Positions 1-64,000 of a stretch of DNA of 64,000 bases are shown in pieces. The number at the start of each line of letters is the position of its first letter. Positions within the stretch are counted from its first letter, which is position 1. This stretch comes from Nitrospirota bacterium (lineage in GTDB: Bacteria > Nitrospirota > Thermodesulfovibrionia > Thermodesulfovibrionales > UBA1546). The notes below the pieces were generated by a model, which was not told where the DNA came from, searched no databases, and worked only from the letters and a program-made list of their open reading frames with translations. The stretch is taken from contig WPIF01000002.1 of assembly GCA_009773185.1 (NCBI GenBank), positions 1 to 64,000 on the forward strand. Reading direction: 5' to 3'. Both the position numbers and the translations under genes were made by a program.

Positions 1-354
1 AATAACCTCCTCATTCCGTCTATCCGAAAAATATGCTTTCACTTCCTGATTGCAAACTCAAAAAATGCGTCCTCCCTCGCTTATCAGGGAATCAAGGAGT
101 GTCCAACCCATTTCTTTAACAGGGCTATGCTTATGCCGTCATTATATTTAACCAATCAAGATATTTGCAATGTCTGTTCAGCGGAAACGATGATTTAGTT
201 CCTTGTGCCATGCCATGAATTTTGAGCAGGGCGGACATTTTTTAGATGTAGCAAAAACATTGGTGAAATTTTGATTTGTATAAAATAGGAATTGCTGGTG
301 CTTTGCTGAAGGTTTTTAGGGGGTATTAATACTTGATTTCATAAAAAAACAGGT
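1..354. other. No gene seen; decayed element DNA at window edge
   Basis: I see no convincing coding frame in these 354 bases. Positions 183-228 resemble positions 1206-1250 (shared words include ATGATTTAGTT and CATGAATT), so the toxin-antitoxin genes between them are flanked by imperfect direct repeats. By its relation to the end of the element at 2661-19508, this DNA is inferred to be the interior of an older related element that continues left of the window. Confidence 0.5.
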
Positions 355-429
355 GAATCATCAAGGGAAAGTGAGCAGAAGGCATCACCTTATCGCGCCC
401 GGCGATCAACCGGAGCTATCCCCTGAATT
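355..429 (-). repeat. Two-stem-loop repeat element, copy 1
   Basis: This is a block of about 75 bases with roughly 92% identity to 16621-16695. Each copy can form an outer stem (TCAAGGG with CCCCTGA) enclosing two hairpins: GTGA/TCAC near 371-389 and a GC-rich one around GCGCCCGG. The first hairpin stem differs between the copies while still able to pair, which suggests selection on RNA or DNA structure. Both copies lie just downstream of a leftward toxin-antitoxin pair. It could be a terminator or processing signal, a structured RNA, or a mobile repeat; I do not recognise a named family. Confidence 0.65.
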
Positions 430-431
430 CT

Positions 432-797
432 TTATACAGCTATCTCTAATGCTATCCGGTCATACTTAGTCACCGGCGCTGTTTTGTGATCTGTTTCCTT
501 CTTCTCAATCAAGCCTATCTGTTCGAGATATTTCACATCATCTGCCACATTCTTAACATCCCTCTTAGCCATCCTTGCAAGCTCATGGATAGATGAAGGC
601 TTCCGGGTCTTGATTGTATGCAGGAGTTCAAGTCTCTTAGGAGTTAATACCTTTCTGAACGCCTCAAAGCTGGTGAAATAAACACCGCTCTCTTTCTTGA
701 CCTTCTCTCCACGCTCAATAGCTTCTCCTGTTTTAACAAAGTCTTCCAGCGCCGTCTTCAAGTCTTTGATTCCGATTTTGATTTTTTTTACTCTCAT
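432..797 (-). CDS. TumA-like antitoxin / HTH regulator
   Basis: This 121-residue protein has a winged-helix DNA-binding region in its second half (about residues 52-110: LTPKRLELLHTI, then SIHELARMAKRD, then VKYLEQIGLIEKK). It matches the COG4190/HVO_A0114-like regulators that accompany the TumE (DUF6516) toxin family. Its start overlaps the stop of the upstream toxin gene by 4 bases, so the two are translationally coupled, with toxin first. The likely role is to neutralise the toxin and repress the operon. The family assignment is from motif memory, and activity is inferred. Confidence 0.7.
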   Translation of the reverse strand: MRVKKIKIGIKDLKTALEDFVKTGEAIERGEKVKKESGVYFTSFEAFRKVLTPKRLELLHTIKTRKPSSIHELARMAKRDVKNVADDVKYLEQIGLIEKKETDHKTAPVTKYDRIALEIAV

Positions 798-1084
798 AAT
801 TCACCTCTCTTGTATCTTTCAATATCTCTGAAAAAATCGTGAGCTAATTTTTTGAGACTGATAAAATGATATGGCTCTATCAGTTCTCTAATATGCCTGT
901 GGTCTCCTTTGCCTTCTGCGTTGTCATAGCCTATTATTCTCTCATTTTCTATAACATAAACAAGGGAATATTTATACCCATGTGGTTTATCTTCTGTAGG
1001 TTCAGGTAATTGCCACATCTTAATCTCAATGGTATTACCAAGTTCATCTATAACCTTATCGAGCCTGATTAGCTGAGCGTCCAT
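794..1084 (-). CDS. TumE-like (DUF6516) toxin
   Basis: This 96-residue protein fits the DUF6516/TumE toxin family: N-terminal beta strands with a polar hairpin, YSLVYVIENERIIGYDNAEGKGDHRH in two pieces around residues 38-66, and a C-terminal helix with FFRDIERYKRGEL. The GYDN...GDHRH segment is characteristic of the group. It is the first gene of a two-gene leftward operon with the TumA-like regulator at 432-797 and has its own sigma-70-like promoter at 1096-1125. Stabilisation of the surrounding element is the usual role; the toxic mechanism cannot be read from the sequence. Confidence 0.65.
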   Translation of the reverse strand: MDAQLIRLDKVIDELGNTIEIKMWQLPEPTEDKPHGYKYSLVYVIENERIIGYDNAEGKGDHRHIRELIEPYHFISLKKLAHDFFRDIERYKRGEL

Positions 1085-1095
1085 ATTCTGTAGGT

Positions 1096-1125
1096 ATTAT
1101 ATGCCAACAATAAAATAGCTGTCAA
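1096..1125 (-). promoter_or_regulatory. Promoter of the tumE/tumA-like operon
   Basis: On the minus strand TTGACA (1120-1125) and TATAAT (1096-1101) are separated by 18 bases, just upstream of the toxin start at 1084. The -35 word and the DNA behind it resemble those of the hicAB promoter at 17641-17646, so homology between the two loci begins at the promoter edge. Confidence 0.65.
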
Positions 1126-1138
1126 GAAGATGCTATAT

Positions 1139-1200
1139 ATATCGGAACGTACATCCTGTTGCACTCAGACTTTAAGCCTTTCGGCTTTTCCTTTAACCTC
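1139..1200 (-). pseudogene. Frameshifted relic of the small phage gene at 17654-17890
   Basis: Read leftward, this segment encodes KGKAERLK and then, one base out of frame, residues matching the C-terminus CNKMYV of the intact protein at 17654-17890. Nucleotide similarity extends upstream into the TTGACA promoter motif. There is no intact frame, so this is a decayed homologue left in the older element. Confidence 0.65.
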
Positions 1201-1332
1201 TTAGTGGGAAACTATGATTTAGTTCTTTTGCTTCCTGTCATGAATTGTGGGATCTAAGCTCATTGAAGATTTTTTATGGAAGGCAGGAGGAAGGGTCTAT
1301 GAGGTTTTTAGAATGGGCGATGACCCCATTAT

Positions 1333-1434
1333 TTGACAGATGAGGCAATCAAGAAGGATAAGCAGTACTCTGGCCGGAACGACTTCATAGAAGACTGTAT
1401 TCTTAGATACTTAGAATCTAAAGGGAAGATTTAA
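1333..1434 (+). pseudogene. Truncated ribbon-helix-helix protein relic
   Basis: The plus-strand frame ends in a helix pair typical of CopG/Arc-like proteins (TDEAIKKDKQYSGRNDF, IEDCILRYLE), followed by SKGKI and stop. The N-terminal beta strand and a normal start are missing; a stop codon lies at 1321 in the same frame, although a TTG at 1333 could begin it. The final 14 codons recur almost exactly at 19362-19407. It is likely the remains of an antitoxin or repressor at the right end of the older element, in the slot occupied by the intact gene at 18728-18892 in the newer one. Confidence 0.55.
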
Positions 1435-2125
1435 TATCAAGGCGCTTTGTATTAGTTGACAAGGGCCCTACGAGCCATACGCTTTGAAATCCAAGAGAAT
1501 GTGTCCAAGCGCCGTATCGCAAAATATATTCCTTCAAAACATCATCAAAGATAAAGACGGGAAGCTTTGTCGCGTCAAGAGCGAGTACAAGATGTTGACG
1601 CTGAGGAGGAGGAATTTCAGATTTTTTCTCAATTGATAATTTTAAATCTGTTAGTAGTTCATTTATAGATACCTCCTGCTCTATCTGTCCTTTCTTTGCG
1701 AGATGCCGCCAGAAATTTTTATCACTCTTTGCCCGAACTACTTGAATATGTAGCTCTTTTTTGTTGTTATCTTTGTCGTATGCTATACAGTCTACGTTAT
1801 CATCTTTTTCAGTATTATCTATTGGATGGCTCCAGTTCTCTCCAGCTTCATTAAGTGCTTGCACAAGGGTTACGCACGTTGGTAAGGTATTAGCTTCTCC
1901 CTGTGGACTGGAACCTTTATGAGAGGAGATCAGTGTATCATCATTATTTCGTCTTGCCCTGGAGGTTTCGTTATTTTTTTCTACGCCATATTCTATTAAT
2001 TCCTTAGTCTGCGTATTACTGAGCTCCATATACAGGCTGTCGCTTTCCGAGTCTCGTTCTCCAAAGACTATATTAGTATTTTGTGACTGTTCTTCGGAGT
2101 CAGAGTCTTTTTTATTTTTGGCCAT
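1418..2125 (-). CDS. Hypothetical protein, possible PD-(D/E)xK-like core
   Basis: I do not recognise this 235-residue protein. Roughly the first 90 residues are rich in Ser, Asn, Glu and Asp and look disordered. The remainder is globular, with a strand pair VDCIAYDKDN...ELHIQVVRA (about residues 110-131) resembling a D...(E/Q)xQ core of the PD-(D/E)xK nuclease fold, followed by a Lys-rich helix and hydrophobic strands (HLVLALD, VWLVGPL). It lies between a ribbon-helix-helix relic and the element end repeat, a usual place for cargo genes. A nuclease function is speculation. Confidence 0.5.
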   Translation of the reverse strand: MAKNKKDSDSEEQSQNTNIVFGERDSESDSLYMELSNTQTKELIEYGVEKNNETSRARRNNDDTLISSHKGSSPQGEANTLPTCVTLVQALNEAGENWSHPIDNTEKDDNVDCIAYDKDNNKKELHIQVVRAKSDKNFWRHLAKKGQIEQEVSINELLTDLKLSIEKKSEIPPPQRQHLVLALDATKLPVFIFDDVLKEYILRYGAWTHSLGFQSVWLVGPLSTNTKRLDIKSSL

Positions 2126-2202
2126 AATTTATTATATTCGTTTTGCAATCGTTATTGCTTTGCCGCTTCCGGTGGGAGCACGCATTTTTTGTTATTACTA
2201 CC

Positions 2203-2275
2203 TATTCACTACCTATTTTTCACCTGTTATTTTAGCCTTAACCCATTGATTCTAAAGCAAAGCTTGGCGGGAGCG
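2203..2275. repeat. Element end repeat plus last 11 bases of tRNA-Sec (copy 1)
   Basis: About 73 bases match 19410-19488, covering the DNA just downstream of the tRNA-Sec gene and the last 11 bases of that gene including CCA. The flank contains tandem AGGTAGT-type words, which also occur at the 3' end of the integrase gene (2724-2745) and could be integrase arm-binding sites. Joined to 2672-2691 it rebuilds a continuous attachment site that is now split by the insertion at 2276-2660. Confidence 0.75.
2265..2275. repeat. Target site duplication, left copy
   Basis: The 11 bases TGGCGGGAGCG are repeated exactly at 2661-2671, flanking the 385-bp insertion. The undisturbed sequence at 19478-19488 has a single copy and continues straight on, as expected if this repeat was generated on insertion. 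Confidence 0.75.
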
Positions 2276-2660
2276 GTAAACTTCGCTACGCTACGCTTAC
2301 CCGATTTTTAATCCTTCCATTATTAAACTTCTCCAAGGCTTCTCTAAATTCATTGGATATTAACCGTTTCTTCATAAATGCTTTGCCTGAACTCGATTTC
2401 AAATACAGTTCAAAGGTTTTGGCATCTTTTTCATCGGCGAACGCAATATATGTTTCCACTGCCCACGGTGCATGTCGTTTGCTGTAACCATTATTGTTCG
2501 GACTATTATGCTGGGATACTCTTGACTTCAAATCGCTTGTGTGGCCGATGTAGATTGCTCCGGCAGTTTTAATGCTTTTCAATATATAAGTATAGTACAT
2601 TGCCTTGTTCTGCCTTTATACAACTCAGCCAAATTAAGCGAAGCCTTTGGCGAAGTTTAA
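2276..2660. mobile_element. 385-bp insertion element carrying a GIY-YIG nuclease gene
   Basis: The segment is bounded by inverted repeats TAAACTTCGC (2277-2286) and GCGAAGTTTA (2650-2659), each one base inside an 11-bp direct repeat of the target. The paralogous site at 19478-19508 shows the empty target. The only gene is the GIY-YIG nuclease; its stop codon lies inside the left inverted repeat, so the gene fills the element. No transposase is present, so either the nuclease drives mobility or the unit is mobilised in trans. The boundaries are seen directly; the mechanism is unknown. Confidence 0.75.
2286..2600 (-). CDS. GIY-YIG nuclease family protein
   Basis: This 104-residue protein is a compact GIY-YIG (UvrC-like, YhbQ/URI type) endonuclease domain. 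The motif appears as YTYILKS...IYIGHTSDLKSRVSQHN near residues 3-32, with the catalytic Arg in LKSRV and the conserved Glu in KTFELYLKSS. It is the only gene of the 385-bp unit with inverted ends at 2276-2660. The C-terminus (RVSVA, stop) is encoded by the left inverted end. A homing or transposition role is suggested by context. Family assignment is firm. Confidence 0.85.
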   Translation of the reverse strand: MYYTYILKSIKTAGAIYIGHTSDLKSRVSQHNSPNNNGYSKRHAPWAVETYIAFADEKDAKTFELYLKSSSGKAFMKKRLISNEFREALEKFNNGRIKNRVSVA

Positions 2661-2691
2661 TGGCGGGAGCGTGTGGGAATCGAACCCACCC
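2661..2691 (-). repeat. attL core: displaced 3' end of tRNA-Sec
   Basis: These 31 bases are identical to 19478-19508, the CCA, 3' acceptor strand and T-arm of the tRNA-Sec gene. They mark the left end of the 16.8-kb element, 13 bases from the integrase stop codon. A displaced tRNA 3' end next to a tyrosine integrase gene is the classic signature of site-specific integration into a tRNA gene. Confidence 0.9.
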
Positions 2692-2704
2692 ACCGAATTG
2701 TTTT

Positions 2705-3967
2705 TTAAGGGGTTTTTACCCCCTCTACTACCCATTCGCTACCTATCCGTTTCACATTGTCCAACTTTCTAAAGGCATCAACCACTTTTAATTTTGCATA
2801 ACGTCTCGTCATTTCAGGCTTGGTATGTCCGAACCATTCCTGCAAAAGCTTCTCGTGTTCAGGATGTGCGTTTATAAACTCGGTGCCAAAACTATGCTTG
2901 GTAAATTCATAAAGAGGCATGTCAAGATTAGTTCCATACTTCTCATTGAATTTCTGTAGAGTGCGCTTGTAGATGTCATTCAAGAAGTCCTGGCTATAGG
3001 ACCTGCCGCTGCCATGTGTGAATACAAACTGTTTTGGAAAGACCCTCGGTAGAACAGCTCTTGTTTCCGGGAACAGGTAGTTATAACGTATTCTTTTGGT
3101 TTTTGTGTGTTCAACAAGCCGTCTGCCTGAAAAGTTTCTTCTGTATGAAACCTGATCGCCCTCAATACAATCTCCCATTAAGGCCCTTACCTCTGACGGC
3201 CTGCACCCTTGATGGATTAGATAAGTAAATATCGGAATGTGTTCCGGCTCGTTTTCAGAAATTAATTGCAGAAACGCTAACCGGACATCCTTGCTTGCTA
3301 TCTGAGGCTCGTATTCCGGCACTTCTATCTTAGGGAACACCGGTATAGTCTGGATAAGGCGCTCCTCATCTCTGAGCCACCTGAAGAAGCTGCAGAGGGC
3401 ATCTAAGATGTTCTTCTGATACTTGGGGGATTTGTTAAGCTGTCTGGCAAAATCCTTACAGGAAAGTATCTCCCGAACATCAATGCCTTTAAAGAAAGAC
3501 TCATAGTAATTGGTTATGTAGGTTCTCAGTTTTGGGACATAGCCTCTTGCTAACTTTCCCCTGTTCATCAGGTCTTCTTTTTCCTGATACCATTTCCAGA
3601 TGAGATGTTTGAAAGCATACTCTATTTTAAGTTTGCTCTTCCACTTTGTTATATCGAGAATCCGTCTATCTTTTTCGTCTTTAAACTGCCTTAAGAGAGT
3701 AAGCGCATCAGCCAGCGTCCGTATTGTCTTGCCGTCAAAGGTTGTCCCCCTTGTGATTCTCTCTCCCTTGTAGAATGGCCTGATTACGTATCTTTGAGGC
3801 GTGGTAAGGTGAGCAGGACAGATAAACCCGCGCCTCTTATCAAACTTGAACGAGCTGAAACAAACAGGACATTTACCCTCTGGTCTGATATTTGTCATGG
3901 AAAACCCCCAGGATATAATCAAGGGATTTTCTGCTATCTCATCAGATAATGTCAAGTTTGTGCTCAC
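2705..3967 (-). CDS. Tyrosine recombinase / phage integrase
   Basis: This 420-residue site-specific recombinase begins at a GTG immediately after the terminase stop, with AAGGAG upstream. An N-terminal Cys cluster (C33, C36, C50) suggests a small zinc or arm-binding domain. A SAM-like core-binding domain spans about residues 125-225, and the catalytic domain follows: Arg in GCRPSEVRAL, a box II reading EFTKHSFGTEF, LQEWFGHT and the Tyr nucleophile in RRYAKL. Box II has Glu and Lys where the family consensus is His-x-x-Arg. Position beside attL shows it integrates the element at tRNA-Sec. Confidence 0.92.
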   Translation of the reverse strand: MSTNLTLSDEIAENPLIISWGFSMTNIRPEGKCPVCFSSFKFDKRRGFICPAHLTTPQRYVIRPFYKGERITRGTTFDGKTIRTLADALTLLRQFKDEKDRRILDITKWKSKLKIEYAFKHLIWKWYQEKEDLMNRGKLARGYVPKLRTYITNYYESFFKGIDVREILSCKDFARQLNKSPKYQKNILDALCSFFRWLRDEERLIQTIPVFPKIEVPEYEPQIASKDVRLAFLQLISENEPEHIPIFTYLIHQGCRPSEVRALMGDCIEGDQVSYRRNFSGRRLVEHTKTKRIRYNYLFPETRAVLPRVFPKQFVFTHGSGRSYSQDFLNDIYKRTLQKFNEKYGTNLDMPLYEFTKHSFGTEFINAHPEHEKLLQEWFGHTKPEMTRRYAKLKVVDAFRKLDNVKRIGSEWVVEGVKTP

Positions 3968-5899
3968 TCAGACTCCTTTTGAAACAATACGCCTGCCTCT
4001 GACGGGCGGAGCGCCGGCCGCTCCTACAATCTTTATCCCTGACGTCAGCCCTACTGCTATATGTTTAAAGTCTGGGTTTAGCAATTTTATCATGGCATAG
4101 TTACCGACTCGTATATCGAGGGCTTCATTTCGTATACCTTTAAATTGTGGCTTAAAGACTATCGAGGGAAAGCCGCCGCGCTTATATTGTGTATCCATTT
4201 TTTCTGCTGTGAGCATTTTGAAATAATCATAACTGTAGCCTTCGTGCCAGTGCATGAACCCGGGACCGGGCTCTGTTATCTCCATCCAACTGAAAAGCGT
4301 TTTCTTGGCTTCATTTGTGCCTATTATCAAGGGCTGGATATATAGTTTACCGGAGTGGGTGTATTTGGGCTGGCGCGAACGATTGAGCGTTATAAGTTGT
4401 TTGCTATCATGAGAACTGCCTTTGCAGTTAAAGACTCCTTTCCTCTTTGCGACAAATTCCCTGACAGGGGTTGATTTGTAGCCTTCATCTATGCCGCAGA
4501 TGGAGATTGAGAGTTTATTGCCTGATTCATGGATGAATTCTTTGCGGAGGTAGGTATCGAGGGATTGCCAGAGTTCAGGATGGTCAGGATCGCCATAGAG
4601 CTGCTGATATTCTATGCCCCATGATTCATAGTCCTTGCCCCAGGCGATAGTCTCAAGGTCAAGCCTATTGCTTTGTACGTCCACAAAACAGGTAAGCACG
4701 CAGCCGGGCATAGGAATCTGCCATTTGGCGTCTTCCGGGCCGTAGATGTGCCTCCGGGCATAAAGCACGTCTTCTTTGATTGTCTTGCCTGTCAGTTCTT
4801 CACTGAAAGGCTCTGCTGCTTCGTTGTTGTACCATTTCTGCAACTTGGCGATGTTGCCCTGCGCCCGAAGCCATCTGGCGGAGATTGTTGAAAGGGATTT
4901 AAACGGCGAGAGCCAGCTTGGGAATTTCACGCCGATTGAGACAGGCCGTTTATTGACTTCTTCTCTGGGCTTCCATCCATTGATGCTGTTTAAATTATTT
5001 TGCGAGCCGAGGATAAGCGCCTGGTCTCTCGCATAATCATTCCACATGCTGCCGCAATGCTCGCATTTATACCTCGCTGTTTTATCGCGCTCGATTATGT
5101 TTGCAACTCTATGCCTTTCTTTGTCGTCTTTGAAGGCTTTGTCTTTGTCAGGCCATGTGATATTCTGAAAGTTCATTTTCTGATCTTGCCGGCAGTCGGG
5201 ACAGACTGCGTGAAAATCATAATGCGCTTCGCAGGTTTTATATTCCTGCATGATGGGGCCGTTTTCGTGTCCCGGAGTTGAGAGGATTATGCCCTTGCCT
5301 GTCTCGCCGTATGTAGTGATGCGATCTTTAGCTTCTTCGATATTAAGCGAGCTTTTGTATTTGTCTATCTCGTCGAGAACGACTGTCTCGTAAGGATCTG
5401 AGGCGAGTGCTGCAGCGGAATTTGACCAGCCGATATTGATGTTGAACCCTGTCCGAAGCGTGATGGAATAGTTTGTTGTGTCGTCAGGATTGTCGGACAG
5501 TTTTTCCGCTAATTTGGGCGAGGCCTTAACAGCGGGGATGAATCGCTGCTTCATGGTCCTTGCTGTTTTGCGTTCTGACTCCATAACGAGCAAAGCGTTG
5601 TGCCTCGATGTGCTCATTTTTTTGTAGACGTAGTTATGGGCTGCTTCTGAGCCGCCGCCCTGAACACATTTGACGAGCACGAATAATTTCTTTGAGAATT
5701 CCATCAGGTCCATGATGCCCTTGAGTGCGGGGTTGTTTTCATTTTTCCATGGGCCGGGCTTGCTGCTTTTGATAACTACCCTGTGTTTTTCCGTATGCTC
5801 GGAGAGTTTCAATTCTTCTTTTTTCTCAAACACCTGACGCTCGGCAGGAAAGAAGCGGAAGGAGTAGAAAAGGCCAGGGGTCAAGGGATTAGTCTGCAT
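3968..5899 (-). CDS. Phage terminase large subunit (GpA family)
   Basis: This is the ATPase/nuclease that cuts and packages DNA, of the lambda gpA type. Visible features are the ATPase N-half (KCVQGGGSEAAHNYV; Walker-B-like VVLDEIDKYK), paired Cys motifs CPDCRQDQ and CEHCGSMW that give the zinc module of this family, and a nuclease half (CFVDVQSNRLDLETIAW, SICGIDEGYKS). The Met at 5899 is chosen because GAGGAG precedes it and it overlaps the small-subunit stop; an upstream in-frame Met at 5917 lacks this. About 643 residues, full length for the family. A relic of a homologous C-terminus lies at 19248-19362. Confidence 0.88.
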   Translation of the reverse strand: MQTNPLTPGLFYSFRFFPAERQVFEKKEELKLSEHTEKHRVVIKSSKPGPWKNENNPALKGIMDLMEFSKKLFVLVKCVQGGGSEAAHNYVYKKMSTSRHNALLVMESERKTARTMKQRFIPAVKASPKLAEKLSDNPDDTTNYSITLRTGFNINIGWSNSAAALASDPYETVVLDEIDKYKSSLNIEEAKDRITTYGETGKGIILSTPGHENGPIMQEYKTCEAHYDFHAVCPDCRQDQKMNFQNITWPDKDKAFKDDKERHRVANIIERDKTARYKCEHCGSMWNDYARDQALILGSQNNLNSINGWKPREEVNKRPVSIGVKFPSWLSPFKSLSTISARWLRAQGNIAKLQKWYNNEAAEPFSEELTGKTIKEDVLYARRHIYGPEDAKWQIPMPGCVLTCFVDVQSNRLDLETIAWGKDYESWGIEYQQLYGDPDHPELWQSLDTYLRKEFIHESGNKLSISICGIDEGYKSTPVREFVAKRKGVFNCKGSSHDSKQLITLNRSRQPKYTHSGKLYIQPLIIGTNEAKKTLFSWMEITEPGPGFMHWHEGYSYDYFKMLTAEKMDTQYKRGGFPSIVFKPQFKGIRNEALDIRVGNYAMIKLLNPDFKHIAVGLTSGIKIVGAAGAPPVRGRRIVSKGV

Positions 5900-6620
5900 T
5901 CTGCTCCTCTTCTTCATTTATCATCGCTGCGGGAACTTCAAAGCGCATGGGCTTTGAATAATAATCAAAGACTTCTTCTATGTGTTTAAGATAAAAATCT
6001 ATCAGCTCGGGGATGTTGTCAGGATTGCCTTTGAGAATCTCCGCAAGCTTCGGTGCGCGGGAGTGGATGAAACCCTGGCCAAGGTTTTCTTTGAGGAATG
6101 CTGCGCGGGCAGCAAGCATCTGCTCGACTTCGGAGCAAAGGACGTAGCGCCCTTCTTTGATTTTTGCCTCGAATTCCATGTCATGAAATTTCTGCTCTGC
6201 AATTTTGGTCTCCCACTTCATTTTTTCTTCTGCGTTGTTTGAGTCTGCCTCTGTGAGCAGGGAGAGGAATTTTTTTGCGTATTTATCGAGGTCTTTTTTT
6301 GTGAATGTGACGGCGTTGTCTATGGTCTTGAAGCCAACGATTGCTTTTTCGTTATAGAGTTTGGATTTTTCGATTTTAAATCCTTGCACCTTGAGGTAGT
6401 CAACAGCATCTGGCACGGTGAACCTGGCTTGTTCAGGGTTTTCCTGCTGCTGTTTTTTGTTCCTGAATTCCCCAAGAGCTGTTTTTGCGGCCTGATAGTC
6501 TTTGAGATTGGCGACTGTGGAGCTTTTGTTGTATGCCTTCATGGTGCGCTTAACTGCGGCGGACAGGACGTTTTCTTCCTGCGCGAGGACTTTGTCTTTT
6601 TTTTGGAATGTGGAGGTCAT
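5889..6620 (-). CDS. Putative terminase small subunit
   Basis: This 243-residue protein lies directly upstream of the terminase large subunit. The N-terminal half is Lys- and Gln-rich and contains a helix-turn-helix-like stretch (DAVDYLKVQGFKIEKSKLYNEK in parts), and the C-terminal half has the helical pattern EVEQMLAARAAFLKENLGQG...PELIDFYLKHIEEVF seen in Nu1-like small subunits. I take the start at 6620 because its ATG overlaps the preceding gene's stop as ATGA, the pattern used throughout this operon. Function rests on position and general resemblance. Confidence 0.6.
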   Translation of the reverse strand: MTSTFQKKDKVLAQEENVLSAAVKRTMKAYNKSSTVANLKDYQAAKTALGEFRNKKQQQENPEQARFTVPDAVDYLKVQGFKIEKSKLYNEKAIVGFKTIDNAVTFTKKDLDKYAKKFLSLLTEADSNNAEEKMKWETKIAEQKFHDMEFEAKIKEGRYVLCSEVEQMLAARAAFLKENLGQGFIHSRAPKLAEILKGNPDNIPELIDFYLKHIEEVFDYYSKPMRFEVPAAMINEEEEQNAD

Positions 6621-7270
6621 TTTCCCATCCATCCCTGCCCGCTTTGAAGTTGTTTTTTCTGATTGTCCCATTCTTTTTGCCATTGTGTTTTAATTTTTGC
6701 GATAACTTTTTGGAGCACGCGGCCCTGTTTAAAGATTGATGCCTCGGTAATTACTTTGATGGCAAGCAAGCCTTCTTTACGTCCTGACCGGCTCTTGGCT
6801 TTGGAACTGCGAATCAAAACTAAGGGGATTCCGCCCTTTGTGGCCCTTGAGATGAAGGCTTTGGGTAGCACTGTTTTATGGCCAAGTTGTATTTGCGATG
6901 TTACACCGCTATATCCTCTGCCCGCTCTGCCTGTTTTAAGTTGCGCATCGGCGGAAATTCTTCCTTTTTTCTTGAGCCGAATTGACCTGCTTCCTGCTAT
7001 CTGACTTGTAGGAAAATAAAGTAGATTGATAGGTTTGCCTCTCACTGTGAGTATTGCGGAAAGGTTGCTTGCCAGTGCGCCTTTGATGTCTATCTTTCTG
7101 TCGAGGTCAGACTTTTTGATATCCCATATTTGCCTTATCTGCTCTGAGGCTTCTGTCCGGCCTGACTTAACGGCGCGATTCAGGGCTGCTGCTGCGGCTC
7201 TTTTAACTTTTTCCGGATCAAGTTTTGCCATTGCTTCTTTGATGCCTTGAACTTTGATGTTGATTATCAT
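6617..7270 (-). CDS. Prophage minor tail protein Z
   Basis: This 217-residue protein matches the prophage minor tail protein Z family: an N-terminal helix AAAAALNRAVKSGRTEASEQIR (in parts, residues 25-47), a basic middle, and LPKAFISRATKGGIPLVLIR-type strands near residue 140-160. Such proteins act in assembly of the tail terminator or neck of siphophage-like tails. It overlaps its neighbours on both sides by ATGA junctions (7267-7270 and 6617-6620), so it belongs to the element's main leftward operon. Confidence 0.75.
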   Translation of the reverse strand: MIINIKVQGIKEAMAKLDPEKVKRAAAAALNRAVKSGRTEASEQIRQIWDIKKSDLDRKIDIKGALASNLSAILTVRGKPINLLYFPTSQIAGSRSIRLKKKGRISADAQLKTGRAGRGYSGVTSQIQLGHKTVLPKAFISRATKGGIPLVLIRSSKAKSRSGRKEGLLAIKVITEASIFKQGRVLQKVIAKIKTQWQKEWDNQKKQLQSGQGWMGK

Positions 7271-7428
7271 CTCGTTGCCTCTGCCATTTTTTCTGGAAGT
7301 TTCAATTGCTTCCCTGCAATCTCTTTGACGCGCTGCTGCAACTCCGCCAGTGAAATTTCAGCCCTGCTGAATTGCCAAAAAAGTTCTTGCAGTTTCATGA
7401 CATCTTCGTCCATGTGTTTTTGTTTCAT
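7267..7428 (-). CDS. Small phage protein, coupled to helicase
   Basis: This 53-residue protein starts MKQKHMDEDVMKLQ and is mainly helical (LQELFWQFSRAEISLAELQQRV). The start at 7428 forms ATGA with the helicase stop, and its own stop forms ATGA with the tail protein start. I do not recognise a family. The double coupling is the main evidence that it is real. Confidence 0.6.
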   Translation of the reverse strand: MKQKHMDEDVMKLQELFWQFSRAEISLAELQQRVKEIAGKQLKLPEKMAEATR

Positions 7429-8684
7429 AGTGACCTTCCCGTTAGGCCTGTCCATTTTTCTGTGAAGGTAAGTTCTATTTTTGCTGTTTCACCGAATGGC
7501 CTGTTTTTTTTAATGGTGCAATCCATATGCCGTTCTTTGCCCTGGCCTTTTACGCGAGTGAGCCAGAGGACTATGTGCGCTGCTGCAGCGAGTTCTCCGG
7601 CGCCTTTGAGGCCGATGATGTTAGATTCTTTCTTGGCTGATTCGTTATCTATCTGCGAGACGGCAAGACATGTGACCTTGAGTTCTTTGACAAGGGCATA
7701 GAGTTTGCCGGCAGCGTCAGCCATGGTTTCATAGAGGGTATTTCGGATCGCAAGGTTCTGAATGTAGTCTATGGCGATGATGTCAACGCCTTCACGGATT
7801 TTGTGTTTTTTGGATTTGAGGCGGATGTCGTCAACGGTGCGGACATCGTCATAGATGATGGGATTCCATTTGGCTATCATTTTCTTAGCCTTCTCGATGC
7901 GGTCTTCATAGCCTGTGATGCGGCCTGTGATGAGCGCTTTGTAGGATATATCTGCAAGGTTTGATATTAAGCCCATCATTTTTTCTTCACGGGAATCTTC
8001 GAGTGAAAAGAGCAGAATTTTTGCGCCAGCGTCCATGGCATCTACCAACAGTTGATTAAGGAATTTGCTTTTGCCTTTGCCTGTGTAGCCGCCGATTATC
8101 CAAAGGTGTTTGGGATAGAATCCGGGAATGGGTTCTTTCAAAAAGGCAGGGGGGGCGATGCAGATTTCTTTCCCATTTAAGGAATCATCCCAGTATTGGT
8201 CGAGGGTCTTGAGAATGTCGTCTGTGTAGGGGCTTGTTTTGCTTTTTGCGGATTGAGCGAGTTCGACAAGTTCGCTTTCAACTTTGCCAAGCCATTCAGG
8301 AATATCTTCAATTCCGTTTTTGGATTGATCTGCCACTGTTTGCGCCCAGGCTCCGGCCCTGCGGAGGAGTGATTTGTCGTGCACAATGCGGGAGTGGAGT
8401 TTGATGCTCGCTGAGCTGATGTGATCGTTGGCGATGTCTATGATGTAATCTTCACCGCCTGCTTGTTGTATATGCCCTTTTTCTTTGAGCCGGTCAATGA
8501 GTGCAATGAAGTCTGTTTTTTCGCCAAGCTGATAGAGGTCGAAGAGAGCGTTGTAAATCAGGCGATGGCTCGTTGTGGAAAAGTCTTCAGGGCAGATGAT
8601 GTCGGAGGCCTGAAGTAGTGTGTCGGGCTCAGCGATGATGGCTCCAAGTATTGCTCTTTCGGCTTCGGTCGCAAAGTGGCTCAT
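7425..8684 (-). CDS. DnaB-like replicative helicase
   Basis: This 419-residue protein is a DnaB-type helicase: N-terminal domain (AERAILGAIIAEPDTL, residues 7-22), linker, and RecA-like C-terminal domain with Walker A GGYTGKGKSKF (about residue 196) and Walker B DIIAIDYIQN. It unwinds DNA at the replication fork of the element. It is coupled by ATGA to the replisome organiser upstream (8681-8684), which probably recruits it. It is somewhat shorter than host DnaB proteins, as is common for phage-encoded forms. Confidence 0.85.
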   Translation of the reverse strand: MSHFATEAERAILGAIIAEPDTLLQASDIICPEDFSTTSHRLIYNALFDLYQLGEKTDFIALIDRLKEKGHIQQAGGEDYIIDIANDHISSASIKLHSRIVHDKSLLRRAGAWAQTVADQSKNGIEDIPEWLGKVESELVELAQSAKSKTSPYTDDILKTLDQYWDDSLNGKEICIAPPAFLKEPIPGFYPKHLWIIGGYTGKGKSKFLNQLLVDAMDAGAKILLFSLEDSREEKMMGLISNLADISYKALITGRITGYEDRIEKAKKMIAKWNPIIYDDVRTVDDIRLKSKKHKIREGVDIIAIDYIQNLAIRNTLYETMADAAGKLYALVKELKVTCLAVSQIDNESAKKESNIIGLKGAGELAAAAHIVLWLTRVKGQGKERHMDCTIKKNRPFGETAKIELTFTEKWTGLTGRSL

Positions 8685-9544
8685 ACCAGCTCCTTGCGGG
8701 GGGTTGCTTTCGGTCTTAATGTCTGCGCCGGGTTGCCGGTGGACGGGTCAAGGATGACATTGTCTTGAGGTTTACTCTCTGGTATCCATGACGATGCGGC
8801 CTCGTATGCGCCGCATTTCATTCCGTCAAGGAACTTTTCAAAGCGCGGGATGTCATATCCGTTTTTTCTGAAAAACAAATCCTCTGTCTCTAAGAAGCGA
8901 ATTACAGTGGTTTTTAGGATGTCTACGGTCATCGCTTTTAACAGGGTTTTAACGGTTTTCCCGTCCCGTCCGCCTTTAAAGGGAGGTTTTATTTTGAACT
9001 TCTTTTGATATTCCTGAAAGTAAAAATCTATAAATTCTTGAACATCAGACTTTTGAGGCTGATGTGTATCTTTTAATTCTTTATTCTTATTCTTATTCTT
9101 ATTCTGTTGCGTTACATTGGTGTTACAGTGCGTTACTGTAACGTTACAGTCTATAAGTCTTTGATTTTCCCTGTATTTTTGTACTCTGTTTTTTGTGTGC
9201 TGCCGAACTTTTTCCATACCTTCAAGGTTTTGATGTTTTTCCCAGTTTGGTATTGCGATATGCCCGTTGTCGAGGATGTCTATCATGCCCAGGCGGTTGA
9301 AGGTCTCTATGGCCAGCTTAACTGTGTTGATGGGACGTTTGAATTTGTGGGAAAGCATTTCCTCAGTGTATGGGATTTCAGGGGTCAGGTATATCAGTCC
9401 CCTATTGTTGACCTTGCCGGCGAGGGTGAGGAGTTTGACCCATAGGATCAGGATGGTGTCCTTCTCTGGCAGGGAATCTATGAAGTCAATCTTGTCGTCT
9501 TCGAAGATGTCGGTTGTGATTTTTATCCACTTAATTTCAGGCAT
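8681..9544 (-). CDS. Phage replisome organiser
   Basis: This 287-residue protein has the N-terminal winged-helix domain of phage replisome organisers (IKWIKITTDIFEDDKI, ILILWVKLLTLAGKVNNRG, LGMIDI, IPNWEKHQN) over residues 3-107. A low-complexity Asn/Lys linker follows (QQNKNKNKNKE), then a C-terminal helical region (about 175-240) that may contact the helicase. It would bind the element's origin and load the DnaB-like helicase encoded next. The origin may lie within this gene, as in other phages of this type, but I see no clear iterons. Confidence 0.8.
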   Translation of the reverse strand: MPEIKWIKITTDIFEDDKIDFIDSLPEKDTILILWVKLLTLAGKVNNRGLIYLTPEIPYTEEMLSHKFKRPINTVKLAIETFNRLGMIDILDNGHIAIPNWEKHQNLEGMEKVRQHTKNRVQKYRENQRLIDCNVTVTHCNTNVTQQNKNKNKNKELKDTHQPQKSDVQEFIDFYFQEYQKKFKIKPPFKGGRDGKTVKTLLKAMTVDILKTTVIRFLETEDLFFRKNGYDIPRFEKFLDGMKCGAYEAASSWIPESKPQDNVILDPSTGNPAQTLRPKATPRKELV

Positions 9545-9556
9545 TTATTGATTCCT

Positions 9557-9967
9557 TCATGCGGCCTCCTTGAATAAATCAATTTTCTTCTGCCAGAGAT
9601 TCACTGTTCCCTGTGTGGTTTTTAAGATGCGCGATATTTCCGATGTCGGAATTTTTAAACTGAGCAATAGGGAGAGAAGGTAAAATTCTCTGACTGAGAT
9701 TTTAGAATCCTGCAAGATGGTCCCTGTCTTTGCTGTGAACCAGAGTTTGCAGTTTTTACATGTGCAGCGTTTGAGCGATAAGAAGTTTTTTAGTGTGATG
9801 TTGTCGGTGATTTTGGTTTTACACTTCGGGCAGCTCGGGTCTGCGGGATGTGCCAGGGAGATGAACCACGAATTGCAATCCGCTTCATTCAGGAAGTCCG
9901 CAGAAAAAGAGTTGAGCGCGCTATTGGGAAAACTTATTATTTTTGCGGTATATTCAAGCTCGTCCAT
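9557..9967 (-). CDS. Zinc-ribbon plus HTH protein
   Basis: This 136-residue protein has two Cys pairs (CPKC about 50 residues in, CKNC about 22 later) forming a zinc ribbon, followed by a helix-turn-helix (ISVREFYLLSLLLSL, PTSEISRILKTTQGTVNLWQKK in parts). The arrangement resembles the N-terminal part of IS1595/IS1-type transposases but there is no catalytic domain, so a regulatory DNA-binding role is likelier. The start at 9967 has GGGGTGG in front; a longer frame from a GTG at 10066 lacks a good ribosome site. Confidence 0.6.
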   Translation of the reverse strand: MDELEYTAKIISFPNSALNSFSADFLNEADCNSWFISLAHPADPSCPKCKTKITDNITLKNFLSLKRCTCKNCKLWFTAKTGTILQDSKISVREFYLLSLLLSLKIPTSEISRILKTTQGTVNLWQKKIDLFKEAA

Positions 9968-10062
9968 AATTCCACCCCGAAAAAAATTCAAATCGTAGCC
10001 GTTTCTTGCAGGCTTCGCTGTCCGTATTGGGTATGCCCTCTGGAAGGACCCGTAAAACTTTT

Positions 10063-10263
10063 TCACTCTTTAATAAGGTTCTCAATCCTCTTCTCCTGCT
10101 CCTGAAGTTCCATTATGAGTGCTTTAACATTTGCCAGTAACTGCTTCCATTTTGTGCGCGAACGCCCCCTCGATTTTTTACCCTGCACCTTTACCATTTG
10201 CCTCAGGTTCGAGTTTCGCGTAATAAGACGAAGGTTCCCTTGCCTTTTCTGGTTAAGCTTCAT
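10063..10263 (-). CDS. Small basic phage protein
   Basis: This 66-residue protein has a very basic N-terminal half (KKSRGRSRTKWK) and an amphipathic C-terminal helix (LANVKALIMELQEQEKRIENLIKE) able to form a coiled coil. It overlaps the tape measure stop by 11 bases. No family is recognised; the overlap and codon pattern suggest it is real. Confidence 0.5.
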   Translation of the reverse strand: MKLNQKRQGNLRLITRNSNLRQMVKVQGKKSRGRSRTKWKQLLANVKALIMELQEQEKRIENLIKE

Positions 10264-12259
10264 TCAGTGCCTCTTTCAGGGCGCTTCGGTTGTATTTAAT
10301 CAACTCTGCCAAGTGCCGATCTATATCCGCTGCCAGTTGCGCTACATTGCCGCTGGCGCCGTTAATCACTATTGTCGGTGAAAGTGTTATGCTTATCTGA
10401 GAGCCATTGTTCTTCTTATCCGCCGGAATGACCTGCTCGCCCTGGTGAAGAATATACGGGCCTGTCCTAGGCACGTAATCCGTGCCCTTATCGTAAATAT
10501 CGTAAACCTTGACGTTGCCGTAATCCTGAAAGTCGTATTTCACTTCCGGGCCATAGTGGTAAACTCCTCCGCCATAATCTTGAAAGGCAGAAGGTTGAGA
10601 TGTAGAAGGTAGGGTTGCAGGTGATGAGCCCGGGAATGGTAACTCAGGCCTATAATTACCTTGTCCTGGCGGTGGCGGTGGATTCTCGGGTTTATCAAAT
10701 CCATATTTAACAGGTATCACCCATGTTTGACCTGTTAGGTTTTGAAGAGTTGATAGTACCGTACTGAGGTTTGTCATTGCCTCCGTGGTATCCGCTTTCA
10801 CGTCTATGGGTTTTTCAAGGTCTTTAAGATTTGCCTGGAGGGTTAGAACCCAGTTGTCAATTTCTCGGATTTTTTCTGCTGCCGTGGAAGCAAGTTTCTG
10901 ATAAGATACAGACTGCCTGTCTATCCCTTCCCGCATACGTTCAAGCTTCCCCGTCAGGTTCTCATATTCTTTTACCAAGCCTGAAAAGTCGAGAGAGAAT
11001 CCGAGAAAATCTTTTTGGTCTTTATACTTTGTTAAGAAGCCTTCCAATTTCGAGAGGGTGTTTGTTATGAAGGTAGGATCTTCGCTTATCCATGCAGAGC
11101 TTATTACACCTTTAAGTGAGTCTCGTTCTCTTTCCATCTGCTCTGCTGGTGCTAATTGGGGCGCATTATAGCCGGCAAGAAATTCTTTGGATTTTGAGAT
11201 ACTATCATCGAGTGAACGGGCCTTATTGTAATATTCCTCTGCCTTTGCAATGGCAGCGTCATAATACTGGGCAACCTTATCCCGCCATGAAGAGAGATAA
11301 TCAATCCGCTGTTTAATTGATTCCTTCTCCTTTTCAACGGCAGACTTCAAAGAGGCTACCCATTTATTGAGCGCGTCCTGCTCTTTGTAGAATTCAATCC
11401 CCTGTTTCAATCCCTCAGATATCCAGCCTTTATCCCCGAACTTTTCGCGTAACTGTGCTGCCTCTCTGTTCAATGAAGCGATCTGTTTATCCAGATCGCT
11501 CAGGGCAGGATTTAGGCCCTCAATTTTAAATTTCCAGTTTTCAGTTGCATCATTGAGCTCTTTTTGCTCTTTCCTGTATTTTTCGCCGGCTTCTGTCATT
11601 TCCTTCCATGACTTTTCGTGCTCCTGAAATAATTTCTCTTGATTTTGCGCTGACGTAAGCCACTTGCCGCTTGCCTGGTCATAGACAACAGCTCCGGCCT
11701 TAACAGCTTCATTAAAGCCTTTCATTCTCTCTTTCGCATCTGCTCCGGCCATGCCGAGCATTGCGAGTTTTTTATTAGTATTTTCGAGCTTACTGTTTAA
11801 AAATTCAGTCTCTTGCGCTATGTCTTTCCATAAATCCTTTATCTTATTGAATCCGGAAAGGTCTCTCCCTGTAAATTTATAAAACAGCTCATCTATTTTC
11901 TCGCCTGCAAGGTAGGCGGCAGCTCCTACGCCTGCAATCAGACCGGCCGTCCCTGCCGCACCGAGAGCTCCGACAGAGACGGACCCGAGTGTCTTGATGC
12001 CAGACATGAGATTCTTCAATCCGCCTGCCGTGTGCGCTATTGTAGAGCCCGTTGAGGCCAAGTCTCCGATTATGGGAAGACTACCCATAGAACCCATAGA
12101 CATTCCGAGTTGTTTAAATGCTTTGCTCAACTCATAGGTCTCAGTGATGGGTGTTTCTTTTTTGAATTTCTGTAATGAACCTGTTACCTTTTGAAATTCA
12201 TTTGCTACGGCCTGGCCTCCGTCAACTGAAAGAAATAATTTGACTTCATTTTCTCTCAT
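10253..12259 (-). CDS. Tail tape measure protein
   Basis: This 668-residue protein has the layout of a tape measure protein. The N-terminus (VKLFLSVDGGQAVANEFQKV) is typical, a Gly/Ala-rich hydrophobic stretch at about residues 75-120 (LGAAGTAGLIAGVGAAAYLAGE in parts) may insert into membrane, long coiled coil covers about 200-500, and a Pro/Gly-rich linker and beta-rich tail follow. It lies one base after the stop of the frameshifted chaperone, the standard order for long-tailed phages. Its length sets tail length; 668 residues implies a short siphophage-type tail of roughly 100 nm by the usual scaling, which is inference. Confidence 0.85.
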   Translation of the reverse strand: MRENEVKLFLSVDGGQAVANEFQKVTGSLQKFKKETPITETYELSKAFKQLGMSMGSMGSLPIIGDLASTGSTIAHTAGGLKNLMSGIKTLGSVSVGALGAAGTAGLIAGVGAAAYLAGEKIDELFYKFTGRDLSGFNKIKDLWKDIAQETEFLNSKLENTNKKLAMLGMAGADAKERMKGFNEAVKAGAVVYDQASGKWLTSAQNQEKLFQEHEKSWKEMTEAGEKYRKEQKELNDATENWKFKIEGLNPALSDLDKQIASLNREAAQLREKFGDKGWISEGLKQGIEFYKEQDALNKWVASLKSAVEKEKESIKQRIDYLSSWRDKVAQYYDAAIAKAEEYYNKARSLDDSISKSKEFLAGYNAPQLAPAEQMERERDSLKGVISSAWISEDPTFITNTLSKLEGFLTKYKDQKDFLGFSLDFSGLVKEYENLTGKLERMREGIDRQSVSYQKLASTAAEKIREIDNWVLTLQANLKDLEKPIDVKADTTEAMTNLSTVLSTLQNLTGQTWVIPVKYGFDKPENPPPPPGQGNYRPELPFPGSSPATLPSTSQPSAFQDYGGGVYHYGPEVKYDFQDYGNVKVYDIYDKGTDYVPRTGPYILHQGEQVIPADKKNNGSQISITLSPTIVINGASGNVAQLAADIDRHLAELIKYNRSALKEALNEA

Positions 12260-12260
12260 A

Positions 12261-12589
12261 TTACCTTCTCACCTCAGTTAATAGCGTGTTTTCAAAAGCT
12301 CTGAGCTTGCTGAAAAACAAACCGTCTATCTTAATATTCATTGCCCTTGCAGCCTCAATAACAACGTCCCATTTGAGGGCGCTGATTCCATGTGTATTGC
12401 TCTGATATTGTGTATCGCATAAGGTAAAACATTTAAATATTTTCCTGTTTCCCAGAATAATCTCAGGTGCTCTTCCTTTGCATTCATCGCAATCAAGCTC
12501 CTTGTTTTTTCGTCGGGCTACCGTTTGGCAGGCATCGCAATATTTCTGCCTTGTGCCGTAAAGCCATCGGGTAGCCTCTATGAGTTTTT
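12261..12589 (-). CDS. gpT-like frameshift extension of the tail chaperone
   Basis: This frame has no ATG, GTG or TTG before its conserved region, and an in-frame stop lies just upstream, so it cannot be translated alone in the usual way. It is entered from the gene at 12578-13003 by a -1 slip at 12584-12590. It adds about 107 residues including four Cys pairs or near pairs (CDAC, CDEC, CFTLC) that could bind zinc. Its stop is one base before the tape measure start. By analogy with lambda gpGT the fusion would be about 247 residues and would link tape measure to tail tube protein. Confidence 0.75.
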
Positions 12590-13003
12590 TATTTGTTCCT
12601 CTGCCTCATCTTCGTTCAGTGTTCGCAGTCTGTTTGCTGTCTCCTTTATGAAATCCCATAACGATTGCTCATTGTTAACCGGCGGGAGGTTTGCAACAAG
12701 AAGTTTATTTTTCCTGTTCGCTTCCAAAGGTCTGTCTTTTGCATATCCGATACCCTCAAAGTCTTCCAGATAGTAATCAGCCATATCCTCAAATAAAGCC
12801 TTACTGTTGACCTCAGCGACCTTAACCATCTGCCGTGAGTCCGGGTCTTTGATGTGCTGGTGCGTTGTGTGCTTTGCCAGCAACTCGTCTGTCTTGTCTG
12901 TATTCGCGGGCCTGATTTTAAGCTTGATGTTTGCTCCTCTGTATGTATGTTCAACCCAAATGCCTTCCTTTTCCTCTCTCAAAATCAAATTGCATGGTTC
13001 CAT
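12578..13003 (-). CDS. Tail assembly chaperone (gpG-like)
   Basis: This 141-residue protein lies two frames upstream of the tape measure, the position of the tail assembly chaperone in siphophages. The sequence has a beta-rich N-terminal half (NLILREEKEGIWVEHTYRGANIKLKIRPA in parts) and an acidic helical C-terminus ending near LRTLNEDEAEEQIKNS. A slippery heptamer A-AAA-AAC lies four codons before its stop and leads into the 12261-12589 frame. Little sequence similarity is expected in this family; the call rests on position and the frameshift site. Confidence 0.72.
   Translation of the reverse strand: MEPCNLILREEKEGIWVEHTYRGANIKLKIRPANTDKTDELLAKHTTHQHIKDPDSRQMVKVAEVNSKALFEDMADYYLEDFEGIGYAKDRPLEANRKNKLLVANLPPVNNEQSLWDFIKETANRLRTLNEDEAEEQIKNS
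12584..12590 (-). promoter_or_regulatory. -1 programmed frameshift slippery site
   Basis: On the minus strand the heptamer AAAAAAC is in the correct phase (A AAA AAC) with respect to the 12578-13003 frame. Slipping back one base places ribosomes exactly in the 107-codon open frame that otherwise lacks a start. The stop of the zero frame follows 3 bases later. Confidence 0.78.
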
Positions 13004-13017
13004 TGTGTCGTCTCCTT

Positions 13018-13251
13018 TTAATTTTGTTGTAGTATTTTTTCTTTGAGTATTTTCACTTCATTAGTGAGAGCAGCCAGTTCCCCCATAAGCTTTTCGAATG
13101 AATCTAACAGCTCCCGTCTCTCCTGTTCCATGGCTCTGAACTTCTCATTGAAAATCTGTTGCTGACTCTCAATCCGGTTAAGCTCTTTCTGCTTTTCTTT
13201 GAGGAGTTCTCCGATTTCGCTTAGACGCTCTTGAATCTTCTCTTTTTCCAT
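13018..13251 (-). CDS. Coiled-coil phage protein
   Basis: This 77-residue protein is almost wholly one charged heptad-repeat helix (IQERLSEIGELLKEKQKELNRIE, then RAMEQERRELLDSFEKLMGELAAL in parts). It lies just upstream of the tail chaperone gene and in the same operon. No family is recognised; a scaffold or tail-assembly role is possible from position. Confidence 0.6.
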   Translation of the reverse strand: MEKEKIQERLSEIGELLKEKQKELNRIESQQQIFNEKFRAMEQERRELLDSFEKLMGELAALTNEVKILKEKILQQN

Positions 13252-13292
13252 TTTTATTTTTTCCTCCTATTTATGAATTGCATAATTACCTG

Positions 13293-13469
13293 TCACAATG
13301 TCTCTCTTCCTCCTGAAAAAAGAGGGCAGGGCGCCTTCATCTTATCGAGAGCGCTGCCTGTTGAAGAGCCGAAGTCTCCGAGTCTCTGCTTTGCAGAATT
13401 TATGGCCTGGCCAGTATTATCTGTTGCGGTAATTTCAAGGCTTAAATTTGAATCGCTAATTTTTGCCAT
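13293..13469 (-). CDS. 58-residue protein resembling a tape-measure N-terminus
   Basis: This short gene begins with ATG after a good ribosome site (AGGAG, 6 bases). Its first 45 residues (SLEITATDNTGQAIN, SAKQRLGDFGSSTGSALDKM) look like the N-terminus of phage tape measure proteins, but the frame then ends at 58 residues. It may be the remains of a second tape measure gene or a small protein using the same docking motif. The full tape measure lies 1 kb further on. Confidence 0.55.
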   Translation of the reverse strand: MAKISDSNLSLEITATDNTGQAINSAKQRLGDFGSSTGSALDKMKAPCPLFSGGRETL

Positions 13470-13478
13470 TGCAATCTC

Positions 13479-13754
13479 CTATAAAAATTCGATTTTACCC
13501 TTACGGGCATCATCCTCTATTGCACCCCTTTTAACAGCCTCTGTAATTTTTACCGTAACATTTAAAATCTCTTTACGGACCGCAGGCGGAAACTTTGATA
13601 TTGAAACAATATCGCCTATAACAATAATCCGCTCTTTGATACCTTTGCTAAGAAAATATTCTTTCGCTTTTTCATTCGGGACAAGATGAACAAATTTCCC
13701 CAGGCTCTTAAGCCGAACTTTAAAACCTAAGTGTGGAATGTCCTGATTATTCAT
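13479..13754 (-). CDS. Small phage protein, unknown
   Basis: This is a 91-residue protein starting MNNQDIPHLGFKVRLKS. The ATG at 13754 is preceded by GGAGG at 6 bases, which decides the start over an upstream TTG. The protein looks beta-rich (FKVRLKSLGKFVHLVP, RIIVIGDIVSIS) with a basic C-terminal helix. No family is recognised. It ends 9 bases before the next start in the operon. Confidence 0.6.
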   Translation of the reverse strand: MNNQDIPHLGFKVRLKSLGKFVHLVPNEKAKEYFLSKGIKERIIVIGDIVSISKFPPAVRKEILNVTVKITEAVKRGAIEDDARKGKIEFL

Positions 13755-13798
13755 ATAGGCCTCCAATATACCGTGGAATCTTCCGTCTGTGTAATTCT

Positions 13799-14356
13799 CT
13801 ATTTAACGCCATATTTTTCTACAAGCTCACCTTGCACTTTCTTAACTTCAGCAATCGACGGTAAAGGAAACAACAGGTGCAGGAAGCTTCCATACATTTC
13901 TACTTCGCCACTAAGGGAGGCGGCCGCGTAAATTTCATAAACCGCTGAGACCATATCGCCAGTAATTTTTTCATTTTTCAATTCTGCTAATACAGCACTC
14001 CAGAATACACGCCTGCAGTTGGTAACCCTTGATGATAAGGCCATTGTCTCTTTTTGAATCTGCCGACTGGCTTTATCCGAGGCGTCCAAGAGTTCTTCGA
14101 TTTCGGCTTTCTCGTTGTTCAACTTTTTAAGACTATCGCGCACTGCCTTAAGATCGGCTTCCGTCAGGTTGCCGGAAGCAAAACCAATAAGGGTTCGTTC
14201 TTTTTCTCTCGCAACCTCACTGATAGCATTCTCCAAATAATTTAATTGTCTATTTGCCGCTTCAATTTTCTCATGCAGAAGCTTCGGCTTCTGGATTACC
14301 GCATCGAGTTCGACTTTGGCAGTCTTATACGCGTCTAACAATTCTTTCAAGTCCAT
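13799..14356 (-). CDS. Coiled-coil phage protein, paralogue A
   Basis: This 185-residue protein has a long coiled coil over residues 5-110 (EKIEAANRQLNYLENAISEVA, LNNEKAEIEELLDASDKA) and a hydrophobic globular C-terminus (FWSAVLAELKNEK...FLHLLFPLPSIAEVKKV). Its layout closely parallels the next gene at 14546-15136: coiled coil, a GNLTEADL/ISAGELEAA-type break, then a W-V(F)-x-x-L segment. The two look like a diverged tandem duplication. Function unknown. Confidence 0.6.
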   Translation of the reverse strand: MDLKELLDAYKTAKVELDAVIQKPKLLHEKIEAANRQLNYLENAISEVAREKERTLIGFASGNLTEADLKAVRDSLKKLNNEKAEIEELLDASDKASRQIQKETMALSSRVTNCRRVFWSAVLAELKNEKITGDMVSAVYEIYAAASLSGEVEMYGSFLHLLFPLPSIAEVKKVQGELVEKYGVK

Positions 14357-14362
14357 TTTTTC

Positions 14363-14467
14363 TTATCCCCTTTCTTTTTTTGTTTTTAGCCTCATATTGC
14401 CTGCGGTGTCAGGCCGGGAGAGGCCGCCGTATCTCTCAGTCACCGCTAAGATAATACGCCCTGTCAA
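14363..14467 (-). CDS. Possible 34-residue protein
   Basis: A short frame from a TTG codes for a compact basic peptide (TGRIILAVTERYGGLSRPD then GNMRLKTKKERG) and ends 6 bases before the next gene start. The sequence looks protein-like, but the ribosome site is weak and no family is known. It fills most of the only sizeable gap between two coiled-coil genes. Confidence 0.3.
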   Translation of the reverse strand: MTGRIILAVTERYGGLSRPDTAGNMRLKTKKERG

Positions 14468-14545
14468 TCTTCATGTATTCCCGGAGCAAAGGAATACTTG
14501 CAGGTTAACTTTTTTGTGTTTACATGCAACTCATACCTAACTCTT

Positions 14546-15136
14546 TTATTTGGTTCCAGCCGCATTGAAAAATTCCTTCTCCAGATTCCCCCGGATTTTT
14601 ATCATTTCTTCACCTGATACGCCATGTTCCGGAAAAACCGAAACGCAAGCCGTAAGTAAAAAATCCGCTGGACTCAGTCGCCGGCCCATCTCCAAGTGTG
14701 CGATTTGCAGTTTGAGAAATTTATCGCCGATGGATTTAAACAAAATCTCCTTAACCTCAATGCTTAGTTGCTCAAAGACTACCTGCCACGCCTGCGTTTC
14801 GGCCCCGCGATACATAACACTGCCCTGGTCAATGTCTATTTTGACTGAGTTAAGTTTCGAATCAATTGCACGGAGGAGGTCAACACAATTTTCAATCTCC
14901 GCCTCGGCCAGTTTCTTTTTTTGACGCGCCGCTTCCAGCTCGCCCGCACTTATAACGTCAGAGCTATAATCTATAAGTGCCTTGTTTAAATTTTTCTCTG
15001 CCTCAGCAGCCTCCGAAAAGAGCCCTGTCTTTTGCGCTTCGACATCATTCCTTTTTTTCTGAAGGGCTGCGTGTGTGCTTTGATTTTTTTTGAGTGCGTC
15101 CTTGACACTTAAAAACTTTTTTATTCTGTCGTCCAT
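14546..15136 (-). CDS. Coiled-coil phage protein, paralogue B
   Basis: This 196-residue protein has coiled coil over about residues 5-105 (ALQKKRNDVEAQKTGLFSEAAEAEKNLNKAL in parts) followed by a helical C-terminal domain (WQVVFEQLSIEVKEILFKSIGDKFLKLQ in parts; LSPADFLLTACVSVFPEHG). It is similar in plan to 13799-14356. It could be a scaffold or structural protein; there is no direct evidence. Confidence 0.6.
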   Translation of the reverse strand: MDDRIKKFLSVKDALKKNQSTHAALQKKRNDVEAQKTGLFSEAAEAEKNLNKALIDYSSDVISAGELEAARQKKKLAEAEIENCVDLLRAIDSKLNSVKIDIDQGSVMYRGAETQAWQVVFEQLSIEVKEILFKSIGDKFLKLQIAHLEMGRRLSPADFLLTACVSVFPEHGVSGEEMIKIRGNLEKEFFNAAGTK

Positions 15137-15162
15137 TTTCCCTTTCTCCTTTTTTCTTTTTT

Positions 15163-15357
15163 TTATTGCCTCTTCGTATGAAGAGCAGTTTTATCTTCTG
15201 ATGCATCCTGGCGTGCTTTAGCCGAATGAACTTTCTTCTCAAGAGCATCATAGTATTCAGAAACATTCCCGAATTCGTTTTGGATAGTTTTGTTTTTCTT
15301 GAACATCTCAATTGCAATCAAAGCAAGCTTTCCATCAATTTTTTTTACATCACTCAT
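15163..15357 (-). CDS. Small phage protein, unknown
   Basis: This 64-residue protein starts MSDVKKIDGKLALIAIEMFKK (in part) at 15357, chosen because AGGGG precedes that ATG by 5 bases. It is helical and charged, ends in a Lys-rich tail, and its start overlaps the stop of the preceding gene by 8 bases. No family is recognised. Confidence 0.55.
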   Translation of the reverse strand: MSDVKKIDGKLALIAIEMFKKNKTIQNEFGNVSEYYDALEKKVHSAKARQDASEDKTALHTKRQ

Positions 15358-15673
15358 ATCTACCCCTGCCAAATTGTTTGTATAAAAAAATAGAAGACCT
15401 TATCTCTTTTAGCGATTTTATATAGGAATTAATCGGAATTAAATTATCGCCGGAGATTTTTTCCAGGACGTGAAGTATACCTTTTCCGGATATGCGCCAG
15501 GCAACTTCATTTTGAGCCTTGAGATATGGTTGTATTTCGAAAGGTTTGTTATTAGGATCGCGGGAATTTTCGAAGGCAAACACTGCTACGATGTAGGCAT
15601 CGGCCAACTCAATTTCTGCTGCCGAGCTTTTGTCATTTTTCTTTTCCAAAAATCTTTCTCCTTTGCTGCTCAA
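15350..15673 (-). CDS. Phage protein, unknown
   Basis: This 107-residue protein contains an Ala/Glu-rich helix (SAAEIELADAYIVAVFAFENSRD in parts) and a C-terminal hydrophobic helical part (GILHVLEKISGDN...IRSSIFLYKQFG). It is part of the leftward operon. I cannot assign a family. Confidence 0.55.
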   Translation of the reverse strand: MSSKGERFLEKKNDKSSAAEIELADAYIVAVFAFENSRDPNNKPFEIQPYLKAQNEVAWRISGKGILHVLEKISGDNLIPINSYIKSLKEIRSSIFLYKQFGRGRYE

Positions 15674-15730
15674 AAAATACTTCGTGCAGCTTATGGAGAT
15701 ATTAAATCAGAAGGGACAGGTGTCTTCAAT

Positions 15731-15755
15731 CGTATGAAATAGGGCATTTCATACG
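15731..15755. repeat. 10-bp inverted repeat between operon genes
   Basis: CGTATGAAAT and ATTTCATACG are perfect inverted repeats around a 5-base loop AGGGC. It sits 11 bases after the stop of the 15766-16587 gene. There is no run of T on either side, so it is more likely an operator or RNA processing site than an intrinsic terminator. Confidence 0.6.
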
Positions 15756-15765
15756 TCAAAGATAT

Positions 15766-16587
15766 TTACGCTTTAATTTTATATTTCTGTCTTAATTTTT
15801 CAGGTATTGATATTGGCGGGTATTTTTTCAGGTATTCAATCTTGTCTTCTTCTGTCCATTTTGAAAAAAACTCGGTAGTTCTTTCAACATGAGCATCTTG
15901 CTCTAAATTTTTTTTCCAGTTCTTATTGTATTCATCTTTTAAGGAGCGATCTACGATTTTATTAATTTTAAATTCTGTCTTATTCCATTTCTCATCTGGG
16001 ATTTCTTCTAAACGCATACCTACCATCGCAGCAGCTTTTTCAACTGAAAGGCCAAATAATCTCCTTAAGATATAAATGTCCACCATCAATGTTTGGTTTC
16101 GTTCATCGGCCATCATTACTTGCTTGAAAGCCTTATCCTGTCCTTTCCCATTGCTAAATCCTAATAACTTATCAAGGCTTGTTTTTTTACCTTTACCGGC
16201 TATCTCATGATATTTTTTGAATGTATCGGCTAAGAAATTCAGTATTGACAATGGCGGATAAAGTCCCGCCTCGTGTGCATTTATAAACGATTCAATCGCA
16301 TACACTGGATTTCCAGTTTCTTTGAATTTTTCGGCTCTTGAGATGATATGAAAGCTTACTGGCAATTTAACACCATCTTCATTTGTTACGGACTTTATTT
16401 CATGCTCTCCGATAAAGAGAGACATCTTTTCAAGTTCTTTTGGGCTTAAAGTGCCTTTTGGTGGGTGTTTGACAAAATAGAGAAGAGGACTATCATCGCA
16501 GGCGATACAATTTTTATCAGGACAATCATCTATAGACGGACGGACTTCTACTTTTTTATTTGAAGGCGATTTCTTTTTCTTTCCCAT
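15766..16587 (-). CDS. Phage protein with N-terminal Cys cluster, unknown
   Basis: This 273-residue protein has a basic N-terminus (GKKKKSPSNKK), a small Cys motif (DDCPDKNCIACDD, residues 20-32), and a helical body with HEIKSVTNEDG, ESFINAHEAGLYPPL and a helix-turn-helix-like segment LRRLFGLSVEKAAAMVGM near residue 183-200. DNA binding is possible. The gene follows the two-stem-loop repeat at 16621-16695, which would lie in its 5' leader. No family is recognised. Confidence 0.55.
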   Translation of the reverse strand: MGKKKKSPSNKKVEVRPSIDDCPDKNCIACDDSPLLYFVKHPPKGTLSPKELEKMSLFIGEHEIKSVTNEDGVKLPVSFHIISRAEKFKETGNPVYAIESFINAHEAGLYPPLSILNFLADTFKKYHEIAGKGKKTSLDKLLGFSNGKGQDKAFKQVMMADERNQTLMVDIYILRRLFGLSVEKAAAMVGMRLEEIPDEKWNKTEFKINKIVDRSLKDEYNKNWKKNLEQDAHVERTTEFFSKWTEEDKIEYLKKYPPISIPEKLRQKYKIKA

Positions 16588-16620
16588 TCCCTTTACCGCT
16601 TCTCCTTTACGATCTCTCCT

Positions 16621-16695
16621 GAATCATCAAGGGAGGGTGAGCAGGAGTCCTCACCTTATCGCGCCCGGCGATCAACCGGCGCTATCCCCTGAAAT
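16621..16695 (-). repeat. Two-stem-loop repeat element, copy 2
   Basis: This is the second copy of the element at 355-429. The first hairpin here is GGTGAG/CTCACC and the second is GCGC-C-CGG/CCGGCGC, closed by TCAAGGG/CCCCTGA. It lies between the hicA stop and the start of the 15766-16587 gene. The same position relative to a toxin-antitoxin pair in both elements indicates it belongs to the conserved flank. Confidence 0.65.
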
Positions 16696-16719
16696 TAATT
16701 ACCAGTCATTATAAATGCT

Positions 16720-16950
16720 TTATTTATATAGCCTCAAAAACTCATCAACTGTCATTCCTGCCTTTTGTATCTGTCCTCTCAGAAGGCCCTGCTTGACAGG
16801 TTTGCCTTTATGCACAGGGATTGAAAGAATATACGGGCTCCCTTCTCTGGTTAATATCGCGTGGCTGCCTGTCTGCCTTTTAACGGTCCAACCGGCTCTT
16901 TCAAATGCCTTTATAACTCTATCGGGTTTGAGGCCGTGAAGACTGCTCAT
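16720..16950 (-). CDS. hicA: HicA family toxin (mRNA interferase)
   Basis: This 76-residue protein has the HicA double-stranded-RNA-binding-like fold. The motif LKPDRVIKAFERAGWTVKRQ is followed by the catalytic His in TGSHAILTREG (about residue 30), then LSIPVHKGKPVKQGLLRGQIQKAGM in parts. HicA toxins cleave mRNA. It is downstream of and overlaps by 4 bases its MerR-HicB partner, the reverse of the commonest hicA-hicB order. Family assignment is firm. Confidence 0.88.
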   Translation of the reverse strand: MSSLHGLKPDRVIKAFERAGWTVKRQTGSHAILTREGSPYILSIPVHKGKPVKQGLLRGQIQKAGMTVDEFLRLYK

Positions 16951-17579
16951 GAAGCCTTCTTAAGCACCTTCTTTTGCTCTGAGACGGCGATGTATCCCCC
17001 TATCGCATCCTTTATCATTTCAAGGGCTTCTTCCACTGTATCACCCTGGGAGGCACATCCCGGAAGGGAAGGGCACTCAATCCAGTATCCGCCGTCCTCG
17101 GTGTCTGTATGAAGCACTACGGGGTATTTCCTTCCTCTTGCATTGACCGTGTATTTCTTTTCTTTCTGTATGGCTATGACCTCGCCTTTGAGATTCTCTA
17201 CTATCTCTCCCAGCGCTATGGAAAAAACAAGCTGGCCGCTCTTTAGGGTATCTATAATCTCTTTCTTGTCTTTAGTAAGCACGAAGATTGTCTCTCCATC
17301 TGTCAAAAACCTCAATTCAGAAAGAGGCTTTTCTATCTCCGGCATGTTCTTTTTGAGGTAGGTTATGGCCTTCCTTATCTTCTGCAGGCTGATACCTTTA
17401 TCCATCAAGGTTTTTGCAACTCTCAATTGAATCAGGTCATTAAAAGAATAAAGTCTGACAGAGCCATAACCAGATGCCTCACTTACAGTAGGTTTTATAA
17501 AATGGGTTCTGTCCCAGTAATCAATCTGCCTGAAACTTAAGCCTGTTACCTTTGAGACCGTTTTACTGTTAAAGTTCAT
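16947..17579 (-). CDS. MerR-type HTH fused to HicB antitoxin
   Basis: This 210-residue protein has an N-terminal MerR winged helix (VSKVTGLSFRQIDYWDRTHFI, residues 8-28; YSFNDLIQLRVAKTLMDKGI), a helical linker (about 60-135), and a C-terminal HicB domain (KYPVVLHTDTEDGGYWIECPSLPGCASQGDTVEEAL in parts, residues 150-190). HicB usually carries a ribbon-helix-helix or Xre HTH after its domain, so an N-terminal MerR unit is unusual. It overlaps hicA by 4 bases. It should bind the palindrome at 17592-17625 and neutralise HicA. Confidence 0.85.
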   Translation of the reverse strand: MNFNSKTVSKVTGLSFRQIDYWDRTHFIKPTVSEASGYGSVRLYSFNDLIQLRVAKTLMDKGISLQKIRKAITYLKKNMPEIEKPLSELRFLTDGETIFVLTKDKKEIIDTLKSGQLVFSIALGEIVENLKGEVIAIQKEKKYTVNARGRKYPVVLHTDTEDGGYWIECPSLPGCASQGDTVEEALEMIKDAIGGYIAVSEQKKVLKKAS

Positions 17580-17591
17580 TTATTCCCCCTT

Positions 17592-17625
17592 TATATTATA
17601 ATTACAAGCCTGTAGTTATAATATA
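17592..17625. promoter_or_regulatory. MerR-HicB operator palindrome
   Basis: Two 15-base arms (TATATTATAATTACA and TGTAGTTATAATATA, 14 of 15 pairs) flank AGCC. The palindrome starts 13 bases upstream of the MerR-HicB start codon and covers the -10 box and probable transcription start, fitting autorepression by the MerR unit. Confidence 0.75.
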
Positions 17626-17646
17626 AAATAACATGGTGTCTGTCAA
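17618..17646 (-). promoter_or_regulatory. Promoter of merR-hicB / hicA
   Basis: On the minus strand TTGACA (17641-17646) and TATTAT (17618-17623) are 17 bases apart. The -10 lies inside one arm of the operator palindrome. The ribosome site AAGGGGG follows before the ATG at 17579. Confidence 0.72.
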
Positions 17647-17653
17647 GAATATT

Positions 17654-17890
17654 CTATAGAGAAACATACATCTTGTTGCATTCAGCCTTTAGTTTTTCTG
17701 CTTTTCCCTTAAAATCTCCATTTCTGCCTATGACAATATCGAGATTATGTATTTCCTCTCTTAAGCGAGTTGCTGCAATTTCCTTTGATGCAAAGATGTC
17801 TTGTTTGACCATTTGAATAGTGTTTTCAGCGCGCTCAGCATTGAATTCAGTACACAGTTCAAGCAACGCCACGTATTCATGTGCTCTCAC
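17654..17890 (-). CDS. Small phage protein conserved beside TA slot
   Basis: This is a protein of about 78 residues beginning at a GTG (VRAHEYVALLELCTEF) that overlaps the previous gene's stop. It has a central helix (ENTIQMVKQDIFASKEIAATRLREE in parts) and the C-terminus KGKAEKLKAECNKMYVSL. A frameshifted homologue is at 1139-1200 next to the other toxin-antitoxin pair. A longer frame to 17944 would overlap the neighbour by 67 bases and is less likely. Function unknown. Confidence 0.5.
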   Translation of the reverse strand: MRAHEYVALLELCTEFNAERAENTIQMVKQDIFASKEIAATRLREEIHNLDIVIGRNGDFKGKAEKLKAECNKMYVSL

Positions 17891-18110
17891 ACAACATTGC
17901 GTAAACAAGGCGCTTAATCTTATTAAAGGTTTCAGGATCGTCATTGCTTAGCCGCGCCAGTCTGGCTAAAAAATCACCTGGCGTTGAGTTATCTATCTGC
18001 TGCTTGTCCTGAAACTGGACAAATTTTTTTCTCTCCATTTGCCAGTTCTTAAAATCTACTACATTACTTTTCGATTCATTTTTTACCTTTCTTAGACTTT
18101 CCATTTTCAT
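17877..18110 (-). CDS. Small phage protein, unknown
   Basis: This 77-residue protein starts MKMESLRKVKNESKSN at 18110 behind AGGGGTGAG. It is basic N-terminally and helical C-terminally (GDFLARLARLSNDDPETFNKI). No family is recognised. It lies in the early leftward operon driven by the promoter near 18651-18679. Confidence 0.55.
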   Translation of the reverse strand: MKMESLRKVKNESKSNVVDFKNWQMERKKFVQFQDKQQIDNSTPGDFLARLARLSNDDPETFNKIKRLVYAMLCEST

Positions 18111-18123
18111 GCGCTCACCCCTT

Positions 18124-18444
18124 TTAATGAACGGTGAAATACATATCATCAGCTGCTGTAAGCAGATTGTGAATTTCTCTCACAGTGTCAATCGTAGCAG
18201 TTAGCTTGTAAAAATCATCAAGCTTTTCCATGTCTTCATCTTCCAACATTGCCTTTAATGGCGCAAGTTTTACTAAAGTCTCTCTCACAAGGACATGTAT
18301 CTTTTCGTCAACAGGCTCCTCTTTTTTCTTCAAAAAACTATAAATGTAATCATTTCCCTGTTCCCTGAATTTCTCAGCGACTTTGCATGCTTCTGCTAAT
18401 GAATCACGCTTACTCTCTACAACTTTTAAATTTGTTTTTGCCAT
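18124..18444 (-). CDS. Small phage protein, unknown
   Basis: This is a 106-residue helical acidic protein (EACKVAEKFREQGND, LVKLAPLKAMLEDEDMEKLDDFYKL in parts, IDTVREIHNLLTAADD). An AAGGGG ribosome site precedes the ATG. It ends 13 bases before the next start. No recognised family. Confidence 0.6.
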   Translation of the reverse strand: MAKTNLKVVESKRDSLAEACKVAEKFREQGNDYIYSFLKKKEEPVDEKIHVLVRETLVKLAPLKAMLEDEDMEKLDDFYKLTATIDTVREIHNLLTAADDMYFTVH

Positions 18445-18524
18445 TGCTAAGCCCCTTTCTTATTTTTTGATTTTTAATTCCTCAAAAAGAGGACCGGGAA
18501 TCTAAAATGCCCAACGGTATGCTC

Positions 18525-18611
18525 TCAATTCATAGTCACCTCCTTTGCGTCTTTTATCGGCGTGCTCTTTTTTTGATTCTCTGTTCCTTTTATGACTTTT
18601 AATTCTGCCAT
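18525..18611 (-). CDS. 28-residue leader gene of the leftward operon
   Basis: A very short gene with a strong ribosome site (GGGAGG, about 6 bases before ATG) encodes MAELKVIKGTENQKKST followed by PIKDAKEVTMN. It is the first gene after the leftward promoter. A second strong ribosome site (AAAGGAGGTGACT) overlaps its end and precedes a minute frame from TTG. It may be a control leader or a tiny phage protein. Confidence 0.4.
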   Translation of the reverse strand: MAELKVIKGTENQKKSTPIKDAKEVTMN

Positions 18612-18644
18612 GGTATACCTCCCTTATCTGTATTTTGTTATTGT

Positions 18645-18721
18645 GTTACCATATTACCATTTATCTGTTACCGTGTCAACATTAATTTATATTGACAAGT
18701 TACCAATAACTCGTTTATTAT
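18645..18721. promoter_or_regulatory. Divergent promoters with repeated GTTACC operators
   Basis: Leftward: TTGACA (18674-18679, minus) 17 bases from TAATAT (18651-18656). Rightward: TTGACA (18692-18697) 18 bases from TATTAT (18716-18721). Four same-orientation words GTTACC/ATTACC at 18645, 18653, 18667 and 18699 overlap both promoters and are likely binding sites for the ribbon-helix-helix protein encoded rightward. This is the lysogeny-type switch region of the element. Confidence 0.65.
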
Positions 18722-18727
18722 TCTCGT

Positions 18728-18892
18728 ATGGTCAGACCAAAATCAACTGTGACAAGACAGCAGTTAGGCGCCCGGGTAAACACAGAGATGATCAAGAAAA
18801 TTAAGCATCTTGCTATCGATAAAAATGTTTCCTTCAATGTGCTTATCGAAGAAGCCCTGGAAGACCTCTTAAAGAAGTACAAGCAGAAGTAG
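18728..18892 (+). CDS. Ribbon-helix-helix repressor
   Basis: This 54-residue protein is the only intact rightward gene in the element. The sequence reads as a beta strand (LGARVNTEMIKKIKHLA), a helix, then VSFNVLIEEALEDLLKKY, the Arc/CopG ribbon-helix-helix plan. Its ATG begins 7 bases after the -10 box, so the mRNA is probably leaderless. It faces the leftward operon across repeated GTTACC words, which suits a master repressor of the element. Confidence 0.72.
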   Translation: MVRPKSTVTRQQLGARVNTEMIKKIKHLAIDKNVSFNVLIEEALEDLLKKYKQK

Positions 18893-18913
18893 TGAGTTTG
18901 TTCAGTTATGCCT

Positions 18914-19156
18914 TCACCCTTTGTTGATTACTTTTCTTTTATCCCTCGACAATTCGGGGTCTTTCCATTCATCGGGATGGACAACTATCCTTTCGACATA
19001 AGCCTCAAGACTTTCACTTGTTATAAAGATGGGTTTTTTCCCTACGCCGTTCGGACAAGCCGCTATTAACTTCCCTTCTTTTATAAGCTCGTATATCTTG
19101 CTCACCGAATACGGCAGAGTTGTCATTACCTCGTCTATTCTGAGAAGTTTTTTCAT
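18914..19156 (-). CDS. Excisionase / AlpA-like HTH protein
   Basis: This 80-residue protein fits the helix-turn-helix excisionase family: LRIDEVMTTLPYSVSKIYELIKEGKLIAA in parts (residues 4-33), a wing KPIFITSESLEAYVERI, and an acidic-basic tail. Such proteins bind near att sites to direct excision or regulate integrase. It lies close to attR, at the opposite end from the integrase. Either excisionase or transcription regulator is possible. Confidence 0.65.
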   Translation of the reverse strand: MKKLLRIDEVMTTLPYSVSKIYELIKEGKLIAACPNGVGKKPIFITSESLEAYVERIVVHPDEWKDPELSRDKRKVINKG

Positions 19157-19247
19157 CGTCTCCCTGCGGAAATAACACGCCTTTGTTTAATGCGTAAGTT
19201 GCCTATTCATGCTCATTGAATTAAGTGCAAATTTTTTGAATTGATTA

Positions 19248-19362
19248 TCATCTATGAACTCCTTTTGAAATGATGCGCTGGCCTGTTGTTAGCCTTGCCT
19301 GCAACCCTGCTTCCGCGCTTTCGCTCTTTAGCCCTTCTGCCAGTTTCTTAAAATCAGGATTG
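19248..19362 (-). pseudogene. Terminase large subunit C-terminal relic
   Basis: Read leftward, this encodes FNPDFKKLAEGLKSE...TGQRIISKGVHR and stop, matching the C-terminus of the intact terminase (LNPDFKHIAVGLTSG...RGRRIVSKGV). Only about 38 codons remain. It shows that a related terminase gene once lay next to this end, left by recombination between related elements. Confidence 0.7.
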
Positions 19363-19407
19363 AAGACTGTATCCTCAGGTACCTGAAATCAAAAGGCAAG
19401 ATTTAAT
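19362..19407 (+). pseudogene. Ribbon-helix-helix C-terminal relic
   Basis: The rightward frame EDCILRYLKSKGKI and stop repeats the end of the relic at 1333-1434 with one residue changed. It is fused directly to the terminase relic on the other strand, so the join near 19362 is a recombination scar. Confidence 0.65.
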
Positions 19408-19408
19408 T

Positions 19409-19477
19409 TACTACCTATTCACTACCTATTTTTTGCCTGTTATTTTAGCCTTAACCCATTGATTCTAAAGGAAAGCT
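19409..19477. repeat. Element end repeat next to tRNA-Sec (copy 2)
   Basis: These bases match 2203-2264 in the older element with few differences, and lie immediately beyond the tRNA 3' end. The shared end suggests both elements use the same integrase specificity and integrated in tandem. Confidence 0.7.
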
Positions 19478-19575
19478 TGGCGGGAGCGTGTGGGAATCGA
19501 ACCCACCCTTCCGGTTTGTGGCCGGAAACACCGGATTTGAAGTCCGGGAGGGACACCAGAGCCCTATGCGCTCCC
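19478..19575 (-). tRNA. selC: tRNA-Sec (anticodon TCA), element attachment site
   Basis: Read on the minus strand the gene starts GGGAGCGCATAGGGC and ends CGCTCCCGCCA with CCA encoded. It is 98 bases, has a long variable arm and the anticodon stem-loop CCGGACTTCAAATCCGG with anticodon TCA, the features of selenocysteine tRNA. The last 31 bases (19478-19508) are the attR copy of the integration core. The gene remains complete after integration. It is needed to decode the UGA in the formate dehydrogenase gene of this window. Confidence 0.93.
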
Positions 19576-19606
19576 AATGGCTGGAGTTATTTTATCAGAA
19601 CGGGTT

Positions 19607-20389
19607 TTAAATCAAAAGTATATAATCAGCCATTCCCTTTTTAATCGGTTCATCGTCATAGGCAGTGATTATCATGATATCCGATACGGATTTCCCTGCT
19701 GCGCTCAATTTATGTTTTACTCTCTCAGGTATCCCGAGCCCGTATTCCATATGCCCCCTGCCGGCTATGACGATAAACGGTATCTGCGCCTTGTCAGATG
19801 TGACTCGATGCACTATAGTCTCTGCCATCATCTCATCCTTGATTGATTGCGCAAGGATAAAATTCTCCTCTGTTATCTCAGCATGCGGATGTTTTTTGTA
19901 AATGTCGCTCAATGATTTTTTATATCGGTTGCTACAATTTTTTATTTCGTCTTCTCTCAGATGAAAACATTCGAGTTCTCTTTTGTCCAATCCATGTTTT
20001 GCAACAGCTGCTGCAATGCTCCTTGGTATGTTCAGGCCGATTGCCCTGAGCCTGTTTTCCCTCGCGATCTCAATAATTTTTATATAGTGACTGAGGTCAA
20101 AGCCTTCCGGCCCCAGCTCATAAAGGTTCGAAAATTGCCCTGGAGGTATAATCCCTGCCATATAATAATCGAGCATTTCCTGCTGGAGGACATTAAACAT
20201 CTCAAGGCCTATGGCCGGTTTAAAGCCCTCATTCAGGAGCCCTGAGAGCACATCTATTTGAAATGATAAGACCTGCGGAATTTGGTGCAATTCTCCGATA
20301 TAAATAATGTCTCTGGTTTTCAGGGATTCCAGAAAGGTGTTAAATTCTACAACCGTGTTTGTCCTGGAATTTAGAATTCTGTGGTTCAA
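19607..20389 (-). CDS. ChaN-family haem-binding/uptake-like protein
   Basis: This 260-residue protein belongs to the ChaN/Tiki-type (DUF399) family: [20 protein letters not shown] in parts (residues 30-50) with the conserved Glu-Leu-His, [16 protein letters not shown], and near the C-terminus [20 protein letters not shown] with conserved Gly-x-x-His. Family members bind haem and may handle iron. It starts at TTG overlapping the uvrB stop (TTGA), so it is translationally coupled. No signal peptide is evident in this start. Confidence 0.75.
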
Positions 20390-22389
20390 TCTTTTTCTCC
20401 TTTTATCCCCATGACAAGCATTTTGTTTTTTATCTCCTTAAGCCTGTCCCGTATCTTTGCCGCGCGTTCAAATTCCAGTTTTTTTGCTGCATCTTTCATC
20501 TCTTCTTCAAGTTTTTTAAGGCCGGCATCATTATATCCATATTCAGCTGTTTCCTCTGCAGCTACAGGGACTGTCCAGTAATCTGATTCGTAGATTGAAC
20601 TCAGGATATCTTTTATGTTGCTCTTGACAGTCTCAGGGGTGATATTCATCTCTTTATTATATCTTTCCTGTATCTTTCTTCTCCTTTCGGTCTCGGACAA
20701 GGCCTTCTGTATTGAACCCGTGATATTGTCTGCATACAGTATGACCTCTCCGTTTATATTGCGCGCAGCGCGTCCTGCTGTCTGTATCAGGGAGCGTTCT
20801 GAACGAAGGAAGCCTTCTTTGTCAGCATCGAATATCGCAACCAGGGATACCTCCGGAAGGTCAAGCCCCTCTCTCAGAAGATTTACCCCGATCAGCACAT
20901 CAAATTTTCCAAGCCTCAGGTCTCTTATTATCTCCACTCTTTCAAGCGTGTGTATTCCGGAATGAAGATACCTTACCCTTACCCCGAGATTGGCATAGTA
21001 ATCCGTCAGGTCTTCTGCCATCTTCTTTGTAAGGGTTGTAACAAGTATGCGTTCGCCTTTTTCAGCCCGTTTTCTGATTTCCGAGAGCAGGTCGTCTACC
21101 TGTGATGATACAGGCTTAACTATTATCTTCGGGTCAATCAGGCCTGTCGGCCTGATAATCTGCTCCACGACTTTTCCCCCTGATTTTTCAAGCTCATAAT
21201 TCCCTGGAGTGGCAGATATATATATTGCCTGTTTTACCCTGTGTTCAAACTCATTGAATCTCAAGGGCCTGTTGTCGAGAGCTGACGGAATCCTGAAGCC
21301 GTAATCAATAAGCGTCTGTTTTCTTGAACGGTCGCCTTCATACATGCCGCCTATCTGCGGCACAGTTGCATGGGATTCGTCTATCACAATCAGAAGGTCC
21401 TCAGGGAAATAATCAAGCAGTGTGTATGAGGGTTCGCCTGCTGCCCTGCCGCTCAGATGCCTTGAATAGTTTTCGATGCCGTGACAATAACCAAATTCCT
21501 TCAGCATCTCAAGGTCAAAGCGTGTCTTTTGTTCGATCCTCTGAGCCTCGATGGCCTTGCCCTGCTTCAGAAAGAATTCAACCCTTTCTTTCATCTCAGC
21601 TTCTATTTTTTTTAATGCAGGTTCGAGCCTTTCCCTTGGTGTTATCCAGTGGCTGTTTGGAAATAATGCAACCTTCTCAAGTTTCCTGATTTTTTCTCCT
21701 GTCAGGGGATCAAATTCGGCGATTGCATCTATGTCGTTTCCGAAAAACTCAACCCGCAGGGCTTTATCCAGAGAGACCGAAGGATAAATCTCCACGATGT
21801 CTCCTCTAACCCTGAATGAGCCTCTTCTGAAATCAATATCAGAGCGGTTGTACTGCATCTCGACAAGCCTTCTTAAGATTTCGTCTCTCTCTGTATGCAT
21901 GCCTTCCTCCAGCTTCAGGTGCATATCCATATAATCCTTTGGAGAGCCGATGCCGTATATGCAGGATACAGATGCAATGACAATAGTATCTCTTCTTTCA
22001 AGCACAGCCCTTGTTGCCGAATGCCTCAGCCTGTCAATGTCATCATTTATAGATGCGTCTTTTTCAATATATGTGTCAGTAGTCGGTATATAAGCCTCGG
22101 GCTGGTAGTAGTCATAATAACTGACAAAAAATTCCACAGCGTTTTCAGGGAACAGCTCCCTGAACTCGCCGTATAGCTGCGCCGCGAGTGTCTTGTTATG
22201 TGCAATAATGAGCGCAGGTTTGTTCACATTTGCAATTACATTTGCGATTGTAAATGTCTTGCCGGAGCCTGTAACCCCGAGCAGCACCTGATGCATGAGG
22301 TTTTTTTCTATCCCGAGGGTAAGCCCTTCAATTGCTTTGGGCTGGTCGCCCTTTGGGGTAAAGGATGTGGAAAGCCTGAACCTGTCCAT
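20386..22389 (-). CDS. uvrB: Excinuclease ABC subunit B
   Basis: This 667-residue protein is UvrB, the damage-verifying helicase-like subunit of nucleotide excision repair. Walker A is GVTGSGKTF (about residue 39), the beta-hairpin region is [21 protein letters not shown] in parts, VVIDESHAT-like [13 protein letters not shown] is the DEAD box, [14 protein letters not shown] lies in the second RecA domain, and the C-terminal UVR domain is [21 protein letters not shown] in parts, which binds UvrC. Length is normal. Confidence 0.97.
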
Positions 22390-22462
22390 TAATAATTTTA
22401 ACCTGAATACCGGATATATTTCGAACCTAAAATTATATTTTGACTTTATATGGTTTTTATTA

Positions 22463-22492
22463 TTGACAAAGTAACTCCTAACTTGGTATAAA
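22463..22492 (+). promoter_or_regulatory. Promoter of the dsrEFH-tusA-like operon
   Basis: TTGACA at 22463-22468 and TATAAA at 22487-22492 are 18 bases apart, about 55 bases upstream of the first start codon at 22548, which has a GGGAGG ribosome site. Confidence 0.65.
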
Positions 22493-22547
22493 ATCTAACC
22501 TTGTAAGACTTCTTTTTTACAAAAAATCTAATGATGGGAGGTAACGT

Positions 22548-22844
22548 ATGAAGTTAGGAGTATTGGTAAGTGATTATAAGTTGACGGTTGATACTCTGGA
22601 CAGGTTAAAAACCGACAAACTGGGTATCATACTTGTGCTGAATGGCGTTTACCATGCAACGCTTAAGGAGAATGGAAAATCCTCATCTGTGCTGGATAAA
22701 ACATCGAATCTTTACGCCTTATCAGAGGACCTGCAGACAAGAGGGATTAAGGACAGCGATGTTGACAAGCGCGTGAAGGTTGTTAATTATGGCGAATTGG
22801 TTGATCTTATGATGAACGAATATGAAAAGTTAGCCTGGTTATAG
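22548..22844 (+). CDS. DsrH/TusB-like sulfur carrier subunit
   Basis: This 98-residue protein has the DsrE/F/H Rossmann-like fold (KLGVLVSDYKLTVDTLDRL, KLGIILVLNGVYHATL) and lies first in a four-gene rightward cluster with DsrE-, DsrF- and TusA-like genes. It lacks an obvious conserved Cys of its own, as expected for structural subunits. Family members form a hexameric sulfur-relay complex. Order and small size favour the H/B-type subunit. Confidence 0.6.
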   Translation: MKLGVLVSDYKLTVDTLDRLKTDKLGIILVLNGVYHATLKENGKSSSVLDKTSNLYALSEDLQTRGIKDSDVDKRVKVVNYGELVDLMMNEYEKLAWL

Positions 22845-22854
22845 GAGGGATATA

Positions 22855-23214
22855 ATGGGAACTTTAACAATAGGATGTTTTCCGGGACTTGTAGGAAATA
22901 TGACTTATGACTTTGCCTTAAAACTTGCTGATGCAGCAGCGACTAAAGGACACAAGGTGAATATATGGTTTTCGGGGAATGCAACAGGCTCTATTAAGTC
23001 GCACCAGAAACACCTTAAGGACTATTCAACAGGAGAAAAATTTCTGACTGCTCTTCTTGCAAAGGGCGTAGAGATTTGTACGTGTGAGGCATGTACTGTA
23101 GCAAGAGGTGTTCAGAAAACTGACGCCATAGAGAAGGTGCAGTGGAATGCAATGCACTGGTATCTTGCAAAGGTACACAAATCAGACAGGGTTCTCTTGA
23201 TAGGAGGTGAATAA
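22855..23214 (+). CDS. DsrE/TusD-like sulfur transfer protein
   Basis: This 119-residue protein has TIGCFPGLVGNMTYDFALKLADAA in parts (residues 4-27), then GHKVNIWFSGNATG, and a Cys motif GVEICTCEACTVARGV near residue 70-85 that contains the active-site Cys used for persulfide transfer in DsrE/TusD. The DsrE-like subunit would pass sulfur to or from the TusA-like protein encoded two genes on. Confidence 0.75.
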   Translation: MGTLTIGCFPGLVGNMTYDFALKLADAAATKGHKVNIWFSGNATGSIKSHQKHLKDYSTGEKFLTALLAKGVEICTCEACTVARGVQKTDAIEKVQWNAMHWYLAKVHKSDRVLLIGGE

Positions 23215-23215
23215 G

Positions 23216-23629
23216 ATGGGTGAAAATGTAAAGCTTGCTTTCATAGTGCAGAAACCACAGTATAAAGGGGAGACATCGAGGCTTGGAATAACCCATGCTA
23301 TTTCGTATCAGACCGTAGAAATACTTCTTGAAGACGGTGAGCTGGTAACGCCGACATTATGCTTTATCGGTGAAGGAGTTCTGGGTCTTCAGAAAGGCCA
23401 GAAGGCTATGGATATGTATGGTGTAACAAGTTCAGAGGCCCATATTAAAAACGCCCTTCTTGTTGACCTCGATGTGTTTATATGCAAGGAAGACCTGGCA
23501 AAATACGGAATTTCCGAAGATTCGCTGCCTGATGCAGAGGAAATGGGCGCTGATAAAAAATTACAGATTGTACCTTTTGCACAGATACAGAAGGCTATCG
23601 AAGAATCAAAGCACATAATGTTCTTCTAA
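23216..23629 (+). CDS. DsrF/TusC-like sulfur relay subunit
   Basis: This 137-residue protein starts at the ATG at 23216 behind AGGAGG. It has VKLAFIVQKPQYKGETSRLGI in parts, a helix TVEILLEDGEL, VDLDVFICKEDLAKYGISED, and a C-terminal strand/helix, matching the DsrF/TusC group. It probably assembles with the two preceding proteins. Confidence 0.65.
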   Translation: MGENVKLAFIVQKPQYKGETSRLGITHAISYQTVEILLEDGELVTPTLCFIGEGVLGLQKGQKAMDMYGVTSSEAHIKNALLVDLDVFICKEDLAKYGISEDSLPDAEEMGADKKLQIVPFAQIQKAIEESKHIMFF

Positions 23630-23652
23630 AATAAAAAAGGAGGTTAATAAAA

Positions 23653-23904
23653 ATGGGTGAACTAAGCAGCAAGACACCGGATCAGACACTCGATGTTCTT
23701 GGAAGGGTATGTCCCTATCCACTGGTTCTTACGAAGAAGGCCGTGGAAAAGTTGTCAAGCGGACAGATATTGAAGATACTCTGTGATGCGCCTGCATCAG
23801 CAGAAGATTCACTTCCAAAGTGGGCAGAGAAACAGGGGCACAAGCTGGAGGCAGTAAAGCTGGAAGGACAGGATCAGTGGGAGATTTTTATTCAGAAGTC
23901 CTAA
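23653..23904 (+). CDS. TusA/SirA-like sulfur carrier
   Basis: This 83-residue protein carries the TusA motif LDVLGRVCPYPLVLTKKAVEKL in parts with the persulfide-forming Cys in CPxP (about residue 22), and LKILCDAPASAEDSLPKWAEKQGHK in parts. It carries sulfur between enzymes. It is the last gene of the DsrEFH-like operon and is followed by a strong terminator. Confidence 0.9.
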   Translation: MGELSSKTPDQTLDVLGRVCPYPLVLTKKAVEKLSSGQILKILCDAPASAEDSLPKWAEKQGHKLEAVKLEGQDQWEIFIQKS

Positions 23905-23930
23905 GCTAAAAAACAGATCAAAATAAAAAA

Positions 23931-23960
23931 AGAAGGCATCTTAACATGCCTTCTTTTTTT
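23931..23960 (+). terminator. Terminator after tusA
   Basis: AGAAGGCAT and ATGCCTTCT form a 9-bp stem with a 6-base loop, followed by a run of T. It closes the sulfur-relay operon. Confidence 0.85.
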
Positions 23961-24009
23961 ATGCCTTCTACTGTTTGGAAATCAAACCGTATAGCTGTAT
24001 AATTTGCTT

Positions 24010-24852
24010 ATGTATAAGAAGATCCTCGCTGCAGTCAATGAACACCTGAACTCTGAAGTCGCTGCCCGTTATGCAATGCACCTTGCAAAGACCGTTGGCG
24101 CCAGGCTCTATTTTTGTTTTGTCGCTGAAAAGGGCCAGCAAGTTTCCATTTTTAACAGGGCAGAAGAAGCCATGAAGAGAATATTCATCGATGCTAAAAA
24201 GATGGCTATAGACATCGAGGCAATAACAGAGACAGGCGACCCTGTGAAAAAGATAAGTGAAATCGTCAGGCATGAAGAGATAGATATTGCCTTTGCAGCA
24301 ACGCGGAGGGAGGATGTTGAAAAAAGATTTTATGCCGGGACAGTTGCCAGGGACCTTTCATTGGCGCTTCCATGTTCTGTTGCGCTGGTGAGGGTTGTAC
24401 ATATGGGAAGGATACACCCCAAGAAAATACTTGTCCCCCTCAAGGCAAGGATTGGCCATCTTGCTGAAAGGTCATATTTCTCAGCCGCAATAGCAAACGC
24501 CTTCGGCTCCAATATATACCTTCTTCATGCAACCAAACCAATAACAAGTTTTTTCCACGGTGAAGTGCATCTTACGCCAATTGAATGGGAAAAGAAAATG
24601 TCAAAGGACATATCGCATTTCATGGAACAGCTCAACAAATATAAAATCATCCATGAAAAAAGACTGGTTCCGGGAAGGGCCGGGAGGAGCATAACAATCG
24701 AGGCTGCTGCAAAAAGATTTGACCTTGTGATTATGGGAGCGAGCGAAAGAAATCTGCTGGGTTCAATATTCAAAGGTAACCCTGTGGAAGTGGTTTTAAG
24801 AGAAACACCATGTGATTTAATAATTCTCAAGCCAAGGCATGAAGATAAATAG
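24010..24852 (+). CDS. Universal stress protein, two tandem Usp domains
   Basis: This 280-residue protein has two UspA domains: YKKILAAVNEHLNSEVAARYAMHLAKTVGA in parts (residues 2-31), and a second starting KKILVPLKARIGHLAERSYF. The ATP-binding-like end VIMGASERNLLGSIFKGNPVEVVLRETPCDLII in parts closes it. It overlaps the following P-type ATPase by 14 bases, so the two are co-translated, hinting that it adjusts or senses the transporter's activity. The start is the ATG at 24010. Confidence 0.85.
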   Translation: MYKKILAAVNEHLNSEVAARYAMHLAKTVGARLYFCFVAEKGQQVSIFNRAEEAMKRIFIDAKKMAIDIEAITETGDPVKKISEIVRHEEIDIAFAATRREDVEKRFYAGTVARDLSLALPCSVALVRVVHMGRIHPKKILVPLKARIGHLAERSYFSAAIANAFGSNIYLLHATKPITSFFHGEVHLTPIEWEKKMSKDISHFMEQLNKYKIIHEKRLVPGRAGRSITIEAAAKRFDLVIMGASERNLLGSIFKGNPVEVVLRETPCDLIILKPRHEDK

Positions 24853-27478
24853 TCTTTCAACAGATGAAGTCTTTCAGATCCTCGTTACCTCAGCAGATGG
24901 GTTATCAGGGGAAGAGGCAAAAAGGAGACTCGCGGAATTTGGCTATAACGAAATTGAAGAGGTAAAGAAAAAACCTCTTATCCTTAAATTTTTAAGCCAG
25001 CTTACACATTTTCTTGCTATCCTCCTCTGGGTAGCAGCGCTGTTTTCTTTCCTCTCTGAATACATTCATCCGGGTGAAGGCATGCTCACCCTCGGGCTTG
25101 CGATAGTCGGGGTAATATTCATTAATGCAATCTTTGCCTTTATCCAGGAATACAGGGCGGAAAAGGCATTGGCGGCAATGAAAAAACTCCTGCCGTTCTA
25201 CGTGAAAGTTGTAAGAAACGGGAAAGAGACAGAGATATCTGCAAGGGAGGTTGTCCCGGGCGATATTATTTTGGTTGCAGAGGGTGATAAAGTACCTGCT
25301 GATATCAGAATCATAGAAACGAATGAGATAAAGGTGAACAATGCTCCTTTAACAGGGGAATCAGAGCCTGCCGGAAGAATAAAAGAGCCTTTTTCAGGCG
25401 AGATAATAAACAGCCCCAATATAGCTTTTGCAGGCACAATGGTTGTCAGCGGTTCGGCAAAGGGCATTGCTTTTTCAACTGGAATGAGAACAGAATTTGG
25501 CCGTATTGCTCACCTGACAAGTGCTGTTGAGGCAGGACTCAGCCCCCTGCAGAAAGAGATTGTAAAGGCGACAAGGGTTGTGGCTACGATAGCTGCTGCA
25601 GTCGGCATATTTTTTTTCGTGCTTGGATTTGTGATAGGAAGAACTTTCTGGGAAAACTTTATATTTGCCATTGGCATAACAGTGGCCCTTATTCCTGAAG
25701 GCATGCTTCCGACGGTAACGCTTGCCCTTGCAATGGGCAGCCAGAGGCTGGCAAAGAGGAATGCCTTGATTAAAAATCTCGCATCGGTGGAGACCCTTGG
25801 CTCGGTCTCGGTTATTTGCACTGACAAGACAGGCACCTTGACCCAGAATAAAATGGAAGTGAAAAAGGTTGCGTGTTTGTACGCTGATGCGCCTGGAAAA
25901 GTTCAGGGGATTTCATTGTTCCATATCGCACTGCTCTGTAACAATACAAAAGAGGCTGAGGGGAACCTGAAGGGAGAGCCGACAGAGGTTGCGCTTTATA
26001 AAGCAGCAGCAGACAGTATCGGCCATATTGAAAATAAAAGGCTTAGGGAGTTTCCTTTTGACTCTGACAGGAAGAGGATGAGCATAATAAGTTCGATGCG
26101 TGATGCAACCTATGTGCTGGCAAAGGGCTCGCCTGAAAGCATATTGCAGATATGCAACCACTGTTTCAAGGGTAAAGATATTGTGCCATTTAATAAGGCG
26201 ATGGAAGAAAAGTCAGTTGAACTTTATCATTCATTGATGGATCAAGGCTTAAGGGTCCTTGCATTTGCATACAGGGAAGTAGAGATCGGTGAAGTTATTG
26301 CAAGTAAGGAAGATGCTGAACGGGAGCTGATTTTTATGGGATTCATAGGGCTTGAAGATCCCCCGAGGCCTGAAGTTGCAGGGGCCATACAGAAATGCAG
26401 GGAAGCAGGCATCAGAATAATCATGATCACCGGGGATGGCTCAAGGACAGCATTGGCAATTGCAAAGGAGATAGGACTTGTAAGGGGTAAGGGCACGGTA
26501 GTGGAAGGCGCTGAATTCCTGAAGATGTCAGATGCAGAACTCCACAGCGTTTTATCGAATGAGGAGATTATTTTTTCAAGGATGACTCCAAAGCATAAAC
26601 TCAGGGTCGTTAATGTCCTCAAGGAACAGGGCGAGAGGGTTGCTGTAACAGGCGACGGGGTAAATGATGCTCCTGCTTTAAAAAGGGCGGACATTGGCGT
26701 CTCGATGGGTATCGCAGGCACTGATGTCGCAAAAGAGGCTTCGGACATGGTTTTGCTTGATGATAATTTTGCAACTATTGTGAATGCTATTGAAGAAGGA
26801 AGAACAGTTTATGAAAACATAAAAAAATTCATAACATATATCTTTGCATCGAACATCCCTGAGGCAGTTCCATATCTTGCATACATACTCTTACGGATTC
26901 CATTGCCTTTGACAATAATGCAGATACTTGCGATTGACCTTGGGACTGATATGCTTCCGGCACTTGCGCTCGGTTCCGAAAAGCCGACGCCGGGGATAAT
27001 GAAGCAGCCGCCGAGAAAGGTAAAAGAACGCTTGCTGAACATGCCGCTAATCAGCAGGGCTTACCTTTTTTTAGGACTGATAGAGGCCACTGCCTGCATG
27101 TTCGGATTTTTCTGGGTATTGTATGGCGGAGGATGGACGTGGGGAACGATGCTTCCAACTAATAATATTCTTTACATGCAGGCAACAACAGCCTGCCTTA
27201 CTGCAATAATAATCACGCAGATAGGGAATGTCTTTGCGTGCCGTTCATCAAGAGAACCAATATTAAGTATAGGATTTTTCTCGAATAAATTAATATTCAT
27301 CGGCATAGCCTTTGAAATCGGACTGCAATTATTCATCGTTTATCACCCCTGGGGCAATGCGATATTTGCAACCTCTCCGATTGCAGCGCAGATGTGGCTT
27401 GTCCTGATACCATTTGCGGTATTGCTCTTTGCGGCAGAAGAGCTGAGGAAGTTTTTGGCGCGATACCGGTTGAGGTAA
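24839..27478 (+). CDS. P2-type cation-transporting ATPase
   Basis: This 879-residue pump has the N-terminal cation ATPase domain (SADGLSGEEAKRRLAEFGYNE in parts), the actuator motif LTGES (about residue 170), the M4 motif IPEGMLPTVTLALAMG, the phosphorylation site ICTDKTGTLTQNKM (Asp about 330), KGSPESIL, and TGDGVNDAPAL. The M4 PEG motif and size place it with calcium or sodium/potassium-type P2 ATPases; the transported ion cannot be settled. It is coupled to the upstream stress protein. Confidence 0.93.
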   Translation: MKINSLSTDEVFQILVTSADGLSGEEAKRRLAEFGYNEIEEVKKKPLILKFLSQLTHFLAILLWVAALFSFLSEYIHPGEGMLTLGLAIVGVIFINAIFAFIQEYRAEKALAAMKKLLPFYVKVVRNGKETEISAREVVPGDIILVAEGDKVPADIRIIETNEIKVNNAPLTGESEPAGRIKEPFSGEIINSPNIAFAGTMVVSGSAKGIAFSTGMRTEFGRIAHLTSAVEAGLSPLQKEIVKATRVVATIAAAVGIFFFVLGFVIGRTFWENFIFAIGITVALIPEGMLPTVTLALAMGSQRLAKRNALIKNLASVETLGSVSVICTDKTGTLTQNKMEVKKVACLYADAPGKVQGISLFHIALLCNNTKEAEGNLKGEPTEVALYKAAADSIGHIENKRLREFPFDSDRKRMSIISSMRDATYVLAKGSPESILQICNHCFKGKDIVPFNKAMEEKSVELYHSLMDQGLRVLAFAYREVEIGEVIASKEDAERELIFMGFIGLEDPPRPEVAGAIQKCREAGIRIIMITGDGSRTALAIAKEIGLVRGKGTVVEGAEFLKMSDAELHSVLSNEEIIFSRMTPKHKLRVVNVLKEQGERVAVTGDGVNDAPALKRADIGVSMGIAGTDVAKEASDMVLLDDNFATIVNAIEEGRTVYENIKKFITYIFASNIPEAVPYLAYILLRIPLPLTIMQILAIDLGTDMLPALALGSEKPTPGIMKQPPRKVKERLLNMPLISRAYLFLGLIEATACMFGFFWVLYGGGWTWGTMLPTNNILYMQATTACLTAIIITQIGNVFACRSSREPILSIGFFSNKLIFIGIAFEIGLQLFIVYHPWGNAIFATSPIAAQMWLVLIPFAVLLFAAEELRKFLARYRLR

Positions 27479-27517
27479 TTCTGACTATTGACAATTCACA
27501 GTGGAAGGAGTAAATTA

Positions 27518-27675
27518 AAATCAAATAGCAGCCGAAGTCCATTCAAAGAATGGACGCGGGGGACCCAGAATATGGGGCGTATTCCTTACAGGTCTTAGAC
27601 CGAAAGGATAGGGAACTTCCAGTCCCGAGCCCGTCAGCTAACCTCGCAGGCATTTGGAAGGGCAAAGGCCGAAAT
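27518..27675 (+). ncRNA. c-di-AMP riboswitch (ydaO-yuaA type)
   Basis: The conserved blocks of the ydaO/yuaA RNA are present in order: CGGGGGACCCA, a GGGCG-containing stem, ACCGAAAGG-type loop and TAGGG, TCCCGAGCCCGTCAG, CTAACCTCGCAGGC and a closing GGAAGGG. It is followed directly by an intrinsic terminator (27681-27703) and then the potassium transporter gene, so c-di-AMP would be expected to switch transcription off. This pairing with a KimA-type transporter is known from other bacteria. Confidence 0.9.
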
Positions 27676-27680
27676 TAAAG

Positions 27681-27703
27681 ACCGCCGCCCGGGCGGTTTT
27701 TTT
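27681..27703 (+). terminator. Riboswitch-controlled terminator
   Basis: ACCGCC and GGCGGT pair around GCCCG and are followed by seven T. It lies between the c-di-AMP aptamer and the transporter ribosome site, as expected for the expression platform. Confidence 0.85.
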
Positions 27704-27734
27704 ATTTCCTCCTGACTGCCCCAAAGGAGGATCT

Positions 27735-29549
27735 ATGTCTATCAAAAGTTTTCTCATAGGACAGCCTATCGAAACCATTAAGGAGAAGCACGAGCGCCTG
27801 TCTAAAAAGGTGGGGCTTGCTGTATTCTCGTCAGACCCGCTTTCATCCGTAGCTTACGGAACAGAAGAGATAATGTTTGCCCTTATGGCCGGAGGCGCTG
27901 CACTCCTCAGTTTTACGGTGCCTATTGCCGTTGCCATTGTAATCCTTGTCGCAATCGTGGCGATATCCTATTTCCAGACCGTCCATGCATATTCCTCCGG
28001 AGGTGGGGCATATATAGTTGCCAAGGATAATCTCGGCGTGCTTCCGGGGCTTGTTGCAGGAGCGGCCCTGCTTATAGATTACGTCCTTACGGTAACGGTC
28101 AGCGTGGCCGCCGGCATAGCAGCCATTACTTCGGCATTTCCGGTGACCAGGGAATACACCGTTACAATGTGCATTGCGTCCATACTGTTTATCACTATAA
28201 TAAACCTTAGAGGTGTAAGAGAGTCAGGAAAGGTGTTTTCGTCACCGGTATATATCTTCATAGGGAGCCTGCTTCTGCTCATAGCGGCAAGCCTTACGAA
28301 ATCCTTTTCGCTTCCGCGCATCCAGTATCATGAGGTTGCAGGGACGGCGGCAAGCATTTTCCCTGTGTTCATAATATTAAAGGCATTTGCTTCCGGGTGC
28401 GCCACTCTTACCGGTATCGAGGCCATCTCAAACGGGGTCCGCGCATTCAAAGCTCCTGAGGCTAAAAACGCCGGAATTACCCTCGTCTGGATGGCGTTCA
28501 TCCTCGCCGTTCTCACCATCGGCATAGCTTATTTCGCCAATTATTACGGAATACTTCCAAACTCAAACGAGACCGTTGTATCTCAGCTTGCGCGAACTAT
28601 ATTTTCCAAAGGCGCTGTCTATTACACGATCCAGTTTGCCACAATGCTGGTGCTCATCCTTGCAGCGAACACTTCGTTTGCAGATTTTCCGAGGCTTTCT
28701 TCCATCATGGCAAATGACCGTTATCTGCCGAGACAGTTAGGCAATCGGGGAGACAAGCTTGTATTTTCAAACGGCATCCTGATACTCGGCTTTCTTTCGG
28801 CCCTGTTGGTAGTGCTCTTTAGGGGAGATACCCATTCGCTTATTCCTCTTTATGCTGTCGGTGTTTTCACAGCCTTTACCTTGTCACAGGCAGGAATGGT
28901 GAGGCACTGGTTCAAGGATAGGGGAAAGGGTTGGCGCAAAAGCGCTATTATAAACGGTATCGGGGGCATCACAACCGGCATAGTCCTTGTGGTAATCGCA
29001 GTAGAAAAATTTACCCACGGTGCATGGATAGTTCTCATAGCTATACCCTTGCTGGTTTTCCTGACACATAAGGTGCACCAGCATTATCTTTTAGTTGCCG
29101 ATCAGCTTTCACTCAAAAAATGCATTACAGGGGAGAAAGAATACAGTCACCACACCGTCATCATCCCGATTTCAGGGCTGCAACAGGCTGTCATCAACGC
29201 GATAAAATACGGGAAGGCCATCTCGGATGACGTTGTGGCGCTGTACGTAAGCATAGACCTTACGGAGAGGCAGGAGCTTCTGGCTAAATGGGACCAGCAT
29301 TGCATGGGTGTAAGGCTCGAAATCATGCACTCCCCTTACAGGTCAGTGATGGAGCCTCTGATGGATTATATAGACTCCATCCGTGAAAAATACAAAGACG
29401 GTGTCATTACCGTTGTGCTGCCGGAATTCGTGCCCTCGAAATGGTGGCATCATCTGCTTCATAACCAGACAGCCTTATTTTTAAAAGGCATTCTCTTGTT
29501 CAAGAAAGGAGTTGTATCCACAAGCGTGCCTTTTCATTTGAGGCAGTAG
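27735..29549 (+). CDS. KimA-type potassium uptake transporter
   Basis: This is a 604-residue APC-superfamily permease with about 12 membrane segments (residues 30-440) and a cytoplasmic C-terminal domain (HTVIIPISGLQQAVINAIKYGK in parts, ALYVSIDLTERQELL). The hallmark VFSSDPLSSVAYGTEEI lies near residue 31. It corresponds to YdaO/KimA potassium transporters that are controlled by c-di-AMP. The start at 27735 has AAAGGAGG in front; an upstream in-frame start would lie inside the riboswitch and is rejected. Confidence 0.88.
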   Translation: MSIKSFLIGQPIETIKEKHERLSKKVGLAVFSSDPLSSVAYGTEEIMFALMAGGAALLSFTVPIAVAIVILVAIVAISYFQTVHAYSSGGGAYIVAKDNLGVLPGLVAGAALLIDYVLTVTVSVAAGIAAITSAFPVTREYTVTMCIASILFITIINLRGVRESGKVFSSPVYIFIGSLLLLIAASLTKSFSLPRIQYHEVAGTAASIFPVFIILKAFASGCATLTGIEAISNGVRAFKAPEAKNAGITLVWMAFILAVLTIGIAYFANYYGILPNSNETVVSQLARTIFSKGAVYYTIQFATMLVLILAANTSFADFPRLSSIMANDRYLPRQLGNRGDKLVFSNGILILGFLSALLVVLFRGDTHSLIPLYAVGVFTAFTLSQAGMVRHWFKDRGKGWRKSAIINGIGGITTGIVLVVIAVEKFTHGAWIVLIAIPLLVFLTHKVHQHYLLVADQLSLKKCITGEKEYSHHTVIIPISGLQQAVINAIKYGKAISDDVVALYVSIDLTERQELLAKWDQHCMGVRLEIMHSPYRSVMEPLMDYIDSIREKYKDGVITVVLPEFVPSKWWHHLLHNQTALFLKGILLFKKGVVSTSVPFHLRQ

Positions 29550-29701
29550 ATGGGACTGTGGAGAATAATTAGGAAGGGGTGTTATGGCTAAGGAGTTTAA
29601 GAGGAAAAGGATGTGAAGACAGGAGAGAGAATTCGCTGCCTTGACTTGCCTCAGAGCTAATCATTATACTTTTAAATTACGCAAAAAATTTAAGGAGAGA
29701 A

Positions 29702-31177
29702 ATGGAAGAGATAAATGACCAGATAGAGCAGCGTATTAAGAAGCTCGAAGAGCTCAAGGCAATGGGCGTTGAGCCGTTTGGCGGTGTCTTTGATGCAAAA
29801 GACCACGCAGCAGAATTATTGAATAAATATGAGGCCCATACCAAAGAGGCGCTTGAGGCTTCTCCTGCTTTATGTGTGATTGCAGGAAGGATAGTTGCAA
29901 TGCGCGATTTCGGGAAGGCTGCGTTTGCGCATATTCAGGATTCAACAGGCAGGATTCAGGTCTATCTCAGAAAAGATGTTCTTAATGAGAAATATAGCGT
30001 GGTCAAAAAATTCGATATCGGCGATATTATCGGAGTCAGCGGAAAACTTTTCAGGACCAGGACGAATGAGCTTACAGTAGAGGTTCAGGATTTTCAGTTC
30101 CTTACAAAATCCCTGAGGCCCTTGCCTGAAAAATGGCATGGGCTTAAAGATATTGAGATGAGGTACAGGCAGAGGTATGTTGATTTAATCGTTAACCCCG
30201 AGGTCAAAGAGGCGTTCAAAAAAAGAAGCGCAATCATCAAGGCAGTAAGGGATTTTCTCGAGGGAAAGGGTTTTATTGAGGTCGAGACCCCGATGATGCA
30301 TCAGATACCCGGAGGCGCAGCTGCACGGCCTTTCAAGACCCATCATAATGCGCTCGATATTGACCTCTATCTCAGGATTGCGCCTGAGCTTTACCTCAAG
30401 AGGCTTCTGGTCGGGGGATACGAAAGAGTTTATGAGCTTAACAAGAACTTCAGGAATGAAGGCATATCAACAAAACATAATCCTGAATTTTCCATGCTTG
30501 AATTTTATATCGCATATAAGGACTACAACTATCTTATGTCTTTGACAGAGGAGATAATCCCTTTTGTTGCGCAAAAGGCAATCGGCGCTTTAAAAGTCTC
30601 TTTTGGGGATACTGAAATAGACTTCACTCCGCCGTGGCCCAGGATACCCTTGCTGGATTCTCTTGCTCAGAAGGGAGTTCCTGCTGATATATTAAAAAAT
30701 GTTGATAAGGCTACGGCATGGGCAAGGGAAAATAAAATAGATATTGAAAAAGGCGCATCCCTGGGCAAGATTCTCGACGAGATTTTCAAGGAAAAGGTAG
30801 AGCCTGAATTAATACAGCCGACATTCATAACAGACTATCCTGTTGAGCTTTCACCTCTGGCAAAAAGAAAGAAAGATAATCCTGAGCTTGTTGAGAGGTT
30901 CGAACTGTTTGTTGCAGGCAGAGAGATTGCAAATGCATTTTCTGAATTAAATGACCCCATGGACCAGAGGGAGCGGTTCCAGAAGCAGGTCGAGGCAAAA
31001 GAAAAGGGCGATGAGGAGACCATGTGGATGGATGAGGATTTTGTAAGGGCGCTCGAGCACGGGATGCCTCCTGCAGCAGGAGAGGGTATAGGGATTGACC
31101 GCCTGGTAATGCTTCTTACTGATTCCCAGTCAATCAGGGATGTGATACTTTTCCCGCAGTTGAAACCGGAGTTATAG
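29702..31177 (+). CDS. lysS: Lysyl-tRNA synthetase, class II
   Basis: This 491-residue enzyme charges tRNA-Lys. The N-terminal OB-fold anticodon-binding domain (CVIAGRIVAMRDFGKAAFAHIQDSTGRIQVYL in parts, residues 59-92) precedes the class II core with motif 1 near FLEGKGFIEVETPMM, motif 2 YELNKNFRNEGISTKHNPEF in parts, and motif 3 GEGIGIDRLVMLLTDS. Length and motifs are complete. Confidence 0.97.
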   Translation: MEEINDQIEQRIKKLEELKAMGVEPFGGVFDAKDHAAELLNKYEAHTKEALEASPALCVIAGRIVAMRDFGKAAFAHIQDSTGRIQVYLRKDVLNEKYSVVKKFDIGDIIGVSGKLFRTRTNELTVEVQDFQFLTKSLRPLPEKWHGLKDIEMRYRQRYVDLIVNPEVKEAFKKRSAIIKAVRDFLEGKGFIEVETPMMHQIPGGAAARPFKTHHNALDIDLYLRIAPELYLKRLLVGGYERVYELNKNFRNEGISTKHNPEFSMLEFYIAYKDYNYLMSLTEEIIPFVAQKAIGALKVSFGDTEIDFTPPWPRIPLLDSLAQKGVPADILKNVDKATAWARENKIDIEKGASLGKILDEIFKEKVEPELIQPTFITDYPVELSPLAKRKKDNPELVERFELFVAGREIANAFSELNDPMDQRERFQKQVEAKEKGDEETMWMDEDFVRALEHGMPPAAGEGIGIDRLVMLLTDSQSIRDVILFPQLKPEL

Positions 31178-31331
31178 GAAACAAGAATATCATTCCTTTA
31201 TCTTTGGCGCGGTATTGATTTATCGCTAATTCCACACAAGTTGCATCTAAGCAGAAATAGGCTCTTGTAATAAATCCGGGATTTGCTACAATTTAAGCCA
31301 TAAGGGCAATCAATTATTTTAGGGCAATAAG

Positions 31332-31736
31332 ATGACCAAAGACATAATTACAAAAAAATTAATATTGTATCAGGTGATAGTGTACGGAATTCTGCTGTTT
31401 CTGATAGTTGGGGATGAGGTATTTGATTTTCCGCATAATGTTTTCGGGGGGCTTGCTACACCCATAAACTGGTTTGAGGCTTTTATTGAGGGTGTTTATG
31501 TCCTTGTTTTGTGTGCCTTAACTACTTATTTCACATGGCGGCTTTTGAAGCGGATTAAATATCTTGAGGGGTTCTTGCCTGTCTGCTCATTCTGTAAGAA
31601 GATTCGGGTCGGCAAAGACTGGGTACAGATTGAAGCTTATATCAGTGAACATTCTGCAGCAGAGTTTTCCCATGGTTTGTGTCCCGCATGCATGAAAGAA
31701 CATTACGGGGAGTTTTTGGACGAGAATAAAAAATAA
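31332..31736 (+). CDS. Membrane protein with CxxC...CPxC sensor-linked module
   Basis: This 134-residue protein has two membrane segments (about residues 10-30 and 48-72) and then a small cytoplasmic module: LPVCSFCKKIRVGKDWVQIE (residues 83-102), then FSHGLCPACM. This Cys-rich motif with W and FSHG is often found at the end of PAS/GAF or histidine-kinase proteins; here it stands alone on a membrane anchor. Metal binding is likely from the four Cys. Function unknown. Confidence 0.7.
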   Translation: MTKDIITKKLILYQVIVYGILLFLIVGDEVFDFPHNVFGGLATPINWFEAFIEGVYVLVLCALTTYFTWRLLKRIKYLEGFLPVCSFCKKIRVGKDWVQIEAYISEHSAAEFSHGLCPACMKEHYGEFLDENKK

Positions 31737-31738
31737 AA

Positions 31739-31842
31739 GGAGCCACACTAAGGTCTGCTTCCTTGGACAACCCTGAGGTCGGCTGTTTCAGCCTCTGCCA
31801 TGCCGTTTTACAGGATGACCACTGCCTTTTGTATGGCTCCCG
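31739..31842 (-). ncRNA. Possible structured small RNA
   Basis: On the minus strand GGAGCCATAC at the 5' end can pair perfectly (with one G-U) with GTGTGGCTCC at the 3' end, enclosing about 84 bases with inner hairpins such as GGCTG/CAGCC. A run of T follows, so the end looks like a transcript terminus. It contains AGGAAGCAG, the word found in SRP RNA, but off-centre and without the usual tetraloop, so I do not call it SRP RNA. Confidence 0.4.
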
Positions 31843-31859
31843 AATAAGCGTGTATTTTA

Positions 31860-32034
31860 ATGCGATACCCCAGAAGCGGGAAGCCAATAAGCTCTTTTTT
31901 AAGTGGGCGCCCCGCCGGATGCTTCAGGCGTCCTCCTGAGTTTGTGGAGGCTTGCTCACCGCATCCAACACCCGGCTCCCTTTACCATTTACTTAGTCCT
32001 CTGGCTTAACCCGTCCGGGGAACCGCAATCCCTT
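31860..32034 (-). ncRNA. 6S-like RNA
   Basis: About 175 bases fold as a long rod: closing stem GCGGTTCCCC with GGGGTATCGC, then CGGG..AAGCC with GGCTT..CCCG, a large central open region, then GGGTG/CGCCC, TTGGATGC/GCATCCGG and an apical CCTCC/GGAGG hairpin. That closing stem - bubble - terminal stem plan and length fit 6S RNA, which binds RNA polymerase, and GCGCCCACTT resembles a block I recall from other 6S RNAs. A TATAAT box (32041-32046, minus) sits just upstream. The identity is inferred from shape. Confidence 0.55.
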
Positions 32035-32118
32035 TTCCTAATTATATGTTAGCTCTGTTTTGTGTCCCCGTCAAGAAATATAAATTGTTTGTTTTCAAGC
32101 AGATACAGAAAAGATTTT

Positions 32119-32195
32119 TGGTGGCGGTGCAGGGAATCGAACCCCGGACACTGCGGATATGAGCCGCATGCTCTAACCGTCTGAGCTACACCGCC
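32119..32195 (-). tRNA. tRNA-Met (anticodon CAT)
   Basis: On the minus strand the gene starts GGCGGTGTAGCTCAG and ends CACCGCCACCA with encoded CCA. The anticodon loop is CTCATAT. The first base pair G-C rules against initiator tRNA, which usually has an unpaired C1. A modified-C isoleucine tRNA with the same anticodon cannot be fully excluded. Confidence 0.88.
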
Positions 32196-32268
32196 GATTA
32201 AATAGCTGATAGCTCATAGATGAAAGCTGTCAGCCTGGAAGATAATAATTATAACAGAAGAGGAGCTT

Positions 32269-33390
32269 TCAATAAAAGAGTTCATACCTTCTTGCCCTTA
32301 TGTTTATAAGGATGCCGGCCGCAATGAAGTTTGAGAGGAGCGCTGTCCCGCCATAACTCATAAATGGCAAAGGTATTCCGACTACAGGCATAATGCCAAG
32401 GGTCATGCCGACATTTATGAAAAAATAGGTTGAGAACATGAATGTTATTCCGGATGCAAGGAGTTTGCCGAATTCATCTTTTGCCTTTAGTGCAGTATCA
32501 AGGCCGCGGAGGATTAAAGCAAGATAAACGAGTAAAAGAAAAACGCTTCCAAACAGCCCCCATTCTTCTGCAAATACCGCAAATATAAAATCAGTCTGTT
32601 TTTCAGGGAGAAATCTGAATGGCCCCTGGGTTCCATGCAGATAACCTTTCCCCAGAAATCCGCCTGCCCCTATTGCAACCTTTGATTGATTAATATGGTA
32701 GCCGATTCCTGCAGGGTCTGCGTCCGGTTCCATAAATGCTATCAGCCTGTTTTTCTGGTAATCTTTCAACCCTTCCCAGAAAATATTGCCTATAAAAGGG
32801 ATTGATATTATTCCCAGTATGATAAGAAGCGCAATGACTTTTTTTTGCAGCCCCTTTGCAAGGCTGATGGACAGAAACATTATCAGCAGGATTATTGCAG
32901 TTCCGAGGTCAGGCTGTTTAATCAGAATGACCAAAGGGATAAATGTGAACATTAAAAAGCTCTTCAGCATGGAGATTAAACTCATCCTGTCCTGGACTGT
33001 GATGAAGTATCTGGAAATGAATATTATAAAGATGAGCCTGAAGAACTCAGACGGCTGGAAAGATAACGGCCCGATGTTCAGCCATCTCTGCGCGCCCATT
33101 CCTGTTTTCCCGGCAATAAGGACTGCTAAAAGCAGGACTATGCCTGCTGCATACAGAGGGGATGCGAATCTGCTGAGCCAGATATAATCAAAACTCACGA
33201 TCAGGAACAGGGCTGACATTCCTATGAGAAGCCAGTAAATCTGTTTTATGTGAAAGGCAGGCTGTTCGTTTGGCAGTAAAGGCCGTGTTGCACTGTATAT
33301 CGTCATTATTCCTATAATGGACAGGAGAATTACGAGAGAGAATGTGGCCCAGTCAAAATTTCTGATTAATCTCCGGTCAATTTTCAGCAT
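32269..33390 (-). CDS. rodA: Rod-shape peptidoglycan polymerase RodA
   Basis: This 373-residue SEDS-family membrane glycosyltransferase has about ten membrane segments. Family motifs include AQRWLNIGPLSFQPSEFFRL in parts (residues 105-125), KQPDLGTA, AVFAEEWGLFGS and the C-terminal GIPLPFMSYGGTALLSN. It works with PBP2, whose gene overlaps it by 14 bases. It is the last gene of the leftward mreB-C-D-PBP2-rodA operon. Confidence 0.96.
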   Translation of the reverse strand: MLKIDRRLIRNFDWATFSLVILLSIIGIMTIYSATRPLLPNEQPAFHIKQIYWLLIGMSALFLIVSFDYIWLSRFASPLYAAGIVLLLAVLIAGKTGMGAQRWLNIGPLSFQPSEFFRLIFIIFISRYFITVQDRMSLISMLKSFLMFTFIPLVILIKQPDLGTAIILLIMFLSISLAKGLQKKVIALLIILGIISIPFIGNIFWEGLKDYQKNRLIAFMEPDADPAGIGYHINQSKVAIGAGGFLGKGYLHGTQGPFRFLPEKQTDFIFAVFAEEWGLFGSVFLLLVYLALILRGLDTALKAKDEFGKLLASGITFMFSTYFFINVGMTLGIMPVVGIPLPFMSYGGTALLSNFIAAGILINIRARRYELFY

Positions 33391-35179
33391 TTTTGTCCTT
33401 CTTCTGCTCCTTGCTACCTTGAATTCTCTCTGCTCCTTTGTTTTTAAAATATCCCTCTATCGCAAGTTTTGCAATCGGAGCTGCAGCCCCGCCGCCATGG
33501 CCTCCATGCTCGACAAATGCACACAATGCAATCTCAGTTTTTTCTACCGGCGCAAAGGCAACAAACCAGGCATGGTCCCGGAATCTTTCAGGCAGCAGGT
33601 TTGAACTCTTTCTTATGCCGACAACCTGTGCTGTTCCTGTTTTCCCTCCGACAGTAACAATTTTTGACCTGGATGCGCCTCCTGTCCCGCCTGCTTCATT
33701 AACAACACCGTAAAGCCCGTTTTTTACAAGCTCAAGGGTTTCAGGTTTTACATCTGCCTTTCTGGCAGGAGAGGGCAGGGTTTCCAATTTAATTATTGTC
33801 GGGCTGTATATAAAGCCGCCGTTGGCAACAGCGCTCATCAACTGTGCCATCTGCATCGGGGTTACCGCGACATAACCCTGGCCAATAGCTGCATTGAATG
33901 TCTCACCGAGGTACCACTGCTGATTTCTTTTTTCCAGTTTCCACTTTGTATCAGGAATGAGGCCTGCCCGTTCTTTAACCAGGGGCAGTCCTGTCTCACT
34001 GCCAAGCCCGAGTCTCCTTGCATATTCTGCAAGCTTGTCTATCCCGACACGTTTTCCTGCCTCATAAAAATATACGTCACATGACTCAACTATGGCCCTG
34101 TGCAAAGAGATGGTCCCATGCCCGTTTTTTTTCCAGCAGCCGAAACGCCAGGTTCCATAATTAATGCCTCCGCTGCAGTTAACCTTGGTTTCAGGGGTAA
34201 TAACCCCCTCATTGAGCGCTGCTGTTGCTGTGACTATCTTGAATGTTGAACCCGGCGGATACTGGCTTTGCAAGGCCCTGTTTAACATCGGAAGTTTTTT
34301 GTCCTGATTCAGCTCTATCCATTGGTCATAACTAATGCCCCGTGCAAATTTGTTCGGATCAAAAGACGGTTTGCTGACGAAACCGAGTACTTCTCCTGTA
34401 TTTGGATTAAGGGCGACCAATGCTCCTGCCCTGTCTGCATACAGTTCCTCTGCTGCCTTCTGGAGGTTAATGTCAATGCTGAGTCTCAGGTCATCACCTT
34501 TAACAGGGGGTTTATCCTGCAGGGGCCTTATCTCTCTTCCGAGGGCGTCGACTTCTATAATCCTCTCGCCAAAAGTCCCGCGCAAAGTCCTGTCAAAAAG
34601 CAGTTCAGCTCCCCACTGTCCGATAAATGCATCAGGAGGCACATCTCTGAATTCAGGGTCTTTTGACTGAGAGGGGTTAATTTTGCCGAGATACCCTATG
34701 AGATGGGCGCCCACATCGCCATACAGATATTCCCTGCTCATATCTATGTCTATTATCAGGCCGGGGAAATCAGAACGCCTTGCCTCTACTGCTGCTATTT
34801 CAGCGAATGTGAGGCTTTCCTTAAGTTTTATCGGCTCAAACGGGTTCAGCCTCTTTTTATTTATCTTGGCATAGAGGTCAACGCTGTTTAAGCCCAGTAT
34901 CTCTGCGAGGGAGTTAATATCCACATTTTCCAGGTGTTCGGGCATAAGTGATGCGTAGAAATACGGAGAATTTTTTACCAAAGGGATGCCGTTCCTGTCG
35001 TATATTATTCCTCTTGGCGCAGGGATCTTGATAATGCGAAGCATATTTTCTGTAGAAATTTTTCTGTATTCTTTTCCCTGCAGGACCTGAAGCTGCCATA
35101 ACCTGATTGTGAACAGGATGAACAGCCCTATAATTACAAGGCTTGCTATCCGTATACTGTCTCTGTTGTTATTAATCAT
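33377..35179 (-). CDS. mrdA: Penicillin-binding protein 2
   Basis: This 600-residue class B transpeptidase crosslinks peptidoglycan during elongation. An N-terminal membrane anchor (residues 12-30) is followed by a dimerisation domain and transpeptidase domain with PGSTFKIVTA (Ser nucleophile), the SxN-type box in SCDVYFYEAG, and VGGKTGTAQVVG. It overlaps rodA and mreD, fixing its place in the elongasome operon. Confidence 0.96.
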   Translation of the reverse strand: MINNNRDSIRIASLVIIGLFILFTIRLWQLQVLQGKEYRKISTENMLRIIKIPAPRGIIYDRNGIPLVKNSPYFYASLMPEHLENVDINSLAEILGLNSVDLYAKINKKRLNPFEPIKLKESLTFAEIAAVEARRSDFPGLIIDIDMSREYLYGDVGAHLIGYLGKINPSQSKDPEFRDVPPDAFIGQWGAELLFDRTLRGTFGERIIEVDALGREIRPLQDKPPVKGDDLRLSIDINLQKAAEELYADRAGALVALNPNTGEVLGFVSKPSFDPNKFARGISYDQWIELNQDKKLPMLNRALQSQYPPGSTFKIVTATAALNEGVITPETKVNCSGGINYGTWRFGCWKKNGHGTISLHRAIVESCDVYFYEAGKRVGIDKLAEYARRLGLGSETGLPLVKERAGLIPDTKWKLEKRNQQWYLGETFNAAIGQGYVAVTPMQMAQLMSAVANGGFIYSPTIIKLETLPSPARKADVKPETLELVKNGLYGVVNEAGGTGGASRSKIVTVGGKTGTAQVVGIRKSSNLLPERFRDHAWFVAFAPVEKTEIALCAFVEHGGHGGGAAAPIAKLAIEGYFKNKGAERIQGSKEQKKDKNAEN

Positions 35180-35621
35180 TTTGAGGTCTTATGAATATGC
35201 CGAGGAAAGAATTCATGATTGCAGATATAATTACTATTGAGATTGCATTGGGAATGGATGTCGGCATAAGTTCAAAGGCAACTCTCGAAAAAAATACAGT
35301 AATCCCGTCGAGGGCAGTAAGAAAAAATATTCCGAACATTCCAAACAAGGGCGTCCACCTGAAAAAACTTCCTGACATGAATGACGCAAAAAACCCGACA
35401 AGGCCTTTCCCCAGGAGGTTAGGGCCGAGGATGTTTCCGGAAAGGCCGTCTTCTAAAAGGCCGATTAATGAGCCTAAAAATATTCCTTTTGTTTCGCCAT
35501 GTTTCAGCCCGAGATAATAGGCAATCGCTGCTGTCAGGTTCGGGGGCGTTCCAAACACTGATATGCGGCTCTCAAGCAGAAGTGCAAGAAATATTATGCC
35601 GAGGAATAAGGCCTTTTTCAT
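35172..35621 (-). CDS. mreD: Rod shape-determining protein MreD
   Basis: This 149-residue, very hydrophobic protein has about five membrane segments (LFLGIIFLALLLES, FFASFMSG, SIVIISAIMNSFLGIF) and the typical GxxxGLLED motif SLIGLLEDGL. It is between mreC and PBP2 with short overlaps. MreD links MreC to the membrane synthesis complex. Confidence 0.88.
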   Translation of the reverse strand: MKKALFLGIIFLALLLESRISVFGTPPNLTAAIAYYLGLKHGETKGIFLGSLIGLLEDGLSGNILGPNLLGKGLVGFFASFMSGSFFRWTPLFGMFGIFFLTALDGITVFFSRVAFELMPTSIPNAISIVIISAIMNSFLGIFIRPQND

Positions 35622-36399
35622 CGCCTTGCTATTACAACCTCTTCGAGAGTTTTTGTATCCTGAAAAGGGGTGACCTCTATATTCTGAAAAAGGCCTGCGC
35701 CTTTTTTTGTTATTTTGGTTACAGAGCCGACCGGTATATCTGCGGGGAAAAGGGAGTCAAGCCCTGAAGTCAGCACCATCTCACTTGCCTTCACTTCATA
35801 TTCGTGTGAGACATATTTAAGGATGCAGGTCTTTGAGCCTGTGCCTGAGATTATGCCTTCTGTCCTGCTTTCATGCAGCCTTATGGCTGCTGAAAAGTTT
35901 ATGTCATTGATAAGGAGTACCGATGAGTAGGAGTCTGAAGAGGATAATATCTTGCCTACAAGGCCTCTGGGAGTTATCACCGCCATGTCTTTTTCTATGC
36001 CGTCGCGGCTGCCTTTATCTATTACAAGTGTATTGGCCCATCGCTCATTCCCCCTTGCAATAACCCTTGCAGCAGTTACATATTTTCTCTCTTTTTCTTT
36101 CAGGAAAAGCAGGTCCCTGAGCCTTGCATTTTCAAGCGCTGCATCCCTGTATCTCTGCCTCTCCATAAGCAGATTGCCGTTCTCTTCCCTTAATCTTCTG
36201 TTTTCTTCGTCTCTCAGGCGCATTTTTTTGAATGAGCCTTTTATCGATGAGCACATGGAATGGATGGTATTATTAGCTGCATTAACAGGATACTTTAACA
36301 GGCGCAGAGGATTTGATATTTTCCTGTTGCTCTGGTATGTCATCAGTATGAATGACACAATAACGAGAGAGAAAAAAAGCAAAAGCCTTTTTCTGGGCA

Positions 36400-36400
<1 letters not shown>
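35618..36400 (-). CDS. mreC: Rod shape-determining protein MreC
   Basis: This 260-residue periplasmic protein has an N-terminal membrane anchor (LLLFFSLVIVSFILMTY), a coiled coil (LRDEENRRLREENGNLLMERQRYRD in parts, residues 62-90), then the beta-rich MreC domain (VIARGNERWANTLVIDKGSRDGIEKDMAVITPRGLVG in parts). It overlaps mreB by one base and mreD by 4. Confidence 0.95.
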
Positions 36401-37452
<1,052 letters not shown>

Positions 37453-37881
37453 TCAGCTTTTATCAATTTCGATAACTGTTGTCTTTGCAATCTCATCGCC
37501 CAAACGCATTCCTTCTTTGCTTCCAAGAAGCATTATAAACTCAAATGCCAGAATAAGCACCATAAAAATCCATCCAACCAACGGGATCTTCCAAAGCAAA
37601 ACGCCAGTACAAAGCACAAAGTTCCTCAGTATAGAATCTTTGACCGAGCATATCTTACCGGTAGCCGTGGAAATAACCCTTAAGCCTATAAGCTGTTTCC
37701 CGAGGCTTCTTCCTTCAAAAAGACCGTCGCTGATGAACAGATAGGCAAGGCCTGCAAAAAATCCAGCCCTTGGTATTATCTCTGCTGCTGCTGCGACAAT
37801 GATAAAATCAATAGCCTTTGCTACGCCCCTGAGAAGCAGCCCTGCCCGTTTAGCTTCTTCCGACATTTTAAATTTTAACAA
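37453..37881 (-). CDS. RDD family membrane protein
   Basis: This 142-residue protein has the RDD-domain signature: RGVAKAIDFIIVAAAAEIIPR in parts near the start, then FEGRSLGKQLIGLRVIS and three membrane segments. It precedes mreB by 21 bases on the same strand and may share its transcript. The family function is uncertain (transport suggested for some members). Confidence 0.8.
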   Translation of the reverse strand: MLKFKMSEEAKRAGLLLRGVAKAIDFIIVAAAAEIIPRAGFFAGLAYLFISDGLFEGRSLGKQLIGLRVISTATGKICSVKDSILRNFVLCTGVLLWKIPLVGWIFMVLILAFEFIMLLGSKEGMRLGDEIAKTTVIEIDKS

Positions 37882-37912
37882 AAAATAGCTTATTTATCAA
37901 TTATAATTAACT

Positions 37913-39736
37913 ATGTCAAGACTTGAAGAAGACCTGAAAAAGGCAGAGAAGGGCAGAGCATCAAGGGCAAGTATTTTTTTGAAAGCAGCTGCTCTATTTT
38001 CAGCTGTTGCAGGCATTATTATCGGGTTCTTCTACTGGACAGTATCTGACCTGCCAAGCATAAAGGCGCTTGAGGAGTATGCACCCATAGAATCCTCCCG
38101 GGTTTATTCCGCTGACGGGAAACTGATTGCAGAATTTTATGTCGAAAGAAGGACCTTTATCCCTTATTACAAAATACCCGAGCATGTGAAGAAGGCATTT
38201 GTATCCGTGGAAGACATAAGATTTTACAGGCACCCCGGGGTTGACATCATAGGGGTTGTCAGGGCCTTCTATCAGGACATTAAGGCCGGAAGCATTGTCC
38301 AGGGCGGAAGCACTATAACCCAGCAGCTTGCAAAGATGCTTTTTTTAAAACCTGACAGGAGCATAAAAAGAAAAATCAAGGAAGCTGCCCTTTCCATCCA
38401 GATAGAAAAGCACTACACCAAGGATGAGATACTCGGACTGTATCTTAACCAGGCCTATTTCGGGACAAGGGCATATGGCATTGAGGCAGCAGCCCGTACC
38501 TATTTCAACAAACCGGTCAGTGAATTAAACGTGGGCGAGGCAGCGCTTCTTGCATCACTTCCAAAGGCGCCTTCTCTATATTCTCCCTTCAGAAATCCGG
38601 AAAAGGCAGGGGAAAGGAGAGAAAGGGTTTTAAAAGATATGCTGAAACATAAATTTATAACTGAGCCTCAATTTGCAGAAGCTGAAAAATCTCCTCTGCC
38701 CGCAACCCCCAATTTCAGAAGATATGACGCGCCTTATTTCATAGAAACTCTGCGGCAGGACCTTGAAGCAAAATATGGAAATGAGCTGTACATTGCAGGG
38801 TATAAAATTTATTCGACCCTGGACTTCGCCTTGCAGCAGAAAGCAGAAGAAGCAGTAAAGAAATGGCTCCCTGCCATAGAAAAACGTACAAGGCCGGGAG
38901 TAGAGGCAGCGCTTATAGCAATAGACGTAAGGACAGGGCATATAAAGGCTATGGTCGGAGGAGTTGATTTCTGGAAGAACCAGTTCAACCGGGCGGTAAA
39001 TGCATCAAGACAGCCTGGCTCTGCATTCAAACCAATCGTTTATATTACTGCAATTAAAGGTGGCATGGCATCAGGGGACAAAATAGATGATTCACCTGTA
39101 TCGTTTAAGGGTTCAGGGCCAGGGCAGATGTGGTCTCCCAAAAACTATGACGGCAGATACTATGGAAGCGTTACCCTGAAGGCCGCCCTGGCCCATTCCC
39201 TTAATGCCGCTACTGTGAGGCTTGCAGACAAAATTGGAATAAATAACGTTATTGAAATGGCAAAGAGACTCGGGATTAAGAGTGAACTTCTGCCCTATAT
39301 GTCTCTGGCTATAGGGGCCTCTGATGTGAATGTGTTAGAGATGGTCTCTGCCTATTCAGTATTTGCTTCGGGGCGCAGGGCCAAGCCGGTATTATACGAA
39401 AGGATAGTGAACAGGGATGGGATAGTCATAGAGGAGGCAAGGCCTGCTATGGAAGACCTTTTGTCAGAGGATGAAGTGAAAGAGATAAAGATATTGCTCA
39501 GGGCTGTTGTGGAAGAAGGGACTGCCATGAGCGCTAAAGAAATAAAGAGGCCTGTTTATGGAAAAACAGGCACAACAAATGATTATACTGATGCATGGTT
39601 TATAGGATTTGACGATAAGCTTGCAGCAGGCGTCTGGGTTGGCAGGGATGACCACAAGCCAATCGGCGCAAAAGAAACAGGTTCAAAGGCTGCCCTTCCG
39701 ATATGGATTGAGTTTATGGGGAAGATTCATCCCTGA
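37913..39736 (+). CDS. Class A penicillin-binding protein (PBP1A family)
   Basis: This 607-residue bifunctional enzyme has an N-terminal membrane anchor (ALFSAVAGIIIGFFYWT), a GT51 glycosyltransferase domain (FVSVEDIRFYRHPGVDIIG, GGSTITQQLAK, KIKEAALSIQIEKHYTKDEIL in parts) and a transpeptidase domain with PGSAFKPIVYI, HSLNAATV and YGKTGTTNDYTDAWFIG. It is short for the family because the inter-domain insert is lacking. Divergent from the mre operon. Confidence 0.95.
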   Translation: MSRLEEDLKKAEKGRASRASIFLKAAALFSAVAGIIIGFFYWTVSDLPSIKALEEYAPIESSRVYSADGKLIAEFYVERRTFIPYYKIPEHVKKAFVSVEDIRFYRHPGVDIIGVVRAFYQDIKAGSIVQGGSTITQQLAKMLFLKPDRSIKRKIKEAALSIQIEKHYTKDEILGLYLNQAYFGTRAYGIEAAARTYFNKPVSELNVGEAALLASLPKAPSLYSPFRNPEKAGERRERVLKDMLKHKFITEPQFAEAEKSPLPATPNFRRYDAPYFIETLRQDLEAKYGNELYIAGYKIYSTLDFALQQKAEEAVKKWLPAIEKRTRPGVEAALIAIDVRTGHIKAMVGGVDFWKNQFNRAVNASRQPGSAFKPIVYITAIKGGMASGDKIDDSPVSFKGSGPGQMWSPKNYDGRYYGSVTLKAALAHSLNAATVRLADKIGINNVIEMAKRLGIKSELLPYMSLAIGASDVNVLEMVSAYSVFASGRRAKPVLYERIVNRDGIVIEEARPAMEDLLSEDEVKEIKILLRAVVEEGTAMSAKEIKRPVYGKTGTTNDYTDAWFIGFDDKLAAGVWVGRDDHKPIGAKETGSKAALPIWIEFMGKIHP

Positions 39737-39847
39737 TTTTTCAACAGGTTTCATCTGCAAAATTTTCCTTGCAAGCCGTTTAAAAAAGTGGTACGGTTTG
39801 AATAGGACAGCAGAGAGAAGCTTCCCTCATGAATAAAAGGAGGTTTT

Positions 39848-40963
39848 ATGAGCATGAAAGAGGTCAGGTTTTTGTTGTTTGTTTTTATTTTTTTTGTATC
39901 TCTTACAGGGAGTGCAATATCAGCTGAGTACGTGGGCTCGGACACATGTTTTAAGTGTCATCCTGACCAGCACAATGATTTCAGGGTATCAGGCCACCCT
40001 TATAAGATTCAAAAGGTGGATACCGTAAAGTTCTGGCCCCTGCCTTTGCCAAAGGGCTATTCATGGGATGATATATCTTATGTAATAGGCGGCGCCACGA
40101 AGAAGGCAAGGTATATGGACAAGAAGGGCTACATAATTACTGCTGCGAAGGACGGTTCTGATCTGAAGGCCCAGTACAACCTTGCAGACGGCTCATGGTC
40201 TTACTATGAAAAAGGCAAGAAGAAAAAATACGACTGCGGCCCATGCCATATGACAAACTTCAAGAAAGAAGGCATGCAGGACGGCCTTGAGGGCATTGTT
40301 GGCACATGGACATTTGCCGGCATCCAATGCGAGGAATGCCATGGAGCAGGAGGCGACCATGCAATGAGCGCTGACAAGACCAGGATTAAAGTTGACAAAT
40401 CTTCTGCTGCATGCGGTAAATGCCATATCAGGGGTTCAAAGGACAAGATACCTGCAAAGGGCGGGTTTATAGAGCACCACGAACAATATAACGAGATGCT
40501 CGCAGGGCCTCATAAAGGGCTTGATTGTGTAACCTGCCATAATCCTCACAAAAAGGCTCATGTCAGCGTTAAGAAAGACTGTGCGTCATGCCACAGCAAA
40601 CAGGCTGCTGATTACAAAGGAAGCGCTATGGAAGCTGTAGGCGTAAGCTGCGCAGACTGCCACATGCCAAAGGCAACCAAATCTGCCGTAAACAAGAGCA
40701 AGCTTGAAGGTGATGTAATGACCCACACCTTTAAGATTAATGTTGATCCTAAAGCAGCGATGTTCTACAAAGAGCCGAAACTCGACAAGGACGGCAAGCA
40801 GGTGATGGATAAGGACGGAAAGCCGGAGATGAATGAATTCGCAAAGGGCTTTGTTACATTAGATTTTGCCTGTCTCAACTGCCATAAGAATAAGGATGTA
40901 AAATGGGCCGCAAAAAAAGCCGGGAAGGTTCACAGCTACGGCAAGGGGAAGATGAAGAAGTAG
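39848..40963 (+). CDS. Octahaem c-type cytochrome, exported
   Basis: This 371-residue protein has a signal peptide (residues 1-26, VRFLLFVFIFFVSLTGSAISA) and eight CxxCH haem motifs (CFKCH, CGPCH, CEECH, CGKCH, CVTCH, CASCH, CADCH, CLNCH). The first CFKCH with PYKIQKV resembles the cytochrome c554/multihaem nitrite-reductase-like group. It probably carries electrons in the periplasm. It has a strong ribosome site (AAAGGAGG) and stands alone between a PBP gene and ftsY. Confidence 0.92.
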   Translation: MSMKEVRFLLFVFIFFVSLTGSAISAEYVGSDTCFKCHPDQHNDFRVSGHPYKIQKVDTVKFWPLPLPKGYSWDDISYVIGGATKKARYMDKKGYIITAAKDGSDLKAQYNLADGSWSYYEKGKKKKYDCGPCHMTNFKKEGMQDGLEGIVGTWTFAGIQCEECHGAGGDHAMSADKTRIKVDKSSAACGKCHIRGSKDKIPAKGGFIEHHEQYNEMLAGPHKGLDCVTCHNPHKKAHVSVKKDCASCHSKQAADYKGSAMEAVGVSCADCHMPKATKSAVNKSKLEGDVMTHTFKINVDPKAAMFYKEPKLDKDGKQVMDKDGKPEMNEFAKGFVTLDFACLNCHKNKDVKWAAKKAGKVHSYGKGKMKK

Positions 40964-40972
40964 TTTGTTATG

Positions 40973-41006
40973 TTAACGGCGGGCGGCTTTCGCCGGCCGC
41001 CGTTAA
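40973..41006. terminator. Bidirectional terminator between cytochrome and ftsY
   Basis: TTAACGGCGGGCGGC pairs with GCCGGCCGCCGTTAA (one bulge or mismatch) around a short loop. The two genes converge on it; the ftsY stop codon is inside the stem. Confidence 0.7.
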
Positions 41007-41911
41007 TCAAATAAAGCCTCAACAAATTCTTTTGGATCAAAATCCCTGAGGTCATCAACGCCTTCGCCGACTCCTATCAGCCGTACAGGGATGCCGAGTT
41101 CTTTTTTTATCGCAAATACAATCCCGCCTTTTGCTGTTCCGTCTAGTTTTGTAAGCGCAACTCCTGTAATGCCAATGGCCTCATTGAACAGCTGGGCCTG
41201 TCTTAATGCATTCTGGCCTGTGGTTGCATCAACAACCAGCAGTACCTCCTGAGGCGCAAGAGGCATTGCCTTTTGCACAACGCGCTTAACCTTTTTCAAT
41301 TCTTCCATCAAAGGGCTTTTTGTATGAAGCCTGCCTGCTGTGTCTATAATGACGACATCTATTTTTTTATGTCTTGCTGATTCTATCGCGTCAAACGCAA
41401 CAGCAGCAGGGTCAGAGCCGCTCTGGTGCTTTACTATAGAGGCGCCGGCCCTCTTTGCCCATATCTCGAGCTGCTCTATTGCAGCAGCCCTGAATGTGTC
41501 AGAGGCGCCGAGGAGCACGGAATGCCCCTCAGACGCAAACCTGCTTGCAAGCTTTCCTATGGTTGTGGTCTTTCCAACGCCATTTACACCGACTGTAAGG
41601 ATGACAAACGGCCTCTCTCCGAATAAGACAACAGGGGCAGAAGAGCCAAGCAAAGAGGCCATCTCTTTTTTTAGCGCTTCTTTGGCCGAGAGGGTGTCTT
41701 CAATTTCACCTTTCCTGATCTTTTCTCTGAGGAAATTGACTATTTCCTGAGCGGCATGTATTCCGACATCGGATGTTATGAGCGCTTCTTCAAGTTCCTC
41801 AATAGTCTCCTTGTCTATCCTGCCTTTGCTGAAGATAGCTTCTACTTTTTCAACAAAGCCCTTTCTTGTCTTTGCAAGTCCGTTTTTCAATTGGTCAAAA
41901 AGGCCCATCAA
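41003..41911 (-). CDS. ftsY: Signal recognition particle receptor FtsY
   Basis: This 302-residue SRP GTPase receptor has an N domain (KNGLAKTRKGFVEKVEAIF) and G domain with GVNGVGKTTTIGKLA (about residue 108), DTFRAAAIEQL, IDTAGRLHTKSPLMEEL in parts, TKLDGTAKGG and GVGEGVDDLRDFDP. The acidic A domain is nearly absent. It delivers ribosomes to the membrane translocon. Confidence 0.97.
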   Translation of the reverse strand: MMGLFDQLKNGLAKTRKGFVEKVEAIFSKGRIDKETIEELEEALITSDVGIHAAQEIVNFLREKIRKGEIEDTLSAKEALKKEMASLLGSSAPVVLFGERPFVILTVGVNGVGKTTTIGKLASRFASEGHSVLLGASDTFRAAAIEQLEIWAKRAGASIVKHQSGSDPAAVAFDAIESARHKKIDVVIIDTAGRLHTKSPLMEELKKVKRVVQKAMPLAPQEVLLVVDATTGQNALRQAQLFNEAIGITGVALTKLDGTAKGGIVFAIKKELGIPVRLIGVGEGVDDLRDFDPKEFVEALFD

Positions 41912-41935
41912 ACCTCCTGATTAAAACTTTATATT

Positions 41936-44455
41936 TCATGCCACTCCTGCTTTATTAGTTTTTGAAAGTTTATTTCTCAAAAACATTCCTGTATACGAAT
42001 CAGGGTTCATGCTCACCTCTTCGGGTGTTCCAAAGGCCATAACCATGCCTCCTTTTTCTCCGCCTTCAGGCCCGAGGTCGATTATGTGGTCTGCTGATTT
42101 TACCACATCTGAATTATGTTCTATGACCACCACGGAATTCCCGAGGTCTATAAGGCTGTTTATTACCTCAAGCAGTTTTTGTATGTCAACAAAATGAAGC
42201 CCTGTTGTAGGTTCGTCGAGAAGATATAATGTGTTGCCTGTTGATTTCTTCCCGAGCTCTTTTGACAGCCTTACCCTTTGAGCTTCTCCGCCTGAAAGGG
42301 TTGTAGCAGACTGCCCCAGTTGTATATAACCAAGCCCCACATCCTCAAGCACTTCGAGTTTCTGTCTTATCAATGATATTGCAGCGAAAAACTGAACTGC
42401 CTCTGAAACTGTCATCTCAAGGACCTCGGATATATTTTTACCTTTATATCTTATTTCGAGGGTCTCTTTATTGTATCTCTTGCTCTTGCACACATTGCAT
42501 GGGATATAAACCTCTGGCAGAAAGTGCATGGCGACTTTCAGTGTCCCGCCGCCATGGCATGACTCGCATCTCCCGCCTGATACATTAAAACTGAACCTTG
42601 ACGCAGCATATCCCCTCACCCTCGAGTCCTGGAGTTGTGCGAATAAATCCCTGATATATGTAAATATCCCTGTGTATGTTGCAGGATTAGACCTTGGTGT
42701 GCGGCCGAGCGGAGACTGGTCAACACATATAACGCGGTCAACTTTATCCAGCCCCGTAATCTCCCTGCAGCTGCCGGGGGCTATGTTTCCTTCGTACAGT
42801 TTTTTTGCAAGGGCCTTATAAAGGATTTCCAATACAAGCGTGCTCTTGCCGGAACCTGAAACGCCTGTTACGCAGGTGAAAACTCCGAGCGGTATTTTTA
42901 CATCTATATTTTTAAGGTTGAATTCTGATGCGCCAATGATTTTTATGAAGTCTTTGGGCTGCCTTCTTTTGTCAGGGACAGGTATGCTTAATTCACCCTT
43001 GAGATATCTGCCTGTTAAGGAATTTTTGTTATTCTCAATCTCTTCAGGTGAGCCTTCTGCAACAACCCACCCGCCTCTGACTCCGGCACCCGGCCCCATA
43101 TCAACGATATGGTCGGCCCATCTTATTGTTTCTTCATCATGTTCAACGACTATGACAGTATTGCCGGCATCTCTTATTGATGAGAGGCTTTCCAGCAATT
43201 TTGTGCAGTCTCTTGGATGAAGCCCTATGCTCGGCTCATCAAGGACATAAAGCACTCCTGTAAGGGACGAACCCATTTGTGTTGCAAGCCTTATCCTCTG
43301 CGCCTCGCCTCCTGAAAGTGTAAGCGACAGCCTGTCAAGGGTCAGATAGCCGAGGCCGACTTTAGCAAGAAAAGAAAGCCTGTCGCTGACCTCCTTCAAT
43401 ACCCGCAGCCCTATTATTTTCTCTCTGTCCGTGAGATTCATTGAATTTACAAATGGAATTGCATTGCCTACGGACATCTTTGCAAATTCAGCAATATTTA
43501 CCCCCTGTATCTTTATGCTTAAGGCCTCTTTTCTCAGTCTTAATCCGTTGCACAGCCTGCATATTTTATTATCAATAATTTCTGTTGCATCATCTTCAAT
43601 GCCCTCAAATCCAAGCCCGTTGCATCTGGGGCATGCGCCGTGTTTGCTGTTGAATGAAAAAAACCTCGGATTAATCTCCGGATAGCTTATCCCGCAGTTG
43701 GAACATGCCATGGCCCTGCTGAACGGGATATCCCTGTTTTCATCCAGCAGATTGATTATGACTGTGTCTGCGTATCCCAGGGCTGAGTCAATGGCATTTT
43801 TTATCTGTCTTTCGGCCCCCGGCTTTATTATCAGCCTGTCTATAAGTATCTCAATTGTATGCCTTTGCTGTTTTTTAAGTTTTATATCCTGCGTGAGGTC
43901 GACCATTCTGCCGTCTATCCTGGCCCTTATAAAACCATCCCTGAGCATTTCATAGAGTTCTTTTTTGTATTCGCCTTTTCTGTCCCTCACAATCGGCGCA
44001 AATATCTGCATGCGTGTCCCCCGGGGGAATGACATGACAGAATCTATAATGTTCTGAGATTCCTGCGTGGTTATCAGGGAACCGCATTGATGACAGTAAG
44101 GTTTTCCTATCCTTGTATAGAGTACGCGCATATAGTCATAAATCTCTGTTATTGTTCCGAGAGTTGAGCGCGGGCTTTTTGTTACTGTCTTCTGCTCGAT
44201 TGCAATGGATGGAGAGAGTCCCTCTATAAGGTCCACCTCCGGTTTTTGAAGCTGTTCAAGAAACTGTCTTGCATAGACTGAAAGGCTTTCAACATACCGC
44301 CTCTGTCCTTCTGCATAGATTGTATCAATGGCAAGAGAGGACTTCCCTGAACCCGAAGGGCCTGTGATAACGGTTATCTTTTCCCTTGGGATGGTTAAAT
44401 CAATGTTCTTGAGGTTGTGTTCCCGTGCGCCTTTTATAATTATATGGGTTTGCAT
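41936..44455 (-). CDS. uvrA: Excinuclease ABC subunit A, short form
   Basis: This 839-residue damage-recognition ATPase has two ABC units: Walker [12 protein letters not shown] (about residue 33) and [11 protein letters not shown], signatures [12 protein letters not shown] and [12 protein letters not shown], and zinc Cys pairs CxxC at HQCG region, CSNCG, CPRC/CRLC, and CESC/CNVC. Between CPRCNGLG and CRLCNGLRL only about 20 residues occur, where the usual 940-residue protein has roughly 100 more. Otherwise complete, so it is a compact variant rather than a fragment. Confidence 0.93.
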
Positions 44456-44607
44456 GTTAAAGTCCGGAAATAGTTTTTGCCTCAGTTTCTTCAGCGGCTC
44501 GTTCCGATAAGCCGGGACGAACGAATCAGCCGGGGCTGAAAAGGCAATATTTACTATAACCCAAGAGAGGTTGGCCTTTCAAATTTGCAGCAGTGCCGGC
44601 GGGTTTT

Positions 44608-45066
44608 TTATTTCTTATCTTTGATGGCTGCCTGTATCTTTACCTCACCCCATGTTGTATGCAGGGAAATGCAGAGCGACTCAAGCCCATGAAATATTTT
44701 TTCGCCTATAAAATAACTTGGGGGAGATGATTTGAACCTGAAGCCTTTATTATTTAATGACGTGACTGCCTTGCCTATGATTATATTTGTCAGCTCACAG
44801 ATTGTATCAATAGCAAGATGGTCCATCTCGCAGATTTCTATCCCGTTCATGGCTCCTGCTATCTTTTTTGCCACTTCCGGCTCCAGGTCCAGTACGATGC
44901 GGCCTTCTACAGCTCCGGCAAGAAAGATTGTTGCAGAGATGCCATTGGCTGAAAGGGACTCTTTTAATAGCAGAGCGCTTCTTCTTATGTTCATCCCTGA
45001 GGGTACCAGGCCTTCGATTACGTTCTGTGCAGAATCAACAAATGGGTTTATATAATCTGCTCTCAT
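44608..45066 (-). CDS. CheX-like chemotaxis phosphatase
   Basis: This 152-residue protein resembles CheX (CheC/CheX/FliY family): DYINPFVDSAQNVIEGLV at the start, GRIVLDLEPEVAKKIAGAM, and the active-site-like ExxN helix DTICELTNIIIGKAV. CheX removes phosphate from response-regulator receivers. It lies downstream of an NtrC-type response regulator at 45217-46545 in the same direction, a possible target. Confidence 0.8.
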   Translation of the reverse strand: MRADYINPFVDSAQNVIEGLVPSGMNIRRSALLLKESLSANGISATIFLAGAVEGRIVLDLEPEVAKKIAGAMNGIEICEMDHLAIDTICELTNIIIGKAVTSLNNKGFRFKSSPPSYFIGEKIFHGLESLCISLHTTWGEVKIQAAIKDKK

Positions 45067-45216
45067 TGCTATTTCCTCCTCAAGCTATATTTTTATGCTA
45101 TCCCTGCTTATACAGTTAAAAGCAATTCTTTTGCCAGGGAGAAACATTTTGTTTATCGTGAGTTAAGAAAGGCCTGTGAGTCGGAATCTGTTCAGACAGA
45201 CGGATACAGGACAGGG

Positions 45217-46545
45217 TTAAGTAAGCTCAAATTTCTTAATCTTGCTGTAAAGGCTTGTCCTCGGTATCCCGAGAACCTTTGCTGCCTTATACTTGTTGCC
45301 CCCGGCATCTTTAAGCGCCTTTATAACGATGGACCTTTCAGCTTCCGCAAGGGTTGAATATTTATCATTAGCCGGGGCATGGTTAAATATAGGGAGGTCA
45401 TCGGGCATAATGGACGGGCCTTTTGCAATAATAAATGCATGCTCTATGGCATTTTCAAGCTCTCTGACATTCCCGGGCCATGAATATCCCATCATTGCCT
45501 TTAGCGCCTCACTCGAAATGCCTGTTGCCGTACTTTTTATTTTGTTGTTGTGTTTTTTCATAAAATGAAGGGCAAGCAGAGGTATATCGTTAACCCTTTC
45601 TCTCAGGGGTGCAATTTTTATATCTATTACCTTCAGCCGGTAATAAAGGTCTTCCCTGAAGCTCTTTTTTTCTACAGCGTCCCAGAGGTTTTGACTTGAA
45701 GCAGCTACCAGCCTTATATTTACATCAATAGATTTTTCACTGCCTAGCCTTTCGATGTACCTTTCTTCGATGACCCTTAAGAGTTTGGCCTGTGAAGTCA
45801 GCGGAAGGGTATTTATTTCATCAAGGAAGAGCGTTCCTTTCTGCGCCCTCTCAAAACGGCCTATCAATCTTTCATGTGCGCCTGTAAATGCGCCCTTCTC
45901 ATGGCCGAAGAGTTCGCTTTCTACAAGGCCATCCGGCAATGCACCGCAGTTCACGGCAACGAATGGGCCGGAAACTCTCGATGAATTCTTGTGAATCATT
46001 CTTGAGATTATCTCTTTGCCTGTTCCTGACTCTCCTTCCAGAAGAACTGTGCTTTCAGTTCTGGCTACGGTCTTAACCATATCGAGCAGTTTTTTTACTG
46101 ATGGATGTTCTCCAAGGAACTCAGAAGGAGCAAGGTTTTTAATTGTCTCTTTAAGCCTTTTGTTTTCTGTCAGCGATTCGTATAATTTAAAGGCCTTAAG
46201 GCTCAGCTGGATCATGTGCTCTGAATTAAACGGCTTTGTCACAAAGTCAAAGGCCCCCCTCTTCATAGCCTCTACAGCCACATCAATAGTTCCCTGTCCG
46301 CTGATCATTATAGCCTGACTTTCAGGGCTGATTGCCTTGACCTGTGTAATAATATCAAGCCCTGAGATATCCGGAAGCATTAAATCAGATATTACAAGAG
46401 GGAAATGTGATGATTTAAATATATCTATTGCCTCGGTCCCTTTTTCTGCTGTCGTGACATCAAACTGCCCGTTCAGGATTCCACTAAGGGAACCGAGGAT
46501 AAAAGATTCATCATCTACAAGCAGTATGCGCGGCTGATTAGTCAT
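45217..46545 (-). CDS. NtrC-family sigma-54 response regulator
   Basis: This 442-residue protein has an N-terminal receiver (ILLVDDESFILGSLSGIL, Asp in LVISDLMLPDISG), a sigma-54 AAA+ domain (GESGTGKEIISRMIH, GAFTGA in FGHEKGAFTGAHERL, LFLDEINTLPL) and a C-terminal Fis-type helix-turn-helix (NKYKAAKVLGIPRTSLYSKI). It activates sigma-54 promoters after phosphorylation. No partner kinase lies in the window. Confidence 0.95.
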   Translation of the reverse strand: MTNQPRILLVDDESFILGSLSGILNGQFDVTTAEKGTEAIDIFKSSHFPLVISDLMLPDISGLDIITQVKAISPESQAIMISGQGTIDVAVEAMKRGAFDFVTKPFNSEHMIQLSLKAFKLYESLTENKRLKETIKNLAPSEFLGEHPSVKKLLDMVKTVARTESTVLLEGESGTGKEIISRMIHKNSSRVSGPFVAVNCGALPDGLVESELFGHEKGAFTGAHERLIGRFERAQKGTLFLDEINTLPLTSQAKLLRVIEERYIERLGSEKSIDVNIRLVAASSQNLWDAVEKKSFREDLYYRLKVIDIKIAPLRERVNDIPLLALHFMKKHNNKIKSTATGISSEALKAMMGYSWPGNVRELENAIEHAFIIAKGPSIMPDDLPIFNHAPANDKYSTLAEAERSIVIKALKDAGGNKYKAAKVLGIPRTSLYSKIKKFELT

Positions 46546-46639
46546 AAGGAATTTTCCTTCATAGGCCTTCTCTAAAGATAAGTATAGCAGTCTGAATTAT
46601 ATAGTCAAGGGTAATAACAGGGGTAAATTCGGCGGGGTA

Positions 46640-47575
46640 TCAGCCGAGCATCTCTGTGACTGTGAGCAATACCGAATTGCCGAGCGCCTGAAGGTTATAG
46701 CCTCCCTCGAGGGTGAAAATAAAAGGCAGCGATGAGCAATGAGTGATGAGTGGCGAACACGAGAAGATGCCGCTTACGATATTTTGTATCCCTTTATCTG
46801 ATACATTTATCCCTGCCAGCGGGTCTCTTGCATGTATGTCATATCCTGCGGAAACCATGATCATATCAGGCGCAAACTTCTTAACAAGGGGAGGCAGTAT
46901 CTCATTATATGCAGAGAAATATTGGTTATCACCTGAGCCGCTGCTCATGGGGATGTTATATGTAAAACCGTCACCCTTTTTTTTGCCTTTCTCTGATTCA
47001 TCCCCTGTGCCGGGATAGTGCGGGTATTGGTGGGTGCTGAAATAAAAAACCGTGTCATCTTCCTCAAATGTATGCTGCGTGCCGTTTCCATGATGAACAT
47101 CAAAGTCAATAATGAATATTTTCCTGTACCCGATTTTTTGAGCATATCTTGCGCCAACAGCAATATTATTGAATATGCAAAAACCCATTGCCCTGTTTGC
47201 CTCTGCATGGTGTCCCGGAGGGCGCACTGCGCAGAAGGCCCTTCCTATATCTCCAGACTTACATTTGTTAACAGCCTCTATGACAGCTCCTGCCGCATAT
47301 AATGAGGCCTCAAGGCTTTTTTCGGAGATATAAGTGTCAGGGTCTGCATAACCGGGTTTCATTTTTTTTATTTTTTCGACATAGTCATGGGTATGAACAG
47401 CCTCTATGTCTTTGTATTCGGCTTTTATTGGTTTAATATGGACAAGGTTGTCCCACACATCAGAGTTTTTAAGAGTGTTGATTATCGCAATAAGCCTTTC
47501 TTTGGACTCGGGGTGCCACTCAGGTGTCTCGTGTTTTAGAAAGATATCGTCATATAAAAATCCGACCTTTTTCAT
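46640..47575 (-). CDS. Histone deacetylase-family (acetoin utilisation type) protein
   Basis: This 311-residue zinc amidohydrolase has RPPGHHAEANRAMGFCIFNN in parts, the zinc site IDFDVHHGNGTQ, FSTHQYPHYPGTG and SAGYDIHARDPLAG. Near the C-terminus a short Ser/His-rich segment (CSPLITHCSSLPF) encoded by a tandem GATGAG-type repeat (46727-46757) interrupts the usual spacing before LEGGYNLQALG. The substrate in bacteria is uncertain (acetylated lysines or small amides). Confidence 0.92.
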   Translation of the reverse strand: MKKVGFLYDDIFLKHETPEWHPESKERLIAIINTLKNSDVWDNLVHIKPIKAEYKDIEAVHTHDYVEKIKKMKPGYADPDTYISEKSLEASLYAAGAVIEAVNKCKSGDIGRAFCAVRPPGHHAEANRAMGFCIFNNIAVGARYAQKIGYRKIFIIDFDVHHGNGTQHTFEEDDTVFYFSTHQYPHYPGTGDESEKGKKKGDGFTYNIPMSSGSGDNQYFSAYNEILPPLVKKFAPDMIMVSAGYDIHARDPLAGINVSDKGIQNIVSGIFSCSPLITHCSSLPFIFTLEGGYNLQALGNSVLLTVTEMLG

Positions 47576-47671
47576 ATATCAATTTTAACAGAATCCGAAA
47601 ACTCTTTTTTCTTTTTTCTTCTTCTGTTATTATTGTAAATATTCAAATCTAATCAGCGCCAGGGGGTTTTT

Positions 47672-48964
47672 ATGTCTGACTTAAAAAAGATGTACCGCAC
47701 TATTATGGATGATAATTTTCCTGAGGACATGACAATAAAGTTAGGAGGGCAGACACTGGTCTACAGGAAACGCGCCTGGAAGATACCTGATGAAAAGACA
47801 GGCGAGCTGATAGAAAAGGGCCTTCGATACGGAGAAAACCCGGACCAGCAGGCAGCCCTTTATGAATTGGTTAACGGGAATTTGATTCTCGGCGGATGCC
47901 AGTATATAAATCCCGGAAACGGCCTTGTAAGCAGCATTACAGAAGCTGACATGATTCAGGCGGGAAAACATCCCGGTAAGACAAACCTCACAGACCTTGA
48001 TAACGCCTTGAACATTTTAAAATACCTTATGGCCAGGCCTGCTGCCGTGATTCTAAAGCATAACAATCCCTGTGGGGCAGCTTACGGCAGAGATATTGCC
48101 GATGCATACGACCGTGCAAATATGGCAGACAGGATTGCGGCATTTGGCGGCTGTCTTGTTGTTAACAGGGCAATGGATAAAAAGACAGCAGAGGCTGTTA
48201 ACAGCAATTATCTTGAGGTGGTTGCAGCGCCTGATTTTGAAGAAGGCGCGGTAAGCATCCTCTCAAAGAGAAAAAATCTCAGGATTATAAAGGTCAGCAA
48301 GATTACCGGGCTGGAAAGATACAGAAATTTTCGTTTTGTTGAATTTAAGTCATTGGTTGACGGCGGCATCATTGTCCAGCAGTCTCCGATGAACAGGATA
48401 AAGACAAAGGACGACTTCCTCTCTGCAAAGGCAACATATAAAGGCAAAGAGTATTCAGTTGAAAGGAAGCCCACAGACAGGGAATATGATGATATGCTTT
48501 TCGGGTGGAACGTTGAACAGGGGATCACCTCAAACTCTGTTATTTATGTAAAAGATGGTGTGACAGCAGGCATAGGAACAGGCGAGCAGGACAGGGTAGG
48601 CGTTGCTGAGATAGCTGTGTTCAAGGCATATACAAAATATGCTGATGCACTATGCTTTAAAAAATACGGAATCCCTTATAAAACCTTTGAGCTTGAGGCA
48701 GAACAGGGGAAACGTGACAGGAAAGCTCTTGCTGAAATAGATGAAGAGACAAAGAAAAACAAAGGCGGCCTTATCGGTTCTATAATGGTCTCTGATGCAT
48801 TTTTCCCGTTCAGGGATGGAATTGATGTCGGCATCAGGCAGGGAGTTTCCGCAGTTGTTCAGCCAGGAGGCTCAGAGCGTGATTTCGAGGTTATTGAGGC
48901 CTGTAATGAGGCAGCCCCTAAAGTGGCGATGGTGTTTACAGGCCAGAGGGCCTTTAAACACTAA
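47672..48964 (+). CDS. AICAR transformylase domain protein (PurH C-terminal type)
   Basis: This 430-residue protein corresponds to the AICAR formyltransferase half of PurH, with RYGENPDQQAALYE (residues 53-66), ILKHNNPCGAAYGR (the catalytic Lys-His), SNSVIYVKDGVTAGIGTGEQDR in parts and VVQPGGSERDFEVIEACNE in parts. The N-terminal IMP cyclohydrolase domain is absent. It transfers a formyl group from 10-formyl-THF in purine synthesis, linking to Fhs in this window. Confidence 0.9.
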   Translation: MSDLKKMYRTIMDDNFPEDMTIKLGGQTLVYRKRAWKIPDEKTGELIEKGLRYGENPDQQAALYELVNGNLILGGCQYINPGNGLVSSITEADMIQAGKHPGKTNLTDLDNALNILKYLMARPAAVILKHNNPCGAAYGRDIADAYDRANMADRIAAFGGCLVVNRAMDKKTAEAVNSNYLEVVAAPDFEEGAVSILSKRKNLRIIKVSKITGLERYRNFRFVEFKSLVDGGIIVQQSPMNRIKTKDDFLSAKATYKGKEYSVERKPTDREYDDMLFGWNVEQGITSNSVIYVKDGVTAGIGTGEQDRVGVAEIAVFKAYTKYADALCFKKYGIPYKTFELEAEQGKRDRKALAEIDEETKKNKGGLIGSIMVSDAFFPFRDGIDVGIRQGVSAVVQPGGSERDFEVIEACNEAAPKVAMVFTGQRAFKH

Positions 48965-48992
48965 ATAATATTAAAGTATATATGGAGGGCTT

Positions 48993-49586
48993 ATGAGATT
49001 TTTAAGGACAGGTTTTGTGATGCTGTTAATGCTGTTATTTGCTGTTTCCGTTTACGGAGAAATAAAAAACAAAAAATTTACAAAAGAGGAGATTAAAAAG
49101 ATGGCTGGTACAAAGGCGGTAATTGAGACTAAATTCGGGAACATTGAACTAAGGTTTTTCCCTGATGTTGCGCCAAATCATGTTAATAATTTTATTGAAC
49201 TTGCAAAAAAAGGATTCTATGACGGAACAACCTTTCATCGTGTTATTCCGGGTTTCATGATCCAGGGAGGGGACCCAAACTCAAAAAGTCCCGACAAGGC
49301 AAAGCACGGGATGGGCGGCCCCGGATATGCGGTCAAGGCTGAGTTTAATGCGAAGTCTCACAAAAAGGGAATTCTCTCTGCTGCCCGGTCTGCAAACCCT
49401 GACAGCGCAGGTTCGCAGTTTTTTATCTGTGTGGCTGATGCGCCGTTTCTGGACAGGCAATATACTGTCTTTGGTGAGGTTGTCTCAGGAATGGAAGTGG
49501 CAGACAAAATAGTGAGCCAGCCAAAGGACAGAAATGATAATCCCAATGAGAGGATTGAGATGAAGGTTAAGATTATTGAGAAATAA
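48993..49586 (+). CDS. Exported cyclophilin-type peptidyl-prolyl isomerase
   Basis: This 197-residue protein has a signal peptide (VMLLMLLFAVSVYG, cleavage near residue 22) and a cyclophilin domain: FYDGTTFHRVIPGFMIQGGDP in parts, ILSAARSANPDSAGSQFFICV in parts with the Gln-Phe-Phe motif. It assists folding in the periplasm. The gene follows the AICAR transformylase by 28 bases. Confidence 0.95.
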   Translation: MRFLRTGFVMLLMLLFAVSVYGEIKNKKFTKEEIKKMAGTKAVIETKFGNIELRFFPDVAPNHVNNFIELAKKGFYDGTTFHRVIPGFMIQGGDPNSKSPDKAKHGMGGPGYAVKAEFNAKSHKKGILSAARSANPDSAGSQFFICVADAPFLDRQYTVFGEVVSGMEVADKIVSQPKDRNDNPNERIEMKVKIIEK

Positions 49587-49599
49587 CCTGCTATTGTTC

Positions 49600-49632
49600 A
49601 CTCTGTTAGAGACCTTTGGTCTCTAACAGAGT
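49600..49632. terminator. Bidirectional terminator
   Basis: ACTCTGTTAGAGACC and GGTCTCTAACAGAGT are perfect 15-base inverted repeats around TTT, between two converging genes. Confidence 0.85.
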
Positions 49633-49633
49633 T

Positions 49634-50188
49634 TCATACTGAGGCCTTCCATGCCCTGTACCTTGCCAGATAATCATCGGCTACCCTGGCAGGGTCAAGA
49701 GAAAGATAACGGGCATATTCAACAACATAGCCTCTGAGATAAACCTCGGTCGGGAGGGCTTCAAACCTCTCAAGTTCGATATTCTCAAAATACTGTTTGC
49801 GGATCTTTGTGAAATTTGCAATGTCTTTCAGTTCAACCATAAGCCTTTCTCTTATCGTTTGTAGTGCCGGGCCGCTGAATGTTGTAATATTGGCTAAAAA
49901 ATCTTTAATGTTACTATTGGCAACAGGAGGCCTTTCTTTATATTCCTGTGCGGCGGCTTTGTTTTTGAAGAACTCTGCAAGTTTTAAATATGCCTCCTCT
50001 ATCTGCTTAAGTATCGCCTGCCTGTCGTTCTCAGGGAATTCATGCGCGATGGCAGCTGTAACAATAGAGTCGCTTGAATAAAGCGCCCTGAGGTAAAGAT
50101 ATGAACTTCTTATCTCTGACAATGAGGCATTAGGGCTGAGTTCGAGAATCTCAAGATACCTGTTACAATCTTCCTGGGACACATTCAT
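49634..50188 (-). CDS. J-domain-like plus RodZ-type HTH protein
   Basis: This 184-residue protein starts with a J-domain-like helix pair (YLEILELSPNASLSEIRSSYLYLRAL in parts, residues 11-36) and ends with a RodZ-type helix-turn-helix (LPTEVYLRGYVVEYARYLSLD in parts). It overlaps the upstream MinD-like ATPase by 26 bases. The pairing suggests a positioning or regulatory module whose partner is the ATPase. Confidence 0.72.
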   Translation of the reverse strand: MNVSQEDCNRYLEILELSPNASLSEIRSSYLYLRALYSSDSIVTAAIAHEFPENDRQAILKQIEEAYLKLAEFFKNKAAAQEYKERPPVANSNIKDFLANITTFSGPALQTIRERLMVELKDIANFTKIRKQYFENIELERFEALPTEVYLRGYVVEYARYLSLDPARVADDYLARYRAWKASV

Positions 50189-51110
50189 CTTTTGCTACTG
50201 TTACCTCCTTTCCCTCCATCAGGTTATCTGAAAGCCTGCCAATTGACTTTGCAATATGCGAAAAAGGATATGTGAGCATGTATTGCTGCTTTTTATTAAT
50301 ACAGCTTGTCACACAAGTGTCATATTCTATATATCCTGCATATAAAGTATGAAGTCCCAAAAATTTATTGCAAACGCTCTTTATAGACGTTCCGACCGCT
50401 ATGTCACGGCTGCTTTTTATCTGGTTCAGTATAATATGTATCCTGAAATCTGACATCTCTTTATCTATAATATCTTTTATATGAGGTGATATGCCCGCCA
50501 GATAAGTGATGAGTTCTTTAAGGGTTTTTATCCCGTGCATTTCCCTGTTTTTCCATGCATCCTGCAGAGAATCCTTTGCCCCATGGGCCTGGAGCACAGT
50601 TTTCAGTTTCCTGAAAAATACATTTTTTATAAAGTGGTACATATTTTCTATGGCGGTTATCTCCGGCACTATTACGACGATCATCTTGTCGGCAAGCAGA
50701 AAGGTGTCCATAGTGTTGCTATGGGAGCCTGCGCCGAGATCGATAAGGATGTAATGCGTATCAAGCTTTTTGATATGGTTAAAAAATTTGATCTTCTGGG
50801 CATATTTAATATCTCCGGAATCCAGCGAGGGAAGGTTGCCCATTATCAAGCCCAGTTCAGATATGCCGCAGTTAACGATAAGCTCTTTTAATGGCACTTT
50901 CTTTTCGAAAAAATCTGTAAGGGAATTTTGCGGCCTGTTTGTGCCCAGGAAGGAATGGAGGTTTGCGCCGCCCCAGTCAGCATCTACCAATACAACTTGT
51001 TTGCCTTTTGTAGCCAGATAAGTGCCGATACTGCTGGTAATAAAGCTTTTCCCTGTTCCGCCTTTTCCACCGCCGATGGCCCAAATCTCACAACGTTTAT
51101 TTTTTCCCAA
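50163..51110 (-). CDS. MinD/ParA-like ATPase
   Basis: This 315-residue P-loop ATPase has the deviant Walker A GGGKGGTGKSFI (residues 13-24), DADWGGANLHSFLG, and YILIDLGAGSHSNTMD. These residues place it with the MinD/FlhG/ParA group of membrane- or cargo-positioning ATPases. No amphipathic MinD tail is obvious. It is co-transcribed with the HTH/J-domain protein. Confidence 0.88.
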   Translation of the reverse strand: MGKNKRCEIWAIGGGKGGTGKSFITSSIGTYLATKGKQVVLVDADWGGANLHSFLGTNRPQNSLTDFFEKKVPLKELIVNCGISELGLIMGNLPSLDSGDIKYAQKIKFFNHIKKLDTHYILIDLGAGSHSNTMDTFLLADKMIVVIVPEITAIENMYHFIKNVFFRKLKTVLQAHGAKDSLQDAWKNREMHGIKTLKELITYLAGISPHIKDIIDKEMSDFRIHIILNQIKSSRDIAVGTSIKSVCNKFLGLHTLYAGYIEYDTCVTSCINKKQQYMLTYPFSHIAKSIGRLSDNLMEGKEVTVAKDECVPGRL

Positions 51111-51241
51111 ACTCTTCCTTATAGAAGTAATTTATTTATTATACAACAATATTATGCATTAAAGTCTGTGACAATATCCCGGGTTTTAGAGCTAAGGGCG
51201 GGAGGCGGAGGGCACTTAAATACCAAAGTGCAGCCTCCATT

Positions 51242-52297
51242 TCATTTTTCTATTTTAATAGCTTTCAATTCTGCTGTTACCTTCCCTATAGACACCTCAG
51301 TTTCTACCCGCACCGGCGTCTTTGCTTCGTCATCAGTAAGCCAGATGGATATATCACCCTTATTTTGAAATAAACCTTCTGATTTGAGTATTGGTTTCAC
51401 GAGCATGGCGCTTGTCTCTTTTTCATTCAGCAGCTTTATAGTATCTTTTTTTATCACCTGGACTTCTGCCTGATAGAATTTATTGCTGTCAAAGATGTTG
51501 ATATAAACAGCTTCCCCGATATTAAGATTTTGTGTCCTTAAGTAATAAAAGCCTGATAAAAGGTCCCATAACACAGCTGTATTAATGCTGTGTTCATCGG
51601 TTGTTTCCTTTATGTGGTTGATATGTAAAACTGTTTGTTTTTCAATATTAAAAAAGGTTTCTTTATCGCTGCGTTTTTTACCCTCGTTCTGCTTTGTTTT
51701 AAATGTCGAGGGTTTGCCGTTTATCATATTGCTTTCAGCGTAATCCTCTACCTTGTAAAAAGCTGATATAAACGGGTCGGAATTAACCCGCGAGGTTATT
51801 CTTATAAGCCCATTGTTATTTGATGCCTCAAGTGCTGCTTCCCCAACGTGAATGCCAAGCCAGTATATATCATAAAAAAAACTTTCCTTTGAAACCGGCA
51901 GCAGTTGAATAAGTTCTTCTTTTTTTGTGACAGGCATAGGATTTATTTCATTTTTAGCAATGTCTTCTGCAGGATTTTTTTCAGTATTTAATTTGGGGCC
52001 GTCTTTTTCCGATGCCGGCTCAAGGGCATCTTCCCTTTCAGAAGGTTTATTATTATTTGATAATATATCTTCATCCCCTGCTGACGGATAAACAGGCGTT
52101 TTTTTTGCCGGCCTTCGAGAAGCGTGTTCCCGTGAGTTTTCAGATACTATCTTTGCGTAAAGCGGCCTGTCGCTGAGAAGCCCTCCAAAATTAAATACCC
52201 CGGCAAGAGGAACAGCGGCGATAATGGAGGTATGGAATATTAATGAAAGAATGATTGCAACTGTCAGTGGAATAGACTTTTGGTTAGCCGGTCCCAT
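51242..52297 (-). CDS. DUF3108 protein with membrane anchor
   Basis: This 351-residue protein has an N-terminal TonB-like membrane anchor (LTVAIILSLIFHTSIIAAVPL in parts), a charged linker (about residues 50-120), and a DUF3108 beta-sheet domain (SFFYDIYWLGIHVGEAALEA, FYKVEDYAESNMINGKP, GDISIWLTDDEAKTPVRVET). The domain often occurs with lipoprotein-like outer-envelope proteins. Function unknown. Confidence 0.78.
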   Translation of the reverse strand: MGPANQKSIPLTVAIILSLIFHTSIIAAVPLAGVFNFGGLLSDRPLYAKIVSENSREHASRRPAKKTPVYPSAGDEDILSNNNKPSEREDALEPASEKDGPKLNTEKNPAEDIAKNEINPMPVTKKEELIQLLPVSKESFFYDIYWLGIHVGEAALEASNNNGLIRITSRVNSDPFISAFYKVEDYAESNMINGKPSTFKTKQNEGKKRSDKETFFNIEKQTVLHINHIKETTDEHSINTAVLWDLLSGFYYLRTQNLNIGEAVYINIFDSNKFYQAEVQVIKKDTIKLLNEKETSAMLVKPILKSEGLFQNKGDISIWLTDDEAKTPVRVETEVSIGKVTAELKAIKIEK

Positions 52298-52330
52298 ACA
52301 GTATTATATCCTATGCCAGCTGAACAAAAA

Positions 52331-52358
52331 AGCCCCCGGAAAATTCCGGAGGCTTTTT
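52331..52358. terminator. Terminator between fhs and the DUF3108 gene
   Basis: A CCCCCGGAA/TTCCGGAGG-type stem extended by AGC/GCT has runs of A on its left and T on its right, so it can end transcription in either direction. It lies just after the leftward fhs stop. Confidence 0.75.
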
Positions 52359-52379
52359 TGGGTGTGGCTTTAAAAGTGC

Positions 52380-54143
52380 TTAGAACAATCCGCTCACTTT
52401 TCCTGTATTCACATCTACATCAACCCTTCTGTATGCAGGATTGGAACTTGTTCCGGGCATGAGGCTGATGGTGCCTGCGCAGGGGCAGAGGAATTTGGCG
52501 CCGGAGTAAATCAATATATCTCTGATGGGCAGCGTCCACCCTTTAGGAACCCCCTTGACCGTGGGATCGTGGGTGAGGCTCAGATGGGTCTTGACCATCA
52601 TGGTTGCGAAGTCAGCGTACTTGGGATCGTCTTCCAGCATCTTGGCCTTTGCCTCAGCATCGGGCAGCCAGGAGACACTGTCGGCTCCGTACACCTCTTT
52701 TGCTATGAGCGCAACGCGGTCGCGCAGCTTCATCTCTAACGGATAGAGGTATTTGAAGTCGTTCTTCTGGTTGCATGCGTCTATGACTGCATCGGCCAGT
52801 TCAAGCGCTCCCTCACCGCCCTTAAGCCAGTGCTGGGATTCAGCGCAGCGGGCGCCTGCTGCCTCTGCTGCTTTTTTGACCACAGCCACTTCAGCATTTG
52901 TGTCAGTATAAAAACGGTTGACGCAAACAACCGGGTTTATGCCTGACTTGCGGATAACATTTATCATATGAACCATGTTGGCGCAGCCTTTTTCAACAAG
53001 CGCTAAATTTTCCTTTGTGTATTCTTCAGGAAGGGGCTTCCCTGCCACTACCTTTGGCCCGCCGCCGTGCATTTTAAGTGCCCGGACAGTAGTGGTGAGC
53101 ACGGATACGTGGGGTTTCAGCCCGCTGAAGCGGCACTTGACGTTCCAGAATTTTTCAAAGCCGATGTCTGCTGCAAAGCCGGACTCGGTTACGTGGTAGT
53201 CGAATAGCTTTAAACCAACACGGTCGGCGATGATAGAGGACTGGCCTACTGCGATGTTGGCAAAAGGCCCTGCATGTACAAAACACGGGTTGTATTCTGC
53301 GGTGCACATGAGGGTAGGGTTAATGGTATTCCGCATGAAGGCAGCCATTGCATTGCCGACTTCCAGATCGCCTGTGGTGACTGGTTTGCCGCTCTTATCA
53401 AAGGCAACTGTGATATTGTTCAGGCGCTTTTTAAGGTCAGCGAGGTCATTGGCTACTGACAGTATTGCCATGCACTCAGACCCAACTGCGATACCGAACT
53501 TGGACTGCATCATAAATCCGTCCTGCCTGCCGCCGATGCCGATGATTATATTGCGGAGGCTCTGCGCGCAGAAGTCCATTATCCATCCCATCTCAACGCG
53601 GGTGGGGTCTATGTCGAGCCGCCTCATTTTTGTGAGCCGCTGCAGCTGCTCATCGTTATAGTTACGTTCGTGCTGCATCCGGGCTGTCATTGCCACCATG
53701 GCCAGGTTGTGTGCATTCATGATGTCATTGATATCGCCGGTGAGCCCCAGTGAGAACTCTGTCATGGGAATCAGCAGGGAATTGCCGCCGCCGGCCGCAG
53801 TGCCTTTTACGTTCATTGTGGGGCCGCCGGATGGCTGGCGCAGCGCGCCTCCCACATTTACGCCCCGCTTTCCAAGGCCTTCCATCAAACCGCACGATGT
53901 TGTGCTTTTGCCCTCGCCCAGAGGTGTCGGGGTGATGGCTGTAACCTCTATGTATTTGCCGTCAGGCTGATTTTTGAGACGATTGATGACCTTGAGAAAG
54001 TCAATCTTGGAAAGGCGTCCCATGGGCAGCATCTCGTCTTTTTGAAGCCCGAGTTTCTCGCGCCACTCTTCAGGGGTCGGCATGTTCTTTTCAGCTTCTT
54101 CGGAAATCTGCCAGTCGGCTAACTTCGTTGCATCATACGGCAT
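52380..54143 (-). CDS. fhs: Formate-tetrahydrofolate ligase
   Basis: This 587-residue enzyme makes 10-formyl-THF from formate, THF and ATP. Motifs include [21 protein letters not shown] in parts (residues 68-88, ATP binding), [21 protein letters not shown] in parts, and [20 protein letters not shown] in parts. It is the last of the formate gene cluster and would take formate from the dehydrogenase, as in the methyl branch of the Wood-Ljungdahl pathway or for purine synthesis. Confidence 0.97.
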
Positions 54144-54173
54144 TTTGTGAATCCTCCTTTATTTTATAGAAAT

Positions 54174-54224
54174 TGATGCATGATTCATGGGTTTTATCGT
54201 GCATCCTGTATCCTGCATCTTGTA
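54174..54224. repeat. Intergenic short tandem repeat, copy near fhs
   Basis: Words such as GATGCATGATTCATG and ATCCTGTATCCTGCATC are tandemly repeated and recur at 57446-57512, on the other side of fdhA. They are a low-complexity repeat type that also enters coding genes in this window. Confidence 0.6.
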
Positions 54225-54680
54225 TCAGTAATTGATTAATGCATTCAAAAACTTTTCATTCATGCGCCTTAGGTTCTTGCTCATGACCAGCGCCAGTTTT
54301 TTAAGTATCTGTGAGGCAAGGGCAACGTCTTCTTTTTCCATTTTCTCAAATTCTTCCTTCGGAAGTTTCAGCAGTTCTGTATTCTCGATGACTACTGCAA
54401 TAGCCTCGTGCTTGCGTTTCTCGAGTATTGAGAGTTCTCCAAAAAAATGGCCCGGCGTCAGGACTGCAATAGTCTGTTTCCATCCATCAGGAGTCACTTT
54501 TGTTATCTCTATCTTTCCTGAACGGATCATATAAATGCCCTTTGTGTCATCTCCCTCTTTGAAAAGAAGTTCATCTTTCTTTAATGAAAGTTCCTTTATG
54601 ACCTTTGCTAATTTCCCCATCTCTTTGTCACTGATGTCCTCAAAAAGAACCTGTTTTTTAAGCTCTTTAATGCTCACCAT
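54225..54680 (-). CDS. Cyclic nucleotide-binding domain protein
   Basis: This 151-residue protein is a lone cNMP-binding domain: LFEDISDKEMGKLAKVIKEL in parts, LFKEGDDTKGIYMIRSGKIEI in parts, and the phosphate-binding-cassette region HFFGELSILEKRKHEAIAV. It has no DNA-binding domain. It sits between fhs and fdhA in the same direction, so it may couple a nucleotide signal or protein partner to formate metabolism. Confidence 0.85.
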   Translation of the reverse strand: MVSIKELKKQVLFEDISDKEMGKLAKVIKELSLKKDELLFKEGDDTKGIYMIRSGKIEITKVTPDGWKQTIAVLTPGHFFGELSILEKRKHEAIAVVIENTELLKLPKEEFEKMEKEDVALASQILKKLALVMSKNLRRMNEKFLNALINY

Positions 54681-54719
54681 ATTTCCTCCTCTTATAACTG
54701 TTTAAGCAGTTTAAACCGT

Positions 54720-57425
54720 TCAAGCCGTTTTTTCTATCCTGACTGCACAGACCTTAAATTCCGGTGTTTTTGCGTACGGGTCAAGAGCATCACTTGTTAT
54801 GACATTTGCAGCAGCCTCTTTGTAATGCATGGGGATAAAGACTGTTCCTTCTGAAACACTATCGGTAATCCTTGCCTTTATCTCAACCTGTCCCCTCCTT
54901 GAACTCACCTTTATTTTTTCATCAGGCTTCACTCCAAGTTTCCTGGCATCTTCTGCATTTATTTCAACATAAGGCTCGCCTGCGTGTGCCTCGATCTGGG
55001 CGACCCTGCGTGTCATGGAACCGCTGTGATACTGGAACAGATTCCTTCCTGTTGTAAGTACAAACGGGTAGTCCTTGTCTGCAGGCTCTGCTGCAGGTAT
55101 ATATTTTACAGGCGTGAACGAGACCCTTCCGCGCGGAAATCCTGCCTTGTAGAGATACTCTGTTCCTGGATGGTCTTTTGTGGGGCAGGGCCAGTGGATG
55201 CCATGGTTCCGTATCCTGTTATATGATATGCCTGACAACGCAGGCCATAACCTGCCAAGTTCTTCAAATACTTCTTCTGCAGAGGAGTATTTCATATCAT
55301 GCCCCATTCTGCCGGACAGTTCAGAGATTATCCACATATCTTCTTTTGCATCTCCCGGAGGATCTACGGCCTTTCTTACGAGTTGTACCTTTCTCTCTGT
55401 ATTTATGAATGTCCCGGTTTTTTCGGCAAAGCATGTAGCCGGCAGCACTACATCTGCAAGGGCTGCCGTTTCCGTAAGAAATATGTCCTGCACAACAAGG
55501 AAATCGAGTTTTCCGAGCGCCTTGCGGGTATGTTCAATATTCGGGTCTGTAAGCATGGGGTTTTCACCCATTATGTAAAGGGCCTTAAGTTTTTCCTCAT
55601 ATGCTGACCCTATCATCTCTGTTGATTTCAGCCCTTCTTTGTCTGATAGAGATGCATGCCATGCTTCTTCAAATTTCTTTTTGACCATTGGCATGTCAAT
55701 TCTCTGGTAGCCGGGATAGACGTTGGGGAGACATCCTGCGTCACACGCACCCTGGACATTATTCTGCCCCCTCAGAGGATTTATGCCTGTGTGTTCCTTC
55801 CCTATATTCCCTGTAAGGAGCGCGAGGTTTGCTATTGCATTGACATTATCTGTCCCGTGGGTATGCTGCGTGATGCCCATAGTATAAAATATCCCTGCCT
55901 TTCTTGAGCCTCCGTAGAGAAGGGCCGCCTTGATTATATCTTCTTTTGGGACGCCTGTTATCTTTGAGGCATTCTCCGGAGTGAATGATTCTATGGACTC
56001 TTTCCATTTATCGAAACCATCTGTCCTTGCAATAACAAATTCTCTATTGTTAAGGCCTTCCTTTAATATCACGTGCGCTATTCCATTTATGAGTGCAACA
56101 TCTGTGCCCGGGTTTAGCCTCAGGAATATTTCGGAGAACCTGACCAACGGAACCTTTCGCGGGTCAGCTATTATTATTTTTGCTCCCTTTTTTACGGCCT
56201 TCAGCATACGGTTTGCAATAACAGGATGCGTCTCTTTAGTGTTGGAGCCTATTATAAAGATGACCTCCATGCCCTCTATCTCTCTTATGGTGTTTGTCAT
56301 GGCCCCTGAGCCGAATATCGTGGCCAGACTGGCCACAGTAGGCGCGTGTCAGAGACGGGCGCAGTGGTCAATATTATTTGTCCCTAAGCCGGCCCTTACG
56401 AATTTCTGGAAAAGGTAGTTTTCTTCAGTAGTGCATCGGGCAGAAGAAAGGCCTGCTATTGCATCAGGGCCATGTTTTCCTTTTATCTCTTTGAGCCTCT
56501 GTGCAGTGTAGTCAAGTGCCTCGTCCCAGGAAACTTCCTTAAAAAGATTAGCTGTTAGCTGATAGCTGTTAGCTGATAGCTTAGGAGCTATTCTTATCAT
56601 TGGTTTTGTAAGCCTGTCCGGGCTGTTTATGAATGTATAGCCGAATCTGCCTTTGACACAGAGCCATCCCTCGTTCCATTTATCTTCCTTAGAAGTTACT
56701 CTTATGACTTCATTGGCTCTTACATGAAGGGTAATATTACATCCTGTCCCGCAGTATGCACATGTAGTGTCGACTTCCTTTATATCCTTTTGTCTCCCGC
56801 GGAGCGCCCACATCCTGCCTGTTAACGCACCGGTAGGGCATACGGCAACACACTGGCCGCAGAACTCGCACTTAAGGTCTTTTTCAAACGGGGGACATAT
56901 CTTGGACTTAAAGCCGCGATATGTAAAGTCTATGGCCTCAACGCCCTGAACCTCATCGCATACCTTAACGCATCTTCCGCAGAGTATGCACTTTTCCATA
57001 TCCCTTTCGATAAATGGATTCCCGTCTCTTTTTTCATATACCCGTCTTTCACCTGCAAACCGGTTTTCCTTTATGCCGTAAAAGTATGCAAGCTCCTGCA
57101 AGGTGCAGTCTCCTGCCTTTTCACATATCATGCAGTCATTTGGATGATCTGAAAGAATGAGTTCAAGGACTGTTCTCCTCAGGTCTTCGATCTCAGGGCT
57201 TGAGGTTGTAACTTCCATGCCTTCTGATACAGGCGTGGTGCAGGAAGTCAGCGGCCTTGGAACTCCCTTTACCTCAACTATACACATCCTGCAACCCCCG
57301 AAGGGCGTAAGCTTTGGATGGTGGCACAGAGTTGGTATCTGGATATTGAGCATCCTTGCCGCTTCAAGGACAGTCGTGCCTTCGGGAACCTCTGTTGTTT
57401 TGCCATCAATTGTTAGTTTCAGCAT
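54720..57425 (-). CDS. fdhA: Formate dehydrogenase alpha subunit, selenoprotein
   Basis: This 901-residue molybdo/tungsto enzyme is read through an in-frame UGA at 56349-56351 (Sec359). N-terminal [2Fe-2S] (PTLCHHPKLTPFGGCRMCIVE in parts), His-Cys3 cluster (SDHPNDCMICEKAGDC), two [4Fe-4S] (CILCGRCVKVC, CEFCGQCVAVC), CAYCGTGC, then CARL-Sec-HAPTVAS at the active site, and a molybdopterin domain. The ATG at 57425 follows CAGGAG; an upstream start lacks this. At 56548-56583 a repeat inserts LSANSYQLTAN before KEVSWDEALDY. It works with the NuoF/NuoE-like genes upstream. Confidence 0.93.
56311..56351 (-). promoter_or_regulatory. UGA selenocysteine codon and bacterial SECIS hairpin
   Basis: The TGA at 56349-56351 (minus) is followed 12 bases later by GTGGCCA/TGGCCAC, a 7-bp stem with loop GTC, which can also form a shorter minihelix with loop AGTCT. 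This matches the position and GGUCU-like apical loop of known bacterial SECIS elements in formate dehydrogenase genes, recognised by SelB. Confidence 0.8.
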
Positions 57426-57445
57426 TCTTTTTCTCCTGAGAAACC

Positions 57446-57512
57446 TGATGCATGATTCATGATGCACGATTCATGTTTATTATCCTGAATCTTGTATCCT
57501 GCATCTTGCATC
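57446..57512. repeat. Intergenic short tandem repeat, copy near fdhA start
   Basis: ATGCATGATTCATGATGCACG and ATCCTGCATCTTGCATC words are tandemly repeated here and match the copy at 54174-54224. It lies in the gap between fdhA and the NuoF-like gene. Confidence 0.6.
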
Positions 57513-57517
57513 GTATC

Positions 57518-59296
57518 TTATTCCTTTGCCACTGCCTTGAATTTGCAGGCATCAAAACACGCGCCGCATTTTATGCATATCTCGGAATCTATAAAATGAG
57601 GTTTCTTTTTCTCTCCTGTTATAGCTCCTGCCGGGCATGCCCTGAGGCATGCGCCGCAACCTTTGCAGAATTGTTCGAGGACATAGTAAGTAAGCAGTTC
57701 TTTGCAGACTGCTGCCGGACATTTGCCCTGTAAATGCGCCTCATATTCATGCCGGAAATATTTTATAGTGCTCAGTACAGGATTGGGGGCTGTCTGGCCA
57801 AGACCGCAGAGAGATGCTGCCTTTATATCCCTGCTGAGTTTTTCAAGAAGTTCTATATCGCCTTTTTCCCCTTTGCCTTTTGTTATCCTGCCGAGGATTT
57901 CAAGAAGCCTCTTTGTCCCTATCCTGCACGGCACGCATTTACCGCATGATTCTGCCTGCGTGAATTCAAGAAAATATTTTGCAATATTCACCATACAATT
58001 GGTCTCATCAAGAACCACCATGCCGCCGGAGCCGACAATTGAACCCACCTTGGCAAGTGATTCAAAATCCACAGGTGTGTCAAGCATATCTGCCGGTATG
58101 CAGCCGCCGGAAGGGCCTCCTGTCTGGACGGCCTTTAATGCCTTCCCGCTTTCTGTTCCCCCGCCAATATCATAAATAATCTCTCTTAGTGGAATCCCCA
58201 TCGGCACTTCGATAAGGCCTGAGTTTTTAATCTTTCCGGTTAATGCAAAGACCTTTGTGCCTTTGGATTTTTCAGTGCCGAATGACGCAAACCACCTGGC
58301 GCCGTTTCTGATAATACAGGGGACATTTGCAAGGGTCTCGACATTATTAATCACTGTTGGTTTTCCCCACAGGCCGTGATAAACAGGGAAGGGCGGTTTT
58401 GCACGCGGCATCCCGCGCTGGCCCTCGATAGAGGCGATCAACGCTGTCTCTTCTCCGCATACAAATGCGCCTGCGCCAAGCTTGACCTTTATGTCAAAAT
58501 TCAATTTTGTGCCTAGTATTTTTTTGCCGAGGAAGTTATTTTTCCTTGCATCCGATAAGGCCTTCTTGAGCCTTTCCACTGCCAATGGATACTCTGCCCG
58601 GATATACACATAGCCTTTATCTGCCCCTATGGCATAAGCGCCTATAATCATGCCTTCGATGACAGCATGGGGGTTGCCCTCAATTACAGACCTGTCCATG
58701 AATGCACCGGGGTCGCCTTCATCAGCATTGCATATAAGGTATTTCTGTTTTGAATCCTGTTTCATTGCGATTTCCCATTTGACGCCGGTTGGGAATCCCG
58801 CACCACCCCTGCCCCTGAGCCCTGAGGCCTTGATTGTCTCGACAACTTCCTCCGGTTTTAAGGAGGTCAGAACTTTTTTTGCAGCCTCATACCCTTTTAC
58901 TCCAATATATGCGCCTATGTCTTCCGGGTCTATGGTGCCGCAGTCCGAAAGAACGACCTTGAACTGTTTTTCATGGAATGTGTGGTAGTCTTCTCCTACT
59001 ACCCAGTCTATGACAGGAGTTTTTCCGATTATGTGTTCTTTTATGATTCTCGGCACCATGTCGGATTTAATAAACTGGTAGGTCGTTTTTTCATCGTTGA
59101 TAATTACGTCTACCAGAACATCTTTTGCACAGAGCCCGCGGCATCCGACCTTGTGCATCGAGCAGTTTTTTTCGACATTTGCCTTTATGCCTGCCAGATT
59201 CAGCTCTTTTTTGAAGGCATTAAGGACTTCAGCGCCGCCTGCGGCAATGCCTCCTGTTCCCATGCAGACTCTTATGGTCGTATTATTTGCCTTCAC
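57518..59296 (-). CDS. NuoF-like (FdhB/HydB-type) flavoprotein subunit
   Basis: This 592-residue protein has an N-terminal thioredoxin-like [2Fe-2S] domain (CMGTGG..., KVGCRGLCAKD), the NADH/FMN domain (GLRGRGGAGFPTGVKWE, GAYAIGADKGYVYIRAEYP, GAGAFVCGEETALIASIEG in parts), the NuoF [4Fe-4S] site (ESCGKCVPCRIG), and two C-terminal ferredoxin clusters (CKGCGACLRAC, CIKCGACFDAC). It passes electrons between NAD(P)H and formate dehydrogenase. It overlaps the NuoE-like gene by 14 bases. Confidence 0.93.
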   Translation of the reverse strand: MKANNTTIRVCMGTGGIAAGGAEVLNAFKKELNLAGIKANVEKNCSMHKVGCRGLCAKDVLVDVIINDEKTTYQFIKSDMVPRIIKEHIIGKTPVIDWVVGEDYHTFHEKQFKVVLSDCGTIDPEDIGAYIGVKGYEAAKKVLTSLKPEEVVETIKASGLRGRGGAGFPTGVKWEIAMKQDSKQKYLICNADEGDPGAFMDRSVIEGNPHAVIEGMIIGAYAIGADKGYVYIRAEYPLAVERLKKALSDARKNNFLGKKILGTKLNFDIKVKLGAGAFVCGEETALIASIEGQRGMPRAKPPFPVYHGLWGKPTVINNVETLANVPCIIRNGARWFASFGTEKSKGTKVFALTGKIKNSGLIEVPMGIPLREIIYDIGGGTESGKALKAVQTGGPSGGCIPADMLDTPVDFESLAKVGSIVGSGGMVVLDETNCMVNIAKYFLEFTQAESCGKCVPCRIGTKRLLEILGRITKGKGEKGDIELLEKLSRDIKAASLCGLGQTAPNPVLSTIKYFRHEYEAHLQGKCPAAVCKELLTYYVLEQFCKGCGACLRACPAGAITGEKKKPHFIDSEICIKCGACFDACKFKAVAKE

Positions 59297-59756
59297 CTTT
59301 AATGTCCTTTAAAGACCTTAGTTCCTTAAGCAGTTTATCAGCCGATACCTTTCCGTTTACTTTTTTGTTAATTATAATTACCGGCGCTATGCTGCAGGCG
59401 CCGATGCAGTTGACTTTTTCAAGTGTGAATTCCTTGTCCTTTGTTGTATCGTCTCCTTCTGAAAGGTCAAGCTCTTTTCGTATGCCGTTTATCAGCCTCT
59501 CAGACCCCTTGACATGACAGGCGGTGCCGCAGCATGCCGTGATTATATTCTTTCCTCTTGGTTTAAAATGGAACTGGGAATAGAATGTGGCAACACCATA
59601 GAAACGGCTTGCCGGAATATCGAGCCTTGCGGAAAACCAGTTTACAGCATCTTCAGGAAGGTAACCAAAGGAATCTTCAATATCCTGAAGTATGGAAATG
59701 AGGTTCCCTTCATTTTTCCTGTATTCTCCCAGAATCTTTTCAAGTGTTTTTTCCAT
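59283..59756 (-). CDS. NuoE-like [2Fe-2S] subunit
   Basis: This 157-residue protein is a thioredoxin-fold ferredoxin: ATFYSQFHFKPRGKNIITACCGTACHVKGSERLI in parts (Cys pair near residue 85), and VNCIGACSIAPVIIIN. It is the small partner of the NuoF-like subunit and begins the formate dehydrogenase operon. Confidence 0.92.
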   Translation of the reverse strand: MEKTLEKILGEYRKNEGNLISILQDIEDSFGYLPEDAVNWFSARLDIPASRFYGVATFYSQFHFKPRGKNIITACCGTACHVKGSERLINGIRKELDLSEGDDTTKDKEFTLEKVNCIGACSIAPVIIINKKVNGKVSADKLLKELRSLKDIKGEGK

Positions 59757-59922
59757 AAAAACCCTGCCCTTTCAGGTGAGGACTTTAAAATTAACACAGT
59801 GAAAGAAAGGCTGTAAAATAGAAAAATTCAATAGACTGATAAGCATTCCCTATCTCTATCCTCAGGCATTGGAATGTTCAGGGAGATTCTATACGACGGA
59901 TGGTCTTTATACTTAAGCCGCT

Positions 59923-60588
59923 TCAGGATATAAGCTCGGTATTAATCTTGATCTTCATCTGCTTTTTCAGGCCGTCAACATAAGATTTAACAGCCCTTTC
60001 CCTCTTGTCAGCCAGCACCGTTTGCCTGAGGGCCTTTGCTATTTTCTCATCGCCTGACATTTGCTGTATTTTATCATCTGTCAGATCAACGGATTCGCCA
60101 ATGATTTTCTTTATTTTTGCAAGCGTCAATTCCTGTCTCTTTGAATTCTCGAACATCTCAGGCGTAATCCTGTTAAGCTCCAGGGTCCTGAGGTATATCT
60201 CTCTGTCGAATACGCCATTTCTTGTGAATGCCTGCTCATGCGTTATGGCCTCTTCAAGTTCTTCATCTTTTATAATTATCCCTATTTCCTTTGCGGCAAG
60301 CAGCAGCACTTTTTCTTCTATAAGGCTCTCAATCACCTTTTCCTTGAGCTTTAGTTTTTTTTCCATCTCTTCGTCGAACTTTTCTTTATAGATGTCCCTG
60401 TAGAGGTTCCTTGCCCTGTCGTATGTCCTGTAGTAATCGTCGAGTGTTATCCTTTCCTTGCCGACCTCTGCAAGAGGGATTGTTGTTGATTTATCAAGGG
60501 GGCCGGCGTAGAAGCCTATAAATGAGATGATGATCAAAAAGAAAAACACATAAAAAAACTTTGCATGCTTTCTCATAAAATGGAGCAT
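59923..60588 (-). CDS. SurA N-terminal domain chaperone-like protein
   Basis: This 221-residue protein has a membrane anchor (FFYVFFFLIIISFIGFYAG) and a SurA/PpiD-type N-terminal helical domain (ITLDDYYRTYDRARNLYRDIY in parts, VIESLIEEKVLLLAAKEIGI, ITPEMFENSKRQELTLAKI). There is no PPIase domain. It likely chaperones exported proteins. Confidence 0.82.
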   Translation of the reverse strand: MLHFMRKHAKFFYVFFFLIIISFIGFYAGPLDKSTTIPLAEVGKERITLDDYYRTYDRARNLYRDIYKEKFDEEMEKKLKLKEKVIESLIEEKVLLLAAKEIGIIIKDEELEEAITHEQAFTRNGVFDREIYLRTLELNRITPEMFENSKRQELTLAKIKKIIGESVDLTDDKIQQMSGDEKIAKALRQTVLADKRERAVKSYVDGLKKQMKIKINTELIS

Positions 60589-60592
60589 CTAA

Positions 60593-60988
60593 TTAATACC
60601 TCCTCGTGAAATAGTCATTGATAATCTTCTTATGGTCAAACATCAAGGGTGAAGGCAGATTGTCCTTTTTGAATATCTCCGCTTCTCTGGCGTCATCGCC
60701 TGCTTTTAAAACGCCTTTCCCTTTTGCAATATAAATAGTTGAGATTGTATGGCGCCTCAGATCTCTTTCAGGAGCAGAGTATGTATGGAACTGCCTTACA
60801 AGCTCAACTCTCAACCCTGTCTCCTCTTTCGCTTCTCTTTTTGCGGCAGATTCAAGGCTTTCACGGTAATCCACAAAACCGCCCGGCAGGGCCCACCCTT
60901 TCGGAGTATATTTTCTTTTTATCAGCACAATCCCGCCTTTATGCTCTATGATAATGTCGACAGTCGGAAGCGGGTTTTTATGTCTCAT
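60593..60988 (-). CDS. Nudix hydrolase
   Basis: This 131-residue protein contains the Nudix box [24 protein letters not shown] in parts (residues 36-59; GX5EX7REUXEEXGU pattern). It starts [22 protein letters not shown]. Substrate unknown; ADP-ribose or oxidised nucleotides are common. It overlaps hfq by 11 bases. Confidence 0.9.
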
Positions 60989-61223
60989 TGGTCATTTCAA
61001 ATCTCAGGTCTATATCTCTTTCAGGCACTATTGTTGATATGGCATGCTTGTAAATCATCTGCTGGGATGCTTCCTTAAGAAGGATGACAAAGCTGTCAAA
61101 CCCCTTAATCATGCCTTTTAACCTCACCCCGTTAATAAGATAGATAACTACCGGAATCTTGTCTTTCCTGAGCTGATTCAGATAGTTGTCCTGAAGGTTC
61201 TGGCCTTTTGCGGAATTACTCAT
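60978..61223 (-). CDS. hfq: RNA chaperone Hfq
   Basis: This 81-residue protein is Hfq: Sm1 motif [41 protein letters not shown] in parts and Sm2-type [10 protein letters not shown]. It forms hexamers that pair small RNAs with mRNAs. The miaA-hfq neighbourhood is conserved in many bacteria. Confidence 0.96.
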
Positions 61224-61290
61224 GACCGTCTCCTTGTTTCGATTGACTCAGCATTTACAGTGAGTTCATCGAACTCTTTTTTATTTTTAT

Positions 61291-62259
61291 CTACGATAAA
61301 AGATTTTTGTTAATAAAGCAAGCTTTATCATATAACCTGTTAAGCATCTGCTCTGCGCGCTCAGAAATTTCCTTATTGCTATAAATCCCTGTGATATCAA
61401 TCCAGTGGATATCCTCTTCTTTTTTAAACCAGGTGAACTGCCTTTTGGCATAGCGTTTTGTGTTTCTCTTGATGAGCCTGACAGCTTCTTCAAACGGAAA
61501 TTCTCCCTTCAGATACATCGCAATCTCTTTATATCCTATTGCCTGAATGGAACTCAGCTGATGAATGGGTGAGCGGGTGAATGGGTGAATGAGATTTTTT
61601 ACTTCATTAACCAATCCCGCCTTTATCATCTCATCAACTCGCCCTTCGATTATTTTATAAAGTTCTTTTCTGTCCCTTGTAAGCCCGATCTTTATAAATT
61701 CATAGGGAAGCGGGCTCGTTAATTTTTGCTGAAGTTCGGATATGCCCTGTCTTGTCTTGAGGCAGACCTCGATTGCCCTCACAACGCGCCTTTTATCAGC
61801 AGGCATTACTTTTGAGGCTGCTTCCGGGTCAAGCTCTTGCAGGTAGCTATAGAGAGAACCCTCCTGTTCTTCCTCAAGCGCAGCAAGCTCTTCTCTTAAT
61901 TCCCAGTCGGCAGAAGGCCCGCTGAATATCCCCCTTGTCATTGCCTTAATGTAGAGGCCTGTGCCTCCGGCAATAATTGGAACCTTTCCTTTTTTATGCA
62001 AAGAATCAATAACAGGCACGACTTCTTCTATGTATCTTCCAACGCTGTATGTTTCAGATGGCTCGACAATGTCAATCATGTGATGCCTTACTTCTTCGCG
62101 CTGCTTTACTGAAGGCTTTGCAGTTCCGATATCCATGCCCTTATATATCTGCATGGAATCAGCGCTGATTATCTCTGTGTCAAGGGCCTTTGCAAGGAGA
62201 ATGGATGCCCCTGTCTTTCCGACGCCGGTCGGGCCTAATAATATAATTACTTTATTCAT
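61291..62259 (-). CDS. miaA: tRNA dimethylallyltransferase MiaA
   Basis: This 322-residue enzyme prenylates A37 of tRNAs reading U-codons. It has GPTGVGKTGASILLAKAL (P-loop, residue 9), DSMQIYKGMDIGTAKPS, IVAGGTGLY-like PIIAGGTGLYIKAM, and QFTWFKKEEDIHWID. At 61562-61592 a tandem GAATGGGTGA repeat encodes HPFTRSPIHQ just before IQAIGYKEI. Confidence 0.95.
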   Translation of the reverse strand: MNKVIILLGPTGVGKTGASILLAKALDTEIISADSMQIYKGMDIGTAKPSVKQREEVRHHMIDIVEPSETYSVGRYIEEVVPVIDSLHKKGKVPIIAGGTGLYIKAMTRGIFSGPSADWELREELAALEEEQEGSLYSYLQELDPEAASKVMPADKRRVVRAIEVCLKTRQGISELQQKLTSPLPYEFIKIGLTRDRKELYKIIEGRVDEMIKAGLVNEVKNLIHPFTRSPIHQLSSIQAIGYKEIAMYLKGEFPFEEAVRLIKRNTKRYAKRQFTWFKKEEDIHWIDITGIYSNKEISERAEQMLNRLYDKACFINKNLLS

Positions 62260-62317
62260 GGTTTTTTAAAAATAAGCCGGGGATTGTCTTTGAGCGGTTT
62301 TATTTTGACGATATTCC

Positions 62318-62400
62318 GAAAACTACCCCTCTTAAATTCCCCCCTTGGCAAGGGGGGAACAAAGGGGGGTGAGGCAAAATACCTCGGAGGGCAAGGCCCG
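62318..62400. repeat. Intergenic palindromic C/G-tract repeat
   Basis: CCCCCCTTGGCAAGGGGGG and neighbouring G-tracts form strong inverted repeats in the gap between miaA and rlmN. It resembles dispersed intergenic repeats seen in related genomes. A frame across it encodes PPLPRGE-type sequence but is not a gene. Confidence 0.6.
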
Positions 62401-62443
62401 AGAATGAGCGAAAAGATTATCTCCGGCTTATTCTCCTCCGGAT

Positions 62444-63484
62444 TCATTTATATCCTGCCTTCAGCTGCCCGCACGCAGCAAGGATATCCTGCCCCTTGCT
62501 TTTTCTTATGAATGCGTTTATCCCTGCATTAATGAGAACCTTCTGGAATGCAAAGACTTTTTCATCAGACGGCCTTTTGAATTTGCTTCCCTCGTAAGGG
62601 TTGAAAGGTATGAGATTCACCTTTGAGGGGATTCCCCTGAGAATCCTTACAAGGTTTTGCGCATCAGAAGGCCTGTCATTTACCCCATCGAGCATTACAT
62701 ACTCAAATGTAATACTGCTTCTTGTCGGAAGCGGGATTTTCCTGCAGGCGGAAAGCAGATGTTCAATAGGATATTTCCTGTTTACAGGCATAAGCATGTC
62801 TCTTGTCCTGTTATCCGCTGCATTCAGCGATATTGCCAGGTTAACATGAGGGGCTTTTTTGTAAAGCTCAGAAATTTTCGGAGCAATACCGCACGTTGAA
62901 AGAGTTATCCTTCTTTTTGAAATACCCATAAACTCGGTTATGCGTTTAAGCGCTTCTACAACTTCATCAAAATTCAGCAGAGGTTCTCCCATTCCCATGA
63001 AGACAATGTTCGTAATCCCTTGACCCATGCCCCTTGACCCATGCCCCTTGATTCTCATCACTGCAATTATCTGGTCAACAATCTCATGCGCCTTAAGATT
63101 TCTCTTGAACCCGATTTTTCCTGTAAGGCAAAATCCGCATCCCATTGTGCAGCCGGCCTGTGATGATATGCAGAGTGTAAGGCGGTCCTTGTCAGGGATA
63201 AGGACGCTTTCTATTGATTCTCCATCCTCTAATCCAAAGAGGAATTTTTCAGTCCCGTCTTTTGAGGCCTGCCTGCTGAGTAAGTTAAGATTGCTGATAT
63301 AGGCCGGGTCCGAAAGTTTTTCTCTTGTTTCTTTTGATAACTCAGTAATCCGGCCTATGGACTCTGCCTTTTTTTCGTATATCCAGTGGATGAGCTGTTT
63401 CGCCCTGTAAGCAGGCAGCCCCTCAGCTTTCACAAATTCCTTCATTTTGTCTTTGCCGAGGGACTTGAGGTTGATTTTTGACAT
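62444..63484 (-). CDS. rlmN: 23S rRNA/tRNA methyltransferase RlmN
   Basis: This 346-residue radical SAM enzyme methylates A2503 of 23S rRNA and A37 of some tRNAs. Cluster motif CTMGCGFCLTG (about residue 110), TNIVFMGMGEPLLN, LSTCGIAPKI and the C-terminal Cys in DILAACGQL are present. At 63017-63050 a repeat encodes the Gly-rich insert GHGSRGMGQG before ITNIVFMG. Confidence 0.96.
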   Translation of the reverse strand: MSKINLKSLGKDKMKEFVKAEGLPAYRAKQLIHWIYEKKAESIGRITELSKETREKLSDPAYISNLNLLSRQASKDGTEKFLFGLEDGESIESVLIPDKDRLTLCISSQAGCTMGCGFCLTGKIGFKRNLKAHEIVDQIIAVMRIKGHGSRGMGQGITNIVFMGMGEPLLNFDEVVEALKRITEFMGISKRRITLSTCGIAPKISELYKKAPHVNLAISLNAADNRTRDMLMPVNRKYPIEHLLSACRKIPLPTRSSITFEYVMLDGVNDRPSDAQNLVRILRGIPSKVNLIPFNPYEGSKFKRPSDEKVFAFQKVLINAGINAFIRKSKGQDILAACGQLKAGYK

Positions 63485-63670
63485 GGTTAATTATAACTGA
63501 ATGAATGGGTTGTGAGGCAAAATAAAGCCGCTCGAAGACAATTCCCTCCTGTACTTTACACGCCCTTTGTGCAACAAAGGTTGCTTTTTCAGCCCTTTTA
63601 TTTTATTCTTAAAGTATAAGGTTTCACGACGATAGCAAGATTTTTATGTGGAACAAACAAGGAGGTTAGT

Positions 63671-63994
63671 GTGATAACAATAACAGATGTAGCAGCAGAA
63701 AAGGCAAAACAACTACTTACTGCTGAAGGAAAGGCAGAGTGGGGACTTCGCGTATATTCGGCAGAGGGCGGCTGTTGCGGCCCATCCTATGGCATGGATA
63801 TAGATGAGAAGCCCGGTGAGGGCGATGAAGTCATAGAGAAGAACGGCCTCAAAGTCTTTATAGACAAGAACACATGCCAGAAACTCGATGGTATGGGTAT
63901 TGACTTTGTTGACGATGGAGAAAGACAGGGTTTTGTCCTCACAGGCGGCAAGGCGCCGTCATGCAGCAGTTCCGGCTGCAGCAGCTGCGGATAA
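63671..63994 (+). CDS. IscA/HesB-like iron-sulfur carrier
   Basis: This 107-residue protein has an A-type carrier fold (ITITDVAAEKAKQLLTAEGK, GLRVYSAEGGCCGPSYGMDID in parts) with the conserved Cys and ends with a Cys-rich tail CSSSGCSSCG. It starts with GTG behind GGAGG. The GGCCG motif places it with HesB-like proteins known to include selenoprotein forms; here Cys is used. Confidence 0.85.
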   Translation: MITITDVAAEKAKQLLTAEGKAEWGLRVYSAEGGCCGPSYGMDIDEKPGEGDEVIEKNGLKVFIDKNTCQKLDGMGIDFVDDGERQGFVLTGGKAPSCSSSGCSSCG

Positions 63995-64000
63995 AACAGT

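Follow-up and report, generated by a model that had tools for sequence, protein, structure and literature searches.

The window analysed here, a 64,000-nucleotide stretch from a Nitrospirota bacterium, contains at positions 2276–2660 a 385-bp unit that is probably a minimal mobile element aimed at tRNA 3′ ends, in which a GIY-YIG nuclease, the only protein encoded, would act as the mover. Comparing occupied with empty sites, and the unit with its relatives, at the sequence level shows the insertion, the target duplication, the choice of tRNA ends, the recurrence of the unit, its conserved ends and its conserved nuclease. The features on which the analysis relies are as follows.

1207–2264, minus strand: flank belonging to a small island; in the related genome G490, its counterpart (84% identity over 1113 bp) adjoins tRNA-SeC, and no unit lies between.
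2265–2275, no strand assigned: distal copy of the target-site duplication, TGGCGGGAGCG; exact 11-bp repeat, single copy in the empty sites (19478 and G490).
2276–2660, minus strand: mobile unit, 385 bp, delimited by comparison of occupied and empty sites; single copy in the genome.
2276–2300, minus strand: distal hairpin, the terminal palindrome GTAAGCG..GTTTAC; same palindrome in the G300, L005 and G368 units.
2277–2286, plus strand: terminal inverted repeat at the gene 3′ end, 100% complementary to 2650–2659.
2286–2600, minus strand: GIY-YIG nuclease gene, 104 aa (PF01541, E=3e-15; invariant Y, R and E columns; model pLDDT 90.5).
2634–2660, minus strand: tRNA-proximal palindrome, TTAAACTTCGCCAAAGGCTTCGCTTAA, immediately 3′ of the tRNA CCA; same TTCGC hairpin in 17 of 18 loci of the clade.
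2650–2659, plus strand: terminal inverted repeat at the tRNA-proximal end, perfect 10-bp partner of 2277–2286.
2661–2671, no strand assigned: tRNA-side copy of the target-site duplication, exact repeat, within the 31-bp tRNA-SeC tail.
2661–2691, minus strand: 31-bp copy of the tRNA-SeC 3′ end, which is the prophage attachment sequence and the target of the unit (31/31 identity to 19478–19508).
2705–3967, minus strand: integrase of the prophage adjoining the unit, outside the unit (PF00589 weak; PHROG integrase, E=1e-22).
19478–19575, minus strand: intact tRNA-SeC gene (ARAGORN), whose 3′ end is the internal empty site.

The original prediction described a segment with inverted ends and 11-bp direct repeats. 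Both are present, and their combined repeat length of 21 exceeds the maximum of 18 found in 2000 first-order random sequences as well as the 14 of the next-best 611-bp stretch of the window. The site at 19478–19508 had been read as the paralogous empty target, and the alignment bears this out: when the left and right flanks of the unit are joined, they align gap-free to the site around 19478, and as far as the end of the 31-bp tRNA tail 3 positions differ. A second empty site comes from the same genus: in the genome G490, tRNA-SeC is followed directly by sequence matching window positions 2275 to 1207 (84% over 1113 bp), without the unit. Two independent empty sites thus show that the unit was inserted where a tRNA end meets a small island. 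Window positions 1–2265 are part of that island; its homologue in G490 measures about 2.1 kb and is bounded by copies of the tRNA-SeC 3′ end. On the other side, positions 2692–19477 correspond to a small prophage that occupies tRNA-SeC and has genes for an integrase, a gpA-like terminase, a DnaB-like helicase and a tape-measure protein; its attachment repeat is 31 bp long. The tail copy at 2661–2691 was left by this prophage, whose integrase is encoded at 2705–3967. The target had been predicted to be a tRNA-derived att core; it does consist of the last 31 nt of tRNA-SeC, copied by the prophage, but what the unit actually targets is the 3′ end of the tRNA and not the phage att core. A 'tRNA-Phe' called by ARAGORN at 2665–2753 was rejected, this being the tRNA-SeC tail fused to prophage DNA, which Rfam scores as a weak tRNA-Sec below threshold. 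In a genome of the same family (G104, locus L254), the CCA of tRNA-SeC runs into the 14 bases with which the tRNA-side end of the window unit begins, TTAAACTTCGCCAA, and there is no nuclease gene; this is probably the remnant of another insertion of a unit.

Possession of terminal inverted repeats and a target-site duplication places the unit with TIR transposons and insertion sequences. As predicted, its sole conserved ORF is the GIY-YIG nuclease, and no known transposase (DDE, HUH, serine or tyrosine) was found in it. The prophage integrase lies outside the duplicated boundary, which sets the unit apart from a tRNA-integrating island with its own integrase. The stop codon of the nuclease gene (2286–2288) had been placed inside an inverted end; the overlap exists, but only one base is shared with the 10-bp repeat. 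The protein is intact, conserved and single-domain, and both the domain and the conserved Y, R and E residues assign it to the GIY-YIG superfamily. Its model has a UPF0213/Slx1-like fold, with At-HIGLE, Slx1 and the UPF0213 protein BH0048 (1ZG2) as best matches, all with modest E-values; 1ZG2 is also its only sequence relative in the PDB (E=5e-4). Proteins of the UPF0213/YhbQ or Slx1 type are not known to belong to mobile elements. The gene is under purifying selection, with pN of 0.13–0.26 against pS of 0.72–0.82 at saturated synonymous sites, and the ends of the unit also persist. Hairpin ends and tRNA-like targets would be plausible substrates for a structure-selective nuclease. Strong folding is not predicted for the window copy of the tRNA-proximal palindrome by itself, and the folding energies of single hairpin ends are mostly no better than those of shuffled sequences.

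The closest relatives of the unit are found at tRNA-SeC (L005, with 71% protein identity, and G368/L062), at tRNA-Ser (L006), and as a damaged copy in G300. In this last genome, of the same genus (L042/L077), a nucleotidyltransferase-like gene replaces the 5′ half of a unit at tRNA-SeC, and the right end and the duplication are kept. The end motifs CTTCGC... / ...GAAGTTTA and the palindromes are conserved among these close relatives despite saturated synonymous sites. The duplicated target is CGCTCCCGCCA at SeC in the window and in G300, CACTCCCGCCA at the variant SeC of L005, CCCTCTCCGCCA at Ser in L006 and CCTAGCTCCGCAGC at Gln in the more distant unit L007, so that the recurrence of ends and duplicated target proposed as a check is found in L005, L006 and G300 and in the related L007. 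As the duplication equals the local tRNA tail at each copy, it was made at insertion; a repeat carried by the unit would not vary with the target. At SeC and Ser, the duplicated stretch comprises the acceptor 3′ strand plus NCCA. The G368 copy has the ends and no downstream duplication, and this counts against our preferred explanation. Flanks differ at every copy, and no longer conserved operon spans the position. Presence is patchy, in 22 of 396 genomes of the phylum, and orthologous tRNA-SeC sites in one family are occupied in 1 of about 22.

These comparisons bear on two other readings, either of which would be possible for the window unit taken alone. According to the first, the nuclease is a homing enzyme that cuts unit-free tRNA 3′ ends, homologous repair then copies the unit from a donor allele, and the inverted ends and repeats are incidental. 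The fixed orientation and the frequent location at a tRNA end would agree with it, as would the GIY-YIG fold, which is that of homing nucleases; the gene of the free-standing GIY-YIG homing endonuclease SegB of T-even phages likewise stands alone next to tRNA genes, and SegB has been linked to the breakage of sequence that contains tRNA genes (PMC13096335). Gene conversion, however, yields neither terminal inverted repeats nor a new duplication matching each target, whereas here each tRNA has its own and the empty sites are single-copy; nor does it account for unrelated flanks or for the dozens of short gene-less copies in a sister group described below. Unlike the SegB-type genes, moreover, the unit is chromosomal and not phage-borne, has terminal inverted hairpin ends and a duplication copied from each new site, and its best fold match is Slx1-like rather than I-TevI-like. 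Searches of phages, plasmids and IMG/VR yielded no related copies, so a phage-borne homing gene is unlikely. A search for intron families in the unit and 10 related loci returned only tRNA and tmRNA, which gives no sign of an intron or intein, a context that free-standing homing genes do not require. As gene conversion without a new target duplication is not what the window family displays, we regard homing as unlikely.

According to the second reading, a tyrosine recombinase acting in trans, for example the integrase of the adjoining prophage, integrated a small circular form of the unit at a tRNA att site, the 11-bp repeat being the att core. The tRNA-SeC end is indeed an attachment site for the prophage and for islands, orientation is fixed, and an att core would also produce direct repeats. 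Against this, copies at the ends of SeC, Ser, Gln, Ala and tmRNA genes have one end structure in common, and the repeat is identical to the local tail throughout its length. Inverted hairpin ends are no feature of integrases, and an att site would not be expected at start codons, where the Patescibacteria copies are located. We hold this reading to be improbable.

The link to tRNA genes extends to the wider family. Protein similarity was the sole criterion for collecting 105 distinct related ORFs; 53 of them lie no more than 300 bp from a tRNA or tmRNA gene encoded on the same strand. Counted in 250-bp bins, these genes number 44 just upstream and 13 just downstream of the ORF, against 0–6 elsewhere; on the opposite strand, the same two bins contain 3 and 0. 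In 12 of 41 loci, an exact repeat of the last 11 nt of the tRNA is present downstream of the ORF, compared with 0.2% for other tRNA tails; of the 12 loci with the intact tRNA on the downstream side, 10 have a repeat of its first 18 nt upstream of the ORF. Many tRNA-linked relatives have no downstream duplication, which again speaks against the explanation that we favour. The clade of the window unit (support 100/95; 20 rows) includes Nitrospirota, Patescibacteria, Pseudomonadota and Bacteroidota. The TTCGC hairpin stands immediately after the tRNA CCA in its loci as listed above, against 2 of 25 other tRNA-linked loci. Stem pairs of the hairpin co-vary across loci (14 double changes versus 3.9 when shuffled, in a small, hand-trimmed set), which with such input is supportive and not proof. 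Among the related units, those of L010, L063 and L247 are located at the 3′ end of tmRNA genes.

Broken tRNA copies with hairpins inserted in the D, anticodon or T loops were also observed beside GIY-YIG genes (L003, L044, L047, L050, L052, L069, L072, L081 and L082). That of L003 lies in the genome of the window itself (C4:72331-72561), and in L081 the nuclease gene ends within the anticodon loop of tRNA-Asn. Such broken copies around relatives, together with the same-strand tRNA linkage, would suit a tRNA-linked host or toxin gene, acting for example on tRNA precursors, with the repeats as scars of tRNA duplication. The sporadic presence at orthologous tRNA-SeC sites of one family, the clean empty sites (19478 and G490) and the location of the sister group at start codons make this hardly credible.

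The sister group, mostly from Patescibacteria, comprises 23 units of 277–351 bp with the same nuclease family and inverted ends of 12–20 bp; most copies examined are located at start codons. At ftsH, occupied in L012/L120, comparison with 29 related genomes without the unit gives a 5-bp duplication, ATGGA/ATGAA. Three of these empty sites (L135, L139 and L145) have TCTAACGG(G) directly before the start codon, possibly the footprint of an excised unit or a natural target sequence. Four genomes hold 33 gene-less copies of 48–78 bp with sister-group ends, against 0 in a reversed-pattern control. In the 0.7-Mb genome G402 there are 91 copies of the ends versus 5 in the control, and the 39 neighbouring convergent end pairs comprise 37 of 48–121 bp and two of 276 bp; these two, both GIY-YIG units, are the only coding elements with such ends. 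The terminal bases are complementary in 40 of 40 gene-less copies. An exact 4-bp duplication flanks 22 of the 40, compared with 7% in a cross-pair control, 3 have a 5-bp repeat instead, and 15 have neither as an exact repeat; these last two figures count against our preferred explanation. Families of palindromic elements of 48–121 bp with ends CCCGTTAGA/TCTAACGGG occur in Patescibacteria (L012–L027 and G399–G402, with L180–L210 and L226–L245); these ends are shared only with GIY-YIG units and often lie at start codons of leaderless-looking genes.

G402 and the gene-less copies are the strongest evidence that a GIY-YIG gene is the autonomous partner of a family of inverted-repeat elements; given this sister group, the nuclease is the foremost candidate mover. 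A transposase located elsewhere in the cell could instead move the unit as a MITE-like passenger that carries a nuclease by chance, in keeping with the missing classical transposase and with the short gene-less relatives. This is very improbable, as in the 0.7-Mb genome with 91 ends no other neighbouring end pair encloses a coding element, and the factor common to several phyla is this one nuclease family. Movement in trans, which had been suggested as the other option, is possible for the window unit, but the sister group favours the nuclease.

MITEs and small insertion sequences resemble the unit in terminal inverted repeats, target duplication and short non-autonomous copies; the unit differs in having no DDE, HUH, serine or tyrosine recombinase. 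Nor is it itself a MITE sharing its ends with a transposase-coding partner, as there are no other copies of these ends in its genome. In Penelope-like retroelements, a GIY-YIG endonuclease serves insertion with target duplication; the 385-bp unit, unlike them, has no reverse transcriptase. REP/RAYT systems also combine one small nuclease gene between palindromic ends with dispersed gene-less palindromes, here those of the sister group (PMC2817692). RAYT, however, is a Y1/HUH tyrosine enzyme, and the protein of the unit is a GIY-YIG nuclease, with target duplications and tRNA or start-codon sites. Open-access papers on GIY-YIG with mobile elements, tRNA insertion, REP sequences or Patescibacteria, and on CPR MITEs, yielded no description of such an element, and the passages found in a survey of the GIY-YIG superfamily mention neither inverted repeats nor tRNA insertion (PMC1564403).

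The proposed nuclease-driven element consists of a small GIY-YIG nuclease of the Slx1/UPF0213 type and a pair of inverted ends that form hairpins; it is inserted just 3′ of the CCA of a tRNA (a tmRNA in relatives) and reads in the direction of the tRNA. In the mechanism that we propose, the nuclease would recognise the unit by its hairpin ends and the target by its tRNA-like 3′ end, and would make staggered nicks about 11 nt apart, one after CCA and the other near the junction of T stem and acceptor stem. The gap would be joined by the unit, and repair would duplicate the acceptor 3′ strand and NCCA, so that the tRNA would stay whole. We infer the recognition of structure and the nick positions, and likewise that cutting and joining would be done by the nuclease itself, perhaps with host repair. 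Characterised GIY-YIG homing enzymes leave 2-nt 3′ overhangs, as against the 11-nt stagger needed here. Orientation is always that of the tRNA, which symmetric ends do not predict and which weighs against the proposal; it perhaps reflects expression from the tRNA promoter. Two further points are unfavourable or left unaccounted for: the window unit is single-copy, and a search of its own genome for gene-less or further copies of its ends returned none; and the duplication is 11 nt in the window branch versus 4–5 nt in the sister group.

The known roles of GIY-YIG enzymes are in homing, repair and restriction; moving inverted-repeat elements is not among them. The suggestion of a new class of minimal mobile element gains support from the recurrence of the unit and from the large tRNA-targeting family, and we incline, with some reserve, to the view that these units represent a widespread and hitherto undescribed class of bacterial transposable elements in which a GIY-YIG nuclease, as sole protein, acts as transposase on hairpin ends, one branch settling at tRNA and tmRNA 3′ ends and the other at start codons, with numerous gene-less copies of 48–121 bp. 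If a single-domain nuclease of about 100 residues does mobilise DNA to tRNA ends or start codons, these would rank with the smallest autonomous mobile elements so far known, and the nuclease would be a very small candidate enzyme for site-directed insertion. Such elements would also explain why broken tRNA copies recur and why short palindromes occur near tRNAs.
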